NCBI RefSeq assembly: GCF_018502625.1
Contig: NZ_CP075566.1
Span: forward strand, 1,183,001 to 1,247,000
Direction: 5' to 3'
Length of the DNA stretch: 64,000 nucleotides
Source: Pseudomonas hormoni
GTDB lineage: Bacteria > Pseudomonadota > Gammaproteobacteria > Pseudomonadales > Pseudomonadaceae
Each line of letters starts with the position of its first letter. Positions within the stretch are counted from its first letter, which is position 1. Made by a program: the position numbers and the translations under genes. Of this stretch, positions 1 to 64,000 are shown piece by piece. Under the pieces are notes generated by a model. That model saw only the letters and a program-made list of their open reading frames with translations, had not been told where the DNA came from and ran no database searches.

Positions 1-13
1 TGCTTGAGCTGAC

Positions 14-97
14 GCCATCGCGAGCAGGCTCGCTCCCACATTGGAATGCATTTCAAATGTGGGAGCGGCGGTGCGACGATTCGACTTGCTCGCGAAG
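14..97. repeat. REPIN (inverted pair of REP sequences)
   Basis: Two REP-like units face each other: the left carries ATCGCGAGCAGGCTCGCTCC and the right carries GGGAGCGGCGG followed by a diverged CTTGCTCGCGAAG. The centre is a palindrome around CACATTTGAAATG. The unit resembles those at 36244 and 48961. It lies just past the 3' end of the chemotaxis receptor gene. The right arm is more diverged than in the other copies, so this may be an older insertion. Confidence 0.75.
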
Positions 98-103
98 AGG
101 TCC

Positions 104-1585
104 TTAAAGTTTCAACTGCCCTATGGCCTTGCTCAACTCCCCAGCCAACGCCGCCAATTCATTACTGGTCGTCGCCGAATCCACCGTCTGCTGCACCGTG
201 TTCTCGGTCACATCGCGAATGCTCACCACCGCCCGGTTCATCTCTTCCGCCACCTGGCTCTGCTGCTCGGCTGCCACCGCGATCTGCGTATTGCTTTCAC
301 GCATCTGCGCCACCGCACTGGTGATCTCAGCCAACGCAGCCCCGGCCTCTTGAGCCTGTTGCACGCAATCGTCGGCCTTGAACGAGCTTTCCTGCATGAA
401 GTCCACCGCGTCCCGGGTTCCGGCCTGTAACGCCGAGACCATCAGGGTGATCTCGTCGGTCGAGGTCTGCACACGCTTGGCCAGGTTGCGCACTTCATCG
501 GCGACCACCGCAAAGCCACGTCCCATTTCCCCGGCCCGGGCTGCTTCAATCGCAGCGTTCAGCGCCAGCAGGTTGGTTTGCTCGGCGATGCTGTGGATCA
601 CATTGACCACGCCGTTGATCTTCTGACTGTCCTCGGCCAGACGCTGAATCATCTCGGCCGTCTGCTGCACGCCAGTGGACAACCCTGCAATCGACTTCTG
701 CACGCGACTGACCACTTCCTGACCGCTGCCGGCCAGGGCGTCGGCGGTTTGCGAGAGGTCGCGGGTGGCGCCGGCGTGCTGGGCGATGTGATAGACGGTG
801 GCGGTCATTTCGTTGATCGCCGTGGCAGCCTGGTCGGTTTCGCTTTGCTGGCCCAGCATGCCGTGACGCACCTCATTCATACTCGATGCCAGCCGCGCCG
901 CGCCGACGTCCAGTTGCCGGGCGGTGCTGGCGACAGTGTTGACCACCCGCTGATAACCGGCCTGCATGGCGTTGAACGCGCCGGCCATCTGCCCGACCTC
1001 GTCGGTGCAGGCCAGCGGTACACGGGCTGACAGGTCGCCGGTTTTCTCAACGTGGAGCATCACGTCTTTCAAGGTGTTGAGCTGGCTGAGCAGGAAACGG
1101 ATCAACAATTGCGACGCTCCGAGCATCGCCAGCATCAGGATGAACACCGCCACCGCGTAGTTGGCGAAACGCTCACCGAACACCTGGCTCAGGCTCGGAC
1201 CATAAGCGATCACCGCCACCTGCTGACCATCGGCGCGCGTGAACACCTCCGCGCCCATCAGCGGGTTGTCGCCGAACAGCGGCATCGAATTGATCTCGAC
1301 CCAGCCGCTGGCATCCGCCAATTCCAGTACGGGCTGCTCGTTCAGCAACGGCGCCTGCCCACGACTGAACGTCAGCAGGTGATCGGCCTTGGGCAGCGCT
1401 TGCCCGGCAGGCCAGGCGTTGAGCAATCGCGCCTGCGCCTGAGCGGACGCTTGAGACGCATGACTGCGGGCCTGCTGTTCGAGCTGTACGGCGTACAGCA
1501 CCAACAACAGGGTCGTGACGAAGGCGACAGCGTTGACCGCCCAGAATTTATATTTCAGCGAGATGTTGCTAAGCCAGGCACCCAT
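104..1585 (-). CDS. Methyl-accepting chemotaxis protein
   Basis: Inner-membrane chemoreceptor of 493 residues. It has a short cytoplasmic N-terminus, a first membrane helix at about residues 14-34, a periplasmic sensing region of roughly 105 residues, a second helix at about 140-166, then a HAMP domain and a long cytoplasmic coiled-coil signalling domain. The signalling hairpin tip with [20 protein letters not shown] is intact, so coupling to CheA/CheW is expected. The periplasmic part is small and I cannot name a ligand. The start chosen (ATG at 1585) puts a short amphipathic stretch before the first helix; a start 30 codons upstream would add a charged leader unlike this family. No chemotaxis genes are adjacent, so it is an orphan receptor. 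Confidence 0.93.
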
Positions 1586-1763
1586 GGAGGTCTTCTCTGA
1601 TAGCGGAAACAGCATTGGCAAGGTGCCAGCATTGTGCCGCTGCCCGAGGCGCCGGATCTTGATATGCGTCAACATTCCCGACCGCGTTCCCGCGCAGGAA
1701 TTGCGGGGCGTAATGCGCTATCCTTCGCGCCTTAAAAATTCCCTCGCTACAGGATTCCGCCCC

Positions 1764-2294
1764 ATGAAAGACGCACTCGTCGAACTCATCAGCAAAATCA
1801 GCTCCGGGTGCATGAGCGAAGACGAAATCCTCAAAGTCGCTGACGAAGCGGCCCAGGCCTACGCCGATCCAGAGGCTTTTCTGACGGCCAATCCAGACAT
1901 CAACTACGACGACACCTTTCCTATTCCGCTCGGCGAGTGGGTCGTCGTCGGCAGCCTGCCGGAAACCGTGCTGTTCCAGGCCGACACCTACATGGACCTG
2001 TTCGCGCAGATCGTCGCGTCGTTCGGTCCGGGCGTGGATTTCAACATCAAACCCAAGCAACTGGCCAAGACCGAAGCCCTGACCGCGCTCAATCGCATCC
2101 AGGTGCAGATGGGCAGCATGAACAAGGAAAACGGCGGTTACACGCTGATGAACTTCAGCCAGTTGCTCGACGACGAACTGCAAGTGGTGCTGGTCTATGG
2201 CAACGACATGCCGCGTGTGCTCGAGTTGTGCGCCGAGGTCGGCATCGCGGCCGCACCTTCCCTGGAAGCCCTGAAAGTGGCGATCCACGTGTGA
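1764..2294 (+). CDS. Conserved protein of unknown function, 176 aa
   Basis: A soluble 176-residue protein with no signal peptide or membrane segment. The frame is open much further upstream, but ATG 1764 has an AGGA box about nine bases before it and follows a 5' gap typical of a separate transcription unit. The sequence is acidic and well folded in appearance, with DYTF-like hydrophobic strands (for example LGEWVVVGSLPETVLFQ) and a C-terminal helical region. I do not recognise the family. It is divergent from the chemoreceptor gene, with the promoters of both expected in 1586-1763. Codon use matches the core chromosome, so it is probably a conserved Pseudomonas gene. Confidence 0.8.
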   Translation: MKDALVELISKISSGCMSEDEILKVADEAAQAYADPEAFLTANPDINYDDTFPIPLGEWVVVGSLPETVLFQADTYMDLFAQIVASFGPGVDFNIKPKQLAKTEALTALNRIQVQMGSMNKENGGYTLMNFSQLLDDELQVVLVYGNDMPRVLELCAEVGIAAAPSLEALKVAIHV

Positions 2295-2364
2295 TGGAAT
2301 AAAACGGAACCCCCGCTGCAGCCGACTATCCTAAGAGTGCACATTACTCTTAGGGAGCGACACC

Positions 2365-2556
2365 ATGGGTTCCACGTTCAACGGCCTGGTTGGCCTGATC
2401 ATTCTTGCCCTGGACATCTGGGCAATCATCAACGTGCTGAAAAGTGGCGCCGACACCGGGATGAAAATCGTCTGGGTCCTGCTGATCCTGCTGCTACCGG
2501 TCCTGGGCCTGATCATCTGGGCCATCGCCGGGCCACGGGGTAACGTTCGAATCTGA
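2365..2556 (+). CDS. Small two-helix membrane protein, PLDc_N type
   Basis: A 63-residue inner-membrane protein made of two hydrophobic helices (about residues 5-26 and 34-56) joined by a short polar turn, KSGADTGMK, and ending in a basic tail. The pattern, with LDIWAIINVLKS in helix one and WVLLILLLPVLGLIIWAIAG in helix two, is that of the PLDc_N domain, which is found either alone or ahead of phospholipase-D-type domains; here it stands alone. A GGGAG ribosome site lies eight bases before the ATG. Its function is not known. Confidence 0.85.
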   Translation: MGSTFNGLVGLIILALDIWAIINVLKSGADTGMKIVWVLLILLLPVLGLIIWAIAGPRGNVRI

Positions 2557-2581
2557 CCCGTTTCCCGAAAACAACCCCGAA

Positions 2582-2677
2582 CCTGTAGGAGCAAGGCTTG
2601 CCCGCGAAGAACGATGACACGGTTCAACTGCATGACCGCGTTATCGTTCTTCGCGGGCAAGCCTCGCTCCTACAGGT
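2582..2677. repeat. REPIN, GTAGGAGC class
   Basis: The left arm CTGTAGGAGCAAGGCTTGCC is mirrored by GGCAAGCCTCGCTCCTACAG at the right, and the inner parts CGCGAAGAACGAT / ATCGTTCTTCGCG also pair. The 96-base element could form one long hairpin. It sits between the small membrane protein gene and speE. Confidence 0.92.
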
Positions 2678-2814
2678 ATGTGTGCGTCAGAAGGTTCGAC
2701 CTGTCATCTTCCGCGACGTAGAATGCGCGCCTTTCCCGGGCAATCGAGCAGATCGATTGGCCATCATGGGCGGGTAACCGTCCGTTGCCACCCGCATTCA
2801 TCGGAGCACTTCCC

Positions 2815-3690
2815 ATGAGCAACACCCCAACCAGCGAGTACCTGGAAACCCTCTACGAAGGCTACGGCCAGCGTTTTCGCATGGAAAAACTGCTGCACGA
2901 AGTGCGCACCGAACACCAGCACCTGGTGATTTTCGAAAACCCGCGCATGGGCCGTGTCATGGCGCTGGACGGTGTGATTCAGACCACCGAAGCCGACGAA
3001 TTCATCTACCACGAGATGCTCACCCACGTGCCGATCCTGGCGCACGGCAGCGCCAAGCGCGTGTTGATCATCGGTGGCGGCGACGGCGGCATGCTGCGTG
3101 AAGTGGCCAAACACGGTGGCGTCGAGCACATCACCATGGTCGAGATCGACGGCACTGTGGTCGACATGTGCAAGGAATTCCTGCCGAACCACTCCAAGGG
3201 TGCGTTCGATGATCCACGCTTGAACCTGGTGATCGATGACGGCATGCGCTTCGTCGCCACCACCACCGAAAAGTTCGACGTGATCATTTCCGACTCCACC
3301 GACCCGATCGGTCCGGGCGAAGTGCTGTTCTCGGAAAACTTCTACCAGGCCTGCCGTCGCTGCCTGAACGAGGGCGGTATCCTGGTGACCCAGAACGGCA
3401 CGCCGTTCATGCAGATCGAAGAAGTCAAAACCACTGCCGGGCGCCTGCGCAGCCTGTTCCCGGACTGGCACTTCTATCAGGCGGCCGTGCCGACCTACAT
3501 CGGCGGTTCGATGACATTTGCCTGGGGCGCGACCAATACCGCCTATCGCAAACTGTCCCGCGAAACCCTGCAGCAGCGCTTCGCCGGCAGCGGCATCATC
3601 ACCCGCTACTACAACCCGGAAATCCACATTGGCGCGTTTGCCTTGCCGCAATACGTCCTGCAAGCGATCAATAAGCCAAGCAACGACTAA
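2815..3690 (+). CDS. speE: Spermidine synthase (polyamine aminopropyltransferase)
   Basis: A 291-residue cytosolic aminopropyltransferase that moves the aminopropyl group of decarboxylated SAM onto putrescine. The N-terminal beta-stranded domain is followed by a Rossmann-like catalytic domain. Visible are the nucleotide loop [18 protein letters not shown], the acidic [14 protein letters not shown] segment, and [15 protein letters not shown] with the catalytic aspartate. YHEMLTHVP and TQNGTPF are also family signatures. Length is normal. ATG 2815 has GGAG seven to twelve bases upstream; ten upstream codons in frame do not look like protein. No speD is adjacent, as is usual in Pseudomonas. Confidence 0.96.
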
Positions 3691-3710
3691 ACTAAAGAAG
3701 TACGCATAAC

Positions 3711-3806
3711 CCTGTAGGAGCGAAGCTTGCTCGCGAATGCGCAGTGTCAGTCAATACACATGTCGACTGATGCACCGCCTTCGCGAGCAAGCTTCGCTCC
3801 TACAGG
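3711..3806. repeat. REPIN, GTAGGAGC class
   Basis: CCTGTAGGAGCGAAGCTTGC is mirrored at the right by GCAAGCTTCGCTCCTACAGG. It is 20 bases past speE and may act as its 3' end. Confidence 0.92.
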
Positions 3807-3913
3807 TTCTGTGTTTTTTCATGCTTGCGTGCGGTAATCCGTTTGAACGATCAGTCGGGGCAAAAGTCCAGATAGTTGAAAGCCCATTTGCGGGTTTGTT
3901 CGAGGAGGCACTG

Positions 3914-4147
3914 ATGCAAAAGTGGAAGATCACTTTCGTGGATGATCACGGCGAAACAGTCGACGAAATCTTTGAGTGTGATGAGTGCCCGGATAACGAG
4001 CACGCCGCGAAAATGCTCAAGGAGCGTCTTTTCCCCGTCGCCGCCGAACTGGATCTGAACGATCTGGAAGGGCGAACTGCTGACGCTACCGTCAAAAACC
4101 TCAAGACCCAGAACAGCATACAAATCCTCGGCATTACTCCCGTCTGA
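3914..4147 (+). CDS. Conserved small protein, 77 aa
   Basis: A 77-residue soluble protein, acidic in its first half (VDDHGETVDEIFECDECPDN) with a CDEC cysteine pair, then a helical stretch and a C-terminal strand. The frame is open upstream through the REPIN, but ATG 3914 has a GGAGG site (cgaGGAGGcactg) at the right distance and fits the change in composition. The two cysteines are too few for a zinc ribbon on their own. I do not recognise the family and assign no function. Confidence 0.7.
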   Translation: MQKWKITFVDDHGETVDEIFECDECPDNEHAAKMLKERLFPVAAELDLNDLEGRTADATVKNLKTQNSIQILGITPV

Positions 4148-4274
4148 TATACCCTCTGGCACACTCATGAAACACCAGGCCTTGGCAGCGGCACTTACTT
4201 GAGGCTACTCTGCAAGCGAGATCAGCGATTGGATCGCTAAGGTCTGGTCTTGTCAGCTACATGCTTGTTTCCCG

Positions 4275-4319
4275 GCGGCAACGTGGTTGCCGCATTGCCC
4301 GCACCATTCGGTTGCGGGC
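4275..4319 (+). other. Structured 5' leader upstream of rraB-like gene
   Basis: Two adjacent perfect stems: GCGGCAAC-GTG-GTTGCCGC (4275-4293) and GCCCGCA / TGCGGGC (4297-4319). They lie 50-90 bases before the start codon of the rraB-like gene, in a 218-base gap with no other gene. There is no T-run after either stem, so they are not a simple terminator. They may be a leader structure of the mRNA; no known riboswitch class is recognised. Confidence 0.4.
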
Positions 4320-4365
4320 GTCGGGAGTACGGAAAGTCTATCCATCGGTTTGAGGAGGACGTTTC

Positions 4366-4707
4366 ATGAGCACAGCCTATCAAGAAGACATCAGCAGCTC
4401 GGTGCTGCGCCGCATGAAAGAAGGCGGTTTCGACTTTTCACGATTCCATCCGATCGAGTTCTACGCCATTTTCCCGGACGAGGAGCGGGCACGCAGGGCG
4501 GCAGGGCATTATTCCGGCGAATCCATGAATGCACAGATCAGCGTACGCGACGACGGCGCATGGGCCCTGGAACTGAGCAAAGTGATGTCCGCCACCTACG
4601 ACGGCATTGGCGACTTTGAGCAGGACTTCGAGGCAGTGGTCGAGCCTTTGGGCGGCATCATCGAAGGATGGGGCGTCAAGCAGGAGGTACGAGGGCTACT
4701 CGCATAA
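4366..4707 (+). CDS. rraB: RraB-family regulator of RNase E
   Basis: A 113-residue acidic protein of the RraB family, which binds RNase E and alters which transcripts it degrades. Family features are the N-terminal helix with RRMKEGGFDFSRFHPIEF, the ferredoxin-like core with FPDEERARRAAGHYSG, the DDGAWALELSKVM strand and the C-terminal GGIIEGWGVKQE. A strong GAGGAGG site precedes the ATG. Some Pseudomonas members of this Pfam family are only loosely related to E. coli RraB, so the regulatory role is inferred from the fold. An RraA homologue lies at 59410. Confidence 0.8.
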   Translation: MSTAYQEDISSSVLRRMKEGGFDFSRFHPIEFYAIFPDEERARRAAGHYSGESMNAQISVRDDGAWALELSKVMSATYDGIGDFEQDFEAVVEPLGGIIEGWGVKQEVRGLLA

Positions 4708-4734
4708 CACTTATGAACAGCGACAACATTCACT

Positions 4735-4762
4735 AACGGCTGACCTTCGGGTTGGCCGTTTT
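4735..4762 (+). terminator. Rho-independent terminator after rraB
   Basis: The stem AACGGCTGACC / GGTTGGCCGTT has a TTCG loop (with a few G-U pairs) and is followed by TTAGTTT. It lies 28 bases after the rraB stop. Confidence 0.75.
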
Positions 4763-4832
4763 AGTTTGCGCAGAATTCAAGGCCCAATCGCCGCCGAACC
4801 ACCTGCCACACCACCGGGCACAAATCCCGAAA

Positions 4833-4861
4833 CAAAAAAAAGCCGCCTGAGCAAGGCGGCT
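4833..4861 (-). terminator. Terminator-like hairpin reading leftward
   Basis: AGCCGCC-TGAGCAA-GGCGGCT is preceded on the plus strand by AACAAAAAAA, so on the minus strand it is a stem followed by a run of T. On the plus strand only TAAAAGGG follows. It thus looks like a terminator for leftward transcription, yet no minus-strand gene lies to its right before the plus-strand operon at 5126. The rest of the 4708-5125 gap shows no gene I can support. Confidence 0.6.
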
Positions 4862-5125
4862 AAAAGGGAAGTTCGGTGAGCATTTACAGCGAATGTGCGG
4901 ATTATCCGCGTCACCCCCCGGGCAGTGAAATCAACTCTGGCTATGCTGGTGATAGGCGAAAGCATTGCTTCGCAATGAAGCGGGGGCGATCAGGTTGGGG
5001 CATTTGCCGCACAAGTATGGTGCGGTGGATGCGCGACGAATATCCAACCGATTGATATCAAAGCGTTTATGCCGATGGCACGGGCCTTGCGAAGGCCTGT
5101 AGGTCCGGGTGACAAGGAGTACGGC

Positions 5126-6535
5126 ATGATCCGCACCTATTTTGATGAGATGTACGATGCCGGCGGCCAGGTCCGCCCGCATTATCGGGAGTTTGCCCGT
5201 TGGCTGGCCGAGACGCCTGACGAGCTTCTGGCCCAACGGCGACGCGAGGCCGATCTGTTGTTTCATCGCGCCGGGATTACTTTCACGCTTTACGGGGACG
5301 AGCAGGGGACAGAGCGCCTGATTCCCTTCGACACCATTCCGCGCAGCATCCCCGCCAGCGAATGGCGGATTGTCGAACGTGGCTGCATCCAGCGGGTCAA
5401 GGCGTTGAACATGTTCCTCGCCGACCTGTATCACGAGCAGCGCATCATCAAGGCCGGCATCATCCCGGCCGAGCAAGTGCTGGCCAACGAGCAATACCAG
5501 TTGGCGATGCAAGGCCTGGATTTGCACCGGGATATCTATTCGCACATCTCCGGCGTCGATCTGGTGCGTGATGGCGACGGCACGTACTACGTGCTGGAAG
5601 ACAACCTTCGTACACCGAGTGGCGTGAGCTACATGCTCGAAGACCGCAAGATGATGATGCGGCTGTTCCCCGAACTGTTCTCGGCCCAACGCATCGCGCC
5701 GATCGACCACTATCCGAACCTGTTGCTCGACACCCTGAAAAGCTCCAGCCCGATCGATAACCCGAGCGTGGTGGTGCTGACGCCGGGGCGCTTCAACAGT
5801 GCGTTTTTCGAGCATGCATTCCTGGCGCGGGAAATGGGCGTCGAACTGGTAGAAGGCGCGGACCTGTTCGTGCGTGACGACAAGGTGTTCATGCGCACCA
5901 CGGACGGGCCGAAAGCGGTCGATGTGATCTACCGTCGCCTCGACGATGCGTTCCTCGATCCGCTGGCGTTCAATCCGGATTCGATGCTCGGCGTGCCGGG
6001 GCTGCTGTCGTCCTACCGCTCGGGCAACGTGGTGCTGGCGAATGCCATCGGCACCGGGGTCGCGGACGACAAGTCGGTGTATCCGTTTGTCACGGACATG
6101 ATCCGTTTCTACCTCGATGAAGAACCGATCCTGAAGAACGTTCCGACGTTCCAGTGCCGCAATCCTTCTGAACTGTCCCACGTGCTGGCCAATCTTCCGG
6201 ATCTGGTGGTCAAGGAAACCCAGGGCTCAGGCGGTTACGGAATGCTGGTAGGGCCGGCGGCGACAGCGGCGGAAATCGAGTCGTTCCGCGCCCGCATCAA
6301 GGCCAAGCCCCACGCGTACATCGCGCAACCGACGTTGTCCCTGTCGACCTGTCCGACCTTTGTCGAAAACGGCATCGCTCCACGCCACATCGACCTGCGT
6401 CCGTTTGTATTGTCTGGCCGCGAAACCCGGGTCGTACCCGGCGGTTTGACCCGAGTCGCCCTGCGTGAAGGCTCCCTGGTGGTGAATTCCTCCCAGGGCG
6501 GCGGAACCAAGGACACCTGGGTGGTCGAGGATTGA
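5126..6535 (+). CDS. Circularly permuted ATP-grasp protein (DUF404/DUF407 family)
   Basis: A 469-residue cytosolic protein of the circularly permuted ATP-grasp type 2 family. These have the fold of carboxylate-amine ligases, but the reaction is not established. Conserved stretches are FDEMYDAGGQVRPHY at the N-terminus, HRDIYSHISGVDLVRDGDG, VLEDNLRTPSGVSYMLEDR, VVKETQGSGGYGMLVGP and the C-terminal SSQGGGTKDTWVVED. ATG 5126 has AAGGAG seven bases upstream; longer in-frame starts lack a ribosome site. It is the first gene of an operon with the alpha-E protein 12 bases downstream and a transglutaminase after that. The conserved gene set suggests a peptide-forming or peptide-modifying activity. 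Confidence 0.92.
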   Translation: MIRTYFDEMYDAGGQVRPHYREFARWLAETPDELLAQRRREADLLFHRAGITFTLYGDEQGTERLIPFDTIPRSIPASEWRIVERGCIQRVKALNMFLADLYHEQRIIKAGIIPAEQVLANEQYQLAMQGLDLHRDIYSHISGVDLVRDGDGTYYVLEDNLRTPSGVSYMLEDRKMMMRLFPELFSAQRIAPIDHYPNLLLDTLKSSSPIDNPSVVVLTPGRFNSAFFEHAFLAREMGVELVEGADLFVRDDKVFMRTTDGPKAVDVIYRRLDDAFLDPLAFNPDSMLGVPGLLSSYRSGNVVLANAIGTGVADDKSVYPFVTDMIRFYLDEEPILKNVPTFQCRNPSELSHVLANLPDLVVKETQGSGGYGMLVGPAATAAEIESFRARIKAKPHAYIAQPTLSLSTCPTFVENGIAPRHIDLRPFVLSGRETRVVPGGLTRVALREGSLVVNSSQGGGTKDTWVVED

Positions 6536-6547
6536 AGGAAGCCTGCC

Positions 6548-7498
6548 ATGTTAAGTAGAACTGCCTCGGATTTGTATTGGATGTCGCGTTACCTGGAGCG
6601 GGCGGAAAACCTCGCACGGATGCTCGACATCAGTTATTCGCTGTCGCTGATGCCGCAGGATGGTCGCGGTGACGGTCTGCATGAACTCGCGATGCCCTTG
6701 TTGATCACCGGCACGCTGGACGACTACCTGGAGCGCCACGGAGAACTGCATGCCGAACGGCTGTTGCATTTTTTTGCCCTCGACGCGGCCAACCCGGCGA
6801 GCATCTACAGCTGCCTCGGTGCCGCACGGGCCAGCGCCCATGCAGTGCGCGGGCGCATCACCGCCGACATGTGGGAAAACATCAACGCCACCTGGCTGGA
6901 AATTCGCGGGATCGCCGATCAGGGCTTGAGCCGCTACGGCATGAGCCGTTTCTGCGAGTGGATCAAGGAACGTTCGCACCTGTTTCGCGGCGCCTCCTAC
7001 GGCACCATCATGCGTAACGATGCGTTCCGTTTCATTCGACTGGGCACGTTTATCGAAAGGGCCGACAACACGCTGCGCCTGCTCGACGCCCGCTACGAAA
7101 TGGCCGGAGATCAGGCCGAAGCGGTCAGCGATGGCACAGCCCACGCCTATTACCAGTGGAGTGCTTTATTGAGGGCGTTGTCTTCGTTCGAGGCCTACAC
7201 CGAAATCTACCGCGATGCACCCGGTGCCCGGCATGTGGCCGAACTGCTGCTGTTGCGCGCCGATGTCCCGCGTTCGCTGCGAGCGTGCACCGAAGAAATC
7301 GACCAGATCCTCGCTCAACTGCCAGGCGCCAACGGTCGTCCCGCGCAACGCCTGGCGGCCGAGATGGACGCGCGCCTGCGCTACACCGGCATCACCGAAA
7401 TTCTCGACGAAGGCCTGCACGCCTGGCTGACCGAGTTCATCCCGCTGGTGCGCCAGTTGGGTAACGCCATACACAGTTCCTACCTGGAGGCGGCATGA
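6548..7498 (+). CDS. Alpha-E domain protein (DUF403)
   Basis: A 316-residue, almost wholly alpha-helical protein of the alpha-E family. It opens with the family signature MLSRTASDLYWMSRYLERAE and shows repeated helical motifs such as FIERADNTLRLLDARYE and YQWSALLRALSSFEAY. No catalytic motif or membrane segment is visible. The gene begins 12 bases after the ATP-grasp gene and its stop overlaps the start of the transglutaminase gene by four bases, so the three are translated together. Known members occur in this gene set across proteobacteria, sometimes fused to the ATP-grasp protein, which suggests a complex. The reaction is unknown. Confidence 0.93.
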   Translation: MLSRTASDLYWMSRYLERAENLARMLDISYSLSLMPQDGRGDGLHELAMPLLITGTLDDYLERHGELHAERLLHFFALDAANPASIYSCLGAARASAHAVRGRITADMWENINATWLEIRGIADQGLSRYGMSRFCEWIKERSHLFRGASYGTIMRNDAFRFIRLGTFIERADNTLRLLDARYEMAGDQAEAVSDGTAHAYYQWSALLRALSSFEAYTEIYRDAPGARHVAELLLLRADVPRSLRACTEEIDQILAQLPGANGRPAQRLAAEMDARLRYTGITEILDEGLHAWLTEFIPLVRQLGNAIHSSYLEAA

Positions 7499-8304
7499 GA
7501 CTTTCCATTAGCCACGAGACCACCTATCACTACGAAGATCAGGTGCGAGCGAGCATCCAGTACCTGCGACTGACCCCTCACGACAGCGAGCGCCAGCACG
7601 TGCTCAGCTGGCAACTCGACCTGCCTCGCCCGGTGCGCGCGCAACTCGATCCGTTCGGCAACATCCTGCACGTGCTGACCATGGACGAGCCGCACGAAGC
7701 GATCATCATCGGGGCCCGTGGTCAGGTCGACATCGACGAACTTCGCGAAGCGGAGCACGAGAGCCAGTCGGCGCTGCCGTTTCTGCGTTTCACGCGCCTG
7801 ACAGAAGCCGACGAAGCCCTGCGCGCTTTCGCGGAAAAGGAATGCAAGAAACGCCGGGATCGCACGGCTTTGATCGACTTGATGCACGGCCTTAACCAGC
7901 ACATGACCTACACACCGGGCTCCACCGAAGTCGACACCAGCGCGGCTCAAGCCTTTGCCGGGCGTTCTGGCGTGTGCCAGGACCACACGCACGCGTTCCT
8001 CGCCTGCGCCCGCAGCCTGGGCATTCCGTCGCGTTATGTGTCGGGCTATTTGTACAGCGAGAACTGCGAGCACCTGGCCAGTCATGCGTGGGCGGAAGCC
8101 TGGCTGGATGACGCGTGGTACAGCTTTGACGTGACCAATGAACTGGCGCGACCGGAGCGCCATTTGAAGCTGGCGGTGGGCCTGGATTACCTGGATGCCT
8201 GCCCGGTGCGCGGGATGCGTCGCGGCGGCGGGTGTGAGCAGATGCATGCGAAGGTGTTTGTGTCGCCGACACCGATGCCTGTGATTTCAGTCCAGCAGCA
8301 GTAA
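7495..8304 (+). CDS. Transglutaminase-like cysteine protease family protein
   Basis: A 269-residue protein with an N-terminal beta-rich domain (HETTYHYEDQVRASIQYLRL) and a transglutaminase/papain-like core. The triad is visible: cysteine in RSGVCQDHTHAFLACAR, histidine in HLASHAWAEAWL and aspartate in WYSFDVTNE. There is no signal peptide, so it acts in the cytosol. It shares a four-base ATGA overlap with the alpha-E gene. Members of this operon type are sometimes followed by the proteasome-like Anbu subunit; none is present in this window. Likely a protease or amide-bond-modifying enzyme acting with its two partners. Confidence 0.93.
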   Translation: MRLSISHETTYHYEDQVRASIQYLRLTPHDSERQHVLSWQLDLPRPVRAQLDPFGNILHVLTMDEPHEAIIIGARGQVDIDELREAEHESQSALPFLRFTRLTEADEALRAFAEKECKKRRDRTALIDLMHGLNQHMTYTPGSTEVDTSAAQAFAGRSGVCQDHTHAFLACARSLGIPSRYVSGYLYSENCEHLASHAWAEAWLDDAWYSFDVTNELARPERHLKLAVGLDYLDACPVRGMRRGGGCEQMHAKVFVSPTPMPVISVQQQ

Positions 8305-8330
8305 TCATTAATTATTGGGAGAAGGTGCTT

Positions 8331-8465
8331 TTGTGGCGAGGGAGCTTGCTCCCGCTCGACTGCGCAGCAGTCGCAAATTTGATAAAAGCGGTTTGCATGA
8401 CGGATCGCGTCGCCTGATTTGAGGGCCGCTTCGCGGCCCAGCGGGAGCAGGCTCCCTCGCCACAG
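8331..8465. repeat. REPIN, GTGGCGAGGGAGC class
   Basis: TTGTGGCGAGGGAGCTTGCT at the left mirrors GCAGGCTCCCTCGCCACAG at the right; the 135-base element includes an inner hairpin GGGCCGCTTCGCGGCCC. It lies between convergent genes. Confidence 0.92.
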
Positions 8466-8473
8466 TCTATCTG

Positions 8474-9304
8474 CTACTTGTTGGCTGACATCTGCTTGCG
8501 CCCAGCCATATGCTTCAAATACCCCACCAACATCTCCAGATCGCCGTCGGGCAACACCTGCGAAGAAAACCCCGGCATCTTCGCCTGCGGCCACTGCCGC
8601 AAACTCTGCGGATCACGGATATAGCGCTTCAAAAAGTCCGCGCCAAAATACTCGGTCGGGTTAAACGGAATATTCAGATCCGGCCCGAACTGCGCATCCC
8701 CGGCGCCATTGAGTCGATGACACGCCAGGCAGTTCTTTTGAAACAGCGCAAACCCCTTATTCACCGGATCGTTCGCCTTTAACGCCGGATCAGGCAGCAG
8801 GGCAGGGAAGCGCTCGGCCACCGGCGCCATGCGCTTGATACTCGCCACTTCGAACGGCCATTGCTCGGGGCTGATGTTGCCCGCCTGCGGATCGGTCCAG
8901 ACCAGATAAAAGGGACCTGCACTGTGCTTGCCCTCGGACAACGCTGGCCATGGTCTGGCCGGGTCTTCAATCGCCAGCCAGGCCCGCGCGCCCTTGGCAT
9001 TGAGCAACGGCGCGGCCGCCAGTTCAGCGGCAAAACCATCCAGCGCCACGGCTTGGAGGTGATCGTCAGGCTTGATGCCGGTCAATAACGCCGCCAGGGG
9101 CACGGCGCGATAGCTCATGTCCCGTTTATAGGAAACGTCGTTGGTAATCGTGATGGTCTGTAACTGAGGATGCTTGAGCAATTCCTCGGTCTGCCAGGTG
9201 CGACTGTTCGCGCCCAGCTCCAGGTTCAGCTGTGCGGCATAAAGGGGCGAGCCGAACAGCAAGGCCCCGAGCAGAATGAGCGTTTTCAAATGATCGCCGT
9301 CCAT
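8474..9304 (-). CDS. Periplasmic cytochrome c with N-terminal oxidoreductase-like domain
   Basis: A 276-residue exported protein. An N-terminal signal peptide (KTLILLGALLFGSPLYAAQ) precedes a domain of about 150 residues that resembles molybdopterin-oxidoreductase/sulfite-oxidase-type substrate domains (ARAWLAIEDPARPWPAL, GPFYLVWTDPQ) but has no evident cofactor cysteine. A class I cytochrome c domain follows, with one haem site CLACH at residues 192-196 and a likely axial methionine in KMPGF near 243. It should carry electrons in the periplasm; the partner is unknown. The ATG at 9304 is one option; a TTG eight codons later, right at the signal peptide, is also plausible. The gene is alone. 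Confidence 0.85.
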   Translation of the reverse strand: MDGDHLKTLILLGALLFGSPLYAAQLNLELGANSRTWQTEELLKHPQLQTITITNDVSYKRDMSYRAVPLAALLTGIKPDDHLQAVALDGFAAELAAAPLLNAKGARAWLAIEDPARPWPALSEGKHSAGPFYLVWTDPQAGNISPEQWPFEVASIKRMAPVAERFPALLPDPALKANDPVNKGFALFQKNCLACHRLNGAGDAQFGPDLNIPFNPTEYFGADFLKRYIRDPQSLRQWPQAKMPGFSSQVLPDGDLEMLVGYLKHMAGRKQMSANK

Positions 9305-9413
9305 GTCGTGGAAGTGCCGCAAAGGTTGGCACACCCACGCTGGCCCGGGTAGCGGGCCAGTCACATTTTTGATGAGGCGATAAAAAACCTTGGCGCCGTA
9401 TTTTTATAACCGA

Positions 9414-9509
9414 CTAGCCGATCACCTTCGTCAGGTTCGGCAAAATCAACAACAGCGTAGTGGCGAAAAGAATGAGCCCGGCTTGACGTACTTTCGAATG
9501 TTTGAACAT
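9414..9509 (-). CDS. Very small membrane protein, 31 aa
   Basis: A 31-residue product with a basic start (MFKHSKVRQAG) and one hydrophobic helix LILFATTLLLILPNL, ending TKVIG. The ATG at 9509 is preceded on the minus strand by AAGGCGG. The size and form are those of small single-pass membrane proteins, and the frame is clean, but it is short enough to be chance. Function unknown. Confidence 0.5.
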   Translation of the reverse strand: MFKHSKVRQAGLILFATTLLLILPNLTKVIG

Positions 9510-9897
9510 GGCTTGACCGCCTTTTTTGTTATTTCCTGATGCCTGCCTGCATATCTCCATGACGGCAGCGCGTTGCACTTCCTGTAGTGCGAGCGCCTCG
9601 GCAAAACCCGACGACAACTTCGCATATGTTCACCTTAGGGCCCGCGTCACTCGTGGTTTAGATCCATTTCGTATGGAGTGCGTACCTATTGCTTTTAAAA
9701 AGGTATGAGGCCTATTGCCAGCTTCTTTGCCGCCCTTTTGCTAGACATCTCGGTGTCCCGAAACGGTTAATCCGGTAGCACACTACCGTCCGTCTGAGCG
9801 TGTCCGTCAACGTCCGTGAGCATTGCGGTCATTGAATCGGCGGTGGCTCGGCATAAGGTGAGGGCTCTGTATTTTCACCGTCAGGTTCGAGGACGTC
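9510..9897. other. Intergenic region before the thiolase gene
   Basis: 388 bases without a supported gene. It must hold the promoters of the 31-residue protein gene and of the thiolase operon. A short perfect hairpin CGGTAG-CACA-CTACCG is at 9773-9788, and CGTCCGT occurs three times at 9788-9818. No known regulatory RNA is recognised. Confidence 0.5.
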
Positions 9898-11103
9898 ATG
9901 ACCCAAGCTTTGATTTTCGACGCGTTACGCACGCCCCGTGGCAAAGGCAAGGCTGATGGCGCCCTGCACAGCGTCAAACCGGTGAACCTGGTGGCCGGAT
10001 TGCTCAGGGCGCTGCAGCAGCGCACTTCTCTGGACACCAGCCAGGTCGATGACGTGGTGCTGGGCTGCGTGACGCCGGTCGGCGATCAAGGCGCCGACAT
10101 CGCCAAAACCGCGACCCAAGTGGCCGATTGGGACGTCAGCGTGGCAGGTGTGCAGATCAACCGCTTCTGCGCGTCGGGGCTGGAGGCGGTGAATCTCGGG
10201 GCGATGAAAGTGCGTTCCGGCTTTGAGGAGCTGGTGGTGGTCGGTGGCGTCGAGTCGATGTCCCGGGTGCCAATGGGCAGTGACGGCGGTGCCTGGGCGC
10301 TGGACCCGGAAACCAACCTGCACAGCCATTTCACACCGCAAGGCGTGGGCGCCGATCTGATCGCCACCGTTGAAGGTTTCAGCCGTCAGGACGTCGATGC
10401 CTACGCGCTGCACTCCCAGCAAAAAGCCGCGCGGGCTCGCGTCGATGGTTCGTTCAGTAAATCGCTGGTGCCGGTGCGGGATCAGAACGGCATCCTGCTA
10501 CTCGATCACGATGAATTCATCCGCGCCGACTCCACCCTCGAAGGCCTGGGCAAGCTCAAGCCGAGCTTCGAGATGATGGGGCAAATGGGCTTCGACGCCA
10601 CCGCGCTGCGGGTCTACAGCCACGTCGAGCGAATCAACCATGTGCACACGCCGGGCAACAGTTCCGGAATCGTCGATGGCGCGGCGCTGATGTTGATCGG
10701 CTCCGAGGCCAAGGGCCGTGCACTCGGTTTGCAGCCACGGGCGCGGATCGTCGCCACGGCGGTTACCAGTACCGACCCGACCATCATGCTCACCGGCCCG
10801 GCGCCGGCTACGCGCAAGGCGCTGGCCAAGGCCGGGCTACGGGTCGAAGACATCGACCTGTTCGAGGTCAACGAGGCGTTTGCCTCTGTCGTGCTGAAAT
10901 TCATCAAGGACATGGCCATCGACCCGGACAAGGTCAACGTCAACGGCGGCTCCATTGCCATGGGACATCCGCTGGGCGCCACCGGTTGCGCGATCCTCGG
11001 CACGCTGCTCGATGAACTGGAAACCCGGCGCCTGCGCTATGGCCTGGCGACGCTGTGTGTCGGCGGCGGCATGGGCATTGCCACCATCATCGAACGCCTC
11101 TGA
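9898..11103 (+). CDS. Acetyl-CoA C-acyltransferase (thiolase)
   Basis: A 401-residue cytosolic thiolase that cleaves 3-ketoacyl-CoA with CoA or runs the condensation. The acyl-accepting cysteine is Cys91 in [18 protein letters not shown]. The later motifs [17 protein letters not shown] (catalytic His) and CVGGGMG (second catalytic Cys) are complete. GAGG lies about eight bases before the ATG. It is 25 bases ahead of a fused hydratase/dehydrogenase gene, so the pair supplies the last three steps of a beta-oxidation cycle. It is more FadI-like than FadA-like by partner and gene order (thiolase first). The physiological substrate cannot be read from sequence. Confidence 0.94.
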
Positions 11104-11128
11104 GCCCCCGATTTTTAGGAAAACTGCC

Positions 11129-13273
11129 ATGACCGAAGCCATTCGTTACGAAAAAGGGCAGGACCAGATCGTCGTCCTGACCATCGACATGCCGGGCCAG
11201 AGCGCCAACACCATGAACGCGGTCTACCGTGAGGCCATGGCTGCCTGCGTTGCCCGTTTGGTGGCTGAAAAAGAAAGCATTGCCGGCGTCATCATCACCT
11301 CGGCCAAGAAAACCTTCTTCGCCGGCGGCGACCTGAATGAACTGATCAAGGTCGGCAAGCCTGAAGCCAAAGTGTTCTATGACATGGTGCTGACGCTGAA
11401 GGGCCAATTACGCACCCTTGAAACACTGGGTAAACCGGTGGTCGCCGCGATCAACGGCGCGGCGCTGGGCGGCGGCTGGGAAATCTGCCTGGCATGCCAT
11501 CACCGCGTGGCGCTGGACAATTCATCGGTGCAGCTCGGCTTGCCGGAAGTCACCCTCGGCCTGTTGCCGGGCGGCGGCGGGGTGGTGCGCATGGTGCGCA
11601 TGCTCGGTCTGGAAAAAGCCTTGCCGTATCTGCTTGAAGGCAAGAAGGTCCGCCCGCAACAAGCGTTGCAGGCGGGTTTGATCGATGAGCTGGCAGCGAA
11701 TTGCGAAGAGCTGCTGGCCAAGGCGCGGGCCTGGATCATCGCCAATCCAGCGGCTGTACAGCGCTGGGACGTGAAGGGCTATCAGATACCGGGCGGTACG
11801 CCATCGAATCCAAAAGTCGCGCAGATGCTGGCGATTGCGCCGTCGATCCTGCGCACTAAAACCCAGGGCTGCCTGCCTGCGCCGGAGAAAATCCTTTGCG
11901 CCGCAGTTGAAGGCGCGCAGGTGGATTTCGATACCGCGCACCTGATCGAAACCCGTTACTTCACCGAGCTGACCACCGACCAGATCTCGAAAAACCTGAT
12001 CGGCACCTTCTGGTTTCAGCTCAACGAGATCAATGCGGGCGGCTCGCGGCCTCAAGGGTTTGCACCTTATGTGACGCGTCGCGTGGGTGTCTTGGGCGCC
12101 GGGATGATGGGCGCCGGGATTGCTTTTGTCAGCGCATCGGCGGGCATCGAAGTGGTGCTCAAGGACATCAACCTCGCGGCTGCGGAGAAAGGCAAGGCGC
12201 ATTCGGCGGCGTTGCTGGACAAGAAAGTTGCCCGCGGCCAGTTGAGCGCCGAGCAGCGCGATGCAGTGCTGGCGCGGATTAAAACCACTGAAAATGATGC
12301 CGATCTGGCCGGTTGCGACCTGATCATTGAAGCCGTGTTCGAAGACCGCGAGTTGAAAGCCAAAGTCTCTTCAGCCGCGCAACTCATCGTTGGCTCTGAC
12401 GCGGTGATCGCCTCCAACACCTCGACCTTGCCAATCAGCGGTCTCGCCACCGCCGTACCGGATCAGAGCAAGTTCATCGGCCTGCATTTCTTCAGCCCCG
12501 TGGAAAAAATGCCCTTGGTGGAAATCATCAAGGGCGCCCACACCAGCGACGAAACTCTGGCCCGCGGGTTCGATTTCGTCCTGCAAATCAAGAAAACGCC
12601 GATTGTGGTCAACGACAGCCGCGGCTTCTTCACTTCGCGGGTGTTCGGCACTTTCACCAACGAAGGCATTGCCATGCTCGGCGAAGGCGTGAGCGCAGCG
12701 ATGATCGAGACCGAAGCGCGCAAGGCCGGCATGCCGATCGGGCCTCTGGCGATCTCCGACGAAGTTTCCCTCAGCCTCATGAGCCATATCCGCCAGCAAA
12801 CCGCCAAAGACCTGCAAGCAGAAGGGAAAGCGCTGATTGAGCACCCGGCGTTTGCCGTGATTGACTTGCTGCTCAACGAATACAAGCGTCCGGGCAAAGC
12901 CGCTGGAGGTGGTTTCTACGAGTACCCGGTCGGAGGCCAGAAGCATTTGTGGCCGGAGCTGAAAACCCGCTTCGAGAAAGCCGACGGACAGATTTCGCCA
13001 AAGGATGTGCGTGATCGCCTGCTGTTCGTGCAAGCCATCGAGACGGTGCGCTGTGTGGAGGAGGGCGTGCTGACCTCGACGGCGGACGCCAACGTCGGGT
13101 CGATCTTCGGTATCGGTTTTGCGGCCTGGACCGGTGGCGCGCTGCAATTCATTAACCAGTATGGTGTGAAGGACTTCGTCGCCCGTGCGCAATACCTCGC
13201 CGAACAGTACGGCGAACGGTTCGCACCACCGGCGCTGCTGTTGCAAAAAGCCGCCAGAGGGGAGGCGTTCTAA
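11129..13273 (+). CDS. Fused enoyl-CoA hydratase / 3-hydroxyacyl-CoA dehydrogenase (FadJ-like)
   Basis: A 714-residue bifunctional beta-oxidation enzyme. The N-terminal crotonase domain has the oxyanion-hole segment FFAGGDLNELIKV and both catalytic glutamates (Glu118 in GGGWEICLAC, Glu140 in LGLPEVTLGLLPGGGG). From about residue 310 the dehydrogenase domain begins with RVGVLGAGMMGAGIAF (NAD-binding), followed by GLHFFSPVEKMPLVEIIKG with the catalytic histidine, and two C-terminal helical domains. AGGAAA lies seven bases before ATG 11129; the longer upstream frame overlaps the thiolase and is not used. It probably forms a complex with the thiolase encoded just upstream. Confidence 0.94.
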   Translation: MTEAIRYEKGQDQIVVLTIDMPGQSANTMNAVYREAMAACVARLVAEKESIAGVIITSAKKTFFAGGDLNELIKVGKPEAKVFYDMVLTLKGQLRTLETLGKPVVAAINGAALGGGWEICLACHHRVALDNSSVQLGLPEVTLGLLPGGGGVVRMVRMLGLEKALPYLLEGKKVRPQQALQAGLIDELAANCEELLAKARAWIIANPAAVQRWDVKGYQIPGGTPSNPKVAQMLAIAPSILRTKTQGCLPAPEKILCAAVEGAQVDFDTAHLIETRYFTELTTDQISKNLIGTFWFQLNEINAGGSRPQGFAPYVTRRVGVLGAGMMGAGIAFVSASAGIEVVLKDINLAAAEKGKAHSAALLDKKVARGQLSAEQRDAVLARIKTTENDADLAGCDLIIEAVFEDRELKAKVSSAAQLIVGSDAVIASNTSTLPISGLATAVPDQSKFIGLHFFSPVEKMPLVEIIKGAHTSDETLARGFDFVLQIKKTPIVVNDSRGFFTSRVFGTFTNEGIAMLGEGVSAAMIETEARKAGMPIGPLAISDEVSLSLMSHIRQQTAKDLQAEGKALIEHPAFAVIDLLLNEYKRPGKAAGGGFYEYPVGGQKHLWPELKTRFEKADGQISPKDVRDRLLFVQAIETVRCVEEGVLTSTADANVGSIFGIGFAAWTGGALQFINQYGVKDFVARAQYLAEQYGERFAPPALLLQKAARGEAF

Positions 13274-13368
13274 GGGACCGATGACGCACTCCGGGGCTTG
13301 CCTTGTCACCCTGTTTCGAGGCAGGCTCTGAGGTGTGCATTATTCCCATCACGTGTCAGGTATTTTTT

Positions 13369-14097
13369 ATGTCGTTACGCATCTGCATTCTGGAAACCGA
13401 CATCCTGCGTCCGGAACTGGTCGATCAATATCAGGGTTACGGGCAGATGTTCCAGCGTCTGTTTTCGCAGCAGCCCATCGCGGCCGAGTTCACCGTCTAC
13501 AACGTGATGCAGGGCGAATACCCGACCAATGAGGAGGTTTTTGATGCCTATCTCGTCACCGGCAGCAAGGCCGATTCCTTCGGCACCGATCCATGGATCG
13601 AAACCCTCCGGGCGTACCTGCTGACCCGTTACGAACGCGGCGACAAACTGCTGGGCGTGTGCTTCGGCCATCAGTTGCTGGCGTTGCTGCTGGGCGGCAA
13701 GAGCGAGCGCGCGACCCAGGGCTGGGGCGTCGGCACGCACAGCTACAAACTGGCGGCCAAGGCGCCATGGATGAGCCCGTTGCGCGAAGAGCTGACGTTG
13801 TTGATCAGTCACCAGGACCAGGTGACGTCGCTACCGGAAAACGCCACGGTCATCGCTTCCAGCGAATTCTGCCCGTTTGCCGCGTACCACATCAACGATC
13901 AGGTGCTGTGCTTCCAGGGGCATCCGGAGTTCATTCACGATTATTCGCGGGCGTTGCTGGATATTCGTCAGGAAGTGCTGGGCGAGCAGATTTATTCGAA
14001 AGGCATGGCCAGCCTTGAGCATGAACATCACGGCACTACCGTTGCTGAGTGGATGATGCGGTTTGTGGCGCATAAACCAGAAACGCAGTCGGTCTAA
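13369..14097 (+). CDS. Stand-alone class I glutamine amidotransferase
   Basis: A 242-residue protein with the class I glutaminase fold. The nucleophile is Cys98 in LLGVCFGHQLLALLLGG, and the His-Glu pair is in CFQGHPEF. It resembles the glutaminase half of GMP synthase but has no ATP-pyrophosphatase domain, and no guaA-like partner is adjacent. Such single-domain proteins act on small gamma-glutamyl compounds or serve unknown synthases. The start was taken at ATG 13369, directly at the first core strand (MSLRICILETD); 22 further upstream codons in frame look non-coding. It is not closely similar to the amidotransferase at 22539. Confidence 0.87.
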   Translation: MSLRICILETDILRPELVDQYQGYGQMFQRLFSQQPIAAEFTVYNVMQGEYPTNEEVFDAYLVTGSKADSFGTDPWIETLRAYLLTRYERGDKLLGVCFGHQLLALLLGGKSERATQGWGVGTHSYKLAAKAPWMSPLREELTLLISHQDQVTSLPENATVIASSEFCPFAAYHINDQVLCFQGHPEFIHDYSRALLDIRQEVLGEQIYSKGMASLEHEHHGTTVAEWMMRFVAHKPETQSV

Positions 14098-14115
14098 GAA
14101 GCTGGCACATCACTT

Positions 14116-14208
14116 TGTGGCGAGGGAGCTTGCTCCCGCTGGGCAGCGAAGCGGCCCCAAAAAATGGGCCTGCTACGCAGTTCAGCGGGAGCAAGCTCCC
14201 TCGCCACA
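14116..14208. repeat. REPIN, GTGGCGAGGGAGC class
   Basis: TTGTGGCGAGGGAGCTTGCT mirrors AGCAAGCTCCCTCGCCACAA, 93 bases in all. It lies between convergent genes and is the last REPIN before the 20 kb stretch without any. Confidence 0.92.
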
Positions 14209-14216
14209 ATCGGTTG

Positions 14217-15188
14217 TCAAAGCCACCCAGACTTCTTGAAACTCGCCCACAAACCCACACACCCCACCGCGATAAACCCCAATACCGCGAAATACCCGTA
14301 ATGCCAGGTCAACTCCGGCATGTTCTGGAAGTTCATCCCGTAAATCCCCGCCACCGCCGTCGGGAACGCCAGAATCGCCGCCCATGCCGCAAACTTGCGC
14401 TGCACCACGCTCTGTCGTGACGCCTCCAGCAACACCCCGACTTCAATCGTCTGGCTGGCGATATCCGCCAGGGTTGTCAGGTCTTCCATCTGCCGTGTCA
14501 CATGAATCTGCACATCGCGAAAGTAAGGGCGCATGTTCTTGTCGATAAACGGAAAATTCAGCTTCTGCAATTCCTCACCGATTTCTACCATCGGCGCCGC
14601 ATAACGACGCAGGCGCAATACGTCTCGGCGCAAGCCATGAAGCTTCTGGATGTCATGTTCATTCAGCGCGCTGCACAGCACGTTGCGTTCCAGCTCATCG
14701 ATCTCGGCATGGATCGCTTCGCCCACCGGCTGGTAGTTTTCAATCACAAAGTCGAGGATGGCATAGAGTACGAAATCTTCCCCGTGCTCCAGCAACAGCG
14801 GACGCGCCTCACAACGCTGTCGGACAAGGGCGTAGGACGCCGAGTGACCGTTCCGGGCGGTGATGATGTAACCATTGCCGGCAAAGATATGAGTCTCGAT
14901 GAACTCCAGTTTGCCTTCATTGCGAATAGGCGAATACGTGACGATAAATAGCGCGTCACCAAAGGTTTCCAACTTCGGTCGACTGTGTTTTTCCAGGGCG
15001 TCTTCAATGGCCAGTTCGTGCAAGTTGAACTGGCGTTGCAGATTAAACAACTCCTGGGCATTCGGTTCTTCGAGTCCGATCCAGACAAAGTGGCCAGGCT
15101 TGGCAGCCCAGGCAGCGCCTTCGTCGAGGGGGATATTGGTGACTTTCTTACCAGCGCTGTAAACCGCAGCAGCAACAACTCTACCCAT
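14217..15188 (-). CDS. corA: CorA-family magnesium/divalent cation channel
   Basis: A 323-residue inner-membrane channel subunit that forms pentamers for Mg2+ (and Co2+/Ni2+) uptake. A large N-terminal cytoplasmic alpha/beta domain is followed by a long helix and two C-terminal membrane helices. The pore signature YGMNF sits just after the first membrane helix (WAAILAFPTAVAGIYGMNF), and the loop MPELTWHYG precedes the last helix. The C-terminus is basic (FKKSGWL). Length is normal. A second CorA-type protein, CmaX, is encoded at 59942 and carries a different loop sequence. Confidence 0.94.
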   Translation of the reverse strand: MGRVVAAAVYSAGKKVTNIPLDEGAAWAAKPGHFVWIGLEEPNAQELFNLQRQFNLHELAIEDALEKHSRPKLETFGDALFIVTYSPIRNEGKLEFIETHIFAGNGYIITARNGHSASYALVRQRCEARPLLLEHGEDFVLYAILDFVIENYQPVGEAIHAEIDELERNVLCSALNEHDIQKLHGLRRDVLRLRRYAAPMVEIGEELQKLNFPFIDKNMRPYFRDVQIHVTRQMEDLTTLADIASQTIEVGVLLEASRQSVVQRKFAAWAAILAFPTAVAGIYGMNFQNMPELTWHYGYFAVLGFIAVGCVGLWASFKKSGWL

Positions 15189-15309
15189 GATTCAGGTTCA
15201 CTTCTTATTTAGCAGGTGGCAGTAGCAGGCAGTGTTCAGCTTAGCCTTGTCTGCTGCTTGAGAGTCAGTGAAATCTGCAGAGTTCGAAGGCAAAAGCTCA
15301 CAGGCAATG

Positions 15310-15332
15310 AAAACCCGCACAGGGCGGGTTTC
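15310..15332 (-). terminator. Terminator of the acyltransferase gene
   Basis: On the minus strand, AAACCCGCC-CTGT-GCGGGTTTTC forms a GC-rich stem with a T-run, starting about four bases after the stop codon at 15336. Confidence 0.75.
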
Positions 15333-15335
15333 GTT

Positions 15336-16058
15336 TCACGCGGCTTGCAGTTGCCGATCCATCGAGGCGATGCACTCGCGCATCTGCTCGCGGCACTGGG
15401 CGATCAGCAGGGGCATGTCGTCCAGGCTCAGTCCGGCGGTAGGAATCGCCGGCAGTGAACGGATGAGAATTTTCCCACTGCGCCAGCGGTTCAATCGCAT
15501 GTGTTTGACGTAACTGCTGACACACACCGGGACGATCGGCACGCCAGCCGCGATCGCCATCTGGAACGCGCCTTTCTTGAAGGGCAACAGTTCTTCACCG
15601 AGGTTGCGCGTGCCTTCCGGGAATACCCAGATCGAAGTGTCTTCATGCTGCAAGGTGTGCGTCGTGGTCAGCATGGACTGACGCGCCTTGTGCGCATTGC
15701 CACGGTCGATCAACACATTGCCGGCCAGCCAGAACAACTGGCCGAACAATGGCACCCACTTCAGGCTCTTCTTGCCGATGCACACGGTGCGGCGGGGTAC
15801 CACGTTGCCGAACACAAACAGGTCGTAGTTGGACTGGTGGTTGGCGATGATCACACAGCTGTCAGGCTTGTCCATCAACGGACCGACTTCTGCCTTCACT
15901 CGCAAACGCAAAATACACATCGCCGGCCACGCATACAGACGTGCGCATAAACGGCTGTTGTCCGGATTGAAAGGCCGAAACAGACCCAGGATCACCCCCA
16001 GCACACCTGCCAGGATAAAGTGCAGGCCCATCAATAACATACGAAACACGAACAGCAT
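15336..16058 (-). CDS. plsC: 1-acyl-sn-glycerol-3-phosphate acyltransferase (PlsC family)
   Basis: A 240-residue membrane-associated acyltransferase that adds the second acyl chain to lysophosphatidate during phospholipid synthesis. The N-terminal hydrophobic helix (residues about 4-28) anchors it to the inner membrane. The catalytic HX4D motif is NHQSNYD (His74, Asp79), and the glycerol-phosphate-binding FPEGTRN follows in the middle. Both are intact. Pseudomonads have several PlsC homologues, so whether this is the main one or an accessory enzyme cannot be decided here. Neighbours share no pathway. Confidence 0.9.
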   Translation of the reverse strand: MLFVFRMLLMGLHFILAGVLGVILGLFRPFNPDNSRLCARLYAWPAMCILRLRVKAEVGPLMDKPDSCVIIANHQSNYDLFVFGNVVPRRTVCIGKKSLKWVPLFGQLFWLAGNVLIDRGNAHKARQSMLTTTHTLQHEDTSIWVFPEGTRNLGEELLPFKKGAFQMAIAAGVPIVPVCVSSYVKHMRLNRWRSGKILIRSLPAIPTAGLSLDDMPLLIAQCREQMRECIASMDRQLQAA

Positions 16059-16224
16059 TTACAGGCCCCGCCGGGACAAAAGGTGGCGCAGTGTACGGAT
16101 GTGCACTGTTTTCGGCAATTGCCTCTATAGAGGTAGGAGATAGCCGATGTTTGAGCGCATGTTTCCGACTTATTGGTCAGACATGTTCTAGAGCGGTTGT
16201 GGGCTTTTCAACAGCGCATGTACG

Positions 16225-16250
16225 AAAAAGCCCGACACGACGGTCGGGCT
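16225..16250 (-). terminator. Terminator of the crotonase gene
   Basis: On the minus strand AGCCCGA-CCGTCGTG-TCGGGCTTTTTC: a 7-bp stem followed by five T, 23 bases after the stop. Confidence 0.85.
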
Positions 16251-16272
16251 GTTCGGTGGAGCGTGCTTGGGC

Positions 16273-16962
16273 TTAACCCATATGCTCCTGATCCAGGATG
16301 ATCGCCTTATCCAGCGTTTCCAGGAGTGCCTTGCGCACTTTCAGCTTGGTGTTTTTGTGTGCGGTCATGTTGATCTTCTTCAGTTGACGAGCCGCCGCCA
16401 GTGCTGTGCCTTGCAACTCTTCGGCCGACACCACCACGTCAAGGAAGCCCGCATCCACGGCGCTCTGCGGATTGAACATCTCGCCATTGATGACCGACCG
16501 GTGGAACGCCGATTTGCGCAGACGATCACGCGCGATCTCGATACCGGCATGGTGCATCGTCATGCCAATTTGCACTTCGTTCAGGCCAATGCTGAACGGA
16601 CCGTCGACACCTATGCGGTAATCCGCCGACAACAACAGGAACGCACCCTTGGCCACCGCGTGACCCGGGCATGCAACGATCACCGGGAACGGGTGCGACA
16701 GCAGACGACGGGCCAGGGTCGAACCGGCCGTCACCAGCGCGACGGCTTCTTTAGGGCCGGCTGTCATCACCTTCAGGTCATACCCGCCCGACAGAATCCC
16801 GGGAGTACCGGTAATGATCACCACTGCACGATCAGTCACCGCCTGATCCAGCGCAGCATTAAACGCAGCAATCACATCCGGAGAGATGGCATTGACCTTG
16901 CCGTTGCTCAAAGTCAGGGTCGCGATACCGTCTTCGAGGTGGTAGGAAATCAACTCACTCAT
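16273..16962 (-). CDS. Crotonase / enoyl-CoA hydratase family protein
   Basis: A 229-residue single-domain crotonase. The oxyanion-hole segment is ILSGGYDLKVM and the second half is HAVAKGAFLLLSADYRIGVDG. The catalytic glutamates of true enoyl-CoA hydratases (in GGGxE and GLPE) are not obvious: KGAFLLL and NEVQIGMTMHHAG replace them. It may therefore be an isomerase or another crotonase reaction rather than a hydratase. The start at 16962 has AAGGAA eight bases upstream; 15 further codons in frame are unlikely. The gene stands alone with its own terminator. Confidence 0.88.
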   Translation of the reverse strand: MSELISYHLEDGIATLTLSNGKVNAISPDVIAAFNAALDQAVTDRAVVIITGTPGILSGGYDLKVMTAGPKEAVALVTAGSTLARRLLSHPFPVIVACPGHAVAKGAFLLLSADYRIGVDGPFSIGLNEVQIGMTMHHAGIEIARDRLRKSAFHRSVINGEMFNPQSAVDAGFLDVVVSAEELQGTALAAARQLKKINMTAHKNTKLKVRKALLETLDKAIILDQEHMG

Positions 16963-17205
16963 GACGCTATTCCTTGTATGAAAGTTGAGGCAGACGTTAC
17001 CCACCACCGCAGGCCAGGTAAAGCGCCGTGACTGACCCGCCAGTCACGCTTTCCCCCTTCGGACAAGCCCGGCTCGCCGCGCCCGCCATGCATTGCCTTC
17101 TATATAGAGAAGCGAGCGCGACGCCGGAGATTGGCAGGTTTGCCGTGCCCCGAAACCCGCAGAACGTCTAAAACGCTAACCGCATGAAAATTCTGCAAAA
17201 AAAGT

Positions 17206-17234
17206 TTGCCATCAGAAAAGCTTTCGACTACATT
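17206..17234 (+). promoter_or_regulatory. Sigma-70 promoter of tRNA-Ser
   Basis: TTGCCA (-35), 17-base spacer, TACATT (-10), then a GC-rich AGCGCGCC stretch as in stringently controlled tRNA promoters. The tRNA begins 38 bases after the -10 box. Confidence 0.6.
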
Positions 17235-17272
17235 AGCGCGCCTCGACAGACAGAACATGTTTGAAGAGATAC

Positions 17273-17362
17273 GGTGAAGTGTCCGAGTGGCTTAAGGAGC
17301 ACGCCTGGAAAGTGTGTATACAAGAAATTGTATCGAGAGTTCGAATCTCTCCTTCACCGCCA
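17273..17362 (+). tRNA. tRNA-Ser, anticodon GGA
   Basis: 90 bases with CCA encoded. The acceptor stem GGTGAAG pairs with CTTCACC, followed by G and CCA. The D-arm contains GAGTGGCTTAAGGAG, the anticodon loop CTGGAAA carries GGA (reads TCC/TCT), the long variable arm is typical of class II serine tRNAs, and the T-arm is GAGAGTTCGAATCTCTC. The gene is single, followed by a terminator and then by an accessory operon. Confidence 0.95.
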
Positions 17363-17378
17363 AATTCGATGTAACCAG

Positions 17379-17410
17379 AACCCCTGATTTCGAAAGAAGT
17401 CAGGGGTTTT
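17379..17410 (+). terminator. Terminator of tRNA-Ser
   Basis: AACCCCTGATTT and AAGTCAGGGGTTTT form a strong stem with a CGAAAG loop and a T-run. Confidence 0.9.
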
Positions 17411-17467
17411 GTGGTTTCGGCACCTGAAAAAGAATTGCCGTTCGGCAGGTGGCAATCTGCCCACGCG

Positions 17468-17476
17468 TGGTATATT
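17468..17476 (+). promoter_or_regulatory. Possible extended -10 promoter for the phosphoramidate operon
   Basis: TGGTATATT is a TGn-extended -10 hexamer (TATATT). No good -35 box is seen at 16-18 bases. It lies about 208 bases before the first gene of the operon, leaving a long leader (17477-17683) with a small GGAG-TTGAA-GCTCC hairpin. Tentative. Confidence 0.35.
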
Positions 17477-17683
17477 CGATCCATTCGTGGTCCGGAGTTG
17501 AAGCTCCTTAGTGGATTTTTAAAGGAAGTTTAATACGACTTTAGTCTGATATGCCTCACAACAAGGACGTACACGCGCTGAAGGGAGAAGCGCCAGAGCA
17601 AGATCAACTACTTCTCCACCTCTTTGCGTATATTTTCCTGGAACCGGTTTGCTTGGGAAAGCTTTGAAGGTGCATTTTTTTTT

Positions 17684-18874
17684 ATGAAAAGCGTTTACTT
17701 GGTCAGCAATGTATTAAATGGCGGGAAAACGTATGTTGAATACCTACAGCCGATATTGAACTCTCTTCGTGATCAATATGATTGCACAGTGCTTCAGACG
17801 GATAAGGTCGGTATCAGCAAGTACGAAGCAGAGCAGATTCTGAATTATCCAGTTGAAGAAGTGGAGCTGGAATTCATCTTGACGCTAAAGTCAAAAGTAA
17901 TCTTTTCGAACGATGCTTCGATCGGTCGCCTGCTTGATGTGTCAAACTTTGGTGTTTATGTAGCGCATGGCAATGTCGGTATGCCCACCCAGGACAGATA
18001 TTATTACTCTGCGTGGATGTCTTTTTGGGATGCGATTGTTTCTTCGTCCCGATCGAGTTTTGATCTTGTTAAAACTGGCCTTGGGCTTTATAGACGTGAG
18101 AGGCGTGCATCGCTCATCGCGCCGATAGGCGAGTTGTGGCGATCGGATCTTCGAGCAACCAGTGCTGTGTCTGTGCTGCCAGTCAAAGTTCCCGCAATGT
18201 TTGAGCATCCCCAAGAGCAAGTGCGAACTTTGGGGGAGTATGTAATAGGTCTGCTGCCGACCCAGCTTGGCATATGCCCCAATGGCGCCAATCTGTATGA
18301 GAACCTGGAAGTCGTTATTAATGCAGTAAAGCTGCAGATTCCCAACGCCAGTTTTATTTTGCGGCCTTACATGACGGACAGGGAACACCCGCTTGTAATG
18401 GATATTTGCAGGCAGCTTTCTCAGTGTGCATGGATTTCCATTGATGAGACCGAAAAAAGCAGTAAAGAGTTTTATAGTCAATGTGACACCGTCATCACTG
18501 ACGCCTCGACCGGTGGCGTTTCTTTTATGCTGAGTACGTGCAAGCTCCCGATTTATTACGTTCCGGCTACCAGCGAGAGCAATCCCATTATTCAGTCCTG
18601 GCTGGAACAAATGGACGGCTTGTTACCCATCGCCAAAAACAGCGATGAACTTAAAGACATGGCGCTTGGATTTACTTTGCTCACATCCGAGCAGAAGTAT
18701 TTTATATACAAGAAGTTCTACGAGTCAGAATACAGCGGACTGCATCATCCAGATGAAGTGTTTCGAGATCTGGTTGAGAAAGAGCACGAGTCTGTATTTT
18801 GTCAATTCGTGATTGACTCCTACGGAGCCATTAACCAACGACAGACCAGGCCCTCAGAAAGCCTGGCACAGTGA
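17684..18874 (+). CDS. CDP-glycerol-type (GT-B) transferase, candidate phosphoramidate transferase
   Basis: A 396-residue soluble protein whose second half looks like the TagB/TagF CDP-glycerol glycerophosphotransferase family. YSQCDTVITDASTGGVSFML followed by KLPIYYVP matches that family's nucleotide-binding segment, and GVYVAHGNVGMPT plus DAIVSSSRSSFDLV match its N-terminal half. These enzymes move a phospho-group from a CDP-linked donor to a polymer. Because the downstream genes appear to make a CDP-linked phosphoramidate, I infer that this protein transfers that group to an acceptor. Base composition is clearly richer in A and T than its neighbours. ATG 17684 follows GAAGGTG at a rather long distance. 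It is the first gene of the operon, with 16 bases to the next. Confidence 0.7.
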   Translation: MKSVYLVSNVLNGGKTYVEYLQPILNSLRDQYDCTVLQTDKVGISKYEAEQILNYPVEEVELEFILTLKSKVIFSNDASIGRLLDVSNFGVYVAHGNVGMPTQDRYYYSAWMSFWDAIVSSSRSSFDLVKTGLGLYRRERRASLIAPIGELWRSDLRATSAVSVLPVKVPAMFEHPQEQVRTLGEYVIGLLPTQLGICPNGANLYENLEVVINAVKLQIPNASFILRPYMTDREHPLVMDICRQLSQCAWISIDETEKSSKEFYSQCDTVITDASTGGVSFMLSTCKLPIYYVPATSESNPIIQSWLEQMDGLLPIAKNSDELKDMALGFTLLTSEQKYFIYKKFYESEYSGLHHPDEVFRDLVEKEHESVFCQFVIDSYGAINQRQTRPSESLAQ

Positions 18875-18890
18875 TCGTGGATCTCGGGCA

Positions 18891-19475
18891 ATGAATACGT
18901 TTAAACCCCAAATTGAGTCAGGTCATATGAGCGCTGATCCAACCGGGCAAGTCGTCTGGATTACCGGCCTGTCGGGCGCGGGTAAGTCAACGTTGGCTGT
19001 CGAGTTCGTTGCCGGGCTTCGAAGCCGTGGCCACTCGGTTGTCATGTTGGACGGGGACGAACTGCGCGACGTCTTTGGCGCAACCGCTGCCAATTCGCAA
19101 AACCATGGGCGTAAGGGGCGTTTGGCGCTGGCCATGCAATATGCCCATCTGTGCAGAGTCATTGCGGCGCAAGGACACACAGTCGTGATCGCCACGATTT
19201 CGCTGTTCCGCGAGGTTCATGCCTGGAACCGTGCCCACTTGCCTGGTTATTTCGAGGTTTATTTGAAGGTGCCGGTGGAGGAGTTGCGCCGCCGGGACCC
19301 CAAGGGAATATATCGCCGGTTCGATGCGGGCGAGTTGAACAACGTCGCGGGGCTCGATCTAGCGATTGATGAACCGGACGCGGCTGACTGGGTAGTGGAG
19401 TTTGACCCTGACCGCTCCATACAAACATTGACTGAAAACGTGCTGCACCATTTTTTTAGAAGGAAGTTGGTATGA
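18891..19475 (+). CDS. APS-kinase-like protein, probable cytidine diphosphoramidate kinase
   Basis: A 194-residue P-loop kinase of the adenylylsulfate kinase fold. The Walker A motif GLSGAGKS is at 26-33, followed by MLDGDELRDVFG and the RDPKGIYRRFDAGELNN lid-region segment. The APS-recognition segment of true APS kinases (DLGFS...DR.EN) is replaced by ATAANSQNHGRKGR, and no cysD/cysN lies nearby, so sulfate activation is unlikely. In C. jejuni, Cj1415, also annotated as APS kinase, phosphorylates cytidine diphosphoramidate on the ribose 3'-hydroxyl in the methyl phosphoramidate pathway. The same role is inferred from the neighbours. An alternative start is the ATG at 18927. The stop overlaps the next start by four bases. 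Confidence 0.82.
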   Translation: MNTFKPQIESGHMSADPTGQVVWITGLSGAGKSTLAVEFVAGLRSRGHSVVMLDGDELRDVFGATAANSQNHGRKGRLALAMQYAHLCRVIAAQGHTVVIATISLFREVHAWNRAHLPGYFEVYLKVPVEELRRRDPKGIYRRFDAGELNNVAGLDLAIDEPDAADWVVEFDPDRSIQTLTENVLHHFFRRKLV

Positions 19476-20221
19476 AAACCGAATGGGACTACTCCACTCT
19501 GGCCGACGCTTACTTGAAGCGTCCTGACTACGCCGATGCCGCGATCGACGCAATGCTTTCCATTGCCGGTGCCGAGAAGGGCGACAAGTTTTGCGATGTC
19601 GGCGCAGGCGTCGCACACCTGACCCTCATGCTGGCTGCTCGTGGTCTGGATGTTGTGGCCGTGGAGCCGAATGATGCAATGCGGGCCAATGGCATCAAGC
19701 GTACCGCCGACCTCTCGAATGTTCGTTGGCATGAAGGCACCGGCGAAGTCACGGGTCAAGCATCCCAAGCGTTCGACATGGTCACCTTCGGTAGCTCCTT
19801 CAATGTCTGCGATCGCCAGCAGGCACTCAAGGAAACCGCGCGCATTCTCAAGCCTCGCGGCTGGTTTGCCTGCATGTGGAATCACCGCAATCTTGAAGAT
19901 CCGATCCAGGCCCGAATCGAAGCCATCATTAAAGAGCGGGTACAGGGTTACGGTTACGGCACCCGTCGTGAAGACCAAACGGCAGTGATCGATGCCAGTG
20001 CGCTGTTCGGACCTGTTGTTCATCTTGATGCGCGCGTCATTCACGAGCAAAGCATTGAGGAATGCCTGGAAGCCTGGCGTTCCCACGCGACACTGGAGCG
20101 TCAAGCCGGTGCGAAATTCCATGAGGTGATCAGCGCAATCGACGACTATCTGAGAAGCCTTGATACGGCCTCGATCCAGATTCCGTACTCGACCAATATC
20201 TGGGTTGCTCAGTTGAGATAA
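19472..20221 (+). CDS. Class I SAM-dependent methyltransferase of the phosphoramidate operon
   Basis: A 249-residue cytosolic methyltransferase. Motif I is KFCDVGAGVAHLTLMLAARG, with the acidic VVAVEPNDAMRANG strand after it, then FDMVTFGSSFNV and LKPRGWFACMWNHRN. It overlaps the kinase gene by four bases and the glutamine-kinase-like gene by one, so it belongs to the same transcript. In the C. jejuni phosphoramidate cluster one or two methyltransferases (Cj1419/Cj1420) sit at this place and are thought to add the O-methyl group. I infer the same role here. The sequence alone would allow other small-molecule or lipid substrates. Confidence 0.82.
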   Translation: MKTEWDYSTLADAYLKRPDYADAAIDAMLSIAGAEKGDKFCDVGAGVAHLTLMLAARGLDVVAVEPNDAMRANGIKRTADLSNVRWHEGTGEVTGQASQAFDMVTFGSSFNVCDRQQALKETARILKPRGWFACMWNHRNLEDPIQARIEAIIKERVQGYGYGTRREDQTAVIDASALFGPVVHLDARVIHEQSIEECLEAWRSHATLERQAGAKFHEVISAIDDYLRSLDTASIQIPYSTNIWVAQLR

Positions 20222-22542
20222 TGCCGATGGCGCTGCATTTCTCTACCAAGGCCGGCACATTGTCCGGCCTTCAGGAGCGGCTCCGGTCGGCTCGCATTGC
20301 TCCCTTGCTGTCGTTCACCGTAAGGGACTGGCAGATGGGGCGGCACGCCTGTTTTCGTGATGTCCGGGGACGATTGGGGGACGGTCCGTGGATCGTGCGC
20401 TCCAGTTGTCTGCGCGAAGATGGCGCGCAAGCGTCCGGCGCGGGGGCTTTTCTCTCGATCGCTGATGTCACTGAAGCAGAATTGGAGTCGGCCATTGAAC
20501 AGGTGATCGCCAGTTATGGCGATACACACCTGGCAGACGAGGTACTGATTCAGCCAATGCTGGCGAATGTGGTTCGGTCCGGTGTCGCCTTTTCCCACGA
20601 CCCGAATACCTGTGCGCCGTATCGGGTGGTGAACTGGTCGGAAGGCAGTGACACGGCATCGGTCACCAGCGGCATGGGCGGTCGGTTGTGGCAGCAAGCG
20701 GCACGTAGCGAAGTGCCGCCCCCGCCCAGCCTCGTTCCCATGATTGCCTTGCTCGAAGAGTTGCTGGAATTGTTCGATGGCGTCCCGGTCGATTGCGAGT
20801 TCGCTGTCACGCGCGAAGCCGCGGGCGAGGTGCTCTGGCTCTTGCAGGCCCGACCACTGATCCTGCCGACACCTGCGGAATCCGAAACAGACCAGGCTGC
20901 TCGTCTGGACAGTATTCAGCGCAAGGTGGCGCGGGGCATGCAGCCGCACCCATTCCTGATCGGCCAACGTACTGTCTATGGCGTGATGCCGGACTGGAAT
21001 CCGGCCGAGATTATCGGTATCCGTCCCAAACCGCTGGCGCTTTCGCTGTACCGGGATCTGGTGACTGATTCAATCTGGGCCTACCAGCGCCACAATTACG
21101 GCTATCGCAACTTGCGTAGCTTCCCGCTGATGCCGCATTTCTTCGGGCTGCCGTACATCGATGTACGCTTGTCGTTCAACTCGTTCATCCCGGCAGATCT
21201 TGATGAGGGGTTGGCAGGGCGACTGGTCGATCACTACATCGATCGGTTACTGGCCGAACCGACGCTGCACGATAAAGTGGAGTTCGAGATCGTGTTCTCG
21301 TGCTACACACTGGATTTGTCGCAGCGGCTGGAGCGTTTGGCCAGTGCCGGGTTCCTGGAGCACGAGCTGGAGGCGATCAGCACCAGTTTGCGCAAGCTGA
21401 CCAACCGCATCGTTCATCCCAAGGACGGCTTATGGCGCGCCGACGCCGCCAAGCTCGACACGCTCAATGCGCGACGCGAAGAGTTGCTGGCCTCCAACGC
21501 CGATCCTCTGGAGCGGATTTACTGGCTGCTGGAGGATGCCAAACGCTACGGCACCCTGCCATTCGCCGGTCTGGCACGTGCCGGATTTGTCGCGGTGCAG
21601 ATGCTTAAATCCCTGGTGACGGTGGGCGTTTTTTCGCAAGCTGACTACGATTGCTTCATGGCGGGCGTCTCTACCGTGAGCGGCCAGTTGGCGCGTGACC
21701 GAGCGACCCTGGACAAGGCGACCTTCCTCGCGCGATACGGCCACCTGCGCCCGGGCACCTACGACATCCTTTCACCCCGTTACGATGAAGCGCCGGAACT
21801 CTACTTCGACTGGACGCAACGTCCATCGGCCCCGGAACCGGTGCAACCTTTTTCGCTGACCCTTCCTCAGATGCGCGAAATCGTGAAGCAATTGGAAGAG
21901 CACGGCCTGCAACCGGATCCCGTCGGGTTGCTGGATTTCATGCAAGCCGGGATCGAGCTGCGTGAGCTGGCCAAGTTCCACTTCACCCGCAATCTCTCGG
22001 ATGCCCTGGCATTGATTGCCGAAGTGGGCGCCCAGCACGGCATCAGCCGCGAGGACATGGCCTATTGCGACATCGGTGCCTTCCAGGAACTGCACGTTGC
22101 GGCAGCCGACCCGAAAGATGTGCTGTTGCACAGCATTGAGCAGGGCAAGGCCCGCTACGAAAAGACCCTCAAGTTGTCGCTGCCGCCGGTGATTACCCGA
22201 CCTGAGGATGTCTGGTCTTTCGAGTGGCCGGAAACAGCCCCCAACTTCATCACCCAGAAACAGGTGACAGCCCCCGTGGTGGGCAGCGATGACCGGGAAA
22301 AGCTCGCCGGGGCGATTGTCTGCATTCCCAACGCGGACCCGGGATTTGACTGGTTGTTTGCTTACCCGATTGCCGGGTTGATAACGGCATGGGGCGGTGC
22401 CAATTCACACATGGCGATTCGCGCTGGTGAACTCGGCTTGCCCGCCGTCATCGGTGCCGGTGAAGTGCTCTATCGCCGCTGGTCGGCGGCCCAACGCCTG
22501 CACCTGGACTGTCCCGGCCGCTGGGTGGAGATGCTGGCATGA
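20221..22542 (+). CDS. PEP-synthase-like protein, probable L-glutamine kinase
   Basis: A 773-residue phosphotransfer enzyme. The N-terminal ATP-grasp domain (about 40-220) has WIVRSSCLREDGAQASGAG, as in PEP synthases. A middle part of about 430 residues does not resemble the PEP-binding barrel of PpsA. The C-terminal domain carries the phosphohistidine in GGANSHMAIRAGELGLPAVIG (His730) and ends there. This domain order is that of C. jejuni Cj1418, which phosphorylates the amide nitrogen of L-glutamine with ATP to give AMP and phosphate. The adjoining amidotransferase and cytidylyltransferase genes support the call. The first ATG (20221) overlaps the upstream TAA; a second ATG two codons later is possible. 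A true PpsA is encoded at 55710. Confidence 0.83.
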   Translation: MPMALHFSTKAGTLSGLQERLRSARIAPLLSFTVRDWQMGRHACFRDVRGRLGDGPWIVRSSCLREDGAQASGAGAFLSIADVTEAELESAIEQVIASYGDTHLADEVLIQPMLANVVRSGVAFSHDPNTCAPYRVVNWSEGSDTASVTSGMGGRLWQQAARSEVPPPPSLVPMIALLEELLELFDGVPVDCEFAVTREAAGEVLWLLQARPLILPTPAESETDQAARLDSIQRKVARGMQPHPFLIGQRTVYGVMPDWNPAEIIGIRPKPLALSLYRDLVTDSIWAYQRHNYGYRNLRSFPLMPHFFGLPYIDVRLSFNSFIPADLDEGLAGRLVDHYIDRLLAEPTLHDKVEFEIVFSCYTLDLSQRLERLASAGFLEHELEAISTSLRKLTNRIVHPKDGLWRADAAKLDTLNARREELLASNADPLERIYWLLEDAKRYGTLPFAGLARAGFVAVQMLKSLVTVGVFSQADYDCFMAGVSTVSGQLARDRATLDKATFLARYGHLRPGTYDILSPRYDEAPELYFDWTQRPSAPEPVQPFSLTLPQMREIVKQLEEHGLQPDPVGLLDFMQAGIELRELAKFHFTRNLSDALALIAEVGAQHGISREDMAYCDIGAFQELHVAAADPKDVLLHSIEQGKARYEKTLKLSLPPVITRPEDVWSFEWPETAPNFITQKQVTAPVVGSDDREKLAGAIVCIPNADPGFDWLFAYPIAGLITAWGGANSHMAIRAGELGLPAVIGAGEVLYRRWSAAQRLHLDCPGRWVEMLA

Positions 22543-23150
22543 AGGTCGTTGCCATCAGCCAGCGTGTGGATGCGTTCCCAGAACGCGGCGAAACACGTGA
22601 TGCGCTCGACCAGCGTCTGATCGCTTTTGTACTGGCTGCCGGTTTTTTGCCGGTGCCGGTGCCCAACGGGTTATGTCTGCAAACAGTCGACGGGGAGCGG
22701 GATGCCTTGCATGACTGGCTGAACACGGCATTGCCCCACGCCATTGTGCTTTCGGGCGGAAATGACATCGGCGAATGTCCGGCACGCGACCTGACCGAAA
22801 GCCGATTACTCGACCATGCAAGCTCCTATCGCCTGCCTGTACTTGGAATTTGCCGGGGAATGCAGATGATCGCGCACTGGTCCGGGGGCGAGCTAAAACC
22901 GGTAACGGGTCATGTTCGAACCCGGCATCAATTGTCGGGAAAGATTGTTGCCGAGGTGAACAGTTACCACGGCTTGGCGCTTGCCGGTTGTCCGCCAGAG
23001 TTCGAGGTCCTGGCGCGCAGTGAAGACGGTGAAATCGAAGCCATCCGACACTTCAGCCTGCCGTGGGAAGGCTGGATGTGGCACCCGGAGCGAGAGGACG
23101 TTTTTGCAGCACACGACGTTCATCGATTGAAGCAATTGTTCTGCGAATAA
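22539..23150 (+). CDS. Class I amidotransferase, probable gamma-glutamyl-CDP-amidate hydrolase
   Basis: A 203-residue protein with the glutamine-amidotransferase/peptidase C26 fold. The nucleophile is Cys105 in VLGICRGMQMIAHWSGG, and the His-Glu pair is His182/Glu184 in MWHPERE; YHGLAL is a further family segment. It overlaps the glutamine-kinase-like gene by four bases. C. jejuni Cj1417 has this fold and cuts the gamma-glutamyl amide of CDP-L-glutamine, giving cytidine diphosphoramidate and glutamate. The same place in the operon, between kinase and cytidylyltransferase genes, points to this role. A plain gamma-glutamyl hydrolase is the alternative. Confidence 0.83.
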   Translation: MKVVAISQRVDAFPERGETRDALDQRLIAFVLAAGFLPVPVPNGLCLQTVDGERDALHDWLNTALPHAIVLSGGNDIGECPARDLTESRLLDHASSYRLPVLGICRGMQMIAHWSGGELKPVTGHVRTRHQLSGKIVAEVNSYHGLALAGCPPEFEVLARSEDGEIEAIRHFSLPWEGWMWHPEREDVFAAHDVHRLKQLFCE

Positions 23151-23236
23151 GGACGTTGTTTCTGACGGAACAAGTGGTACTGGGAGCCCAACTCGTCGCG
23201 ACGAGTCCATTCGAAATTTCATGAGGTAGAACAGTT

Positions 23237-23950
23237 GTGAAAGCCATTATTCTGGCTGCCGGGCGTGGCAGCCGCATGAAGAGCCTCACGGATGAACGTC
23301 CGAAATGCATGGTCGAATTGCGCGGAAAGACACTGCTGGAGTGGCAACTTGCCGCGCTGCGCGATGCAGGCGTTGACGAGATCGCCATTGTTACCGGCTA
23401 CAAACGCGAGTTGTTGGCAGGCCGGGGGATGATCGAATTCCATAATTCACGTTGGGCGCAAACCAACATGGTGTCGTCGTTGGCCTGTGCGCAAGCCTGG
23501 TTGCAGGACGAACCGTGCATTGTCAGTTATTCCGACATCTTCTACAGCCCCGTAGCGGTTCAGTCGTTGATGACATGCAAGGCTTCCCTGGCCGTCACCT
23601 ATGACCCGAACTGGCTGGCACTTTGGACCGAGCGTTTTGGCGATCCATTACTGGATGCCGAAACGTTCCGACTGACCTCCGATAACACCTTGGCTGAAAT
23701 CGGCAACAAGCCGCAATCAGTCGATGATGTTCAAGGCCAATACATGGGGCTTTTGCGCTTCACGCCTGAGGCTTGGGCAGAAGTCGTGCGGCTGCGCTCG
23801 GCGTTAACCCCGGAACAATGTGACAAAGTGCATATGACCAACACCCTTCAGCAAGTCATCGATGCGGGGCGGGTCCCGATACAAGCCGTAGCCTACAATG
23901 GCGAGTGGGGCGAGGTGGACTCTGCTGAAGATCTCTTTTTGTATCAATAA
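23237..23950 (+). CDS. Nucleotidyltransferase, probable CTP:phosphoglutamine cytidylyltransferase
   Basis: A 237-residue nucleotidyltransferase of the LicC / sugar-1-phosphate type. The N-terminus has LAAGRGSRM and KCMVEL (Lys23), then DEIAIVTGYKRE and the metal-binding aspartate in IVSYSDIFYS. It starts with GTG, with GAGGT about ten bases before; 86 bases separate it from the previous gene. LicC enzymes use CTP on phosphocholine, but no choline genes are present. C. jejuni Cj1416 is of this type and makes CDP-L-glutamine from phosphoglutamine. Given the four preceding genes, that is the preferred reading. It is the last gene of the operon. Confidence 0.82.
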   Translation: MKAIILAAGRGSRMKSLTDERPKCMVELRGKTLLEWQLAALRDAGVDEIAIVTGYKRELLAGRGMIEFHNSRWAQTNMVSSLACAQAWLQDEPCIVSYSDIFYSPVAVQSLMTCKASLAVTYDPNWLALWTERFGDPLLDAETFRLTSDNTLAEIGNKPQSVDDVQGQYMGLLRFTPEAWAEVVRLRSALTPEQCDKVHMTNTLQQVIDAGRVPIQAVAYNGEWGEVDSAEDLFLYQ

Positions 23951-24018
23951 CGGGAAGCCTGGGATCTGCGATTTCGCCCGTTGAAAGTTGCCAGGCCCCC
24001 TCGAACGGAATCGGAATC

Positions 24019-25356
24019 ATGGCTCATCCTGTCGCTGCATCCCGTTGGCTAGTCATGCCGATCGCAGCCGTGTCGATGTTCGCTGCTTGTTCACTGGCCG
24101 TTGCATCTACCCCTGCAACCTTCCCGGACGCAAACGCCAGCGACCCCGCAACACTCGGCTGGATGGTCGGCTCGCCACCGCCCGCCGATCGCACTGTGCG
24201 CTTCGAAGATGTCAGCTACTTCCAGTTCCCGGCGATGCGCTGGAGCGTCTCGAACTTCCGCCAGCTCATGCCAACGATCAACGTTTCACGGGGTTTGGCT
24301 GCTCCGGTGCCGTTAGCGTCCGCGCTGCGCAAAGACATCGACACCCTCACGTTCACGCCGCTCGGCGCGAAGACGTCGATGACCTGGGATCAATCCCTGG
24401 CCGCGACTTACACCGACGGGATTGTGGTGATGCACCGTGGCAAGGTGGTGTACGAGCGGTACTTCGGCGTGCTGAAACCTGAAGGCCAGCACGCGGCGAT
24501 GTCGGTGACCAAGTCCGTGGTCGGCACGCTGGGCGCGATGTTGGTCGCCGAAGGGCAAATCGATGCGAACAGATCTGTCGCCGATTACGTCCCCGAACTG
24601 GCTGCATCTGCCTTTGGCAGTGCCACGGTGCGTCAGGTCCTCGATATGACCACCGCGCTCAGGTACAGCGAAGACTACGCCGACCCGAACGCTGAAGTCT
24701 GGGCTCATGCAAAAGCTGGCAGCCCGCTCCCCAAGCCGAAGGACTACACCGGCCCGCGAAGTTACTACGAGTTTTTGCAGACGGTTCAACTGCAAGGCGA
24801 ACACGGCAGCGCGTTCGCCTACAAGACGGTCAACACCGACGTTCTGGGTTGGGTGATCGCTCGAGTGACCGGTCGAAATGTCGCGCAGTTATTGTCGGAG
24901 CGTATCTGGAGTCGGCTGGGTGTCGAGCAGGATGCCTATTTTACGGTGGACTCCATCGGCACTCCGTTTGCCGGCGGTGGCTTGAATACCGGTTTGCGGG
25001 ACCTGGCGCGGTTTGGCGAGATGCTACGCAATGACGGTCGATTCAATGGCCAACAGATCGTGCCCAAAGCGGTGGTCGATGACATCCGTCGTGGCGGCGA
25101 CAAGCAAGCATTTGCCAAGGCCGGTTACGATTTGTTGAAAGGCTGGAGCTACCGGTCGATGTGGTGGGTGACGAACAAGGCGGGTGAGGCGTTCATGGCG
25201 CGAGGCGTTCATGGGCAGCGCATCTATGTCAACCCTGCGGCCCAGATGGTCATTGTTCGATACGCTTCCCATCCCGTTGCCAGCAACGCGGCCAACGATC
25301 CTGTTACGTTGCCGGCGTTTGATGCGCTGGCTCAACATTTATCCCGGTTGCCTTGA
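24019..25356 (+). CDS. Exported serine hydrolase, beta-lactamase/6-aminohexanoate-dimer hydrolase family
   Basis: A 445-residue protein with an N-terminal export signal (WLVMPIAAVSMFAACSLAVAS). Cys24 lies in a poor lipobox (FAAC), so it is more likely a soluble periplasmic protein than a lipoprotein. The catalytic SxxK is SVTK (Ser162, Lys165), as in class C beta-lactamases, penicillin-binding esterases and NylB-type hydrolases. The C-terminal GVHGQRIYVNPAAQMVIVRY matches the last strand of the fold. It lies 68 bases after the phosphoramidate operon on the same strand; co-transcription is possible, but there is no functional reason for a link. The natural substrate is unknown. Confidence 0.87.
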   Translation: MAHPVAASRWLVMPIAAVSMFAACSLAVASTPATFPDANASDPATLGWMVGSPPPADRTVRFEDVSYFQFPAMRWSVSNFRQLMPTINVSRGLAAPVPLASALRKDIDTLTFTPLGAKTSMTWDQSLAATYTDGIVVMHRGKVVYERYFGVLKPEGQHAAMSVTKSVVGTLGAMLVAEGQIDANRSVADYVPELAASAFGSATVRQVLDMTTALRYSEDYADPNAEVWAHAKAGSPLPKPKDYTGPRSYYEFLQTVQLQGEHGSAFAYKTVNTDVLGWVIARVTGRNVAQLLSERIWSRLGVEQDAYFTVDSIGTPFAGGGLNTGLRDLARFGEMLRNDGRFNGQQIVPKAVVDDIRRGGDKQAFAKAGYDLLKGWSYRSMWWVTNKAGEAFMARGVHGQRIYVNPAAQMVIVRYASHPVASNAANDPVTLPAFDALAQHLSRLP

Positions 25357-25384
25357 GTGCCAAGGCCCTGAAAAAGGAAAACCC

Positions 25385-25705
25385 ATGATCACCACCACAA
25401 CCCACGCCATCGAAGGCCGCCAAATCACCGCCTACCTGGACATCGTCAGCGCCGAGTCAGTGCAGGGCGTTAACGTTATTCGGGACATGTTCGCCGGGAT
25501 GCGGGACTTTTTCGGTGGGCGCTCTCAGACATTGGAGCGTGCGTTGAAGGAAGCGCGGATTCAGGCGACCGATGAGATCAAGGAGCGGGCGCGAGCGCTT
25601 CAGGCTGACGCTGTGGTGGGGCTTGATTATGAGATCAGCATGCCGGCCGGGAAGGGCGGGATGGTAGTGGTTTTCGTCACCGGGACGGCCGTTAAACTGA
25701 GGTGA
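25385..25705 (+). CDS. YbjQ-family protein
   Basis: A 106-residue cytosolic protein of the YbjQ/UPF0145 family, which is small, pentameric and of unknown role (often labelled heavy-metal-binding). Typical segments are the start ITTTTHAIEGRQITAYLDIV, then VIRDMFAGMRDFFGGRSQTLE and ADAVVGLDYE. A GGAAA stretch lies before the ATG. It follows the serine hydrolase by 28 bases and may share its transcript. Confidence 0.9.
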   Translation: MITTTTHAIEGRQITAYLDIVSAESVQGVNVIRDMFAGMRDFFGGRSQTLERALKEARIQATDEIKERARALQADAVVGLDYEISMPAGKGGMVVVFVTGTAVKLR

Positions 25706-25883
25706 GTCCGGTACGAATTGATGTGTTGGTTTTGTAGGAAGTGGTGTAGCCCATTCGTCGGGCATCGGAAATATGAATTACAAGTCCGGTAGTGACCGAC
25801 TAGTCTCAAAAGCTTGGTGGTCGATATGTTTCAGGCAAATAGGGCTTGCCGGTGTCGATCCCGCATTTGAGAGGGGTGAAAAG

Positions 25884-26072
25884 ATGGCTGATCCGTATAT
25901 CGAAGACGACGAAGCTGAATTTCCGATCAACAATTGCGTGCAGTGTGGCCAGACAGATTATGTGTCGGGCTTTGGTGATGATGAGGTCAAGCTCGGCAAG
26001 ATGAAAACGATGGTGCGCCAGGGACCGAAGGCGAAATTTTTACCCAAGGTAGCGGCACCGGTCAGGAAGTAG
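25884..26072 (+). CDS. Small CxxC protein, 62 aa
   Basis: A 62-residue hydrophilic product, acidic at the start (MADPYIEDDEAEFP) with a CVQCG motif at about 19-23 and a basic second half. One CxxC pair could bind metal as a dimer or form a disulfide. ATG 25884 follows a strong GAGGGG site and ends just before a terminator, which supports it as a real gene. Function unknown. Confidence 0.7.
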   Translation: MADPYIEDDEAEFPINNCVQCGQTDYVSGFGDDEVKLGKMKTMVRQGPKAKFLPKVAAPVRK

Positions 26073-26084
26073 CTGCCATGAATA

Positions 26085-26110
26085 GACCCCGTCATCGAGC
26101 GGGGTTTTTT
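26085..26110 (+). terminator. Terminator after the CxxC protein gene
   Basis: GACCCCG-TCATCGA-GCGGGGTTTTTT: a GC stem followed by six T, 12 bases after the stop. Confidence 0.9.
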
Positions 26111-26213
26111 ATGCCTGAATGATTTTTTGCTGACGCCTGTTTTTACCCGGCTTTTTCACAAAGTTTTCACAAGGTCTTACGTAGTCTCAACTCATCCGTT
26201 AGAAAGCAACACC

Positions 26214-26242
26214 TAGCCCGTCTCCCCAGCGGGCTTTTTTTT
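26214..26242 (+). terminator. Second terminator-like hairpin in the 26073-26382 gap
   Basis: AGCCCG-TCTCCCCAG-CGGGCT followed by eight T. It is about 100 bases after the previous terminator with no gene between, so a short untranslated transcript could end here. The rest of this gap shows nothing else recognisable. Confidence 0.65.
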
Positions 26243-26382
26243 GCCTGTCATAAAACCTTTTCCATAAACGTTGTCCAACCGTCGCCAATGGCGAGGTTGG
26301 GTCCGTGCGTCTGGACTTTCTCGCCGCTAAAGCATTCAATCTCGACCCTTTTTGATTTCCCCCTATTTTTGAGGTTCTTGTC

Positions 26383-26754
26383 ATGCGTTTAACACTGCCC
26401 GCCCTGGTTCTGGGTTTGTTGGTTGCTCAAGGTGCAATGGCTGCTGGCGACGGCACGGCCGCGCTGGGTGGCGGTCTGGGTGGCGCGCTGGGTAACGTCG
26501 TCGGCCAAAGCATGGGCGGCAGCACCGGCGCAGCGATTGGTGCCGGTGTAGCGGGCGCAGCTGGCAGTGCCGTGGCAGCACGCAAAGGCAGCCGCACCAA
26601 AGCCGCAATCGGCGGCGGTGTGGGTGCCGCGGGCGGCTCGGTAATCGGCAATAGCCTGGGTGGCAAGACCGGCTCCACCATCGGCGCTGGTTTGGGCGGT
26701 GCATTGGGCGGTGGCGTTGGCAGCAACCTGGCCAAGGGTCACAAGCGTCATTGA
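26383..26754 (+). CDS. Exported glycine-zipper protein, copy 1
   Basis: A 123-residue protein with a signal peptide (MRLTLPALVLGLLVAQGAMA) followed by an almost continuous glycine-zipper region. GGxxG/AxxxG steps repeat in units such as LGGALGNVVGQSMGGSTGAA and IGNSLGGKTGSTIGAGLGGA. The tail is short and basic (AKGHKRH). Glycine zippers of this sort form packed membrane helices in outer-membrane-associated proteins. It is the first of two tandem paralogues, the second at 26944. A terminator follows directly. Function unknown. Confidence 0.88.
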   Translation: MRLTLPALVLGLLVAQGAMAAGDGTAALGGGLGGALGNVVGQSMGGSTGAAIGAGVAGAAGSAVAARKGSRTKAAIGGGVGAAGGSVIGNSLGGKTGSTIGAGLGGALGGGVGSNLAKGHKRH

Positions 26755-26772
26755 TTCTGAGAGATCAGTTCA

Positions 26773-26800
26773 AAAGCCCGGCTTGATGCCGGGCTTTTTG
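26773..26800 (+). terminator. Terminator of glycine-zipper copy 1
   Basis: AAAAGCCCGGC-TTGAT-GCCGGGCTTTTTG, a strong stem with T-run. Confidence 0.93.
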
Positions 26801-26943
26801 TATCTGGCTGTTTCTCCTTCGCAGCTAGCGCATCTTTAGCGGTCAAAACGTCATCGCTGAGCGGATTCAGTGGGGGCAGGTGCTAGACTCCGCCGATCCG
26901 TAGCGCGTTCTTTTCCCCCGTTGCGGAATTAGAGGTTCATATC

Positions 26944-27372
26944 ATGCGTTTGACATTGTCCACGTTGGTTCTGGGACTTTTGGTCGCTCAAGGTGCGATG
27001 GCTGCCGGTGACGGCACCGCGGCTGTTGGCGGTGGTATTGGCGGTGCGTTGGGTAACGTGGTCGGCCAGCAAATGGGCGGCAGCACAGGTGCAGCGATTG
27101 GCGCCGGTGTGGGTGGCGCGGCGGGCAGTGCGGTTGGCGCGCCTAAAGGCAGCCGCACCGCAGCGGCCGTCGGTGGTGGTTTGGGCTCGGCAGGTGGCTC
27201 GGTGATTGGTAACAGCCTCGGTGGCTCGACCGGTTCAACCATCGGCGCAGGCCTGGGCGGTGCAGCCGGTGGCGCGGTGGGCAACAACCTGGGCACCGAC
27301 AGCGGCAGTTCCCATTCCGGAAACGGGCACAAAAACAAACACAAGAATAAACACAGGAATAAACATCGCTGA
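26944..27372 (+). CDS. Exported glycine-zipper protein, copy 2
   Basis: A 142-residue paralogue of the gene at 26383. The signal peptide (MRLTLSTLVLGLLVAQGAMA) and zipper region are nearly the same, residue by residue. It differs in having a longer C-terminal tail: a serine/histidine segment and then a basic repeat of the form KNKHKNKHRNKHR, encoded by an A-rich tract. The upstream 40 bases also resemble those before copy 1, so the duplication took in the leader. It has its own terminator. The lysine/histidine tail could bind metal, nucleic acid or lipopolysaccharide, but this is a guess. Confidence 0.88.
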   Translation: MRLTLSTLVLGLLVAQGAMAAGDGTAAVGGGIGGALGNVVGQQMGGSTGAAIGAGVGGAAGSAVGAPKGSRTAAAVGGGLGSAGGSVIGNSLGGSTGSTIGAGLGGAAGGAVGNNLGTDSGSSHSGNGHKNKHKNKHRNKHR

Positions 27373-27391
27373 CCCGATAGCGAATGACTAG

Positions 27392-27418
27392 AAACCCGGC
27401 CTGGCGCCGGGTTTTTCG
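27392..27418 (+). terminator. Terminator of glycine-zipper copy 2
   Basis: AAACCCGGC-CTG-GCGCCGGGTTTTTCG, stem and T-run. Confidence 0.9.
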
Positions 27419-27499
27419 TTTTCGCGAGAAGTACTCTGGAACGATTGGCCCCCACGTTGCCTCGAACTTCATACACACCTGAATATCGAGAGGTATGCC

Positions 27500-27688
27500 A
27501 TGACGCCTGAAACCGAAGGCAATGAAGAAAAAGGTCCAAGCGGACTGCCGTTTATCAATGACCCGGGTAATGAAGATCCGGGGTCGCTGATGGATGATGC
27601 GACGGTGCCGCTTAACGATGCCGATGACGCGGGTGACGTGGGCCAGACAGAGTTTGAAGACGAGGATGACGACGAAGACGAGCAATGA
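27500..27688 (+). CDS. Small highly acidic protein, 62 aa
   Basis: A 62-residue product with no hydrophobic core, rich in D, E, G and P and ending FEDEDDDEDEQ. GAGAGG lies before the ATG. It is probably disordered. Similar in style to the next gene at 27797, and both lie in the same orientation after the glycine-zipper genes. Function unknown. Confidence 0.65.
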   Translation: MTPETEGNEEKGPSGLPFINDPGNEDPGSLMDDATVPLNDADDAGDVGQTEFEDEDDDEDEQ

Positions 27689-27796
27689 TCAGCCGCTGCG
27701 ATCGGGGTGACCGATCGTCCCCTTGATCGAACTGCATTCGTCACGCTGGCATCGAAATGTCAGGACCTGTTTTTCAGGCCCCTTGAGAGGTGCTTT

Positions 27797-28015
27797 ATGA
27801 ACGCTGATCCCAAAGACACTGACATCGACGACACCCCTGAATACCCACTGCCTTCGCCGACCGATTCGCTGAGTCGCGATCAGCGGCCGCCGGATGATGA
27901 GGCGGGTGTGGAACAGGTGCCTGACGGTGATGTAAAGCGCGCGGATACCGATGTTGAAGCGCTGCCAGATGATCCTGATATTGCGGGGAAGGATGGCTCT
28001 GACGAGCCGAGTTGA
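27797..28015 (+). CDS. Small acidic, proline-rich protein, 72 aa
   Basis: A 72-residue hydrophilic product (TDIDDTPEYPLPSPTD, then ADTDVEALPDDPDIAGKD). GAGAGG lies eight bases before ATG 27797. It is probably disordered like its upstream neighbour. A hairpin terminator follows 40 bases after the stop. Function unknown. Confidence 0.65.
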   Translation: MNADPKDTDIDDTPEYPLPSPTDSLSRDQRPPDDEAGVEQVPDGDVKRADTDVEALPDDPDIAGKDGSDEPS

Positions 28016-28055
28016 TACCTGTAGCCACTGTTACTTTGAGCCATACCTCAAGAAG

Positions 28056-28086
28056 ATAACGTGGGTTAACCACGTTATTGTTTTTC
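28056..28086. terminator. Shared terminator between convergent genes
   Basis: ATAACGTGG-GTTAA-CCACGTTAT is a perfect 9-bp stem, followed on the plus strand by TGTTTTTC. It ends the acidic-protein transcript and overlaps the stop codon (28075-28077) of the minus-strand immunity gene. Confidence 0.75.
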
Positions 28087-28470
28087 TGATTCGATCCATT
28101 TTCTGAAGAAATTTCGTTGGGCTTCCGGATCGTTCGTCAAGTTGTCTTCGTCATAGTCAAAAATGTAAACGATGTCGTCGAGTGATGCTTTTTTACCCAG
28201 CGTTAATTCGTACGCTTTTAGGCCGCGAGACATCTGTGAAGACATGCTGGAGGGGTGAACGTTGACCTTTGATCCTTTACAAAGAAATTGAATGTGGGGA
28301 TTGTCTTCTCGAATCCTGCCAAGGCACCTGTAAAAGTCAGTATCTGCATATGTTTTGTGGACACCGTTTCCCAGCACAAAAGTTATGGATACGGCTTTGC
28401 TGTCGCAGATCAGTTGAGCTGTTTCCTTTGTTCCATCAATTCTGATTGTCAATTCAACTTCAGATGTCAT
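28075..28470 (-). CDS. Probable immunity protein for the Rhs toxin
   Basis: A 131-residue soluble, acidic protein directly after the Rhs gene; its ATG overlaps the Rhs stop codon by four bases. In polymorphic toxin systems this position is held by the cognate immunity gene. The sequence has beta-strand-like segments (ELTIRIDGTKETAQLICDSK, SITFVLGNG) and a C-terminal helix. I do not recognise the family. It is AT-richer than the chromosome, like the toxin tip beside it, as expected if the two are exchanged as a unit. Immunity function is inferred from position only. Confidence 0.75.
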   Translation of the reverse strand: MTSEVELTIRIDGTKETAQLICDSKAVSITFVLGNGVHKTYADTDFYRCLGRIREDNPHIQFLCKGSKVNVHPSSMSSQMSRGLKAYELTLGKKASLDDIVYIFDYDEDNLTNDPEAQRNFFRKWIESEKQ

Positions 28471-31400
28471 TTCCTGATTTTCCTGTTTGGGTTGGGTATG
28501 GAATAGCCGAACTCTCTACCGTCATCAATGATCAACGTTGCTCCGAGGACATCCTCGTTTTTAATCCGGTTTGGTATGGCTATTTCCTTTTCCCTATCGA
28601 ATTGATACATCGCACCAAGCTCTTTCTCCAAGTCGTATCCGGGGATTTTTTGGAGTGTGTAGAGATAACCTATTTTCGTATTGAAGCCGGTGGCAAAAGT
28701 TTTTCCCATATCTCTCGATGTTGATGTGCTAATAAAATTGCTCGGTGGGTGGTCACTGTCGATAGAGTGGAGCAACAGATCATTGCTTTTTCCTTTACTT
28801 TTAAAGCCATTTTCGAACACATCATCAGGCTCTCGGTCATCTCCGCGGTATAAGTAATCGTCTTCTCCCTTCGGCTTAGGCAATGTGGGTTCAGCACCTT
28901 TTACGGTTGCCTTGTTGGTTGGATCCTCACCCGCCGCCCCGCATTTCCCCGCCCCCGGACACTCACTCAACCCCAACGGATCAACCCACCCCGTCGGACT
29001 CCGCGTGTACTGGTACTGATTCAACCCCCCAGCCAACTTGCTCGGATCCGGCGTCAAATACCGTCCAAGCTCCGGCTGGTAGTACCGATGCCGGTTGTAG
29101 TGCAGCCCGGTTTCCGAATCGAAATACTGACCCTGAAACCGCAACGGTTGGTCGAGAATCTGGTGGGTGTCTCGGTTCAGGCGGGTGAGGCGGCCGTAGG
29201 CGGTGTATCGCGCGGCCCAGACGATTTCGCCGCTGTAATCCGTCAGTTCTTGCGGTGTACCGAGGTGGTCGAGTTGGTAGTAGAACGGGCATGCCTTGCG
29301 AGGACCTTTGCCGTCGAGCATGGCCAATGGGCGAAATGTGCCCGGTTCATAGACGTAACTGCGGTAATGCTCGCGGCCGCTTTCGGCGACGAGGTTGTCG
29401 CCCTGCCAGAAAAACTCGGTGGTTTTGCCGTCGATGGTTTTGGCGATGCGGCGGCCGAAGGCGTCGTAGCGGTAGCTCGCGTAACGCCCATCCGGCGTCG
29501 TGACACCGATCAGCCGATGCTGGCAGTCGTAACGATATTCGGTGACAAGTTTTTGCGCTGTGCCCCGGCGTTCGCGAATGAGGTTACCGAAGGCGTTGTA
29601 ATCGTAATGCCGGTCGCCTTGCATCAGCAGGCGATTACCCAGCACCTTCGCTACGCCAGGGCGGTCCTGCATCAGCAGATTTCCGGCCGGATCGTGGGCG
29701 AAGCTTTCCGGTTGGTGATCGCGGGAGTGGCGGACGCGTATCAGGCGGTCGAGCGTGTCGTAGTGGTAGCTGCGCTGGCCGTGGCGAGTGTCGGCGATGC
29801 TGTCGAGATTGCCATTGGCGCTGTAGGCATAATCGCGGCGATACAGCGATTGCTGCTGTTGGCTTACGGCGTGGGCCTTCAGACGCCCTTGGTCGTCGAA
29901 CTGATATTCGCTGAGCAACAGGCCCTGACGTCGGGTTTGCTCGCGATCGGCGACGAAGGTGTGCGACGTGAGGCGGGCGCCATTGAGGTCAATGGCCGTC
30001 AGTGCGCCGCCCTTGGCATGGTGGTAATCGAGCCTGCTGTTGTCCGGCAGACGCAGATGATTGAGTTGTCCACAGGCATCGTAGCCATAACGCAACGTGC
30101 CCCACCCTTGGTGTTCGGTGACTAGCCGGTCCTGTTGGTCGTACTCGAACTCCAGCGGGTGATCGTTGCCGTCATCGACGCTGACCAGCCGCCCAAGGCT
30201 GTCATGGCGGTACTCGACGTTGACGCCGTCCGGCAGCGTCTTGACCAGCAACCGTCCAGTCGAATCCCGTTGATAAGCGGTAATCAGTTTCGAGTCGTCA
30301 TCACCGAACTCGGTTTTCTCCAGCAGATGACCGTTCAGGTCGTAGGCATACGCGGTGCGGCGGCCGTCGAACCCGGTTTCCTGTCGGATCAATCCATTGG
30401 GTGTGTAGTCCAGCTGATATTTCTCGCCGGATTCGTTTTCAATCCCGGTCAGCAGTAGCTGTGCGTTGTCGTAGCGATAAAGCAGTTGCGTACCGTCCGG
30501 ATTGATCCTGCGGCTGATCAGGTGCAGATCATCGGCATATTCAAAACGGGTGATGCGGCCCAGCTCATTACGTTCGGCAACGATCTTGCCGTAGGCGTTG
30601 TAGCTGAAGGCGCGACTGGCGCCTGTGGGAAACGTCGTCTGGATCAATCGTCCTGCGGCGTCCCATTCGTACCGGGTGACGGCACCGTGTTCGTCCTGAC
30701 GAGTCGTCTGCCGGCCAAGCACGTTGTAGGAAAAACGCCGCTGACTGCCATCCGGCAAGGTCTCTTCGATCAACTGCCCCAGGGCATTGCGAAGGAAGAG
30801 ATGCCGACTGTTGTCCGGATAACGGGCCGACAGCAGGCGACCTTTTTCGTCGTAGTGATAGTGGGTGACATGCCCGTCAGGATTAGTCGCTTCGGTGACG
30901 TCACCTTGGGCATTGCGCTGGTACTTCCACACGGCTTTGCCGCGGTACTGCGCATGCAGGAAACCATTGCGGTATTCGTAGGAGGTCGGCTCGCCTTCAG
31001 GTGGAATCAGGGCAATCAGTCGCCCGATTTCGTCATGGCGATATTGGGTAATCGCCCCCAGCGGATTCCTTTCGGCGATCAACCGGCCCTGGTCGTCATA
31101 GGCGTTGAAGTGTTCCGCCCCGTCCGGTTCAACCCGTTGCACGAGCCGCGCCTGATGATCGTGCCGGTAAAACGCTTCGCTGCCGTCGACGTTTTTTACC
31201 CGCACACCACCATTGTCATCCCAGGCATACCGCGTATCCATTTGCGAAAACGACGCCCAATGTCGGACGCATCGCACAGCCTTGCCGGACCTTTCCCATT
31301 CCCAGAAGAAACTCGCGCCACCGGCCAGTTGCCGCTGCAAAATAACCTGCTGGACGTCGTAGTCGTAGCGTTCGCTTTCACCGAGGGCATTGGTGGCTTC

Positions 31401-33335
31401 GATCAAGCGATGGCAGGCGTCGTAGCGGTAGGCAACCAGTGTCTGCTCGGTACGCCAGGCGTCTTCCAGCGTGGCGGCTGGGTGAAAGCTCTGATACTCG
31501 ACGGCGACGAGGTGTCGGCGCTCATAGCGCAATCGCAGTGAACGCCCTGCGCCGTTGTCGAGGCGCATGATTCTGTCGGACCTGTCGCGCTGCACCGTCA
31601 ACCGGTTGCCATAGGCGTCGCTGACGGCCGTCAGTCGTCCTGTCCGGAAGTGGTAAAAGCGCGCCGCTTCGCCGGCCAGTGCGATGACCAGTTCTTCCGG
31701 CTCGTCCCCCAGATAAATAGCCGCCCGCGACAGGCTGTTGTGGATGGCCGGTCGTTCGCTGTTCGGCAGCGGGAAAGTGATGCGACGGTTTTCATGGTCG
31801 ATCCAGCTGACGTTGTTGCCGTCGATTTCCAGCCGATGCGCCAGGGAATGACTCCAGCCAAATCCGAGCCCGCCGTCGATTTCGACGGCACTGGTGCGAT
31901 ATACGCGGGTGAACTCGAACGGCAACAGACCATCCAGCGAGCCATCGATCAGGGTCAGCAGTTCCTCACCGGTGACCATCGACACCGGGCAGCCGTTGGT
32001 CGCGGTGTTGTCCGCTGAATCGACACTGTCGCCGTTCGGGTTTTTCGCCGGGACGGAGGCATCATCGCGATGTTCCTGCCGGGTCAGGCGGGTCCTGGTT
32101 TGGGACTTGTTGCGAGCAATGGCGAGCGGATTGTTGACCTGCACAACCGCTGATTGACTGTCAGTGATCTGCAGTGGAACGGCCGGCGCAGGTGTGAGCG
32201 GCGCGTTACGAGCATTGACCATCAAAGGTTTAAGCGCGCCCGCGTGACGGGTAAGGTCGGCACCCGCCGTGAGCCCGGCCAGTCGCAAACTCGCCGCCGC
32301 CAGCCATTGTCGGGCTCGCTCGGACTTGAGCTTGCCCAGTACTTTGGCGCTCATGCCGACGTTCAGGCCTGCAGGACTCGTGAGGCGCACCAGCAGGAAA
32401 CCGATCAGTATCTCTGTGCGAATTTCCGCCACCACCTCGGCGACGTACTGCGGCGGCAGCATGCGCAACCAACTGGTGAAAGCCGCGAGGTGAATGAACA
32501 TCAACGGCTCATCGCTTAACACCAGCAACACGTTGGCGATGGCTTCGGCCGATGCGCCCAGTAGCGTCTCGAGCTCAAAGGCGGTCAGGTACTCAAGGAG
32601 TTTTTCGCTGTTGGCTTGCAGGTCTGCCATCAGGGCAAAGACCTGTTTCACGTCATCCCACAAACCGTGCAACGACTTCTCGAAGCCACGCCAATCGGCC
32701 CGTTGCAGCAAGCCATAACGCTCAGTGAACCCTGCCTCGGAAAACCCCGCCCACAATGGCTCGAACTCGGTCGTCCACTCGCTGCGTAACCAGCCTTCAA
32801 GTTCGTCGATCACGCTTTGATAAGAGGCGTAAAGCGCTTTGACGTGTTCGGTGGAAACGTCGGGAAAGAACGTGATGCGGTAACGCTGGCCACGCCAGCA
32901 TTCAGGGATTTCGAGAATGCCGCCGGGCCCGATGACTTTGTGAATCGGCTCGCCAAACGTCGGTACGCCGTTGTCTTCGGCCAACAGGGGTTCGAGCATC
33001 ACCGGCGTATCGCCGATCGGCACGAAGCGCGCGGCTTCAAACAGGTGCACCAGGGTCAAAGGGCCGCTGGCCGGGCACGTGGCGAGTGTCGAACTGACAG
33101 GCGTGGTGGAATCCTTTGGTGCGCTCAAGCGAACGTCGTTGCCGACCTTGAACACCTGTTCGACGTCCAGCGCCCAACCGGTCCAGAAATTTTCCGCCCA
33201 GGCTTCGTAGTCGTTGAGGCAGAGACGAAAATCCCCGAGCAGCGCTTCGACGTCCGGTTGCCCGGGGTTCATGGCGGCGACCACGAGCAGGCCGATGGCG
33301 TTGTTCAAGGCCAGGACCTTGTCGGGGTTGAACAT
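28467..33335 (-). CDS. Rhs-family polymorphic toxin with C-terminal ADP-ribosyltransferase-like domain
   Basis: A 1622-residue Rhs protein. The first 440 residues are largely helical, with no PAAR motif. A DUF6531-like segment begins near 450 (NGCPVSMVTGEELLTLIDGS), followed by many YD repeats (for example YRYDACHRLIEATNALGE) that build the hollow beta-cage. The Rhs core ends with the conserved SETGLHYNRHRYYQPELGRY, DPSKLAGGLNQYQY and WVDPLGLS. After that a variable tip of 165 residues begins. Rhs proteins usually leave the cell through type VI secretion and cleave themselves at the core end to free the toxin. No vgrG or T6SS gene is in this window, so it is an orphan locus. GAGGGA precedes the ATG at 33335. 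Confidence 0.93.
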   Translation of the reverse strand: MFNPDKVLALNNAIGLLVVAAMNPGQPDVEALLGDFRLCLNDYEAWAENFWTGWALDVEQVFKVGNDVRLSAPKDSTTPVSSTLATCPASGPLTLVHLFEAARFVPIGDTPVMLEPLLAEDNGVPTFGEPIHKVIGPGGILEIPECWRGQRYRITFFPDVSTEHVKALYASYQSVIDELEGWLRSEWTTEFEPLWAGFSEAGFTERYGLLQRADWRGFEKSLHGLWDDVKQVFALMADLQANSEKLLEYLTAFELETLLGASAEAIANVLLVLSDEPLMFIHLAAFTSWLRMLPPQYVAEVVAEIRTEILIGFLLVRLTSPAGLNVGMSAKVLGKLKSERARQWLAAASLRLAGLTAGADLTRHAGALKPLMVNARNAPLTPAPAVPLQITDSQSAVVQVNNPLAIARNKSQTRTRLTRQEHRDDASVPAKNPNGDSVDSADNTATNGCPVSMVTGEELLTLIDGSLDGLLPFEFTRVYRTSAVEIDGGLGFGWSHSLAHRLEIDGNNVSWIDHENRRITFPLPNSERPAIHNSLSRAAIYLGDEPEELVIALAGEAARFYHFRTGRLTAVSDAYGNRLTVQRDRSDRIMRLDNGAGRSLRLRYERRHLVAVEYQSFHPAATLEDAWRTEQTLVAYRYDACHRLIEATNALGESERYDYDVQQVILQRQLAGGASFFWEWERSGKAVRCVRHWASFSQMDTRYAWDDNGGVRVKNVDGSEAFYRHDHQARLVQRVEPDGAEHFNAYDDQGRLIAERNPLGAITQYRHDEIGRLIALIPPEGEPTSYEYRNGFLHAQYRGKAVWKYQRNAQGDVTEATNPDGHVTHYHYDEKGRLLSARYPDNSRHLFLRNALGQLIEETLPDGSQRRFSYNVLGRQTTRQDEHGAVTRYEWDAAGRLIQTTFPTGASRAFSYNAYGKIVAERNELGRITRFEYADDLHLISRRINPDGTQLLYRYDNAQLLLTGIENESGEKYQLDYTPNGLIRQETGFDGRRTAYAYDLNGHLLEKTEFGDDDSKLITAYQRDSTGRLLVKTLPDGVNVEYRHDSLGRLVSVDDGNDHPLEFEYDQQDRLVTEHQGWGTLRYGYDACGQLNHLRLPDNSRLDYHHAKGGALTAIDLNGARLTSHTFVADREQTRRQGLLLSEYQFDDQGRLKAHAVSQQQQSLYRRDYAYSANGNLDSIADTRHGQRSYHYDTLDRLIRVRHSRDHQPESFAHDPAGNLLMQDRPGVAKVLGNRLLMQGDRHYDYNAFGNLIRERRGTAQKLVTEYRYDCQHRLIGVTTPDGRYASYRYDAFGRRIAKTIDGKTTEFFWQGDNLVAESGREHYRSYVYEPGTFRPLAMLDGKGPRKACPFYYQLDHLGTPQELTDYSGEIVWAARYTAYGRLTRLNRDTHQILDQPLRFQGQYFDSETGLHYNRHRYYQPELGRYLTPDPSKLAGGLNQYQYTRSPTGWVDPLGLSECPGAGKCGAAGEDPTNKATVKGAEPTLPKPKGEDDYLYRGDDREPDDVFENGFKSKGKSNDLLLHSIDSDHPPSNFISTSTSRDMGKTFATGFNTKIGYLYTLQKIPGYDLEKELGAMYQFDREKEIAIPNRIKNEDVLGATLIIDDGREFGYSIPNPNRKIRK
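28470..28964 (-). other. Rhs variable toxin tip with R-STS-ExE ADP-ribosyltransferase pattern
   Basis: Residues 1458-1622 of the Rhs protein. Visible are YLYRGDDR (Arg1497), FISTSTS (Ser1536-Thr1537-Ser1538) and REKEIAIP (Glu1582 and Glu1584). This order of R, S-T-S and E-x-E is the mark of arginine-type mono-ADP-ribosyltransferases related to cholera and pertussis toxins. The segment DDVFENGFKSKGKSNDLLLH also resembles those toxins' second motif region. The coding DNA is markedly AT-richer than the Rhs core, a usual sign of tip exchange. The target protein or RNA is unknown. Confidence 0.8.
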
Positions 33336-33596
33336 TCGCAGTCCCTCGCGCGGGTCGATTTTGGTCGCGTGACTTTGCGGGGGATCAACAGGGAAAGAAG
33401 TCGGGAAAGGAGGCGTTTGGTGTAGGGCGAATCGCTAAATCATGGGCAGCGCTTCGGAACAGGTTCTATCAGCGTCGGGAGATTGCCCGTTGCTCTATGT
33501 CGGCCGCGCTCGTTATGCTGCTGAAACCTTTAATCCAATCCGCGATTCAGCCGTACCTGAATCGGTCGGGATGTCGTTAAAAACGGATCAGATGCG

Positions 33597-34292
33597 ATGA
33601 ATGCACCGCTGAAAGAGTTCGGCCCGATCAAAGCCGTGATTTTCGATATGGACGGCTTGCTGCTGGACACCGAGGGCATTTACACCGAGGTCACGTCCAT
33701 CATTGCCGGGCGCTACGGCCGGACCTTCGACTGGAGCGTCAAACAGAACATTATCGGCCGCGGCGCGGGCGATCTGGCGCGTTATGTGGTCGAGGCGCTG
33801 GAACTGCCGATCACCGCCGAGGAATTTCTGGTGATCCGCGAGCCGCTGATGCGCGAGCGTTTTCCTACCGCGTTGGCGATGCCCGGTGCAGAGGAACTGG
33901 TTCGGCACTTGAAGGCCAACAACATCCCGATTGCGGTGGGCACCAGTTCTTCGCGTCAGTCGTTCGGCCAGAAAACCACGTTGCACCGCGACTGGTTTGC
34001 GCTGTTCGACTTCATCGTGACGGCCGATGACCCGGAGGTCGGCGCAGCCAAACCGGCGCCGGATATTTTCCTCACGGCAGCACGACGCCTGGGCGTGGCG
34101 CCCGAGGATTGCCTGGTGTTCGAAGATTCGCCGTTCGGTGTCACGGCGGCGAAAGCGGCGGGGATGACGGCGATTGCGATTCCCGATGCGGCGATGGCTG
34201 ACGAAAAATACGCACACGCTGATGGCATTCTTCGTACGTTGAAAGCGTTCACGCCAGGTGCTTGCGGTTTGCCCGCGCTCGAGTGGGCGTAA
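33597..34292 (+). CDS. HAD-family phosphatase (beta-phosphoglucomutase-like subgroup)
   Basis: A 231-residue cytosolic HAD hydrolase. Motif I is VIFDMDGLLLDTEG with the nucleophilic and acid/base aspartates, motif II is VGTSSSRQSF, motif III is around the lysine in GAAKPAPDIFL, and motif IV is CLVFEDSPFGVTAAKAAGM. The cap domain is the small helical type inserted after motif I. This subgroup includes sugar-phosphate, glycerol-phosphate and pseudouridine-phosphate phosphatases; the substrate cannot be told. It begins with ATG 33597 inside GATGCGATGA. The 33336-33596 gap before it, divergent from the Rhs gene, shows nothing else. Confidence 0.9.
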   Translation: MNAPLKEFGPIKAVIFDMDGLLLDTEGIYTEVTSIIAGRYGRTFDWSVKQNIIGRGAGDLARYVVEALELPITAEEFLVIREPLMRERFPTALAMPGAEELVRHLKANNIPIAVGTSSSRQSFGQKTTLHRDWFALFDFIVTADDPEVGAAKPAPDIFLTAARRLGVAPEDCLVFEDSPFGVTAAKAAGMTAIAIPDAAMADEKYAHADGILRTLKAFTPGACGLPALEWA

Positions 34293-34303
34293 CGCGCAAA
34301 TAA

Positions 34304-34395
34304 TGTAGGAGCGAGGCTTGCCCGCGAAGGCGTTCTGTCAATCGACACTGATGTTGACTGACAGAACGCCTTCGCGGGCAAGCCTCGCTCCTACA
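34304..34395. repeat. REPIN, GTAGGAGC class
   Basis: TGTAGGAGCGAGGCTTGCCC mirrors GGGCAAGCCTCGCTCCTACA, and inner arms GAAGGCGTTCTGTCA / TGACAGAACGCCTTC pair perfectly. It lies between convergent genes and is the first REPIN after the 20 kb gap. Confidence 0.95.
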
Positions 34396-34421
34396 TTTGC
34401 TTTGCGTATGACTGGGCCGTA

Positions 34422-35168
34422 TCAGGCGCCAAAACCACCATCGATGGTCAGGCTCGCCCCAGTGATATAGCCCGCTTCCGGCCCCACAAGGTAGGCAACG
34501 AAACTGGCGATCTCTTCCGCTTTACCGTAACGACCCACCGCCATCAGCGGGATCAGGCTTTCGGCGAAGTCGCCGCTGGCCGGGTTCATATCCGTATCGA
34601 CCGGTCCCGGTTGCACGTTGTTGATGGTGATCCCGCGCGGGCCGAGGTCCCGGGACAGACCCTTGGTCAGACCGACCAGCGCCGCTTTGCTCATCGCGTA
34701 CGGGCCGCCACCGGCGAAGGGCATGCGGTCGGCGTTGGTGCTGCCGATGTTGATGATGCGACCGCCTTCGGTCATGTGTTTCGCGGCAGCCTGGGTGGCG
34801 ATGAACACGCTGCGTACGTTGATCGCCAGTGTCTGGTCGAAGTCTTCGAGTTTGAAATCTTCCAGCGGGGCAACGGCCAGCACGCCAGCGTTGTTGACCA
34901 GGATGTCCAGGCGACCGAAGGCCTTGACGGTGGCGCTCACGGCGTTGCGAATGGCCTCGGCGTCGGCACTGTCAGCCTTGATGGCCAACGCTTTGCCGCC
35001 GAGACCGGTGATGCTGTTTTGCAGTTCTTCGGCCTTGGCCGTGGAGCTGACGTAAGTGAAGGCAACGGTCGCGCCTTCAGCGGCCAGGCGTTTGACGATG
35101 GCTGCGCCGATGCCGCGAGACCCGCCTTGAATCAAAGCCACTTTGCCGCTGAGGTTCTGAGTAGTCAT
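34422..35168 (-). CDS. Short-chain dehydrogenase/reductase
   Basis: A 248-residue classical SDR oxidoreductase. The NAD(P)-binding motif GGSRGIG is at 15-21, NNAG is in ILVNNAGVLAV, and the catalytic YxxxK is YAMSKAA with the serine in INIGSTNADRM. The C-terminus GYITGASLTIDGGFGA is typical. The cofactor strand reads FTYVSSTAKAEE; there is no acidic residue at its end, so NADPH is the likelier cofactor. ATG 35168 has GGAG six bases upstream. It is divergent from a LysR regulator gene 125 bases away, which probably controls it. The substrate is unknown. Confidence 0.93.
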   Translation of the reverse strand: MTTQNLSGKVALIQGGSRGIGAAIVKRLAAEGATVAFTYVSSTAKAEELQNSITGLGGKALAIKADSADAEAIRNAVSATVKAFGRLDILVNNAGVLAVAPLEDFKLEDFDQTLAINVRSVFIATQAAAKHMTEGGRIINIGSTNADRMPFAGGGPYAMSKAALVGLTKGLSRDLGPRGITINNVQPGPVDTDMNPASGDFAESLIPLMAVGRYGKAEEIASFVAYLVGPEAGYITGASLTIDGGFGA

Positions 35169-35293
35169 GTCGATCTCCAAAGTCCCGAGGCGAGATGTCT
35201 CGGTTGATGGAGCCTAGTATCGATTCCCGATTACACGCTGAGTAGCCGGTAATTGCGATAGTCTGTGTAAACCAGAAGTTTATAGTGGCGCCT

Positions 35294-36217
35294 ATGGAAA
35301 CCTTCAGCAGTATCGAATGCTTCGTGCGCAGTGCCGAAGTCGGCAGCTTTGCCGAAGCCGCACGGCGACTGAGCCTGACACCCGCAGCGGTGGGCAAGAG
35401 TGTGGCAAAACTTGAAGCGCACCTCGGTGTGCGGCTGTTTCAGCGCAGCACCCGCAGCCTGACGTTGACCGAGGCCGGTCAGCTGTTTCTCGGCGAAGTC
35501 AGCTCCAGCCTGCTCACGATCCAGAATGCGGTGGCTAACCTCGCCAGCGCCGAAGGACGCCCGGCCGGTACGCTGAAAGTCAGCATGGGCACGGTGTTCG
35601 GACGATTGTATGTCGTGCCGTTGCTGGGTGAGTTTCTGCGGCGGTTTCCGGCAATCAACCCGAATTGGCATTTCGATAACCGACAGGTCGATCTGATCGC
35701 TCAGGGATTCGATGCCGCGATAGGTGGGGGATTCGAACTGCCGCAAGGCGTCGTGGCGCGCAAGCTGACGCCGGCCCATCGGGTGTTGGTGGCTTCAGCC
35801 GACTATCTGGCGGGGCGTGAGGCGATCGTTGAACCCGATGATCTCAAACATCACGATGGCATCCTCATTCGGTCGCCGCAGACGGGTCGCGTGCGTTCCT
35901 GGCAGTTGACCAGTCGCACTCAGCAACACAGTCCTCTGACGCTCAAGGCGCGGATGACCATGAGCGATTCGGAAGCGGCCTGTGCGACCGCGACTCAGGG
36001 GTTGGGTATTGCGCTGGTGAGCATGCCGTTTGCTGCGGGGTATCTGGAGGCGGGGACGTTGCAACGGGTGTTGCCCGATTGGTACGTCGACGATGGCAAC
36101 ATTTCCATTTACTACGCTGAACACAAATTGTTGCCGGGGAAGACCCGGGCGTTTGTGGATTTCATTATTGAGCAGTTTGCGGAGCAGGGGTTGGGGCGGC
36201 GGTTTAGTGCGGTTTGA
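35294..36217 (+). CDS. LysR-family transcriptional regulator
   Basis: A 307-residue DNA-binding regulator with a N-terminal winged helix-turn-helix (SFAEAARRLSLTPAAVGKSVAKLEAHLGVRLFQRSTRSLTLTEAG read across residues 15-60) and a C-terminal effector-binding domain of the periplasmic-binding type. It is closest in style to the large CrgA-like group that is often divergent from oxidoreductase genes. The gene faces away from the SDR gene, and both promoters and any LysR site must lie in 35169-35293; I could not choose a clear T-N11-A box. A GTG nine bases upstream is a possible alternative start. Confidence 0.93.
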   Translation: METFSSIECFVRSAEVGSFAEAARRLSLTPAAVGKSVAKLEAHLGVRLFQRSTRSLTLTEAGQLFLGEVSSSLLTIQNAVANLASAEGRPAGTLKVSMGTVFGRLYVVPLLGEFLRRFPAINPNWHFDNRQVDLIAQGFDAAIGGGFELPQGVVARKLTPAHRVLVASADYLAGREAIVEPDDLKHHDGILIRSPQTGRVRSWQLTSRTQQHSPLTLKARMTMSDSEAACATATQGLGIALVSMPFAAGYLEAGTLQRVLPDWYVDDGNISIYYAEHKLLPGKTRAFVDFIIEQFAEQGLGRRFSAV

Positions 36218-36243
36218 GTCTGGCTTTGGACCGAGGTGCTGCC

Positions 36244-36317
36244 ATCGCGAGCAGGCTCGCTCCCACAAGGGATTTGTGAACGACATAGATCCCTGTGGGA
36301 GCGAGCCTGCTCGCGAT
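36244..36317. repeat. REPIN, GTGGGAGC class
   Basis: ATCGCGAGCAGGCTCGCTCC mirrors GGAGCGAGCCTGCTCGCGAT in a 74-base element, with AAGGGAT/ATCCCT pairing inside. It lies between convergent genes. Confidence 0.93.
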
Positions 36318-36332
36318 GAACGATAACGCGGT

Positions 36333-37061
36333 CTACCTGCCAAACCGCCCCGGCCAACCGACTATGTTCTTCGGTCTCGGCGTCGCATAAGTGCGCACCT
36401 TCGACGTCGACAACCCCAACCGCACCAGCGATTCGGCAATGGTCACCGCCGCCGTCACACCATCCACCACCGGAACCCCGGTGCGCCGGCGAATCTGTTC
36501 ATCCAGCCCGGCCATTCCGCCGCAGCCGAGGCAAATCACCTCGGCCTTGTCCTCAAGCACAGCCCGTTCAGCCTGACGAACAATCGCTTCCAGCGCCCGC
36601 TGCGGATCGGATTCCAGCTCCAGCACCGCCAGGCCACTGGCCCGCACCGACGCACAGCGGTCCCAGAGCCCGGACAATTTCAGGCGGTCTTCGATCAGCG
36701 GCACCGTCCGGTCCAGCGTAGTGACCACCGAATAGGCATGACCGAGGAACATCGCCGTGCTCGCCGCCGCATCGGTGATGTCCACCACCGGCACGTTGAG
36801 CAACTCCTGCAACCCTTCGCGACCGTGCTCGCCATAACCGGCCTGGATCACTGCATCGAAAGGCTGGTCGTAGGACATCACCCGGTCCATCACGGCGATG
36901 GCGGCCAGGTAGCTTTCGAAATTGCCTTCGATGGAGTCGGCGCCGAAATGCGGCGTCAGGCCGATGATTTCGGTGCCTGGCGCGGCCACGGCTTGAGCCG
37001 AACGCGCAATGGCCTGGGTGATGGATTCAGTGGTGTTGACGTTGACCACGAGAATTCGCAT
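36333..37061 (-). CDS. Asp/Glu/hydantoin racemase-family protein lacking one catalytic cysteine
   Basis: A 242-residue protein of the hydantoin/allantoin racemase family, starting MRILVVNVNTTESITQAI. In active racemases two cysteines, near residues 76 and 181, take protons on either face of the substrate. Here the second is kept (Cys180 in VICLGCGGMAGL), but the first position reads VIQAGYGEHGREG, with Gly75 where ACF would be expected. It may therefore be a decarboxylase, isomerase or other one-base enzyme rather than a racemase. The gene follows an NCS1 transporter gene on the same strand (56-base gap), which suggests use of a hydantoin-, allantoin- or purine-related compound. Confidence 0.88.
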   Translation of the reverse strand: MRILVVNVNTTESITQAIARSAQAVAAPGTEIIGLTPHFGADSIEGNFESYLAAIAVMDRVMSYDQPFDAVIQAGYGEHGREGLQELLNVPVVDITDAAASTAMFLGHAYSVVTTLDRTVPLIEDRLKLSGLWDRCASVRASGLAVLELESDPQRALEAIVRQAERAVLEDKAEVICLGCGGMAGLDEQIRRRTGVPVVDGVTAAVTIAESLVRLGLSTSKVRTYATPRPKNIVGWPGRFGR

Positions 37062-37117
37062 GGGAAGTCCTTATAGCGGGTGGTTCTGCGGCCCGACGGT
37101 GCCGGGCCGTCATGGGG

Positions 37118-38653
37118 TTAATGGCTGACGTTGTCGACCGCGATGGCTTCACCGCTGACGTCCGCGTAGTGGGGCTGCCGCTTGGCGATGATCAGGTAAA
37201 GCATCCCGGCAATGCCGGCGCCAATCAGCCAGGAGAAGGGCGATACGAGGTGGAAACCCGGCACCAGCGCCAGGACGATGGCGATCAGCGCTGCAGGAAT
37301 GAACGCCGCCACCGCACGTAAGTTGACGCCACGGCTGTAGTAATAAGCGCCATCGGGATCCTCGCTGTACAACTGCGGCACGTTGACCTGACCTTTTCGC
37401 ACAAGCCAGTAGTCGACCATGATCACGCCATACAACGGGCCGAGCAGGGCGCCGAGGCCGGACAGGAAATACACGATCACCAACGGGCTGTTGTAGAGGT
37501 TCCACGGCAGGATCAGCACCGCAATGGTCGCGCTGATCAGCCCGGCGCGGCGGAAGGTCAGGTATTTCGGCGCCAGGTTGCTGAGCACGAAGGCCGGGGC
37601 GACGAAGTTGGCCATGATGTTCACCGCCACGGTGACGATCAGGAACGCCAGGCACCCAAGTACCAGAAAGAAGGTGTTGGGTATCGACGCGATGATTTCC
37701 GTCGGACTTTCGATGATCCGGCCGTTGATCTGAAATTGCGCACCGCACAGCAGGACGGTGATGCCGGCGAACACCAGAATGTTCACCGGCAGGCCCCAGA
37801 AATTTCCGACCTTGATCGTCTTGCGGCACGGCGAAGAGCGGGCGAAGTCGCAGAAGTTGAGGATCAGCGTGCCGTAGATCGCCAGCCACAACGCACCACC
37901 GGCGAAGATGTTGCGCCACATCTCGCCGCCGGTCAGCGGCTCGCGGATTGACCAGGCGATGGTCGTGTTGGCCTGAAAGTACATCCAGGCGGCGAGGGCC
38001 GCGACGGTCAACAGAATCACCGGTCCGGCAAAGGCCTCGTAGCGCCGCACCATTTCCATGCCGTAGGCGAGGATCGCCAGTTGCACCAGCCAGATGGCGA
38101 CGAAACACACCCAGCCCAGGCTCGATAAACCGAGGATCGAATTGTGGTCGTAATCGGCGAAACCCGGATGTACCGCCGTCAGCAGCACGCGAAACACAAT
38201 CGAGGCGAGGTACGTCTGAATACCGAACCAGGCGATGGCGATAACGGCGCGGATCAATGCAGGAATTTGCGCCCCGTGGATACCGAAACTGATCCGGCTG
38301 ATGACCGGAAACGGCACCCCGGTTTTCTGGCCCATGTAGCCGGACAAGTTCATGAAGCAGTACACCAGCGCTGCACCGATCCCGAGCGACAGCAGAATCT
38401 GCCAGCCGCCCAGACCCAACGCATACAAGCCGATGGCGAAGGAGTAGTTGGCGATATTGTGAACGTCGTTGGTCCACAGGGCGAAAATGCTGTAGCGGCC
38501 CCAGCGCCGGCCTTCGGCTTTCGTCGGCGCCAGGTCTTTGTTGTGCAGGCGCGGGCTGAGCACCACGGGTTCTGGAAAGGTTTGATCGTTAGCAGTGGGT
38601 GGAAAGGAGGGCAGATCCAGCGCGATGTTGTTATTAGGGAGGCTAGTACGCAT
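37118..38653 (-). CDS. NCS1-family nucleobase/hydantoin:cation symporter
   Basis: A 511-residue inner-membrane transporter with about 12 membrane helices. Family marks are NKDLAPTKAEGRRWGRYSIF before the first helix, WTNDVHNIANYSFAIGL in helix one, GVPFPVISRISFGIHGAQIP in the middle and GVIMVDYWLVRKGQVNVPQL near the end. NCS1 proteins take up cytosine, uracil, allantoin or hydantoins with Na+ or H+. ATG 38653 has GGAG upstream; 28 further codons in frame look non-coding. It is the first gene of a two-gene operon with the racemase-like gene. The partner gene favours an allantoin/hydantoin-type substrate. Confidence 0.93.
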   Translation of the reverse strand: MRTSLPNNNIALDLPSFPPTANDQTFPEPVVLSPRLHNKDLAPTKAEGRRWGRYSIFALWTNDVHNIANYSFAIGLYALGLGGWQILLSLGIGAALVYCFMNLSGYMGQKTGVPFPVISRISFGIHGAQIPALIRAVIAIAWFGIQTYLASIVFRVLLTAVHPGFADYDHNSILGLSSLGWVCFVAIWLVQLAILAYGMEMVRRYEAFAGPVILLTVAALAAWMYFQANTTIAWSIREPLTGGEMWRNIFAGGALWLAIYGTLILNFCDFARSSPCRKTIKVGNFWGLPVNILVFAGITVLLCGAQFQINGRIIESPTEIIASIPNTFFLVLGCLAFLIVTVAVNIMANFVAPAFVLSNLAPKYLTFRRAGLISATIAVLILPWNLYNSPLVIVYFLSGLGALLGPLYGVIMVDYWLVRKGQVNVPQLYSEDPDGAYYYSRGVNLRAVAAFIPAALIAIVLALVPGFHLVSPFSWLIGAGIAGMLYLIIAKRQPHYADVSGEAIAVDNVSH

Positions 38654-39108
38654 TCCGGCAGGCTCCGAGCTTGGCGTCGCGATGACTGTGCATGAGCGTG
38701 GGCTCGACAAATCTTCGTCGCGGGCAACAAGCATCATTGGTTACGGGGCATCTGCAGCCTGTACGGGATAGGGCGCTTCAGGCTTGCGGATCCAAAGTGT
38801 GTGTATGTTTTGATGTGATTGTATACAAAACATGCATGCACTTAAGCCAGATCCATGCCAGCCAGAGGTCTATGATTTTCGCTGCTAATTTCGTTTTGTT
38901 ATTGATATTGGATAAGTGATTGAAATTAAGGCGATATAAATTGGCCGGGTGAACAGGTATTTATTTTCCAGCGGGATTCGCGAGGAAGGTCTACGGAGGA
39001 ATGCAGGAAGGGCGGATGTAACCATTTGGGGCGCTGAAACAAAAAATGCACACATAAATGGCACCGATGGTGACATTCGTGTGTACACATTTATAAAGCC
39101 AGTCACGC
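38654..39108. other. AT-rich upstream region of the NCS1 operon
   Basis: No gene is supported here. The part 38790-39100 is AT-rich compared with the chromosome. It holds the palindrome TTGTATACAA at 38819 and TGTGTACACA at 39080, both of the form bound by FCD-type GntR regulators. The promoter of the NCS1 operon must be in this stretch. Confidence 0.5.
38819..38828. promoter_or_regulatory. Palindrome TTGTATACAA, candidate GntR operator
   Basis: A perfect 10-base palindrome about 165 bases before the NCS1 gene start. FCD-subgroup GntR regulators often bind TNGTNTACNA-like palindromes. No such regulator is encoded next to it in this window. Confidence 0.4.
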
Positions 39109-39204
39109 CCTGTAGGAGCCGAGCTTGCTCGCGATAGCGTACTGACATTCAACATCTATTTTGACTGTTCGAACGCTATCGCGAGCAAGCTCGGCTCCTA
39201 CAGG
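39109..39204. repeat. REPIN, GTAGGAGC class
   Basis: CCTGTAGGAGCCGAGCTTGC mirrors GCAAGCTCGGCTCCTACAGG; inner CGCGATAGCGT / ACGCTATCGCG also pair. It sits just past the cysH stop codon. Confidence 0.93.
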
Positions 39205-39222
39205 GAGTTGCACAGGCAGAGG

Positions 39223-39963
39223 TTACGCCTTGGACTTGCTGATGATGTTACCGGCATGCAACCCGCATTCTTTCTGCGTCGCCTCTTCCCACCACCAGCG
39301 GCCTTCACGCTCGTGCTGGTTCGGCAGCACCGGACGGGTGCACGGTTCGCAGCCGATGCTGATGAAGCCGCGCTCATGCAGGCTGTTGTACGGCAGCTCA
39401 AGCATGCGGATGTAACCCCAGATCTCTTCGCTGGTCATTTGCGCCAGTGGGTTGAATTTGTACAGGGTGCGTTCCGGAGTGGAGAAAGCAGTGTCGATTT
39501 CCAGCACCGCGACGGCGCTGCGGGTGCCAGGGCTCTGGTCCCGACGCTGGCCGGTAGCCCAAGCCGTCACGCTAGAGAGTTTGCGACGCAGCGGCTCGAT
39601 CTTGCGGATGCCGCAGCACTCGCCATGGCCGTCCTTGTAGAAGCTGAACAGGCCTTTTTCCTTCACGAACGGTTCAAGTTTCGTGTAGTCCGGCGACACC
39701 AGTTCGATCTCGATCTTGTAGTGCTCGCGCACCTGATCGATGAAACGGTAAGTCTCGGGATGCAGGCGGCCTGTGTCGAGGCTGAACACTTTGACGTTCT
39801 TGTTCAGCTTCCAGGCCATGTCCACCAGCACCACATCCTCGGCGCCGCTGAAAGATATCCACAGGTCATCGCCGAACTCGGCAAACGCGAGTTTCAGGAT
39901 GTCCTGGGCGGATTTGTTGGCATAGGTCGTGGCGAGTTCCACGACATCGAACGATGGGCTCAT
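39223..39963 (-). CDS. cysH: Adenylyl-sulfate (APS) reductase, thioredoxin-dependent
   Basis: A 246-residue cytosolic enzyme of sulfate assimilation that reduces APS to sulfite. The PP-loop-like [14 protein letters not shown] is near 38-50, and [15 protein letters not shown] follows. Four cysteines for a 4Fe-4S cluster are present (Cys116-Cys117 in ECCGIRK; Cys205 and Cys208 in GCEPC), which marks APS rather than PAPS reductases. The catalytic Cys233 is in KECGLH near the C-terminus. AGGAAG lies before the ATG. It stands alone, divergent from thrH, as in other pseudomonads. It is not linked to the APS-kinase-like gene at 18891. Confidence 0.95.
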
Positions 39964-40136
39964 CAGGGCGGCTTCCTACAGGTCGGTGGCGCTGGGCGCT
40001 CTATATGGGTCTGATGGTAACAAAATCCTGCAGAGACTGGCGCGCCCTCTGCGTTGCGCAGGCCGGCCCGAGTCGCTAGAGTTCGGCAGTCCTTTTGCTC
40101 GCTCGACTCAATAATCAATACAAATGGGAGTGTCTT

Positions 40137-40754
40137 GTGGAAATTGCCTGTCTGGATCTGGAAGGTGTGCTGGTCCCGGAAATCTGGATCGCGTTCGCCG
40201 AAAAAACCGGGATCGAATCCCTCAGGGCCACCACCCGGGACATTCCCGACTACGACGTGCTGATGAAGCAGCGCCTGCGGATCCTTGATGAGCATGGCTT
40301 GAAACTCACCGACATCCAGGAAGTGATCGCCACGCTGAAGCCACTGGACGGTGCTGTCGAGTTCGTCAACTGGCTGCGCGAGCGCTTTCAGGTGGTGATT
40401 CTGTCGGATACGTTCTACGAGTTTTCGCAGCCGTTGATGCGCCAACTGGGCTTCCCGACCTTGCTCTGCCATCGTCTGATTACCGACGATGCCGGGCGGG
40501 TAACGAGCTATCAGTTGCGTCAGAAAGATCCTAAGCGTCAGTCGGTTTTGGCGTTCAAGAGCCTCTACTATCGGGTGATTGCGGCTGGGGATTCGTACAA
40601 CGACACCACGATGCTGGGCGAGGCGGATGCGGGGATTCTGTTCCATGCGCCGGATAACGTGATTCGCGAGTTTCCGCAGTTCCCGGCGGTGCACACGTTT
40701 GAGGATTTGAAGCAGGAGTTCATCAAGGCTTCCAACCGCGCTTTGAGCGTGTAA
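40137..40754 (+). CDS. thrH: Phosphoserine phosphatase / homoserine phosphotransferase ThrH
   Basis: A 205-residue HAD enzyme that removes phosphate from phosphoserine and can pass it to homoserine. Motif I is ACLDLEGVLVPE (with the unusual DLEG of ThrH), motif II is VVILSDTFYEF, and motif IV is VIAAGDSYNDTTML. It starts with GTG at 40137; GGGAG is six bases upstream, and this start gives the family's normal length and N-terminus (MEIACLDLEG). Upstream in-frame ATG 40095 would add 14 residues with no ribosome site. Confidence 0.94.
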   Translation: MEIACLDLEGVLVPEIWIAFAEKTGIESLRATTRDIPDYDVLMKQRLRILDEHGLKLTDIQEVIATLKPLDGAVEFVNWLRERFQVVILSDTFYEFSQPLMRQLGFPTLLCHRLITDDAGRVTSYQLRQKDPKRQSVLAFKSLYYRVIAAGDSYNDTTMLGEADAGILFHAPDNVIREFPQFPAVHTFEDLKQEFIKASNRALSV

Positions 40755-40762
40755 TTACCACC

Positions 40763-40897
40763 TTGTGGCGAGGGAGCTTGCTCCCGCTCGACTGCGCAGC
40801 AGTCGTAAAGCCGGCGCATGCGTTCTACCTGAAGGTATGCGGCGTCTGGTTTTGGGGGCGCTTCGCACCCCAGCGGGAGCAAGCTCCCTCGCCACAA
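40763..40897. repeat. REPIN, GTGGCGAGGGAGC class
   Basis: TTGTGGCGAGGGAGCTTGCT mirrors AGCAAGCTCCCTCGCCACAA in 135 bases, with an inner GGGGGCGCTTCGCACCCC hairpin. It fills the space between the convergent thrH and pabB genes. Confidence 0.94.
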
Positions 40898-40900
40898 AAG

Positions 40901-42238
40901 CTACAGGTTTTGCAGGGTATCGAGCAACACCTTCACCTTGGTGATCGATTCCTGATACTCGGCCTGCCACTCCGAATCCGCAACGATCCCGCCGCCGCCC
41001 CAGCAACACACCTGCCCATCCTTCACCAGCAAGCTGCGAATCGCGATGGAGCTATCCATCTCGCCGCGCACGTCCAGATACAGCAACGAGCCGCAATACA
41101 ACCCGCGTCGGGTCGGCTCCAGCTCATCAATGATCTGCATGGCGCGAATCTTCGGGGCTCCGGTAATCGAGCCGCCCGGGAAGCTACCGGCGATCAGGTC
41201 CAACGCGTCACGGTCATCCGCCAGTTCGCCGGTTACGCTGCTCACCAGGTGATGCACGTTCGGGTAACTTTCCAGGCTGAACAACTCCGGCACCCGCACC
41301 GAGCCGATGCGGCAAGTCCGACCCAGATCGTTGCGCAACAGGTCGACGATCATCAGGTTTTCCGCGCGGTCCTTGGGGCTGGCCAACAATTCGGCGGCGT
41401 TCGCCGCATCTTCGGCGGCGGTCAGGCCGCGGGGGCGGGTGCCTTTGATCGGGCGGGTTTCAACGTGGCGTTCGCTGACTTTGACGAAGCGTTCAGGCGA
41501 CAGGCTCAGCACCGCGCCACCGTCGGGCAGGCTCTGGAAACCGGAGAAGGGCGTCGGACATGCCGCCCGTAACGCGCAGTACGCGGCCCACGGATCACCT
41601 TCGCACTCGGCGCGAAAACGCTGGGCGAAGTTGACCTGATAGCAGTCGCCCGCCTGAATGTACTGCTGAATGCGTTCCAACGCTCGGCGATATTGATCAG
41701 CGCTCAGGTCGGCCTGTATCGGCGATTTCAGTTGAAACGCCTCGACCGCTGCGACCGCGGGTTGAGTGAACAGCGTGATCAGACGCTGACGTTCGCTGTC
41801 GATCAGTGACGGGTGGAACACCAACTGACTGGTCATCCGTTGGTGATCGCTGATCAGCGCCCAGTCGTACAGTCCGAAACGCGCATCGGGCAATTGAAGA
41901 TCGTCCCGCGCCTGACTCGGCAGGCTTTCCAGATGCCGACCGAAGTCATAGCTCAGATAGCCCATCAAGCCGCCAGCGAAGGGCAGGTCCAGCGGAACAG
42001 CCGCTTCGCCGAGCTTTGTCAGATTGACGCGCAGACGCTGAAGGAAATCGCTACCACTTTCGTCAGGCAGCACCGTCAGTTGCTCGAGTGGCCAGGCACT
42101 GAGCAGGTCATAACGCCCGCGATCAGCCATTGGCCGGCCGCTGTCGAGCAGCACGGCACCGGGGGCATGACGAATCGCCGCAAAGTACTCGGCAGGGTTG
42201 GCGTGATAGGGCAGCGGGTGTACGGAACAGGTCAACAT
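40901..42238 (-). CDS. pabB: Aminodeoxychorismate synthase component I
   Basis: A 445-residue chorismate-using enzyme that makes 4-amino-4-deoxychorismate for folate synthesis, with ammonia from PabA. The N-terminal domain is followed by the chorismate-binding domain with LSLSPERFVKVSERHVETRP, IKGTRPRGLTA and GGSITGAPKIRAMQIIDELE. The lysine in PIKGTRPRG (alanine in anthranilate synthases) is the residue that forms the covalent intermediate in PabB, which separates it from TrpE. The C-terminal GGGIVADSEWQAEYQE is intact. pabA is not adjacent, which is normal here. Confidence 0.94.
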   Translation of the reverse strand: MLTCSVHPLPYHANPAEYFAAIRHAPGAVLLDSGRPMADRGRYDLLSAWPLEQLTVLPDESGSDFLQRLRVNLTKLGEAAVPLDLPFAGGLMGYLSYDFGRHLESLPSQARDDLQLPDARFGLYDWALISDHQRMTSQLVFHPSLIDSERQRLITLFTQPAVAAVEAFQLKSPIQADLSADQYRRALERIQQYIQAGDCYQVNFAQRFRAECEGDPWAAYCALRAACPTPFSGFQSLPDGGAVLSLSPERFVKVSERHVETRPIKGTRPRGLTAAEDAANAAELLASPKDRAENLMIVDLLRNDLGRTCRIGSVRVPELFSLESYPNVHHLVSSVTGELADDRDALDLIAGSFPGGSITGAPKIRAMQIIDELEPTRRGLYCGSLLYLDVRGEMDSSIAIRSLLVKDGQVCCWGGGGIVADSEWQAEYQESITKVKVLLDTLQNL

Positions 42239-42346
42239 GGGCGGGGCAGATCAGCCATCGAGGCGGGGTGGCGATTGTAGTCCCCTCGGGGAATTGCTCC
42301 TAGAGGGGATGTCGCGAAGTGACCGATTAGCAGCGGTCGCACGAAA

Positions 42347-42481
42347 CCTGTGGCGAGGGAGCTTGCTCCCGCTGGGTTGCGAAGCAGCCCCAAAACAGGC
42401 AACCCGTTATGTCAGGGAAATAAGGTAGCCTGTTTTACGACTGCTTCGCAGCCGAGCGGGAGCAAGCTCCCTCGCCACAGG
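42347..42481. repeat. REPIN, GTGGCGAGGGAGC class
   Basis: CCTGTGGCGAGGGAGCTTGC mirrors GCAAGCTCCCTCGCCACAGG in 135 bases. Inner AACAGGC/GCCTGTT and CTGCTTCGCAG arms also pair. It lies just past the RimK-like ligase stop and upstream of pabB. Confidence 0.94.
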
Positions 42482-42483
42482 GA

Positions 42484-43470
42484 TCAGCCTTCGATGGCAG
42501 GAATATGCCCGAACATCTCCTGAACAAACTCGACCCGTTCCTGCACCGTCTCGATAATCCCGCGAGCCTTCAGCTCTTCCAGCCGCGCCTCGACCGCATG
42601 GGTGCGCAACGTCAGGCCGCAATCATTGGCAATCTGGATGTTCAACCCCGGCCGGGCGTTCAGCTCCAGAATCAGCGGCCCTTTCTCCTGGTCCAGCACC
42701 ATGTCGACACCGATGTAACCCAGCCCGCACAGCTCGTAACAGCCGGCGGCGAGTTTCATGAAGCCGTCCCAGTAGGGCAGTTGCACGCCGTCCACCGCGT
42801 TGGTGGTGTCCGGGTGTTTGGTGATGATGTTGTTCAGCCAGGTACCACGCAGGGTCAGGCCGGTGGCGAGGTCGACACCGACGCCGATGGCGCCCTGGTG
42901 CAGGTTGGCCTTGCCGCCGGACTGGCGCGTCGGCAGGCGCAACATCGCCATCACCGGGTAGCCCATCAGCACGATGATGCGGATATCCGGCACGCCTTCG
43001 TAACTGATGCTTTTGAAAATCTGATCGGGTGTCACGCGATATTCAATCAGCGCACGATCCCGGTGTCCGCCCAGCGAATAGAGGCCGGTGAGGATGCTCG
43101 AGACGTGGTGCTCGATCTCCTCATGACTGATGATCTTGCCGGACACCGTGCGATAGCGCCCCTCGAAACGGTCGGCTACCACAATGATGCCGTCACCGCC
43201 GGCGCCCTGGGCTGGCTTGATCACGAAGTCGTTGCGCCCGCCGATGATCTCGTCGAGGTTGTCGATCTCTTTCTCGGTGGAAATCACGCCATACAGTTCC
43301 GGCACGTGAATGCCGGCGGCGATGGCGCGTTCCTTGGTGATGATTTTGTCATCGACGATCGGGTACAGGCTGCGCTTGTTGTACTTGAGCACGTAGTCCG
43401 CGTTGCGGCGATTGATCCCCATGATGCCCCGGGCTTCCAGGGCCTTCCAGGTCTTCCAGAAGCCGAACAT
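42484..43470 (-). CDS. RimK-like alpha-L-glutamate ligase family protein (ATP-grasp)
   Basis: A 328-residue ATP-grasp protein. Visible are NDFVIKPAQGAGGDGIIVV for nucleotide binding, then ALIEYRVTPDQIF, the NLHQGAIGVGVDLATG segment and the metal-binding GPLILELNARPGLNIQIAN. RimK-type enzymes add glutamate or other amino acids to carboxyl groups. Its ATG overlaps the stop of the 7TM gene by four bases, so the two are coupled. It is the last of three genes that are kept together in many gamma-proteobacteria. The substrate is not known; an envelope or osmotic role is only a guess from the membrane partner. Confidence 0.92.
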   Translation of the reverse strand: MFGFWKTWKALEARGIMGINRRNADYVLKYNKRSLYPIVDDKIITKERAIAAGIHVPELYGVISTEKEIDNLDEIIGGRNDFVIKPAQGAGGDGIIVVADRFEGRYRTVSGKIISHEEIEHHVSSILTGLYSLGGHRDRALIEYRVTPDQIFKSISYEGVPDIRIIVLMGYPVMAMLRLPTRQSGGKANLHQGAIGVGVDLATGLTLRGTWLNNIITKHPDTTNAVDGVQLPYWDGFMKLAAGCYELCGLGYIGVDMVLDQEKGPLILELNARPGLNIQIANDCGLTLRTHAVEARLEELKARGIIETVQERVEFVQEMFGHIPAIEG

Positions 43471-45005
43471 CAGGCGTCAGCCTTCTTCAGGAACGCCTTG
43501 AAACGGATCAGTTCGGTCAGGCGGTAGCCGCGATAACGACCCATCGCCAGCATGAAGCCCACCAGGATCAGCAGGACCGCCGGGAAGGTGAACACGAAGT
43601 AAACCAGCTCCGGGACGCTCATGATCAGGTGCGCCAGGGAAGCAGCGAATAGCGTACCGATCGCCACTTTCATGGCGTGGCCGGAACCGCGTTCTTCCCA
43701 GGTAATCGACAGACGTTCGATGGTCATGGTCAGGATCACCATCGGGAACAGCGCCACGGACAACCCGCGCTCCAGGCCAAGCTTATGGCTGAACAGACTG
43801 ATCGCCGCGATCAGCACCACTACAAACGTCAGCACCACCGACAGCCTTGGCAACATTTGCAGTTTCAGGTGTTCAAGGTACGAGCGCAGCGACAGCCCCA
43901 GCGCGGTGATGATGGTAAACAGCACGATGCCGAAGCCGAGCTGGGTTTCGCGGAAGGCGAGGGCGATCAGCACCGGGGTAAAGGTGCCGAGGGTCTGCAA
44001 GCCGATCAGGTTGCGCAGGATCAGGATCACCAGCACGCCGATCGGGATCATCACCATGATCATGAAGGTCTGCTGGGTCTGCAGCGGCAAGCCGTACAAC
44101 GAGTATTCGAGGAAGTTGGCGTCGGTGTTTTCGTCGGTCAGCTTGGCTAGGCGAATGGCGTTCATTTCGCTGTTGTTCATGCTGAAGGTGACGGTGGCTT
44201 TCTTGCCGCCATCGACGGTGATCAGGTTTTCATCGCCGGTCCACCACAGCAGGCGGTCGGTCGGCAAGCCTTGCTCGCCGGTTTCCGGGTTGAAGTACAG
44301 CCAGTCGGTACCGTTGAAGCTGCGCAGCCAGAGTTCCGGTGTTTGCGGTTGGTCGGCCACCAGGCGGATGGTGTGGACCTTTTCCACCGGCACGTGGGCG
44401 ATGGACAGCACCAGTTCGACGATTTTGGCCTTGTGCCCGCTGGACGGGTCGCCGCCCAGCAACAGTTTCACGTTGTCGTCATTGACGTTGTTGACCCGCT
44501 TGATCGCCTCGCCGATGAAGGTTTCGACGTCGGCCGAGTGCTGGCGAATCGGCGCGAGCAGGGCTTCGGCGGCGACTTTTTCCGCGCCTTCGACGGCAAT
44601 GCTGTCGCGGAAGGTCGGGCCTTTGATCTTGGATTTTTCACCGGTGTAGCGCTTGGTCAGCACCAGACGGTAATAAAGCGTCTGGTTGCCCTTGGCCCGG
44701 CGCGCCGACCAGGTGACCTTGCGGTTACCGTCGACACGGTTCACGGCCACGCCGTAATTATTGGAGATGAAGCTTTCGTTGAGGCTGACGTAATCGCGGC
44801 TCAGGGGCGGCACGAACATCTGGATCTTGACCGGGTCCTTGGCACTCGGGACGAACTCGACTTTGGCGTCGATGTTCCACAAGTCGTCGGTGGCATCTTC
44901 GGTCACCGGAATGCCAAGCACGAAGATCTGATAGGCCGTAACTGAAATGCCCAGCACCACCAGGATGGCGATCAGCATTTTCAGATGGAGGGTAAGAGAG
45001 CGCAT
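43470..45005 (-). CDS. Inactive-transglutaminase / 7TM membrane protein (UUP1 family)
   Basis: A 511-residue inner-membrane protein. One N-terminal helix (LKMLIAILVVLGISVTAYQIF) anchors a periplasmic domain of about 240 residues with an inactive transglutaminase-like fold, followed by about seven C-terminal helices beginning near TFMIMVMIPIGVLVILIL. No catalytic cysteine is seen in the periplasmic domain (ADQPQTPELWLRSFNGTDWL region). It is the middle gene of the protease-7TM-ligase operon: five bases after the upstream gene and overlapping the next. It probably links a periplasmic sensing or binding event to the cytosolic ATP-grasp enzyme. Confidence 0.92.
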   Translation of the reverse strand: MRSLTLHLKMLIAILVVLGISVTAYQIFVLGIPVTEDATDDLWNIDAKVEFVPSAKDPVKIQMFVPPLSRDYVSLNESFISNNYGVAVNRVDGNRKVTWSARRAKGNQTLYYRLVLTKRYTGEKSKIKGPTFRDSIAVEGAEKVAAEALLAPIRQHSADVETFIGEAIKRVNNVNDDNVKLLLGGDPSSGHKAKIVELVLSIAHVPVEKVHTIRLVADQPQTPELWLRSFNGTDWLYFNPETGEQGLPTDRLLWWTGDENLITVDGGKKATVTFSMNNSEMNAIRLAKLTDENTDANFLEYSLYGLPLQTQQTFMIMVMIPIGVLVILILRNLIGLQTLGTFTPVLIALAFRETQLGFGIVLFTIITALGLSLRSYLEHLKLQMLPRLSVVLTFVVVLIAAISLFSHKLGLERGLSVALFPMVILTMTIERLSITWEERGSGHAMKVAIGTLFAASLAHLIMSVPELVYFVFTFPAVLLILVGFMLAMGRYRGYRLTELIRFKAFLKKADA

Positions 45006-45010
45006 TGGAA

Positions 45011-45547
45011 TTACTCTGCGGTATGAGCGTCGGTGGCGCAGGCGGGTTTGCCAGCAGCGTATTTAAGACTGGGGTCGACCAGCGCATCAAAGCGCTTGAG
45101 CGCTTCGGAGCCGATCAGGAGCGGATATTGGAAGGCGCTTCGGTCGGTCAAGTTCACTTCGATGCTGCGTAAAGCCGAACCCATGCAGATATCCAGCTCG
45201 ATCACCGGACGGGCGGTGTATTTCTTGCCTTCGTCCGGATCGTAGTCGCCGGCGCGGCGCTTGATCTTGCTGACGCGGGCCAGTGGCCGTTCGATCGGGT
45301 GCGAGTGCGCCGCGTCGATCGCCAGATAGAAGCGCACCCAGGATTCGCCATTGCGTTTGAAGCGTTTGATGTCGCGGGCGCTCAGGGAGGCGGTTTTCGC
45401 CCCAGTGTCGAGTTTGGCCGCGACTTCCAGATTGATGCCGTCCAGCGAGGCGTACTCGTTGAGGCCGTACACGGTCTTTTCCCCCGCCGCGGCGACACCG
45501 GGCAGGCAAAGCAGATAAAGGAAGGTGGGGAAGGGCTTGAGTCTCAT
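45011..45547 (-). CDS. Exported retropepsin-like (ATP-dependent zinc) protease family protein
   Basis: A 178-residue protein with a signal peptide (MRLKPFPTFLYLLCLPGVAAA) and one domain of the family labelled ATP-dependent zinc protease or RimB. The retropepsin-type motif is KLDTGAKTASLSARDI, with the family's later PLLIGSEALKRFDALVDPSL. It is predicted to be periplasmic. The ATG at 45547 is chosen because it begins the signal peptide; 42 further codons in frame look non-coding. It is the first gene of the operon with the 7TM protein and RimK-like ligase. Whether it cleaves peptides is not established. Confidence 0.9.
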   Translation of the reverse strand: MRLKPFPTFLYLLCLPGVAAAGEKTVYGLNEYASLDGINLEVAAKLDTGAKTASLSARDIKRFKRNGESWVRFYLAIDAAHSHPIERPLARVSKIKRRAGDYDPDEGKKYTARPVIELDICMGSALRSIEVNLTDRSAFQYPLLIGSEALKRFDALVDPSLKYAAGKPACATDAHTAE

Positions 45548-45754
45548 AAATCCTGGTGCGCAGCGGTCCGTGTTTCGATTCAAGGCCCTGGCATCGCTGC
45601 GCAAGCTCCCTCGTATGCCTATCAGCAATTTATGACAAGCAGTGCAGATGTCACAAACAAATGCGGGCGGCATTCTAGCACGGTGGTTTTATGGCGCCAG
45701 CGCTGGCCTTTTGGGTTTGGTGTTCGCATGCGGGCGGGCGCGGAGGTCGCGGGG

Positions 45755-45875
45755 GTGTATATCCATTATTTGTGTGAGGGCGGCTAATGGTTCCGCCCTT
45801 ACGGCGGGTTTTCCAAAGTGACCCGCCGTAAGGGCGGAACCAATAGCAACCGTTACCGCAGGAATGGATATGTAC
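45755..45875. repeat. Nested palindromic intergenic repeat (MITE-like)
   Basis: A 121-base element with two sets of inverted arms. The inner arms (45785-45845) are GGTTCCGCCCTTACGGCGGG and CCCGCCGTAAGGGCGGAACC around TTTTCCAAAGTGA. The outer arms are GTGTATATCCATT and AATGGATATGTAC (11 of 13 match). I recall similar sequence from many Pseudomonas intergenic regions. It lies between the divergent protease gene and the methylcitrate regulator gene; apart from it and the operators at 45958-46042, the 45548-46042 gap holds no gene. Confidence 0.75.
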
Positions 45876-45957
45876 ACCATCAAAAATCCCGCCCGCCGCC
45901 AAACGCAGCCACGGATATGCACTCGGTCTACGCTAAAAACAATCCGGTTATTAGACG

Positions 45958-45969
45958 ATTGTCGACAAT
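45958..45969. promoter_or_regulatory. Operator 1 of the methylcitrate regulator (ATTGTCGACAAT)
   Basis: A perfect 12-base palindrome 14 bases before the -35 box of the cluster. The same core recurs at 46032 (GTGTCGACAAT). Two copies on either side of a promoter, in front of a GntR-family gene, suggest autoregulation. Confidence 0.6.
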
Positions 45970-45982
45970 ACCCATTTATCCT

Positions 45983-46011
45983 TTGACTAAGAGGCCTGTA
46001 TTCGCTAGTTT
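45983..46011 (+). promoter_or_regulatory. Candidate promoter of the prp cluster
   Basis: TTGACT (-35, 5 of 6), 17-base spacer, TAGTTT (-10, weak). It lies between the two TGTCGACA operator copies. Confidence 0.45.
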
Positions 46012-46031
46012 TTGCCGCATCAGCTTTCAAG

Positions 46032-46042
46032 GTGTCGACAAT
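46032..46042. promoter_or_regulatory. Operator 2, overlapping the ribosome site of the regulator gene
   Basis: GTGTCGACAAT, differing by one base in the left arm from operator 1 and placed directly before ATG 46043. The spacing between the two copies is 73 bases. Confidence 0.5.
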
Positions 46043-46765
46043 ATGCTGGATCAACTCGATCCCCCGGTCATTGCTCAGGACGATTCGGAAACACTTTCCG
46101 AGAACGTCTTCCGACGCATTCAGGCGGCCATCGTCAAGGGCGAGATCGCCCCGGGCAGCAAGATCTCCGAGCCGGAACTGGCGCGCACCTATGGCATCAG
46201 CCGCGGCCCGCTGCGTGAAGCGATCCACCGCCTGGAAGGCCAGCGCCTGCTGGTTCGTGTGCCGCACGTAGGGGCCCGGGTGGTTTCCCTGAGCCACGCC
46301 GAGCTGCTGGAGCTCTACGAAATCCGCGAATCCCTCGAAGGCATGGCCTGTCGCTTGGCCGCCGAACGCATGACCGTCGAAGAAATCGACGAACTGCGTC
46401 ACGTCCTCGAAACCCACGAGCGCGATGCGGCGTTTCAGGCCGGTGTCGGCTATTACCAGCAGGAAGGCGATTTCGACTTCCATTACCGAATCATCCAGGG
46501 CAGCGGCAATCGCACCCTGACGCAGATGCTCTGCGGCGAGCTTTATCAACTGGTGCGCATGTACCGCATCCAGTTTTCCACCACACCCAATCGTCCGCGC
46601 CAGGCTTTTGCCGAGCACCACCGGATTCTCGACGCCATCGCCGACCGTGACGGCGAACTGGCCGAGTTGTTGATGCGCCGTCACATCGGCGCCTCCAAAC
46701 GCAATATCGCCCGTCATTACCAGGACGGCGCCACTAAGACAGCCACTGAACGAGGTGAGTCATGA
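46043..46765 (+). CDS. GntR-family (FCD) regulator of the methylcitrate cluster
   Basis: A 240-residue DNA-binding regulator. The N-terminal winged helix contains [20 protein letters not shown] and [18 protein letters not shown]; the C-terminal FCD ligand domain contains [34 protein letters not shown] and the metal-site histidine near [10 protein letters not shown]. It is the first gene of the propionate cluster and its stop overlaps prpB by four bases. The Pseudomonas methylcitrate genes are usually controlled by a regulator of this type, unlike the sigma-54 activator PrpR of enteric bacteria. 2-Methylcitrate or a related acid is the expected ligand. The long upstream open frame is not used. 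Confidence 0.94.
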
Positions 46766-47652
46766 GTTCCAACAAGAGCACTCCAGGCCAGCGTTTCCGC
46801 GATGCGGTCGCCAGCGAACATCCGCTGCAAGTGGTCGGCGCAATCAACGCCAACCACGCGCTGCTGGCCAAACGCGCCGGTTTCAAGGCGATTTACCTGT
46901 CAGGTGGCGGGGTGGCTGCCGGCTCCCTCGGCGTACCGGACCTGGGCATCACCGGTCTCGACGACGTGCTGACCGACGTGCGTCGCATCACCGACGTCTG
47001 CGACCTGCCGCTGCTGGTGGACGTGGACACCGGTTTCGGTTCTTCGGCGTTCAACGTCGCGCGCACCGTCAAGTCGATGATCAAATTCGGCGCGGCGGCG
47101 ATTCACATCGAAGACCAGGTCGGCGCCAAGCGCTGCGGTCACCGTCCTAACAAAGAAATCGTGTCGCTGCAGGAAATGGTCGACCGCATCAAGGCGGCAG
47201 TCGATGCGCGTACCGATGACAGCTTCGTGATCATGGCCCGCACTGATGCGCTGGCGGTGGAAGGTCTGGAGTCCGCACTGGATCGCGCTGCGGCGTGCAT
47301 CGAGGCCGGCGCCGACATGATCTTCCCGGAAGCGATCACCGAACTGGAGATGTACAAGCTGTTCGCCAGCCGCGTGAAAGCGCCGATCCTGGCCAACATC
47401 ACCGAATTCGGCGCGACGCCGCTGTACACCACAGAGCAACTCGCCGGTGCCGATGTGTCGCTGGTGCTGTACCCGCTGTCGGCTTTCCGTGCGATGAACA
47501 AGGCCGCGGAAAACGTCTACACCGCGATCCGCCGCGACGGCACGCAACAGAACGTGATCGACACCATGCAGACCCGCATGGAGCTTTACGATCGCATCGA
47601 CTACCACGCCTTCGAGCAGAAGCTCGATGCGTTGTTTGCCGCGAAGAAATAA
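46762..47652 (+). CDS. prpB: 2-Methylisocitrate lyase
   Basis: A 296-residue enzyme that splits 2-methylisocitrate into pyruvate and succinate, the last step of the methylcitrate cycle. The barrel signature [20 protein letters not shown], the VDVDTGFG metal site, and [17 protein letters not shown] with the catalytic cysteine (KKCGH in other PrpB) are all present. Length is normal. The start overlaps the regulator stop, so it is translated with it. Confidence 0.96.
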
Positions 47653-47660
47653 TGAAAGCC

Positions 47661-47755
47661 CCTGTAGGAGCGAAGCTTGCTCGCGAAAGCGGTGTCTCAG
47701 ACGACATAGATGTTGAATGTCAGTCCGTCTTCGCGAGCAAGCTTCGCTCCTACAA
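47661..47755. repeat. REPIN inside the prp cluster, between prpB and prpC
   Basis: CCTGTAGGAGCGAAGCTTGC mirrors GCAAGCTTCGCTCCTACA. It starts nine bases after the prpB stop and ends 36 bases before prpC. Confidence 0.93.
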
Positions 47756-47791
47756 GTTTCCCTAACAAATTCAAGAAAACTGGAGACAGCA

Positions 47792-48919
47792 ATGGCCGAA
47801 GCAAAAGTACTCAGTGGCGCCGGGCTCCGTGGCCAGGTTGCCGGGCAAACCGCACTGTCCACCGTGGGCCAATCCGGTGCCGGCCTGACCTATCGCGGTT
47901 ACGACGTTCGCGAACTGGCGGCTGACGCCCAGTTCGAAGAAGTGGCTTACCTGCTGCTGTACGGCGAACTGCCGACCCAGGCGCAACTCGACGCCTACGT
48001 CAACAAACTGGGCAAGCTGCGCGACCTCCCGCAAGCGCTCAAGGAAGTGCTGGAACGCATCCCCGCCGACGCCCACCCGATGGACGTGATGCGTACCGGT
48101 TGCTCGTTCCTGGGCAATATCGAACCGGAAGAAGACTTCTCCGAGCAGCACGATAAAACCGACCGCCTGTTGGCCGCGTTCCCGGCGATCATGTGCTACT
48201 GGTATCGCTTCAGCCACGACGGCAAACGCATCAGCTGCGTGAGCGACGAACAATCCATCGGCGGCCACTTCCTGCACCTGCTGCACGACAAGAAGCCGAG
48301 CGAGTTGCACGTCAAAGTGATGAACGTGTCGCTGATCCTCTACGCGGAACACGAGTTCAACGCTTCGACCTTCACCGCTCGGGTGTGTGCATCGACCCTG
48401 TCCGACCTGTTCTCCTGCATCACGGCGGCCATCGGTTCCCTGCGCGGTCCGCTGCACGGCGGCGCCAACGAAGCGGCGATGGAAATGATCGAGCGCTTTT
48501 CGTCGCCGGAAGAGGCGATCAAAGGCACCCTCGGCATGCTCGAGCGCAAGGACAAGATCATGGGCTTCGGCCACGCGATCTATAAGGACAACGATCCGCG
48601 TAACGAGGTGATCAAGGGCTGGTCGAAAAAACTCGCTGACGAAGTGGGCGACACGGTGTTGTTCCCGGTCTCCGAAGCCATCGACAAGACCATGTGGGAG
48701 CAGAAAAAACTGTTCCCGAACGCTGACTTTTACCATGCGTCGACGTACCACTTCATGGGTATCCCGACCAAGTTGTTCACGCCGATCTTTGTCTGCTCGC
48801 GCCTGACCGGCTGGGCGGCGCATGTGTTCGAACAGCGTGCCAACAACCGCATCATCCGCCCGAGCGCCGAATACACCGGCGTCGAACAGCGCAAGTTCGT
48901 GCCAATCGAACAACGCTGA
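47792..48919 (+). CDS. prpC: 2-Methylcitrate synthase
   Basis: A 375-residue citrate-synthase-family enzyme that joins propionyl-CoA and oxaloacetate. Key segments are SDLFSCITAAIGSLRGPLHG with the catalytic histidine, GGANEAAMEMIERF, MGFGHAIYKDNDPR and the terminal VEQRKFVPIEQR. The short N-terminus, beginning at the ATG 47792 with MAEAKVLSGAGLRG, is the family's normal one; GGAGA lies before it. The longer frame upstream runs through the REPIN and is rejected. Confidence 0.96.
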   Translation: MAEAKVLSGAGLRGQVAGQTALSTVGQSGAGLTYRGYDVRELAADAQFEEVAYLLLYGELPTQAQLDAYVNKLGKLRDLPQALKEVLERIPADAHPMDVMRTGCSFLGNIEPEEDFSEQHDKTDRLLAAFPAIMCYWYRFSHDGKRISCVSDEQSIGGHFLHLLHDKKPSELHVKVMNVSLILYAEHEFNASTFTARVCASTLSDLFSCITAAIGSLRGPLHGGANEAAMEMIERFSSPEEAIKGTLGMLERKDKIMGFGHAIYKDNDPRNEVIKGWSKKLADEVGDTVLFPVSEAIDKTMWEQKKLFPNADFYHASTYHFMGIPTKLFTPIFVCSRLTGWAAHVFEQRANNRIIRPSAEYTGVEQRKFVPIEQR

Positions 48920-48960
48920 ATGGTGCGGGCTTTGCGCAGGAATTTGAACATTACGCAAAT

Positions 48961-49056
48961 CCCTGTGGGAGCGGGCTTGCCCGCGATGACGGAGTCACAT
49001 TCGACATAAACGTCGCCTGACCCACCGCAATCGCGGGCAAGCCCGCTCCCACAGGG
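48961..49056. repeat. REPIN inside the prp cluster, between prpC and acnD
   Basis: CCCTGTGGGAGCGGGCTTGC mirrors GCAAGCCCGCTCCCACAGGG. This copy is of the GTGGGAGC class, unlike the one before prpC. Confidence 0.94.
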
Positions 49057-49122
49057 GTTGTGATGATTTTCGATCCAGTGCCAGGCCCCACCTTTTGAAA
49101 CTACCGTGACCGAGTCCTGACG

Positions 49123-51720
49123 ATGAACACTGAATTCCGTAAACCGCTGCCCGGCAGCCATCTGGATTACTTCGACGTCCGTGCGGCTGTCGAAGCCATC
49201 CAGCCCGGCGCCTACGACACCCTGCCGTACACCTCCCGCGTGCTGGCGGAAAACCTGGTGCGTCGCTGCGACCCGGCCACGCTCACCGAATCCCTGAAGC
49301 AATTTATCGAGCGCAAACGCGACCTCGACTTCCCATGGTTCCCGGCCCGCGTGGTGTGCCACGACATTCTCGGCCAGACCGCGCTGGTCGACCTCGCCGG
49401 CCTGCGTGACGCCATCGCCCTGCAAGGTGGCGACCCGGCGCAAGTGAACCCGGTGGTGCCGACGCAACTGATCGTCGACCACTCCCTGGCCGTCGAGCGC
49501 GGTGGTTTCGATCCGGACGCGTTCGAGAAGAACCGCGCCATCGAAGACCGTCGCAACGAAGATCGTTTCCACTTCATCAACTGGACCAAAAAAGCGTTCA
49601 AGAACGTTGACGTGATTCCGCCCGGCAACGGGATCATGCACCAGATCAACCTGGAGAAAATGTCTCCGGTGATTCAGGTGCGCGATGGCGTGGCGTTCCC
49701 TGATACCTGCGTCGGCACCGACAGTCACACCCCGCACGTCGATGCCCTGGGCGTGATCGCCATCGGTGTCGGTGGTCTGGAAGCCGAGAGCGTGATGCTC
49801 GGCCGCGCATCGTGGATGCGTCTGCCGGAAAGCGTCGGCGTCGAACTGACCGGCAAGCTGCAACCGGGTATCACCGCCACCGACATGGTGCTGGCGCTGA
49901 CCGAGTTCCTGCGCAAGCAAAAAGTCGTCGGCGCGTGGCTGGAATTCTTCGGCGAAGGCGCCTCCGCGCTGACCCTCGGCGACCGCGCAACCATTTCCAA
50001 CATGGCCCCGGAATACGGCGCCACCGCGGCGATGTTCTACATCGACCAGCAGACCATCGACTACCTCAAGCTCACCGGTCGTGAAGACGAGCAGGTGCAG
50101 TTGGTCGAGCACTACGCCAAGACCACAGGCCTGTGGGCTGACAGCCTGAAGGGCGCGCAATACGAGCGCGGCTTGACCTTCAACCTGTCCTCGGTGGTAC
50201 GCAACATGGCCGGCCCGAGCAACCCGCACGCTCGCGTGGCAACCTCGGATCTGGCTGCGCAAGGCATCTCCGGTCAGTGGGATGACGTCCCGGGCCAGAT
50301 GCCGGACGGCGCGGTGATCATCGCCGCCATCACCAGCTGCACCAACACCAGCAACCCGCGCAACGTGATTGCCGCCGGCCTGCTGGCGCGCAACGCCAAC
50401 AAGCTCGGGTTGACCCGCAAGCCGTGGGTCAAATCGTCCCTGGCGCCGGGTTCGAAAACCGTGGCGTTGTACCTCGATGAAGCCGGTTTGACGACTGAGC
50501 TGGAGCAACTCGGATTTGGCGTCGTGGCCTTCGCTTGCACCACCTGCAACGGCATGTCCGGTGCGCTGGACCCGGTGATCCAGCAAGAGATCATCGACCG
50601 CGACCTGTACGCCACCGCCGTGCTCTCCGGCAACCGTAACTTCGACGGCCGGATTCACCCTTACGCCAAAAACGCGTTCCTCGCTTCGCCGCCGTTGGTG
50701 GTCGCGTATGCCATCGCCGGTACCATCCGTTTCGACATCGAAAAAGATGTGCTGGGCCTGGATGCGAACGGCAAGGAAATCCGTCTGAAGGACATTTGGC
50801 CGAGCGACGAAGAGATCGACGCGGTGGTCAAGGCCTCGGTCAAACCGGAGCAGTTCCGTCAGGTCTACATCCCGATGTTCGCCATCCATGAAGACACCGG
50901 GCCGAAGGTCACGCCGCTGTATGACTGGCGCGAGATGAGCACCTACATTCGCCGTCCGCCTTACTGGGAAGGCGCTCTGGCCGGTGCGCGTCCGCTCAAG
51001 GGCATGCGTCCGCTGGCGGTGCTGCCGGACAACATCACCACCGATCACCTGTCGCCGTCGAACGCGATCATGCTCGACAGCGCCGCCGGCGAATACCTGG
51101 CGAAAATGGGTCTGCCGGAAGAGGACTTCAACTCTTACGCGACTCACCGTGGTGACCACCTGACTGCGCAGCGCGCGACCTTCGCCAACCCGAAACTGTT
51201 CAACGAAATGGTGCTGGAAAACGGCAAGGTCAAGCAGGGTTCGCTGGCCCGTGTCGAGCCGGAAGGCAAGGTCATGCGCATGTGGGAAGCCATCGAAACC
51301 TACATGGAGCGCAAGCAGCCGCTGATCATCATAGCCGGCGCCGACTACGGTCAGGGTTCGTCCCGCGACTGGGCGGCGAAGGGCGTGCGTCTGGCGGGTG
51401 TGGAAGCGATTGCCGCCGAAGGTTTCGAGCGCATCCACCGCACCAACCTGGTGGGCATGGGCGTGTTGCCGCTGGAGTTCAAACCGGGCACCGACCGCCA
51501 CACCCTGGCCATCGACGGCAGTGAAACCTACGACGTGATCGGCGAACGCACGCCGCGCGCCGAGTTGACGCTGGTGATCAATCGCAAGAACGGTGAGCGC
51601 GTCGAAGTGCCGGTGACCTGCCGCCTCGACACCGCTGAAGAAGTGTCGATCTACGAGGCCGGCGGCGTGCTGCAACGCTTCGCGCAGGACTTCCTCGAAG
51701 AATCGGCGGTCGCCGTCTAA
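49123..51720 (+). CDS. acnD: Fe-S-dependent 2-methylcitrate dehydratase
   Basis: An 865-residue aconitase-family enzyme that dehydrates 2-methylcitrate to 2-methyl-aconitate. The cluster cysteines are in AAITSCTNTSNPRNV and FACTTCNGMSG. The substrate-loop GTDSHTPHVDALG and the swivelling C-terminal domain with YGQGSSRDWAAKG and GFERIHRTNLVGMGVLPLEF are complete. It works with PrpF, encoded 56 bases downstream. Long open frames on the opposite strand here come only from codon bias. Confidence 0.96.
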   Translation: MNTEFRKPLPGSHLDYFDVRAAVEAIQPGAYDTLPYTSRVLAENLVRRCDPATLTESLKQFIERKRDLDFPWFPARVVCHDILGQTALVDLAGLRDAIALQGGDPAQVNPVVPTQLIVDHSLAVERGGFDPDAFEKNRAIEDRRNEDRFHFINWTKKAFKNVDVIPPGNGIMHQINLEKMSPVIQVRDGVAFPDTCVGTDSHTPHVDALGVIAIGVGGLEAESVMLGRASWMRLPESVGVELTGKLQPGITATDMVLALTEFLRKQKVVGAWLEFFGEGASALTLGDRATISNMAPEYGATAAMFYIDQQTIDYLKLTGREDEQVQLVEHYAKTTGLWADSLKGAQYERGLTFNLSSVVRNMAGPSNPHARVATSDLAAQGISGQWDDVPGQMPDGAVIIAAITSCTNTSNPRNVIAAGLLARNANKLGLTRKPWVKSSLAPGSKTVALYLDEAGLTTELEQLGFGVVAFACTTCNGMSGALDPVIQQEIIDRDLYATAVLSGNRNFDGRIHPYAKNAFLASPPLVVAYAIAGTIRFDIEKDVLGLDANGKEIRLKDIWPSDEEIDAVVKASVKPEQFRQVYIPMFAIHEDTGPKVTPLYDWREMSTYIRRPPYWEGALAGARPLKGMRPLAVLPDNITTDHLSPSNAIMLDSAAGEYLAKMGLPEEDFNSYATHRGDHLTAQRATFANPKLFNEMVLENGKVKQGSLARVEPEGKVMRMWEAIETYMERKQPLIIIAGADYGQGSSRDWAAKGVRLAGVEAIAAEGFERIHRTNLVGMGVLPLEFKPGTDRHTLAIDGSETYDVIGERTPRAELTLVINRKNGERVEVPVTCRLDTAEEVSIYEAGGVLQRFAQDFLEESAVAV

Positions 51721-51733
51721 ATCACGCTGTGCG

Positions 51734-51758
51734 GACACGGGACTTCAAATCCCGTGTC
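51734..51758 (+). other. Hairpin between acnD and prpF
   Basis: GACACGGGA-CTTCAAA-TCCCGTGTC is a perfect 9-bp stem, 13 bases after acnD and 18 before prpF. There is no T-run, so it is more likely an mRNA stabiliser or processing site than a terminator. Confidence 0.6.
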
Positions 51759-51776
51759 TGTCTTGAAGGAGCACCC

Positions 51777-52967
51777 ATGGCTCACGCACCCCAGATCAAA
51801 ATTCCCGCCACCTACATGCGTGGCGGCACCAGCAAAGGCGTGTTCTTCAGCCTGAAAGACCTGCCCGAAGCGGCACAGATTCCCGGCCCGGCGCGCGACG
51901 CCTTGTTGCTACGGGTGATCGGCAGCCCCGACCCGTACGACAAGCAAATCGACGGCATGGGCGGCGCGACCTCCAGCACCAGCAAAACCGTGATTCTGTC
52001 GAAAAGCATCAAGGCCGATCACGACGTCGATTACCTGTTCGGTCAGGTCTCCATCGACAAGCCATTCGTGGACTGGAGCGGCAACTGCGGCAACCTGTCG
52101 GCGGCGGTCGGTTCGTTCGCCATCAGCAATGGTCTGGTAGACGCCAGCCGCATCCCGCACAACGGTGTGGCGGTGGTGCGCGTGTGGCAGGCCAACATCG
52201 GCAAGACCATCATCGCCCACGTGCCGATCACCAATGGCGAGGTGCAGGAAACCGGTGATTTCGAACTCGACGGCGTGACCTTTCCAGCGGCCGAAGTGCA
52301 GGTTGAGTTCATGGATCCGGCGGCGGAAGAAGAGGGCGGTGGTGGTTCGATGTTTCCTACCGGGAATCTGGTGGATGACCTCGAAGTGCCCGGCGTCGGG
52401 ACTTTCAAGGCGACGATGATCAATGCGGGTATTCCGACTATTTTCGTCAATGCGGAAGACATCGGTTACACCGGTACCGAGCTGCAGGGCGCTATCAACG
52501 GTGATCCAAAAGCGCTGGCGATGTTCGAGACCATTCGTGCTTACGGTGCGCTGCGCATGGGGCTGATCAAGTCACTGGACGAGGCGGCCAAGCGTCAGCA
52601 CACACCGAAAGTGGCCTTCGTTGCCAAGCCTGCGGATTACGTCGCGTCAAGCGGTAAAGCGATTGCGGCAGGTGATGTCGATCTATTGGTGCGCGCGTTG
52701 TCCATGGGCAAATTGCACCACGCGATGATGGGCACCGCAGCGGTCGCTATCGGTACTGCCGCTGCCATTTCCGGCACCCTGGTGAATATCGCGGCGGGCG
52801 GAATCGAGCGCAATGCGGTGCGTTTCGGCCATCCGTCGGGCACCTTGCGCGTCGGCGCCGAAGCGAGTCAGGTGAACGGCGAGTGGACCGTCAACAAAGC
52901 CATCATGAGCCGCAGTGCGCGGGTGTTGATGGAAGGCTTCGTTCGTGTGCCGGGGGATTCTTTCTGA
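51777..52967 (+). CDS. prpF: 2-Methylaconitate isomerase PrpF
   Basis: A 396-residue protein with the diaminopimelate-epimerase fold (two similar halves) that moves the double bond of 2-methyl-aconitate made by AcnD. The N-terminal TYMRGGTSKGVFF, the GMGGATSSTSKTVIL segment and DWSGNCGNLSAAVGSFAI are family marks. AAGGAG lies eight bases before ATG 51777; 16 codons upstream in frame overlap the hairpin and are not used. Its presence with acnD means the AcnD/PrpF route operates; prpD is also present downstream. Confidence 0.95.
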   Translation: MAHAPQIKIPATYMRGGTSKGVFFSLKDLPEAAQIPGPARDALLLRVIGSPDPYDKQIDGMGGATSSTSKTVILSKSIKADHDVDYLFGQVSIDKPFVDWSGNCGNLSAAVGSFAISNGLVDASRIPHNGVAVVRVWQANIGKTIIAHVPITNGEVQETGDFELDGVTFPAAEVQVEFMDPAAEEEGGGGSMFPTGNLVDDLEVPGVGTFKATMINAGIPTIFVNAEDIGYTGTELQGAINGDPKALAMFETIRAYGALRMGLIKSLDEAAKRQHTPKVAFVAKPADYVASSGKAIAAGDVDLLVRALSMGKLHHAMMGTAAVAIGTAAAISGTLVNIAAGGIERNAVRFGHPSGTLRVGAEASQVNGEWTVNKAIMSRSARVLMEGFVRVPGDSF

Positions 52968-52980
52968 TCCAACGCAACCC

Positions 52981-53076
52981 CCTGTAGGAGCAGAGCTTGC
53001 TCGCGAAGACGGATTTGCATTCAGTATTGATGTTGACTGATACACCGCTTTCGCGAGCAAGCTCAGCTCCTACAGG
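52981..53076. repeat. REPIN inside the prp cluster, between prpF and prpD
   Basis: CCTGTAGGAGCAGAGCTTGC mirrors GCAAGCTCAGCTCCTACAGG. It starts 14 bases after the prpF stop and is the third REPIN in this cluster. Confidence 0.93.
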
Positions 53077-53168
53077 TGATCGTATTCCACAATAAGAAAG
53101 CACCGACTGACTGAGATCTAACCTGAACCGAGGTCCCATCAACGAACCACTTCAAGAGTGAATCGAAC

Positions 53169-54653
53169 ATGAGCACCAACGTCGACCAGAACAACCGCCC
53201 CGACTACGACACGGTCCTGCAGGACATTGCCGATTACGTCCTCAATTTCAAGATCGAGTCCAGGGAAGCCCTGGACACCGCCCGCAACTGCCTGATCGAC
53301 ACCCTCGGCTGCGGCCTCCTGGCCCTGCGCTTTCCTGAATGCACCAAACATCTGGGCCCGATTGTTGAAGGCACTGTCGTCCCGTTCGGCGCCCGCGTCC
53401 CCGGCACCCGCTACCGTCTCGATCCGGTCAAAGCGGCGTGGGACATCGGCTGCACCGTGCGCTGGCTCGACTACAACGACACCTGGCTTGCTGCCGAATG
53501 GGGCCATCCGTCCGATAACCTCGGCGGCATTCTCGCGGTGGCCGACCACCTGTCGCAAAAGCGCCTGGCCAATGGCGACGCGCCGCTGACCGTTCGCGCC
53601 GTACTTGAAGCGATGATCATGGCCCACGAGATTCAGGGCGTCATCGCGCTGGAAAACTCCTTCAATCGTGTAGGCCTTGATCACGTCATCCTGGTGAAAG
53701 TCGCCTCGACCGCCGTTACCGCCAAACTGATGGGCGCCAATCGCGAGCAGTTGCTGTCCGCGTTGTCCCATGCCTTTGCCGACGGGCAAGCGTTGCGCAC
53801 CTATCGGCATGCGCCGAATGCCGGTTCACGCAAATCCTGGGCGGCGGGTGATGCGACCAGTCGAGGCGTGCGTCTGGCGGACATCGCGATGCGGGGCGAG
53901 ATGGGCATTCCCGGCGTCCTGACCGCCAGGCAGTGGGGCTTCTACGACGTGTTGTTCAGCCACACCAACAACGACCTGGCGCTCAAGCCCGAAGACAAGC
54001 GTGCGTTCAGTTTCACCCGCTCCTATGGCAGCTACGTGATGGAAAACGTGCTGTTCAAAATCAGTTTTCCGGCCGAATTCCACGCGCAAACGGCCTGTGA
54101 AGCCGCCGTCACCTTGCACCCGCAGGTCAGGAATCGCCTGCATGAGATCGACAGAATCGTCATCACCACCCACGAATCGGCGATCCGTATCATTTCCAAG
54201 GTCGGCCCGCTGGCCAATGCCGCAGACCGCGATCACTGCATTCAATACATGACCGCCGTCCCGTTGGCCTTCGGCAATCTGGTGGCCGAGCAGTACGAAG
54301 ATGACTTCCATGCGGCGCACCCGATCATCGATGTGCTGCGCGAGAAAATGGTTATCGTCGAAGACCCGCAATACACCCGTGAATACCTGGAGGCGGACAA
54401 ACGCTCGATTGCCAATGCGATACAGGTGTTTTTCAAGGACGGTTCAAGCACCGGGAAGGTGGTGGTGGAGTATCCGATCGGTCATCGTCGGCGTCGTGCG
54501 GACGGTATTCCGCTGCTGGAGGACAAGTTCAAGGCGAACCTGCTGACACGATTCACTGGTCAGCGTAGCGAGGAGATTTTTGCGTTGTGCAAGGATCAGG
54601 CGGCGCTTGAAGCGACGCCTGTTAATCGGTTTGTGGATTTGTTTGTTATCTAG
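53169..54653 (+). CDS. prpD: 2-Methylcitrate dehydratase PrpD
   Basis: A 494-residue iron-sulfur-free dehydratase of the MmgE/PrpD family. It has [42 protein letters not shown] with the probable catalytic residues, and [21 protein letters not shown]. PrpD converts 2-methylcitrate to 2-methylaconitate and, in some bacteria, rehydrates to 2-methylisocitrate. Having both AcnD/PrpF and PrpD in one cluster is usual for pseudomonads. It is the last gene of the cluster; the next gene is convergent. Confidence 0.95.
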
Positions 54654-54672
54654 AGGACCGCGTTATCGTTCA

Positions 54673-54692
54673 ATCGCTAGCCTGCTAGCGAT
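54673..54692. other. Short hairpin between convergent prpD and ppsR
   Basis: ATCGCTAG-CCTG-CTAGCGAT is a perfect 8-bp stem. It has no T-run on either side and could be the remnant of a REP sequence or a weak two-way transcript end. Confidence 0.5.
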
Positions 54693-54716
54693 GAGGCCAG
54701 AACAGGCAATAGAGAA

Positions 54717-55535
54717 TTACTTGAACCGCCGCTCAACCCCTTTCTCAACGAGAATTTTCGCCGAGATTTCTTCCACCGAAAAATGCGTGGAATTGATGTG
54801 CGCAATGTTCTCGCGGCGGAACAGGTTCTCCACCTCGCGCACTTCAAACTCGCACTGCGCGTAGCTCGAATAGCGGCTGTTGGGCTTGCGCTCGTTGCGG
54901 ATCGCGGTGAGGCGGTCCGGGTCGATGGTCAGGCCGAACAGCTTGTGCTGGTGGGCACGCAGGGCGTTCGGCAGGGTCAGGCGTTCCATGTCGTCTTCGG
55001 TCAGCGGGTAGTTTGCCGCGCGGATGCCGAATTGCATCGCCATGTACAGGCACGTCGGCGTCTTACCACAACGCGACACCCCCACCAGGATCAGGTCGGC
55101 CTTGTCGTAATAATGCGTGCGCGCACCGTCGTCGTTGTCGAGGGCGAAGTTCACTGCCTCGATGCGTTCCATGTAATTGGAGTTGCCGCCGATCGAGTGA
55201 GATTTGCCGACGGTGTAGGAAGAATGCTCGGTCAGTTCCTGTTCAAGCGGTGCCAGGAAGGTCGAGAAAATGTCGATCATGAAACCATTGGACGTTGCGA
55301 GGATCTCACGAATGTCCTGATTGACGATGGTGTCGAAGATAATCGGCCGGAAGCCGTCGGTTTCGGCGGCTTTGTTGATTTGTTGTACCATGGCCCGCGC
55401 TTTATCCACGTTGTCGATGTACGGCCGCGTGAATTTGCTGAAGGTAATGTTTTCGAACTGCGCCAGGAGGCTTTGACCCAGGGTTTCGGCTGTGATGCCG
55501 GTGCCATCGGAGATAAAGAAAGCAGATCGTTTCAT
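54717..55535 (-). CDS. ppsR: PEP synthase regulatory kinase/pyrophosphorylase
   Basis: A 272-residue bifunctional regulator (DUF299 family) that inactivates PEP synthase by ADP-dependent phosphorylation of a threonine and restores it by phosphate-dependent removal. The N-terminal [20 protein letters not shown] and the P-loop-like [19 protein letters not shown] are complete. ATG 55535 gives the normal start ([13 protein letters not shown]). It is divergent from ppsA with 174 bases between, so both promoters lie there. Confidence 0.95.
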
Positions 55536-55709
55536 TTGCACCTTGGGCCTTAAGCTAATGATCATTCTTGGATATGATAGGCACGATTTGCCGACCGCCA
55601 TTGGTCCGCATTCTCACTTATTTTCCAGGTCCAGGCCATACAGCCGGCAAATGCTCCCTCGGAGCGCCGGCTTCTGAGCTTTTCCAACACAGTTAGTGGA
55701 GAGATCACC

Positions 55710-58085
55710 TTGGTAGAGTACGTAGTTTCCCTCGATAAGCTCGGCGTCCATGATGTAGAGCACGTAGGGGGCAAGAACGCATCCCTGGGCGAGATGATCA
55801 GTAACCTTGCAGGTGCCGGTGTATCGGTACCCGGTGGCTTCGCCACGACAGCTCAGGCTTATCGTGATTTTCTGGAACTGAGCGGCCTGAACGATCAGAT
55901 CCACGCCGCCCTCGACGCCCTGGACGTCGATGATGTCAACGCCCTGGCCAAGACCGGCGCCCAGATCCGTCAATGGATCATGGACGCCGAATTCCCCGAG
56001 AAGCTCAACGCCGAGATCCGCACTGCGTTCGCCACGCTGTCGGCCGGCAACCCTGACATGGCCGTGGCCGTGCGCTCTTCCGCTACCGCCGAAGACCTGC
56101 CGGACGCTTCCTTCGCCGGTCAGCAGGAAACTTTCCTGAACATCCGTGGTGTCGAAAACGTCATTCGCGCCGCCAAAGAGGTGTTCGCTTCACTGTTCAA
56201 CGACCGCGCCATTTCCTATCGCGTACATCAGGGCTTCGATCACAAGCTGGTGGCCCTGTCGGCTGGCGTGCAGCGCATGGTCCGCTCCGAAACCGGCACC
56301 GCCGGCGTGATGTTCACCCTCGATACCGAATCGGGTTTCCGTGACGTGGTGTTCATCACCGGCGCCTACGGCCTGGGTGAGACCGTCGTACAAGGCGCGG
56401 TGAACCCGGACGAATTCTACGTCCACAAACAAACCCTCGAAGCCGGCCGTCCGGCCATCCTGCGCCGTAACCTGGGCAGCAAAGCCATCAAGATGATCTA
56501 CGGCGAAGTCGCCACGGCGGGCAAGTCGGTCAAGACCATCGACGTCGACAAGGCCGATCGTGCGCGTTTCTGCCTCAGCGACGCCGAAGTCAGCGAGCTG
56601 GCCAAACAGGCGATGATCATCGAGAAGCACTACAAGTGCCCGATGGACATCGAATGGGCCAAAGACGGCGACGACGGCAAGCTCTACATCGTTCAGGCCC
56701 GTCCTGAAACCGTGAAGAGCCGCACCCAGGCCAACGTCATGGAACGTTACCTGTTGAAAGAAACCGGCACCGTGCTCGTTGAAGGTCGCGCCATTGGCCA
56801 GCGTATCGGCGCCGGCAAGGTGCGGATCATCAAGGACGTGTCCGAGATGGACAAAGTCCAGCCGGGCGACGTGCTGGTCTCCGACATGACCGACCCGGAC
56901 TGGGAACCGGTCATGAAGCGCGCCAGCGCCATCGTCACCAACCGTGGCGGCCGTACTTGCCACGCGGCGATCATCGCTCGCGAGCTGGGCATCCCGGCCG
57001 TGGTCGGTTGCGGCAACGCCACCCAGCTGTTGAAAGACGGCCAGGGCGTCACCGTTTCCTGCGCTGAAGGCGACACCGGCTACATCTTCGAAGGCGAACT
57101 GGGCTTCGACATCAAGAAAAACTCCGTCGATGCCATGCCGGACCTGCCGTTCAAGATCATGATGAACGTCGGCAACCCGGACCGCGCGTTTGACTTCGCG
57201 CAACTGCCGAACGCCGGTGTGGGCCTGGCCCGTCTGGAGTTCATCATCAACCGCATGATCGGTGTGCACCCGAAAGCGCTGCTGAACTACGACGGTCTGC
57301 CGCAGGAAATCAAGGACAGCGTCGACAAGCGCATCGCCGGTTACAACGATCCTGTCGACTTCTATGTCGACAAACTGGTGGAAGGCATCAGCACCCTGGC
57401 GGCAGCGTTCACGCCGAAAAAGGTCATCGTGCGTCTGTCGGACTTCAAGTCCAACGAATACGCGAACCTGATCGGCGGCAAGCTCTACGAGCCGGAAGAA
57501 GAAAACCCGATGCTGGGCTTCCGTGGCGCTTCGCGTTATATCAGCGAGTCGTTCCGTGACTGCTTCGAACTCGAGTGCCGCGCCCTCAAGCGTGTGCGCA
57601 ACGAGATGGGCCTGACCAACGTCGAAATCATGGTGCCGTTCGTCCGTACCCTGGGCGAAGCGAGCCAGGTCGTCGACCTGCTGGCTGAAAACGGTCTGGC
57701 CCGCGGCGAAAACGGCCTGCGCGTGATCATGATGTGCGAACTGCCGTCCAACGCGATTCTGGCGGAAGAATTCCTTGAGTTTTTCGACGGTTTCTCCATC
57801 GGCTCCAACGACCTGACTCAGCTGACGCTGGGCCTGGACCGTGACTCCGGGATCATCGCTCACCTGTTCGACGAGCGTAACCCGGCGGTCAAGAAGCTGC
57901 TGGCGAACGCCATTTCCGCGTGCAACAAGGCCGGCAAGTACATCGGCATTTGCGGTCAGGGCCCTTCGGACCACCCTGATCTGGCCAAATGGCTGATGGA
58001 GCAGGGCATCGAAAGCGTTTCGTTGAACCCCGATTCCGTACTGGAAACCTGGTTCTTCCTGGCGGAAGGTCAAGCGGCAGTTTGA
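55710..58085 (+). CDS. ppsA: Phosphoenolpyruvate synthase
   Basis: A 791-residue enzyme that makes PEP from pyruvate and ATP in gluconeogenesis. The ATP-grasp domain has [20 protein letters not shown], the phosphohistidine domain [20 protein letters not shown], and the C-terminal PEP barrel has [37 protein letters not shown] and [19 protein letters not shown]. It starts with TTG at 55710, with GGAGAG seven to twelve bases upstream; no in-frame ATG lies near. The threonine just before the active histidine, the PpsR target, is present (GGRTCHAAI). Propionate use through the neighbouring prp genes yields pyruvate, which this enzyme can return to PEP. Confidence 0.96.
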
Positions 58086-58102
58086 TGGTTTGATTGGGGA
58101 AT

Positions 58103-58218
58103 CTGTGGCGAGGGAGCTTGCTCCCGCTTGAGTGCGCAGCACTCACAATAACCGGCCCCGGCTGTCGGATTTTGGGGCTGCTGCGCAGCCCGGCGCGAGC
58201 AAGCTCGCTCGCCACAGG
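58103..58218. repeat. REPIN, GTGGCGAGGGAGC class
   Basis: CTGTGGCGAGGGAGCTTGCT mirrors AGCAAGCTCGCTCGCCACAG in 116 bases. It is just past ppsA and is the last REPIN of the window. Confidence 0.92.
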
Positions 58219-58253
58219 TGAACAGTCGTGCGGTCATCTTCAGTTAATCAAGT

Positions 58254-58286
58254 AGGGCGGGCTCCTCTGGATGCCGCCCTTTTTTG
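58254..58286 (+). terminator. Terminator after ppsA
   Basis: AGGGCGG...GCCGCCCT followed by six T. It ends only 13 bases before the start of the esterase gene. Confidence 0.8.
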
Positions 58287-58298
58287 TGCAAGAGCATT

Positions 58299-59288
58299 AT
58301 GCAAAGCAGCAGCAACCTATTTCCTGTCGCCCTGATCAGCGCCGAGCGGCGCGGCGATCTGAGCGAAGACGTTTATCGTTTGAAACCCGGCAACAGTCCT
58401 GATGGCACTGTGGAGTTGGCCGTGACCCGTTTGGGCATGGCGGATAAGCCCACGCACGGGGGCGTGCCGGTGATTCTGTTGCACGGCAGTTTTTCCAACC
58501 GGCGTTTCTGGTTTTCTCCAAAAGGCCTGGGGCTCGGTGCTTACCTGACACGCCTGGGATTCGATGTATGGATTCCGGAAATGCGCGGCCATGGCCTGTC
58601 CCAGCGCAACCAGAACTACCGCAAGAACCGCGTCGCCGACTACGCTCGTTACGATCTGCCGGCCATCGGCGCGTTCGTGCGTGAGCAGAGCGGCCAGGTC
58701 CCGCACTGGATCGGCCATTCACTGGGCGGAATTACCCTGGCGGCGGCGCTGGGGGGCGAGTACATCGGCGAACCGGTGGTGGCCTCTGCGGCGTTCTTCG
58801 GCACGCAAGTCAGCCGCACCTACTGGCCGTTGAAGATTCCGCCGGTTGAGTGGAGCGGGCGCTTCATTCTCAAGCGTTTCGCCCAACTGTCCGGTTCACG
58901 GCTCAAGCGCGGCCCGGAGGACGAGCCGATTGGCCTGGCCCTGGAAAGCATGCGCTGGTACGGTCTGTTCGGGCGCTTTGGCGATGCCGACAAGGATTGG
59001 TGGGCCGGATTGGCCGAAGTCCGGTTGCCGGTATTGGCGGTGAGTGCGGCGGGCGACCATCAGGATCCTGCGTGGGCCTGTCGCAAGTTGTTTGACCAGG
59101 TGGGCTCCGAGCACAAGCAGTTCATCAACCTCGGTCGCGAACAGGGCTTTGGCGACAACTTCGGTCACGTGGAAATGCTTGTCAGCAAAGCGGCGCAGAC
59201 TGAGGTCTGGCCGTTGGTGGCGCGCTGGTTGGCCGATCAGCACACGTCGTTGTCGGGAGACAAGCCGGATTTGGCGTCGGCAGTCTGA
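58299..59288 (+). CDS. Alpha/beta-hydrolase (putative esterase)
   Basis: A 329-residue alpha/beta-hydrolase. The oxyanion segment is VILLHGSFSNRRFWFSPKGL and the nucleophile elbow is GHSLGG in WIGHSLGGITLAA; a late histidine is in DNFGHVEMLV. It has no signal peptide. P. aeruginosa has a putative esterase (estX) at the same place between ppsA and the rraA homologue, and that synteny is the main support for orthology. Substrate unknown. ATG 58299 is preferred over the TTG at 58284, which lies in the terminator. Confidence 0.87.
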   Translation: MQSSSNLFPVALISAERRGDLSEDVYRLKPGNSPDGTVELAVTRLGMADKPTHGGVPVILLHGSFSNRRFWFSPKGLGLGAYLTRLGFDVWIPEMRGHGLSQRNQNYRKNRVADYARYDLPAIGAFVREQSGQVPHWIGHSLGGITLAAALGGEYIGEPVVASAAFFGTQVSRTYWPLKIPPVEWSGRFILKRFAQLSGSRLKRGPEDEPIGLALESMRWYGLFGRFGDADKDWWAGLAEVRLPVLAVSAAGDHQDPAWACRKLFDQVGSEHKQFINLGREQGFGDNFGHVEMLVSKAAQTEVWPLVARWLADQHTSLSGDKPDLASAV

Positions 59289-59409
59289 GCCTGATGCTCT
59301 ATCAAGGGCATTTCGCTCTGATCGGCTTGCGGCTAAGATATGACGCATTACGCTTTTCCGGTCACTTTGCGACATCCTCGATTGTCTTCCTCTTTACAGG
59401 AGTTTCTCG

Positions 59410-59901
59410 ATGAACCATTACATCACGCCTGACCTGTGCGACGCCTATCCGGAGCTGGTGCAGGTGCTGGAACCGATGTTCAGCAATTTCGGCGGCCGTG
59501 ATTCCTTCGGTGGCGAAATCGTGACCATCAAGTGCTTCGAAGACAACTCGCGGGTCAAGGAGCAGGTCGAGCTCAAAGGGAATGGCAAGGTGCTGGTGGT
59601 CGACGGTGGCGGTTCCCTGCGTCATGCGTTGCTGGGTGACATGCTGGCCGAGAAAGCCGCGAACAACGGTTGGGAAGGGCTGGTGATCTACGGTTGCATC
59701 CGCGACGTGGATATCATCGCGCAGACCGATCTGGGCGTTCAGGCCCTTGCCAGCCACCCGAGGAAATCCGACCGACGCGGGCTCGGCGATCTCAACGTGG
59801 TGGTGACCTTTGCCGGCGTGACGTTCCGTCCAGGCGAGTACATCTATGCGGACAACAACGGCGTGATCATCTCGCCAAGCCCGCTTGCAATGCCTGAATA
59901 A
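59410..59901 (+). CDS. rraA: RraA-family regulator of RNase E
   Basis: A 163-residue protein that forms trimers and binds RNase E to reduce its activity. The sequence shows [59 protein letters not shown] and [19 protein letters not shown], all family signatures. Members of the wider family can act as HMG/CHA aldolases, but the short length and these motifs fit RraA. It lies between the esterase and cmaX genes as in P. aeruginosa. An RraB-type gene is at 4366. Confidence 0.93.
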
Positions 59902-59941
59902 AGCGTGAGCGAAGACTTTTTGTTTCCAGAATGGGGTGAGG

Positions 59942-60937
59942 ATGTTCGAGGAAGAAAACGCGCAGTGGGGCCTGGTGCATGCCCTGGTGCTGGATGGTAA
60001 AGGCGGTGCGCGTTCGATAGCCCGGACTGAACTCGATGACTTGCAGCTGCAGGCGCATGAAAGCCTGTGGCTGCACTGGGATCGCAGTCATCCGCAAACC
60101 CAGACCTGGCTGCGCAAATCCAGCGGTCTGAGTGAATTCAGCTGTGATCTGTTGCTGGAAGAAAACACCCGTCCGCGTCTCTTACAGCTTTCCGACAGCG
60201 AACTGCTGCTATTTTTGCGCGGGGTCAATCTGAATCCCGGTGCCGAACCGGAAGACATGGTCTCGGTGCGGATTTTCGCCGCGGCACAGCGGGTGATTTC
60301 CCTGCGTCTGCGTCCGTTGCGCGCCACCGATGAATTGCTGGTGCAGCTCGGCGAAGGCAAAGGACCGAAAACCGCCTCCGAACTCATCCTTTATATGGCT
60401 CAGTACCTCACCAACAAGGTGCAGGATCTGGTCGGTTGCCTCTCGGAAGTGGTCGATGAGGAAGAAGAGAAGCTGGATACCGACGAACGGTATACACCCG
60501 AACATGACTCCATTTTGCAGATCCGTCGAAGGGCGGCTGCGCTGAAACGTTTCCTGGCGCCGCAGCGGGATATTTTCGGACAGCTGACGCGGATAAAACT
60601 ACCCTGGTTTGTTGAAGATGACGGCGATTACTGGAACGAATTGAACAACAGCCTGACACGCTATCTCGAGGAGCTGGAGTTGACCCGGGAGCGCGTGGGG
60701 CTGGTCCTGGAGGCTGAAGACCGACGTTTGAGCGTGCGCATGAACCGCACGATGTACCGCTTCGGGATCATCACCGGGATCTTTTTGCCGATGAGTTTTC
60801 TGGCCGGTCTTTTGGGTATCAACGTGGGGGGAATTCCGTTCTCTGCCAGCCCTTATGGCTTCCCGATTGCCTGCCTGATGATGGTTTCGGTGGCATTGGG
60901 GCAGTGGTGGTTATTCCGACGTTTGCGCTGGGTCTGA
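59942..60937 (+). CDS. cmaX: CmaX, CorA/ZntB-like membrane protein
   Basis: A 331-residue protein of the CorA superfamily. A large cytoplasmic N-terminal domain is followed by two C-terminal membrane helices. The pore loop after the first helix is LLGINVGGIPF, the ZntB type rather than CorA GMN. In pseudomonads this gene, at the head of cmaX-crfX-cmpX next to sigX and oprF, is called cmaX. The family suggests divalent-cation movement, but transport has not been shown from sequence. GTG 59936 is an alternative start. Confidence 0.88.
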   Translation: MFEEENAQWGLVHALVLDGKGGARSIARTELDDLQLQAHESLWLHWDRSHPQTQTWLRKSSGLSEFSCDLLLEENTRPRLLQLSDSELLLFLRGVNLNPGAEPEDMVSVRIFAAAQRVISLRLRPLRATDELLVQLGEGKGPKTASELILYMAQYLTNKVQDLVGCLSEVVDEEEEKLDTDERYTPEHDSILQIRRRAAALKRFLAPQRDIFGQLTRIKLPWFVEDDGDYWNELNNSLTRYLEELELTRERVGLVLEAEDRRLSVRMNRTMYRFGIITGIFLPMSFLAGLLGINVGGIPFSASPYGFPIACLMMVSVALGQWWLFRRLRWV

Positions 60938-61000
60938 CGATGAACCATGTGACCCGTGCAAATCTGACCGCGTCTTTCACAGACATCACGAGAGGTGCGT

Positions 61001-61249
61001 ATGCACGATCCGTTTGAACAGTCTTTGCGCGACATGCTGAACGCTTCGCCGTCCACCCGTGACGACGATGCCTGTCTCGGCCGTGTCCTGAAAACCGCCA
61101 ATCGCCAGGTCGGCGCCGGTGATCTGTTCAGTCTGCTGGGCCGCTGGCTGCCCGCGCTGATGATCGCCCTGAATAACGGATCGGCGCACGTTTCGCCGGT
61201 TTCCCGTCACCGTAAACCTACCGTTCGCACTGCTGATAAGGCTGATTGA
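61001..61249 (+). CDS. crfX: CrfX, small cytosolic protein of the SigX locus
   Basis: An 82-residue hydrophilic protein that starts MHDPFEQSLRDMLNASPSTRDDDACLG and has one moderately hydrophobic stretch (FSLLGRWLPALMIALNNG). The place between cmaX and cmpX identifies it as crfX. GAGAGG lies five to ten bases before ATG 61001. Its stop is three bases before the cmpX ATG. Its role is not established. Confidence 0.85.
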   Translation: MHDPFEQSLRDMLNASPSTRDDDACLGRVLKTANRQVGAGDLFSLLGRWLPALMIALNNGSAHVSPVSRHRKPTVRTADKAD

Positions 61250-61251
61250 AT

Positions 61252-62076
61252 ATGGAACTTGATCTCTGGACTCAGAGCCTCGTCACTGCAATGACTGCGT
61301 TATGGACCAAGGTTGCGAATTTCATTCCGAACCTGTTCGGCGCACTGGTCGTGTTGCTGTTGGGTTTTGTCGTTGCGAAACTTTTGGATACTTTGCTGTC
61401 CAAGTTGCTCGCCAAGCTCGGTCTCGATCGCTTGATGGGCGGCACCGGTCTGACAAAATTGCTGTCCCGGGCCGGCCTTCAAGTGCCGATTTCGACGCTG
61501 ATTGGCAAAATTGTCTATTGGTTCGTTCTGCTGATTTTTCTGGTTTCGGCCGCAGAATCCCTTGGACTTGAGCGAGTTTCAGCTACGCTGGACATGCTTG
61601 CGCTGTATTTGCCGAAAGTTTTCGGCGCCGCGCTGGTGCTGCTGGTGGGTGTTTTGCTGGCACAACTGGCCAATGGGCTGGTGCGTGGAGCGGCAGAAGG
61701 CGTAGGGCTCGATTACGCCGCAGGGCTGGGGCGAATTGCCCAGGGCCTGGTAATTATCATCAGTATTTCGGTCGCGATCAGCCAGTTGGAGGTCAAGACT
61801 GACCTGCTGAACCATGTGATCGTGATTGTATTGATTACCGTTGGTCTGGCGGTTGCGCTGGCAATGGGTTTGGGAAGCCGGGAAATTGCCGGCCAGATTC
61901 TTGCGGGAATCTATGTGCGTGAGTTGTATCAGGTTGGGCAACAAGTGCGTGTTGGTGAGGTCGAAGGTCAGATCGAAGAGATCGGCACGGTTAAAACCAC
62001 ATTGCTGACCGATGAGGGTGAGCTAGTCTCTCTCTCCAATCGGATTCTCCTGGAGCAGCATGTGAGTAGCCGCTAA
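61252..62076 (+). CDS. cmpX: CmpX, mechanosensitive-channel-like membrane protein
   Basis: A 274-residue inner-membrane protein with about five hydrophobic helices: IPNLFGALVVLLLGFVVAKL, IVYWFVLLIFLVSAAESLGL, LPKVFGAALVLLVGVLLAQL, GLVIIISISVAISQLEV and HVIVIVLITVGLAVALAMGLG. The last part, YQVGQQVRVGEVEGQIEEIGTVKTTLL, resembles the beta-domain of MscS channels. Known at this locus as cmpX; loss of it in P. aeruginosa is reported to affect SigX activity and envelope behaviour. It is followed by the sigX gene. Confidence 0.92.
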   Translation: MELDLWTQSLVTAMTALWTKVANFIPNLFGALVVLLLGFVVAKLLDTLLSKLLAKLGLDRLMGGTGLTKLLSRAGLQVPISTLIGKIVYWFVLLIFLVSAAESLGLERVSATLDMLALYLPKVFGAALVLLVGVLLAQLANGLVRGAAEGVGLDYAAGLGRIAQGLVIIISISVAISQLEVKTDLLNHVIVIVLITVGLAVALAMGLGSREIAGQILAGIYVRELYQVGQQVRVGEVEGQIEEIGTVKTTLLTDEGELVSLSNRILLEQHVSSR

Positions 62077-62100
62077 CCCGGCAAACCCTGCTAATGTATG

Positions 62101-62132
62101 CCGCCGCAAAATGCCCTGAAGGGCTGCGGCGG
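62101..62132 (+). other. Strong hairpin between cmpX and sigX
   Basis: CCGCCGCA...TGCGGCGG encloses GCCCT-GA-AGGGC, giving a near-continuous stem of about 13 bp. No T-run follows (ACATTG), so it is probably a leader structure or partial stop ahead of sigX, 30 bases before the start codon. Confidence 0.65.
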
Positions 62133-62162
62133 ACATTGACCTGACTGTCGGCCCGACTTGTT

Positions 62163-62753
62163 TTGAATAAAGCTCAATCGCTCTCCACGCGCTACGACCC
62201 CCGCGAGCTCTCTGATGAGGAGTTGGTCGCGCGCTCGCATACCGAGCTGTTTCACGTAACGCGCGCCTATGAAGAATTGATGCGGCGTTACCAGCGAACA
62301 TTATTTAACGTCTGTGCACGGTATCTTGGGAACGATCGCGATGCAGACGATGTCTGTCAGGAAGTGATGTTGAAGGTGTTGTATGGCCTGAAGAACTTCG
62401 AGGGCAAATCGAAGTTCAAGACATGGCTATATAGCATCACGTACAACGAGTGCATCACGCAGTATCGGAAAGAACGGCGAAAGCGTCGCTTGATGGATGC
62501 TTTGAGTCTGGACCCCCTCGAGGAAGCGTCTGAAGAAAAGGCGCCGAAACCCGAGGAGAAGGGTGGACTTGATCGCTGGCTGGTGTATGTGAACCCGATT
62601 GACCGTGAAATTCTGGTGCTACGATTTGTCGCAGAGCTGGAATTTCAGGAGATCGCAGACATCATGCACATGGGTTTGAGTGCAACAAAAATGCGTTACA
62701 AACGCGCTCTAGACAAATTGCGTGAGAAATTTGCAGGCATTGCTGAAACTTAG
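62163..62753 (+). CDS. sigX: ECF sigma factor SigX
   Basis: A 196-residue ECF-type RNA polymerase sigma factor. Region 2 has YQRTLFNVCARYLGNDRDAD and DVCQEVMLKVLYGLKNFEGK, then FKTWLYSITYNECITQYRKE; region 4 has FQEIADIMHMGLSATKMRYK. It starts with TTG at 62163, which gives the family's exact N-terminus (MNKAQSLSTRYDPRELSDEE) and usual length; a clear Shine-Dalgarno is lacking, so translation is probably weak. SigX drives oprF and fatty-acid and envelope genes in pseudomonads. No anti-sigma gene is adjacent. Confidence 0.96.
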   Translation: MNKAQSLSTRYDPRELSDEELVARSHTELFHVTRAYEELMRRYQRTLFNVCARYLGNDRDADDVCQEVMLKVLYGLKNFEGKSKFKTWLYSITYNECITQYRKERRKRRLMDALSLDPLEEASEEKAPKPEEKGGLDRWLVYVNPIDREILVLRFVAELEFQEIADIMHMGLSATKMRYKRALDKLREKFAGIAET

Positions 62754-62779
62754 TTCGGCGCAAATATCTCTTACGTGTA

Positions 62780-62801
62780 GGCAAGTTCTGATAGACTTGC
62801 C
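62780..62801 (+). promoter_or_regulatory. Inverted repeat in the sigX-oprF gap
   Basis: GGCAAGT-TCTGATAG-ACTTGCC in the 107-base gap that is expected to hold the SigX-dependent promoter of oprF. I could not place -35/-10 boxes with confidence. Confidence 0.4.
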
Positions 62802-62860
62802 GCCGAGTTGTCCCCCGGTTTGCGGGACTGCTTCACAATCACCAGATGGGGATTTAACGG

Positions 62861-63895
62861 ATGAAACTGAAAAACACCTTGGGCTTGGCCATTGGTTCTC
62901 TTATTGCGGCCACTTCGTTCGGCGCACTGGCACAAGGCCAAGGCGCAGTTGAAATCGAAGGCTTCATGAAGAAAGAGTACTACGACAGCCAGCGCGATTT
63001 CAAAAACGACGGCAACCTGTTCGGTGGTTCGGTTGGTTACTTCCTGACCGACGACGTTGAACTGCGTCTGGGCTACGACGAAGTTCACAACGTTCGTGGC
63101 GAAGATGGCAAGAACATCAAGGGCTCCGACACTGCCCTGGACGCTCTGTACCACTTCAACAACCCAGGCGACATGGTACGTCCGTACGTATCCGCTGGTT
63201 TCTCCGACCAGAGCATCGGCCAGACCGGTCGTGGTGGTCGTGACGGTTCCACCTTCGCCAACCTGGGCGCCGGTGCCAAGCTGTACTTCACAGACAACTT
63301 CTACGCCCGTGCTGGCGTTGAAGCTCAGTACAACATCGACCAGGGCGACACCGAGTGGGCTCCTAGCGTCGGTATCGGTGTGAACTTCGGTGGCGGCTCC
63401 AAGCCAGCTGCTGCTCCAGTTCCAGCACCGGCTGAAGTCTGCTCCGACAGCGACAACGACGGCGTTTGCGACAACGTTGACAAGTGCCCGGACACCCCAG
63501 CCAACGTAACTGTTGACGCTGATGGCTGCCCAGCAGTTGCTGAAGTTGTTCGTGTAGAGCTGGACGTTAAGTTCGATTTCGACAAATCTGTTGTTAAAAC
63601 CAACAGCTACGGCGACATCAAGAACCTGGCTGACTTCATGAAGCAGTACCCATCCACCACCACTACTGTTGAAGGTCACACTGACTCCGTCGGTCCTGAC
63701 GCTTACAACCAGAAACTGTCCGAGCGTCGTGCAAACGCCGTTAAGCAAGTTCTGACCAACCAGTACGGTGTTGAATCGTCCCGCGTTCAGTCTGTTGGCT
63801 ACGGCGAATCCCGCCCAGTTGCTGACAACAAAACTGAAGCTGGTCGCGCTGTTAACCGTCGCGTAGAAGCGCAGGTTGAAGCTCAAGCTAAGTAA
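62861..63895 (+). CDS. oprF: Major outer-membrane porin OprF
   Basis: A 344-residue outer-membrane protein. The signal peptide (MKLKNTLGLAIGSLIAATSFGALA) is followed by an eight-strand OmpA-like barrel (about 25-185), an alanine/proline linker (PAAAPVPAPAEV), a cysteine-containing SDNDGVCDNVDKCPDTP calcium-type repeat, and a C-terminal OmpA domain with VKFDFDKSVVKTNSYGDIKN and TVEGHTDSVGPDAYNQKLSERR that binds peptidoglycan. Codon use is strongly biased, as expected for one of the most abundant proteins. It is followed by its own terminator. Confidence 0.97.
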   Translation: MKLKNTLGLAIGSLIAATSFGALAQGQGAVEIEGFMKKEYYDSQRDFKNDGNLFGGSVGYFLTDDVELRLGYDEVHNVRGEDGKNIKGSDTALDALYHFNNPGDMVRPYVSAGFSDQSIGQTGRGGRDGSTFANLGAGAKLYFTDNFYARAGVEAQYNIDQGDTEWAPSVGIGVNFGGGSKPAAAPVPAPAEVCSDSDNDGVCDNVDKCPDTPANVTVDADGCPAVAEVVRVELDVKFDFDKSVVKTNSYGDIKNLADFMKQYPSTTTTVEGHTDSVGPDAYNQKLSERRANAVKQVLTNQYGVESSRVQSVGYGESRPVADNKTEAGRAVNRRVEAQVEAQAK

Positions 63896-63913
63896 TTAGC
63901 CCGCAGCTCTGAG

Positions 63914-63942
63914 AAAAGCCCGGCTTAGGCCGGGCTTTTCTT
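63914..63942 (+). terminator. Terminator of oprF
   Basis: AAAAGCCCGGC-TTAG-GCCGGGCTTTTC, followed by TTTG. The last 58 bases of the window hold no feature. Confidence 0.95.
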
Positions 63943-64000
63943 TGTTTGCAATTTGAGGGGGGTCAGGCTGACTGAGTGGCTGCAGGCGCAGACAGGTTTT

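Follow-up and report, generated by a model that had tools for sequence, protein, structure and literature searches.

Organization of the locus

The window, i.e., the whole 64,000-nucleotide stretch of Pseudomonas hormoni DNA analysed here, carries six + strand genes at 17684–23950 according to the open reading frame list, with a tRNA-Ser gene upstream. The following features were assigned to this region:

17273..17362, + strand: tRNA-Ser (GGA), the site directly upstream of the cassette insert
17419..25368, no strand: insert, absent at the same tRNA-Ser in relatives L286, L287 and L290
17684..18874, + strand: TF, predicted transferase of 396 aa with a predicted GT-B fold
18927..19475, + strand: APSK, APS-kinase-like protein, predicted CDP-phosphoramidate 3'-kinase of the Cj1415 type
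19472..20221, + strand: MT, Cj1419-like class I methyltransferase, predicted to methylate the phosphoramidate
20221..22542, + strand: GLNK, predicted L-glutamine kinase of the Cj1418 type
22539..23150, + strand: GCDPH, class I amidotransferase-like protein, predicted gamma-glutamyl-CDP-amidate hydrolase of the Cj1417 type
23237..23950, + strand: CYT, predicted phosphoglutamine cytidylyltransferase of the Cj1416 type, GTG start
24019..25356, + strand: serine beta-lactamase-family gene (PF00144), within the same insert

The genes were initially described as overlapping or closely spaced, and this was borne out: APSK shares 4 bases with MT, as does GLNK with GCDPH, and MT shares 1 base with GLNK, with 86 bases left between GCDPH and CYT. 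The ATG start of TF at 17684 is common to 14 relatives, and the best start of APSK at 18927 (alternative 18891) gives a protein of 182 aa, the same length as the APSK of locus L088. The GC content of TF is 0.467 vs. 0.556–0.611 in the other five genes. A run of nine T before the TF start was checked as a phase-variation tract without result; it has seven T in L087, and the 13 remaining relatives do not show it. The number of promoter- and terminator-like sites in a consensus scan was no higher than in shuffled sequences. A terminator-like hairpin was read directly in the sequence at about 17380–17412, 3' of the tRNA-Ser gene.

The operon is carried by an insert of about 8 kb, as blastn alignments with L286, L287 and L290 stop at 17418 and restart at 25369–25385. 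No exact direct repeats of at least 12 bases were found between 17261–17520 and 23901–26000. The beta-lactamase-family gene adjoins the cassette in L087 and is missing in L091, where the cassette abuts the flank; it probably lies outside the pathway. The operon is not located in a capsule locus, in agreement with the initial annotation, and none of the ten flanking window proteins scanned is encoded by a glycan gene.

Among the 398 Pseudomonas genomes sampled, 15, counting that of the window, hold all six genes. Matches were found in 32 other genomes; 20 Pseudomonas loci from these were examined, and 14 of them had all six genes in the same order. This conservation, together with GLNK and GCDPH being adjacent in the order of family matches in 116 of 154 GLNK-holding loci, indicates that the grouping is more than chance.

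The GLNK–GCDPH–CYT core trio

GLNK scored 1007.7 bits on NF004508 (cut-off 501; 1130.1 for GLNK of L246) and 45.6 bits on the best PEP synthase model, so on these profile scores, the grouping with pyruvate- or other substrate-specific dikinases that had been named beforehand as a ground for refutation was not seen, and its reading as a PEP synthase was rejected. It shares the ATP-binding and phosphohistidine domains with the PEP synthase/pyruvate phosphate dikinase family but shows only PPDK_N and PEP-utilizers matches in Pfam, without a match to the C-terminal PEP-utilizers domain. H730 is the predicted phosphohistidine.

The proposal of GCDPH as a gamma-glutamyl-CDP-amidate hydrolase was sustained in part: NF045546 was its best NCBIfam match, but at 91.4 bits the protein remained below the cut-off of 250. 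This cut-off was passed in none of 398 Pseudomonadota genomes and in 58 of 397 Campylobacterota genomes. The cysteine and the WH-x-ER (His-Glu) motif of GCDPH are common to the Campylobacter-type proteins in a four-sequence alignment. CYT contains an NTP_transf_3 domain, and its LAAGxGSR, PKCMVE and QYxGL motifs are common to the Campylobacter-type CYT, to which it is 37–38% identical over 98% of its length. The motifs compared, initially called intact, are kept.

The trio was detected in Pseudomonadota, Campylobacterota, Prochlorococcus, Pelagibacteraceae, Lachnospiraceae and archaeal contigs and is not Campylobacter-specific. The order APSK-MT-GLNK-GCDPH-CYT also occurs in L043, in a Prochlorococcus single cell (L132) and in a Coxiellaceae MAG (L160), and with the other MT type on an Azospirillum lipoferum plasmid (L050). 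In L055, GLNK and GCDPH are fused, and an Agrobacterium vitis plasmid (L053) carries the trio with LysE and a CDP-alcohol phosphatidyltransferase. No match to the GLNK pattern was found in viral contigs, and a DNA search of E. coli genomes with 20221–23950 returned none.

Comparison with Campylobacter-type MeOPN loci

The Campylobacter-type loci L246, L247, L248 and L253 were used as references, and the Campylobacterota locus L244 was also compared. L246 was taken as a MeOPN capsule locus because two curated NCBIfam models pass their cut-offs there: the hydrolase model NF045546, at 321.7 bits, and NF058596, named 'O-methyl phosphoramidate transferase', at 772.1 bits. Five of the six window proteins match their Campylobacter-type counterparts over 76–99% of their length, with identities of 41–42% for GLNK, 42% for MT, 37–38% for CYT, 36–41% for APSK and 32–35% for GCDPH. 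GLNK, CYT, GCDPH, APSK and MT have homologues in the C. jejuni Cj1415–Cj1422 cluster. These five homologues, with their motifs kept and their gene order, support a predicted donor pathway of the Cj1415–Cj1419 type.

The order TF-MT-GLNK-GCDPH-CYT was confirmed to be that of C. jejuni, with the kinase alone moved forward; it stands ahead of the methyltransferase, unlike in C. jejuni, and the same placement was found in L244. The operon further differs from C. jejuni in having one methyltransferase instead of two, an unrelated transferase, no adjoining capsule genes and a position as an insert behind a tRNA gene.

APSK scored 217.9 bits on NF004041 (cut-off 127; 284.7 for its L246 counterpart). 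The host genome holds two canonical APS kinases at 167–171 bits, compared with 99.8 for the window APSK, which is a third, divergent homologue and, given the other two, not the sole APS kinase of the genome. In a tree with a two-sequence outgroup, it fell outside the two canonical APS kinases of its own genome and weakly (support 0.69) into a group with 29 further APSKs from cassettes, those of the Campylobacter type among them.

MT is 42% identical to the GLNK-adjacent methyltransferase (Cj1419 position) of L246, L248 and L244 and 31% to the second methyltransferase (Cj1420 position). In L246 and L248, the TRREDQ stretch of MT is present in the first methyltransferase and not in the second.

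The first gene of the operon

TF, the first gene, had been put forward as a counterpart of the Cj1421/Cj1422 transferases, and this did not hold: the two are not homologous, with no significant BLAST match, an hhalign probability of 0.1% and no NCBIfam match. TF belongs to no Pfam or NCBIfam family, its sole Pfam match being DUF5132 at an E-value of 0.25, and PDB searches with the single sequence and with a profile returned no credible relative. Its family comprises 49 homologues, and the members with a named host come from Pseudomonas. The AlphaFold model (pLDDT 88.9) gave GT-B structures as matches. Of the initial assignment to CDP-glycerol-type transferases, the broad fold type alone stood, and as a prediction; no CDP-glycerol family match was obtained, and although the GT-B model is confident, the best structural match was other than TagF. 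TF differs from the TagF/TarL CDP-polyol phosphotransferases (PF04464) in having no Pfam match to them and no hhalign match to the PF04464 protein of L052. The Campylobacter transferase is predicted to adopt a PAPS-sulfotransferase fold, unlike the GT-B fold modelled for TF. TF occupies the same operon slot as the NF058596 (CJJ1420_fam)/DUF2972 O-methyl phosphoramidate transferases and presumably has the same role.

Proposed pathway and acceptor

We consider it probable (about three in four) that the six-gene operon uses glutamine, ATP, CTP and S-adenosylmethionine to build an activated O-methyl phosphoramidate and places it on a surface glycan, likely as in the Campylobacter capsule. The steps are drawn from homology to C. 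jejuni enzymes that other groups have assayed, and the direct data are homology, motifs, gene order, linkage and insertion. GLNK would phosphorylate the amide nitrogen of glutamine, CYT would join its product with CMP, and GCDPH would split off glutamate, leaving CDP-phosphoramidate. APSK would phosphorylate the 3'-hydroxyl of this compound, MT would methylate the phosphoramidate oxygen and TF would transfer the group onto the acceptor. An excerpt of PMC11800397 reports that Cj1415–1418 yield CDP-phosphoramidate 3'-phosphate. The leading candidates for the acceptor are a flagellin glycan and LPS; GLNK follows flgK-flgL in three other Pseudomonas loci (L038, L102 and L103), pointing to a flagellin glycan as one acceptor.

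The same donor pathway could operate with MT not being the phosphoramidate methyltransferase, the tag staying unmethylated or the acceptor being methylated instead. Knockouts of Cj1419 and Cj1420 caused no apparent change according to the excerpted text of PMC11800397, and methyl-free phosphoramidate is described for C. jejuni in part of PMC9561416. We regard this version as unlikely, since the two C. jejuni paralogues could mask each other and MT-type genes track one GLNK branch, being present in 56 of its 73 loci vs. 2 of 68 outside; when the loci are thinned at 70% identity, the counts are 29 of 44 vs. 2 of 61.

The product could instead be a small phosphoramidate compound, on its own or attached to a metabolite, with TF acting on a small acceptor; this would fit the flanks scanned in the window as well as L055 and the L053 plasmid trio, where no glycan genes occur in the stretches read. 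Such a product seems rather improbable, as the six genes include no transporter, the settings of related cassettes include a capsule locus (L246), a polysaccharide locus (L056) and the above flagellar loci, and the GT-B fold predicted for TF is that of many glycan-linked transferases. A sulfation operon, with APSK forming PAPS, TF acting as the sulfotransferase and GLNK and GCDPH being unrelated passengers, draws on the family name of APSK (adenylyl-sulfate kinase) and on Sulfotransfer_1 proteins or cysDN near some related cassettes (L043, L050 and L052), but was rejected as scarcely credible on the modelled TF fold, the two canonical APS kinases and the GLNK-GCDPH-CYT linkage kept across phyla.

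Probable phosphoramidate modification outside Campylobacter

In the part of a review that was available (PMC6429109), the tag is said to have been identified so far in Campylobacter only, and a passage of PMC9561416 calls the glutamine kinase C. jejuni-specific. The presence of the six genes in Pseudomonas genomes and of the core trio across phyla changes this picture. Excerpts from two further papers place such groups or their genes outside Campylobacter: a P–N group in the LOS phosphoramide of Xanthomonas campestris (PMC8042644) and O-methyl phosphoramidate genes in Borgs, archaeal extrachromosomal elements (PMC12660748).

Taken jointly, these data may tentatively be read, at somewhat less than even odds, as phosphoramidate tailoring being a module that is widespread among bacteria and archaea and has moved horizontally, rather than a peculiarity of Campylobacter. 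APSK would then serve to produce 3'-phospho-CDP-phosphoramidate as a mimic of PAPS; in Campylobacter and its relatives, enzymes with a sulfotransferase fold would transfer from it, whereas Pseudomonas would have recruited an unrelated GT-B transferase, with a flagellin glycan as the main acceptor and the single MT as the phosphoramidate O-methyltransferase. The one-methyltransferase Pseudomonas operon offers a cleaner system than the two-methyltransferase one of C. jejuni for finding the methylating enzyme and the role of the 3'-phosphate. In C. jejuni, the tag is recognised by many phages, as mentioned in part of PMC9561416, so the same question is worth asking of Pseudomonas phages.

Gene content of the operon

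Six frames on one strand behind tRNA-Ser(GGA) were confirmed by the frame and tRNA listing, as the initial annotation had described. Together they span 17684-23950 and are given below in order with their family assignments.

17684..18874, + strand: TF, predicted transferase; no family found in Pfam or NCBIfam
+ strand: APSK, APS-kinase-like; APS_kinase (Pfam) and NF004041 (NCBIfam)
+ strand: MT, methyltransferase; Methyltransf_11 (Pfam)
+ strand: GLNK, predicted L-glutamine kinase; PPDK_N and PEP-utilizers (Pfam), NF004508 at 1007.7 bits, cut-off 501 (NCBIfam)
+ strand: GCDPH, predicted gamma-glutamyl-CDP-amidate hydrolase; GATase/Peptidase_C26, best NCBIfam match NF045546
+ strand: CYT, predicted phosphoglutamine cytidylyltransferase; NTP_transf_3 (Pfam)

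The label of a CDP-glycerol-type transferase was not supported at family level for TF, to which neither database assigned a family. The naming of GCDPH stood in part: NF045546, the gamma-glutamyl-CDP-amidate hydrolase family, was its best NCBIfam match, but the score of 91.4 bits lies below the cut-off of 250. A run of nine T (17675-17683) immediately precedes the TF start codon; since it counts seven in the related locus L087 and 13 further relatives showed no such run, slippage control is possible in this lineage only.

Comparison with Campylobacter-type loci

The phylum of the Helicobacteraceae contig L119 (genome G786; 397 genomes) was searched with the NF045546 profile, which matched above its cut-off in 58 genomes and at E 1e-22 in 76, of which 20 loci were fetched (17 above the cut-off). 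The capsule order in the reference loci L246, L247, L248 and L253 was a DUF2972-type transferase, two methyltransferases, GLNK, GCDPH and CYT, followed in L246-L248 by APSK; long frames further on in all four were read by eye as KpsC and KpsS. The L246 hydrolase scored 321.7 bits with NF045546 (NCBIfam) and its transferase 772.1 bits with NF058596, 'O-methyl phosphoramidate transferase' (NCBIfam, cut-off 600), with named relatives in Campylobacter jejuni, coli, lari and others. The reference loci are Campylobacter-type, not NCTC 11168, and Cj numbers were given by gene position.

The window proteins were compared with L246, L248 and the Campylobacterota locus L244. Identities were 40.9-41.9% for GLNK (spanning 99%), 37.3-38.0% for CYT (98%), 35.7-40.5% for APSK (76-84%) and 31.6-35.0% for GCDPH (91-92%), and MT reached 41.8-42.3% with the GLNK-adjacent methyltransferase (Cj1419 position) versus 30.6-31.5% with the other one (Cj1420 position). 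TF had no match in these three loci (best E 1.3; E 7.7 to the L246 transferase), and the proposal of a Cj1421/Cj1422-type transferase was not sustained. In line with the description of intact catalytic motifs, the following were kept in alignment with the Campylobacter-type proteins: GGANSHM in GLNK, with H730 as the predicted phosphohistidine, the cysteine and WH-x-ER motifs in GCDPH, LAAGxGSR and PKCMVE in CYT, the P-loop and DGDELR in APSK, and the TRREDQ stretch in MT, which was absent from both Cj1420-position proteins aligned. For these residues we assume the catalytic roles of their families.

Besides the window APSK (99.8 bits), the genome encodes two APS kinases with strong scores, 170.6 and 167.0 bits, and a weak fourth match (23.3 bits). 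A tree was built from 60 cassette APSKs (71 were found and eleven close Pseudomonas copies omitted) together with the two own APS kinases. The window APSK fell apart from both of these and grouped with the Campylobacter-type kinases, in a group of 30 members whose node support was only 0.69; the remaining 30 cassette APSKs lay outside it. Eight positions of the window APSK recur in 82% or more of the MT-linked APSKs (34, counting the window) and in neither own APS kinase.

Two kinds of cassette

GLNK was present in 154 of 157 sources scanned, loci below 3,700 bases being omitted (exceptions L047, L048 and L097). A midpoint-rooted tree covered the 141 sources with enough GLNK. The branch uniting the window and L246, whose node has no support value of its own (0.96 for the enclosing 78-leaf group), held 73 leaves, of which 56 had MT-type genes and 54 had APSK. 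Outside the branch, MT-type genes were found in two of 68 leaves (one a 27-bit match) and APSK in 12. These unthinned counts include one place twice, as L119 and L211. Once sources were thinned at 70% identity, MT was found in 29/44 within the branch versus 2/61 outside, counts limited by the short flanks of 8-kb loci and by MT profiles built from branch members. The thinned branch comprised 21 sources with MT and APSK, 10 with APSK only, eight with MT only and five with neither, and the two genes are not strictly tied.

Separately, an additional NTP-transferase-like domain, scoring 37-95 bits with the CYT profile, was observed in L052, L056, L104, L105, L119 and L176, at the GLNK N-terminus or just before GLNK; such loci represent a second cassette type.

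Insertion behind tRNA-Ser

The related loci L286, L287 and L290 align with the window up to 17418, just beyond the tRNA and a terminator-like hairpin. Alignment resumes at 25369-25385, and the flanks are separated by about 257, 568 and 699 bases, respectively; the insert (17419..25368) is thus absent there. Different sequence occupies the site in other relatives. In L091, where the cassette also sits at this tRNA-Ser, the beta-lactamase-family gene (24019..25356 in the window) is missing. Genome G503 has a 12-kb stretch (L296) without the cassette at this site and the cassette elsewhere, near tRNA-Leu (L088). None of the seven main frames in the insert encodes an integrase. Near the insert end lie two glycine-rich paralogous frames in tandem (26383-27372), duplicated in relatives too. 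The minus-strand frame at 28467-33335 encodes an RHS-repeat protein of 1622 aa that ends in a Scabin-like domain and has a polymorphic-toxin look.

Distribution

In Pseudomonas, the hydrolase was found at E 1e-20 or better in 33 of 398 genomes, 16 of them (window included) at at least 71% identity. Loci were fetched from 20 of the 32 others, including all 15 high-identity ones, 14 of which held all six genes in order (window not counted). Only GCDPH and CYT were recognised in L097 (G416), where relatives have six genes, and its upstream genes look lost or broken. The remaining five (L102-L106) carried GLNK, GCDPH and CYT without TF. Across Pseudomonadota, NF045546 gave at least 80 bits in 14 of 398 genomes; 377 match at E 0.001, most of them presumably through other amidotransferases, since matches below the cut-off also occurred in all 14 control genomes.

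An AT-biased GLNK DNA pattern, run on one-genome-per-species contigs, found 95 stretches, 80 of which were listed; it favours AT-rich genomes by design and is no census. Among those listed were Pelagibacteraceae, Prochlorococcus, Lachnospiraceae, Clostridium, Paenibacillus, Patescibacteria and Planctomycetota, and the archaea Nitrosopumilus, a thaumarchaeote and Natronomonas gomsonensis. Some stretches carry GLNK alone, and since many sources are MAGs or single cells, binning errors are possible. An unbiased pattern matched 5/347 Campylobacterota genomes versus 58/397 for the hydrolase profile, and so misses many GLNKs.

The DNA pattern revealed no GLNK in viral contigs. Of 96 plasmid records with a match, 14 contain most of GLNK, and the phage collection has a single matching record, L055. 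This record (MT837632.1), which bears the label Bacteriophage sp., is 9.5 kb long and human-faecal, with bacterial-looking housekeeping frames; it encodes a 1011-aa GLNK-GCDPH fusion (652-3687), and no cytidylyltransferase was found in it. L054, a Cupriavidus taiwanensis plasmid with nif genes, has GLNK at 8968-11310, with no hydrolase or cytidylyltransferase recognised within 20 kb.

Published excerpts term the glutamine kinase C. jejuni-specific and the tag recognised by phages (PMC9561416), place the tag so far only in Campylobacter (PMC6429109), report orthologues in 13/30 Campylobacter strains with a signal in 9/13 (PMC3907429) and give roles for Cj1415-1418, with Cj1419/1420 lacking an assigned role (PMC11800397); others concern Borg genes (PMC12660748) and the Cj1416 family (PMC12275187). 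No paper on this operon in Pseudomonas was found in the open-licence literature among the matches listed (titles and abstract starts).

Candidate acceptors

In the Pseudomonas loci L038, L102 and L103, GLNK sits directly after flgK and flgL. L038 continues with GCDPH-CYT-APSK-MT, then DegT, FdtA, a PF04464 protein and a multidomain glycosyltransferase; L102 and L103 have GLNK, GCDPH and CYT, an APSK match on the opposite strand and a DegT gene further on, with no MT match. In the window's own genome about 17 kb separates flgL from fliC. Two glycosyltransferase family 2 proteins of large size (L300) are encoded in this stretch, together with a DegT-like frame (33%), which makes a flagellin glycan a plausible acceptor there; nothing ties TF to it. 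As an excerpt of PMC8042644 describes a phosphoramide on Xanthomonas LOS, LPS is also a possible acceptor.

In the Helicobacter-like locus L209 (5560-16692), the cassette adjoins a phosphonate pathway with a PEP mutase-cytidylyltransferase domain fusion, a TPP enzyme and an iron alcohol dehydrogenase, so that a single polymer may combine P-N with P-C chemistry; the Helicobacter-like loci L207 and L208 resemble it by eye.
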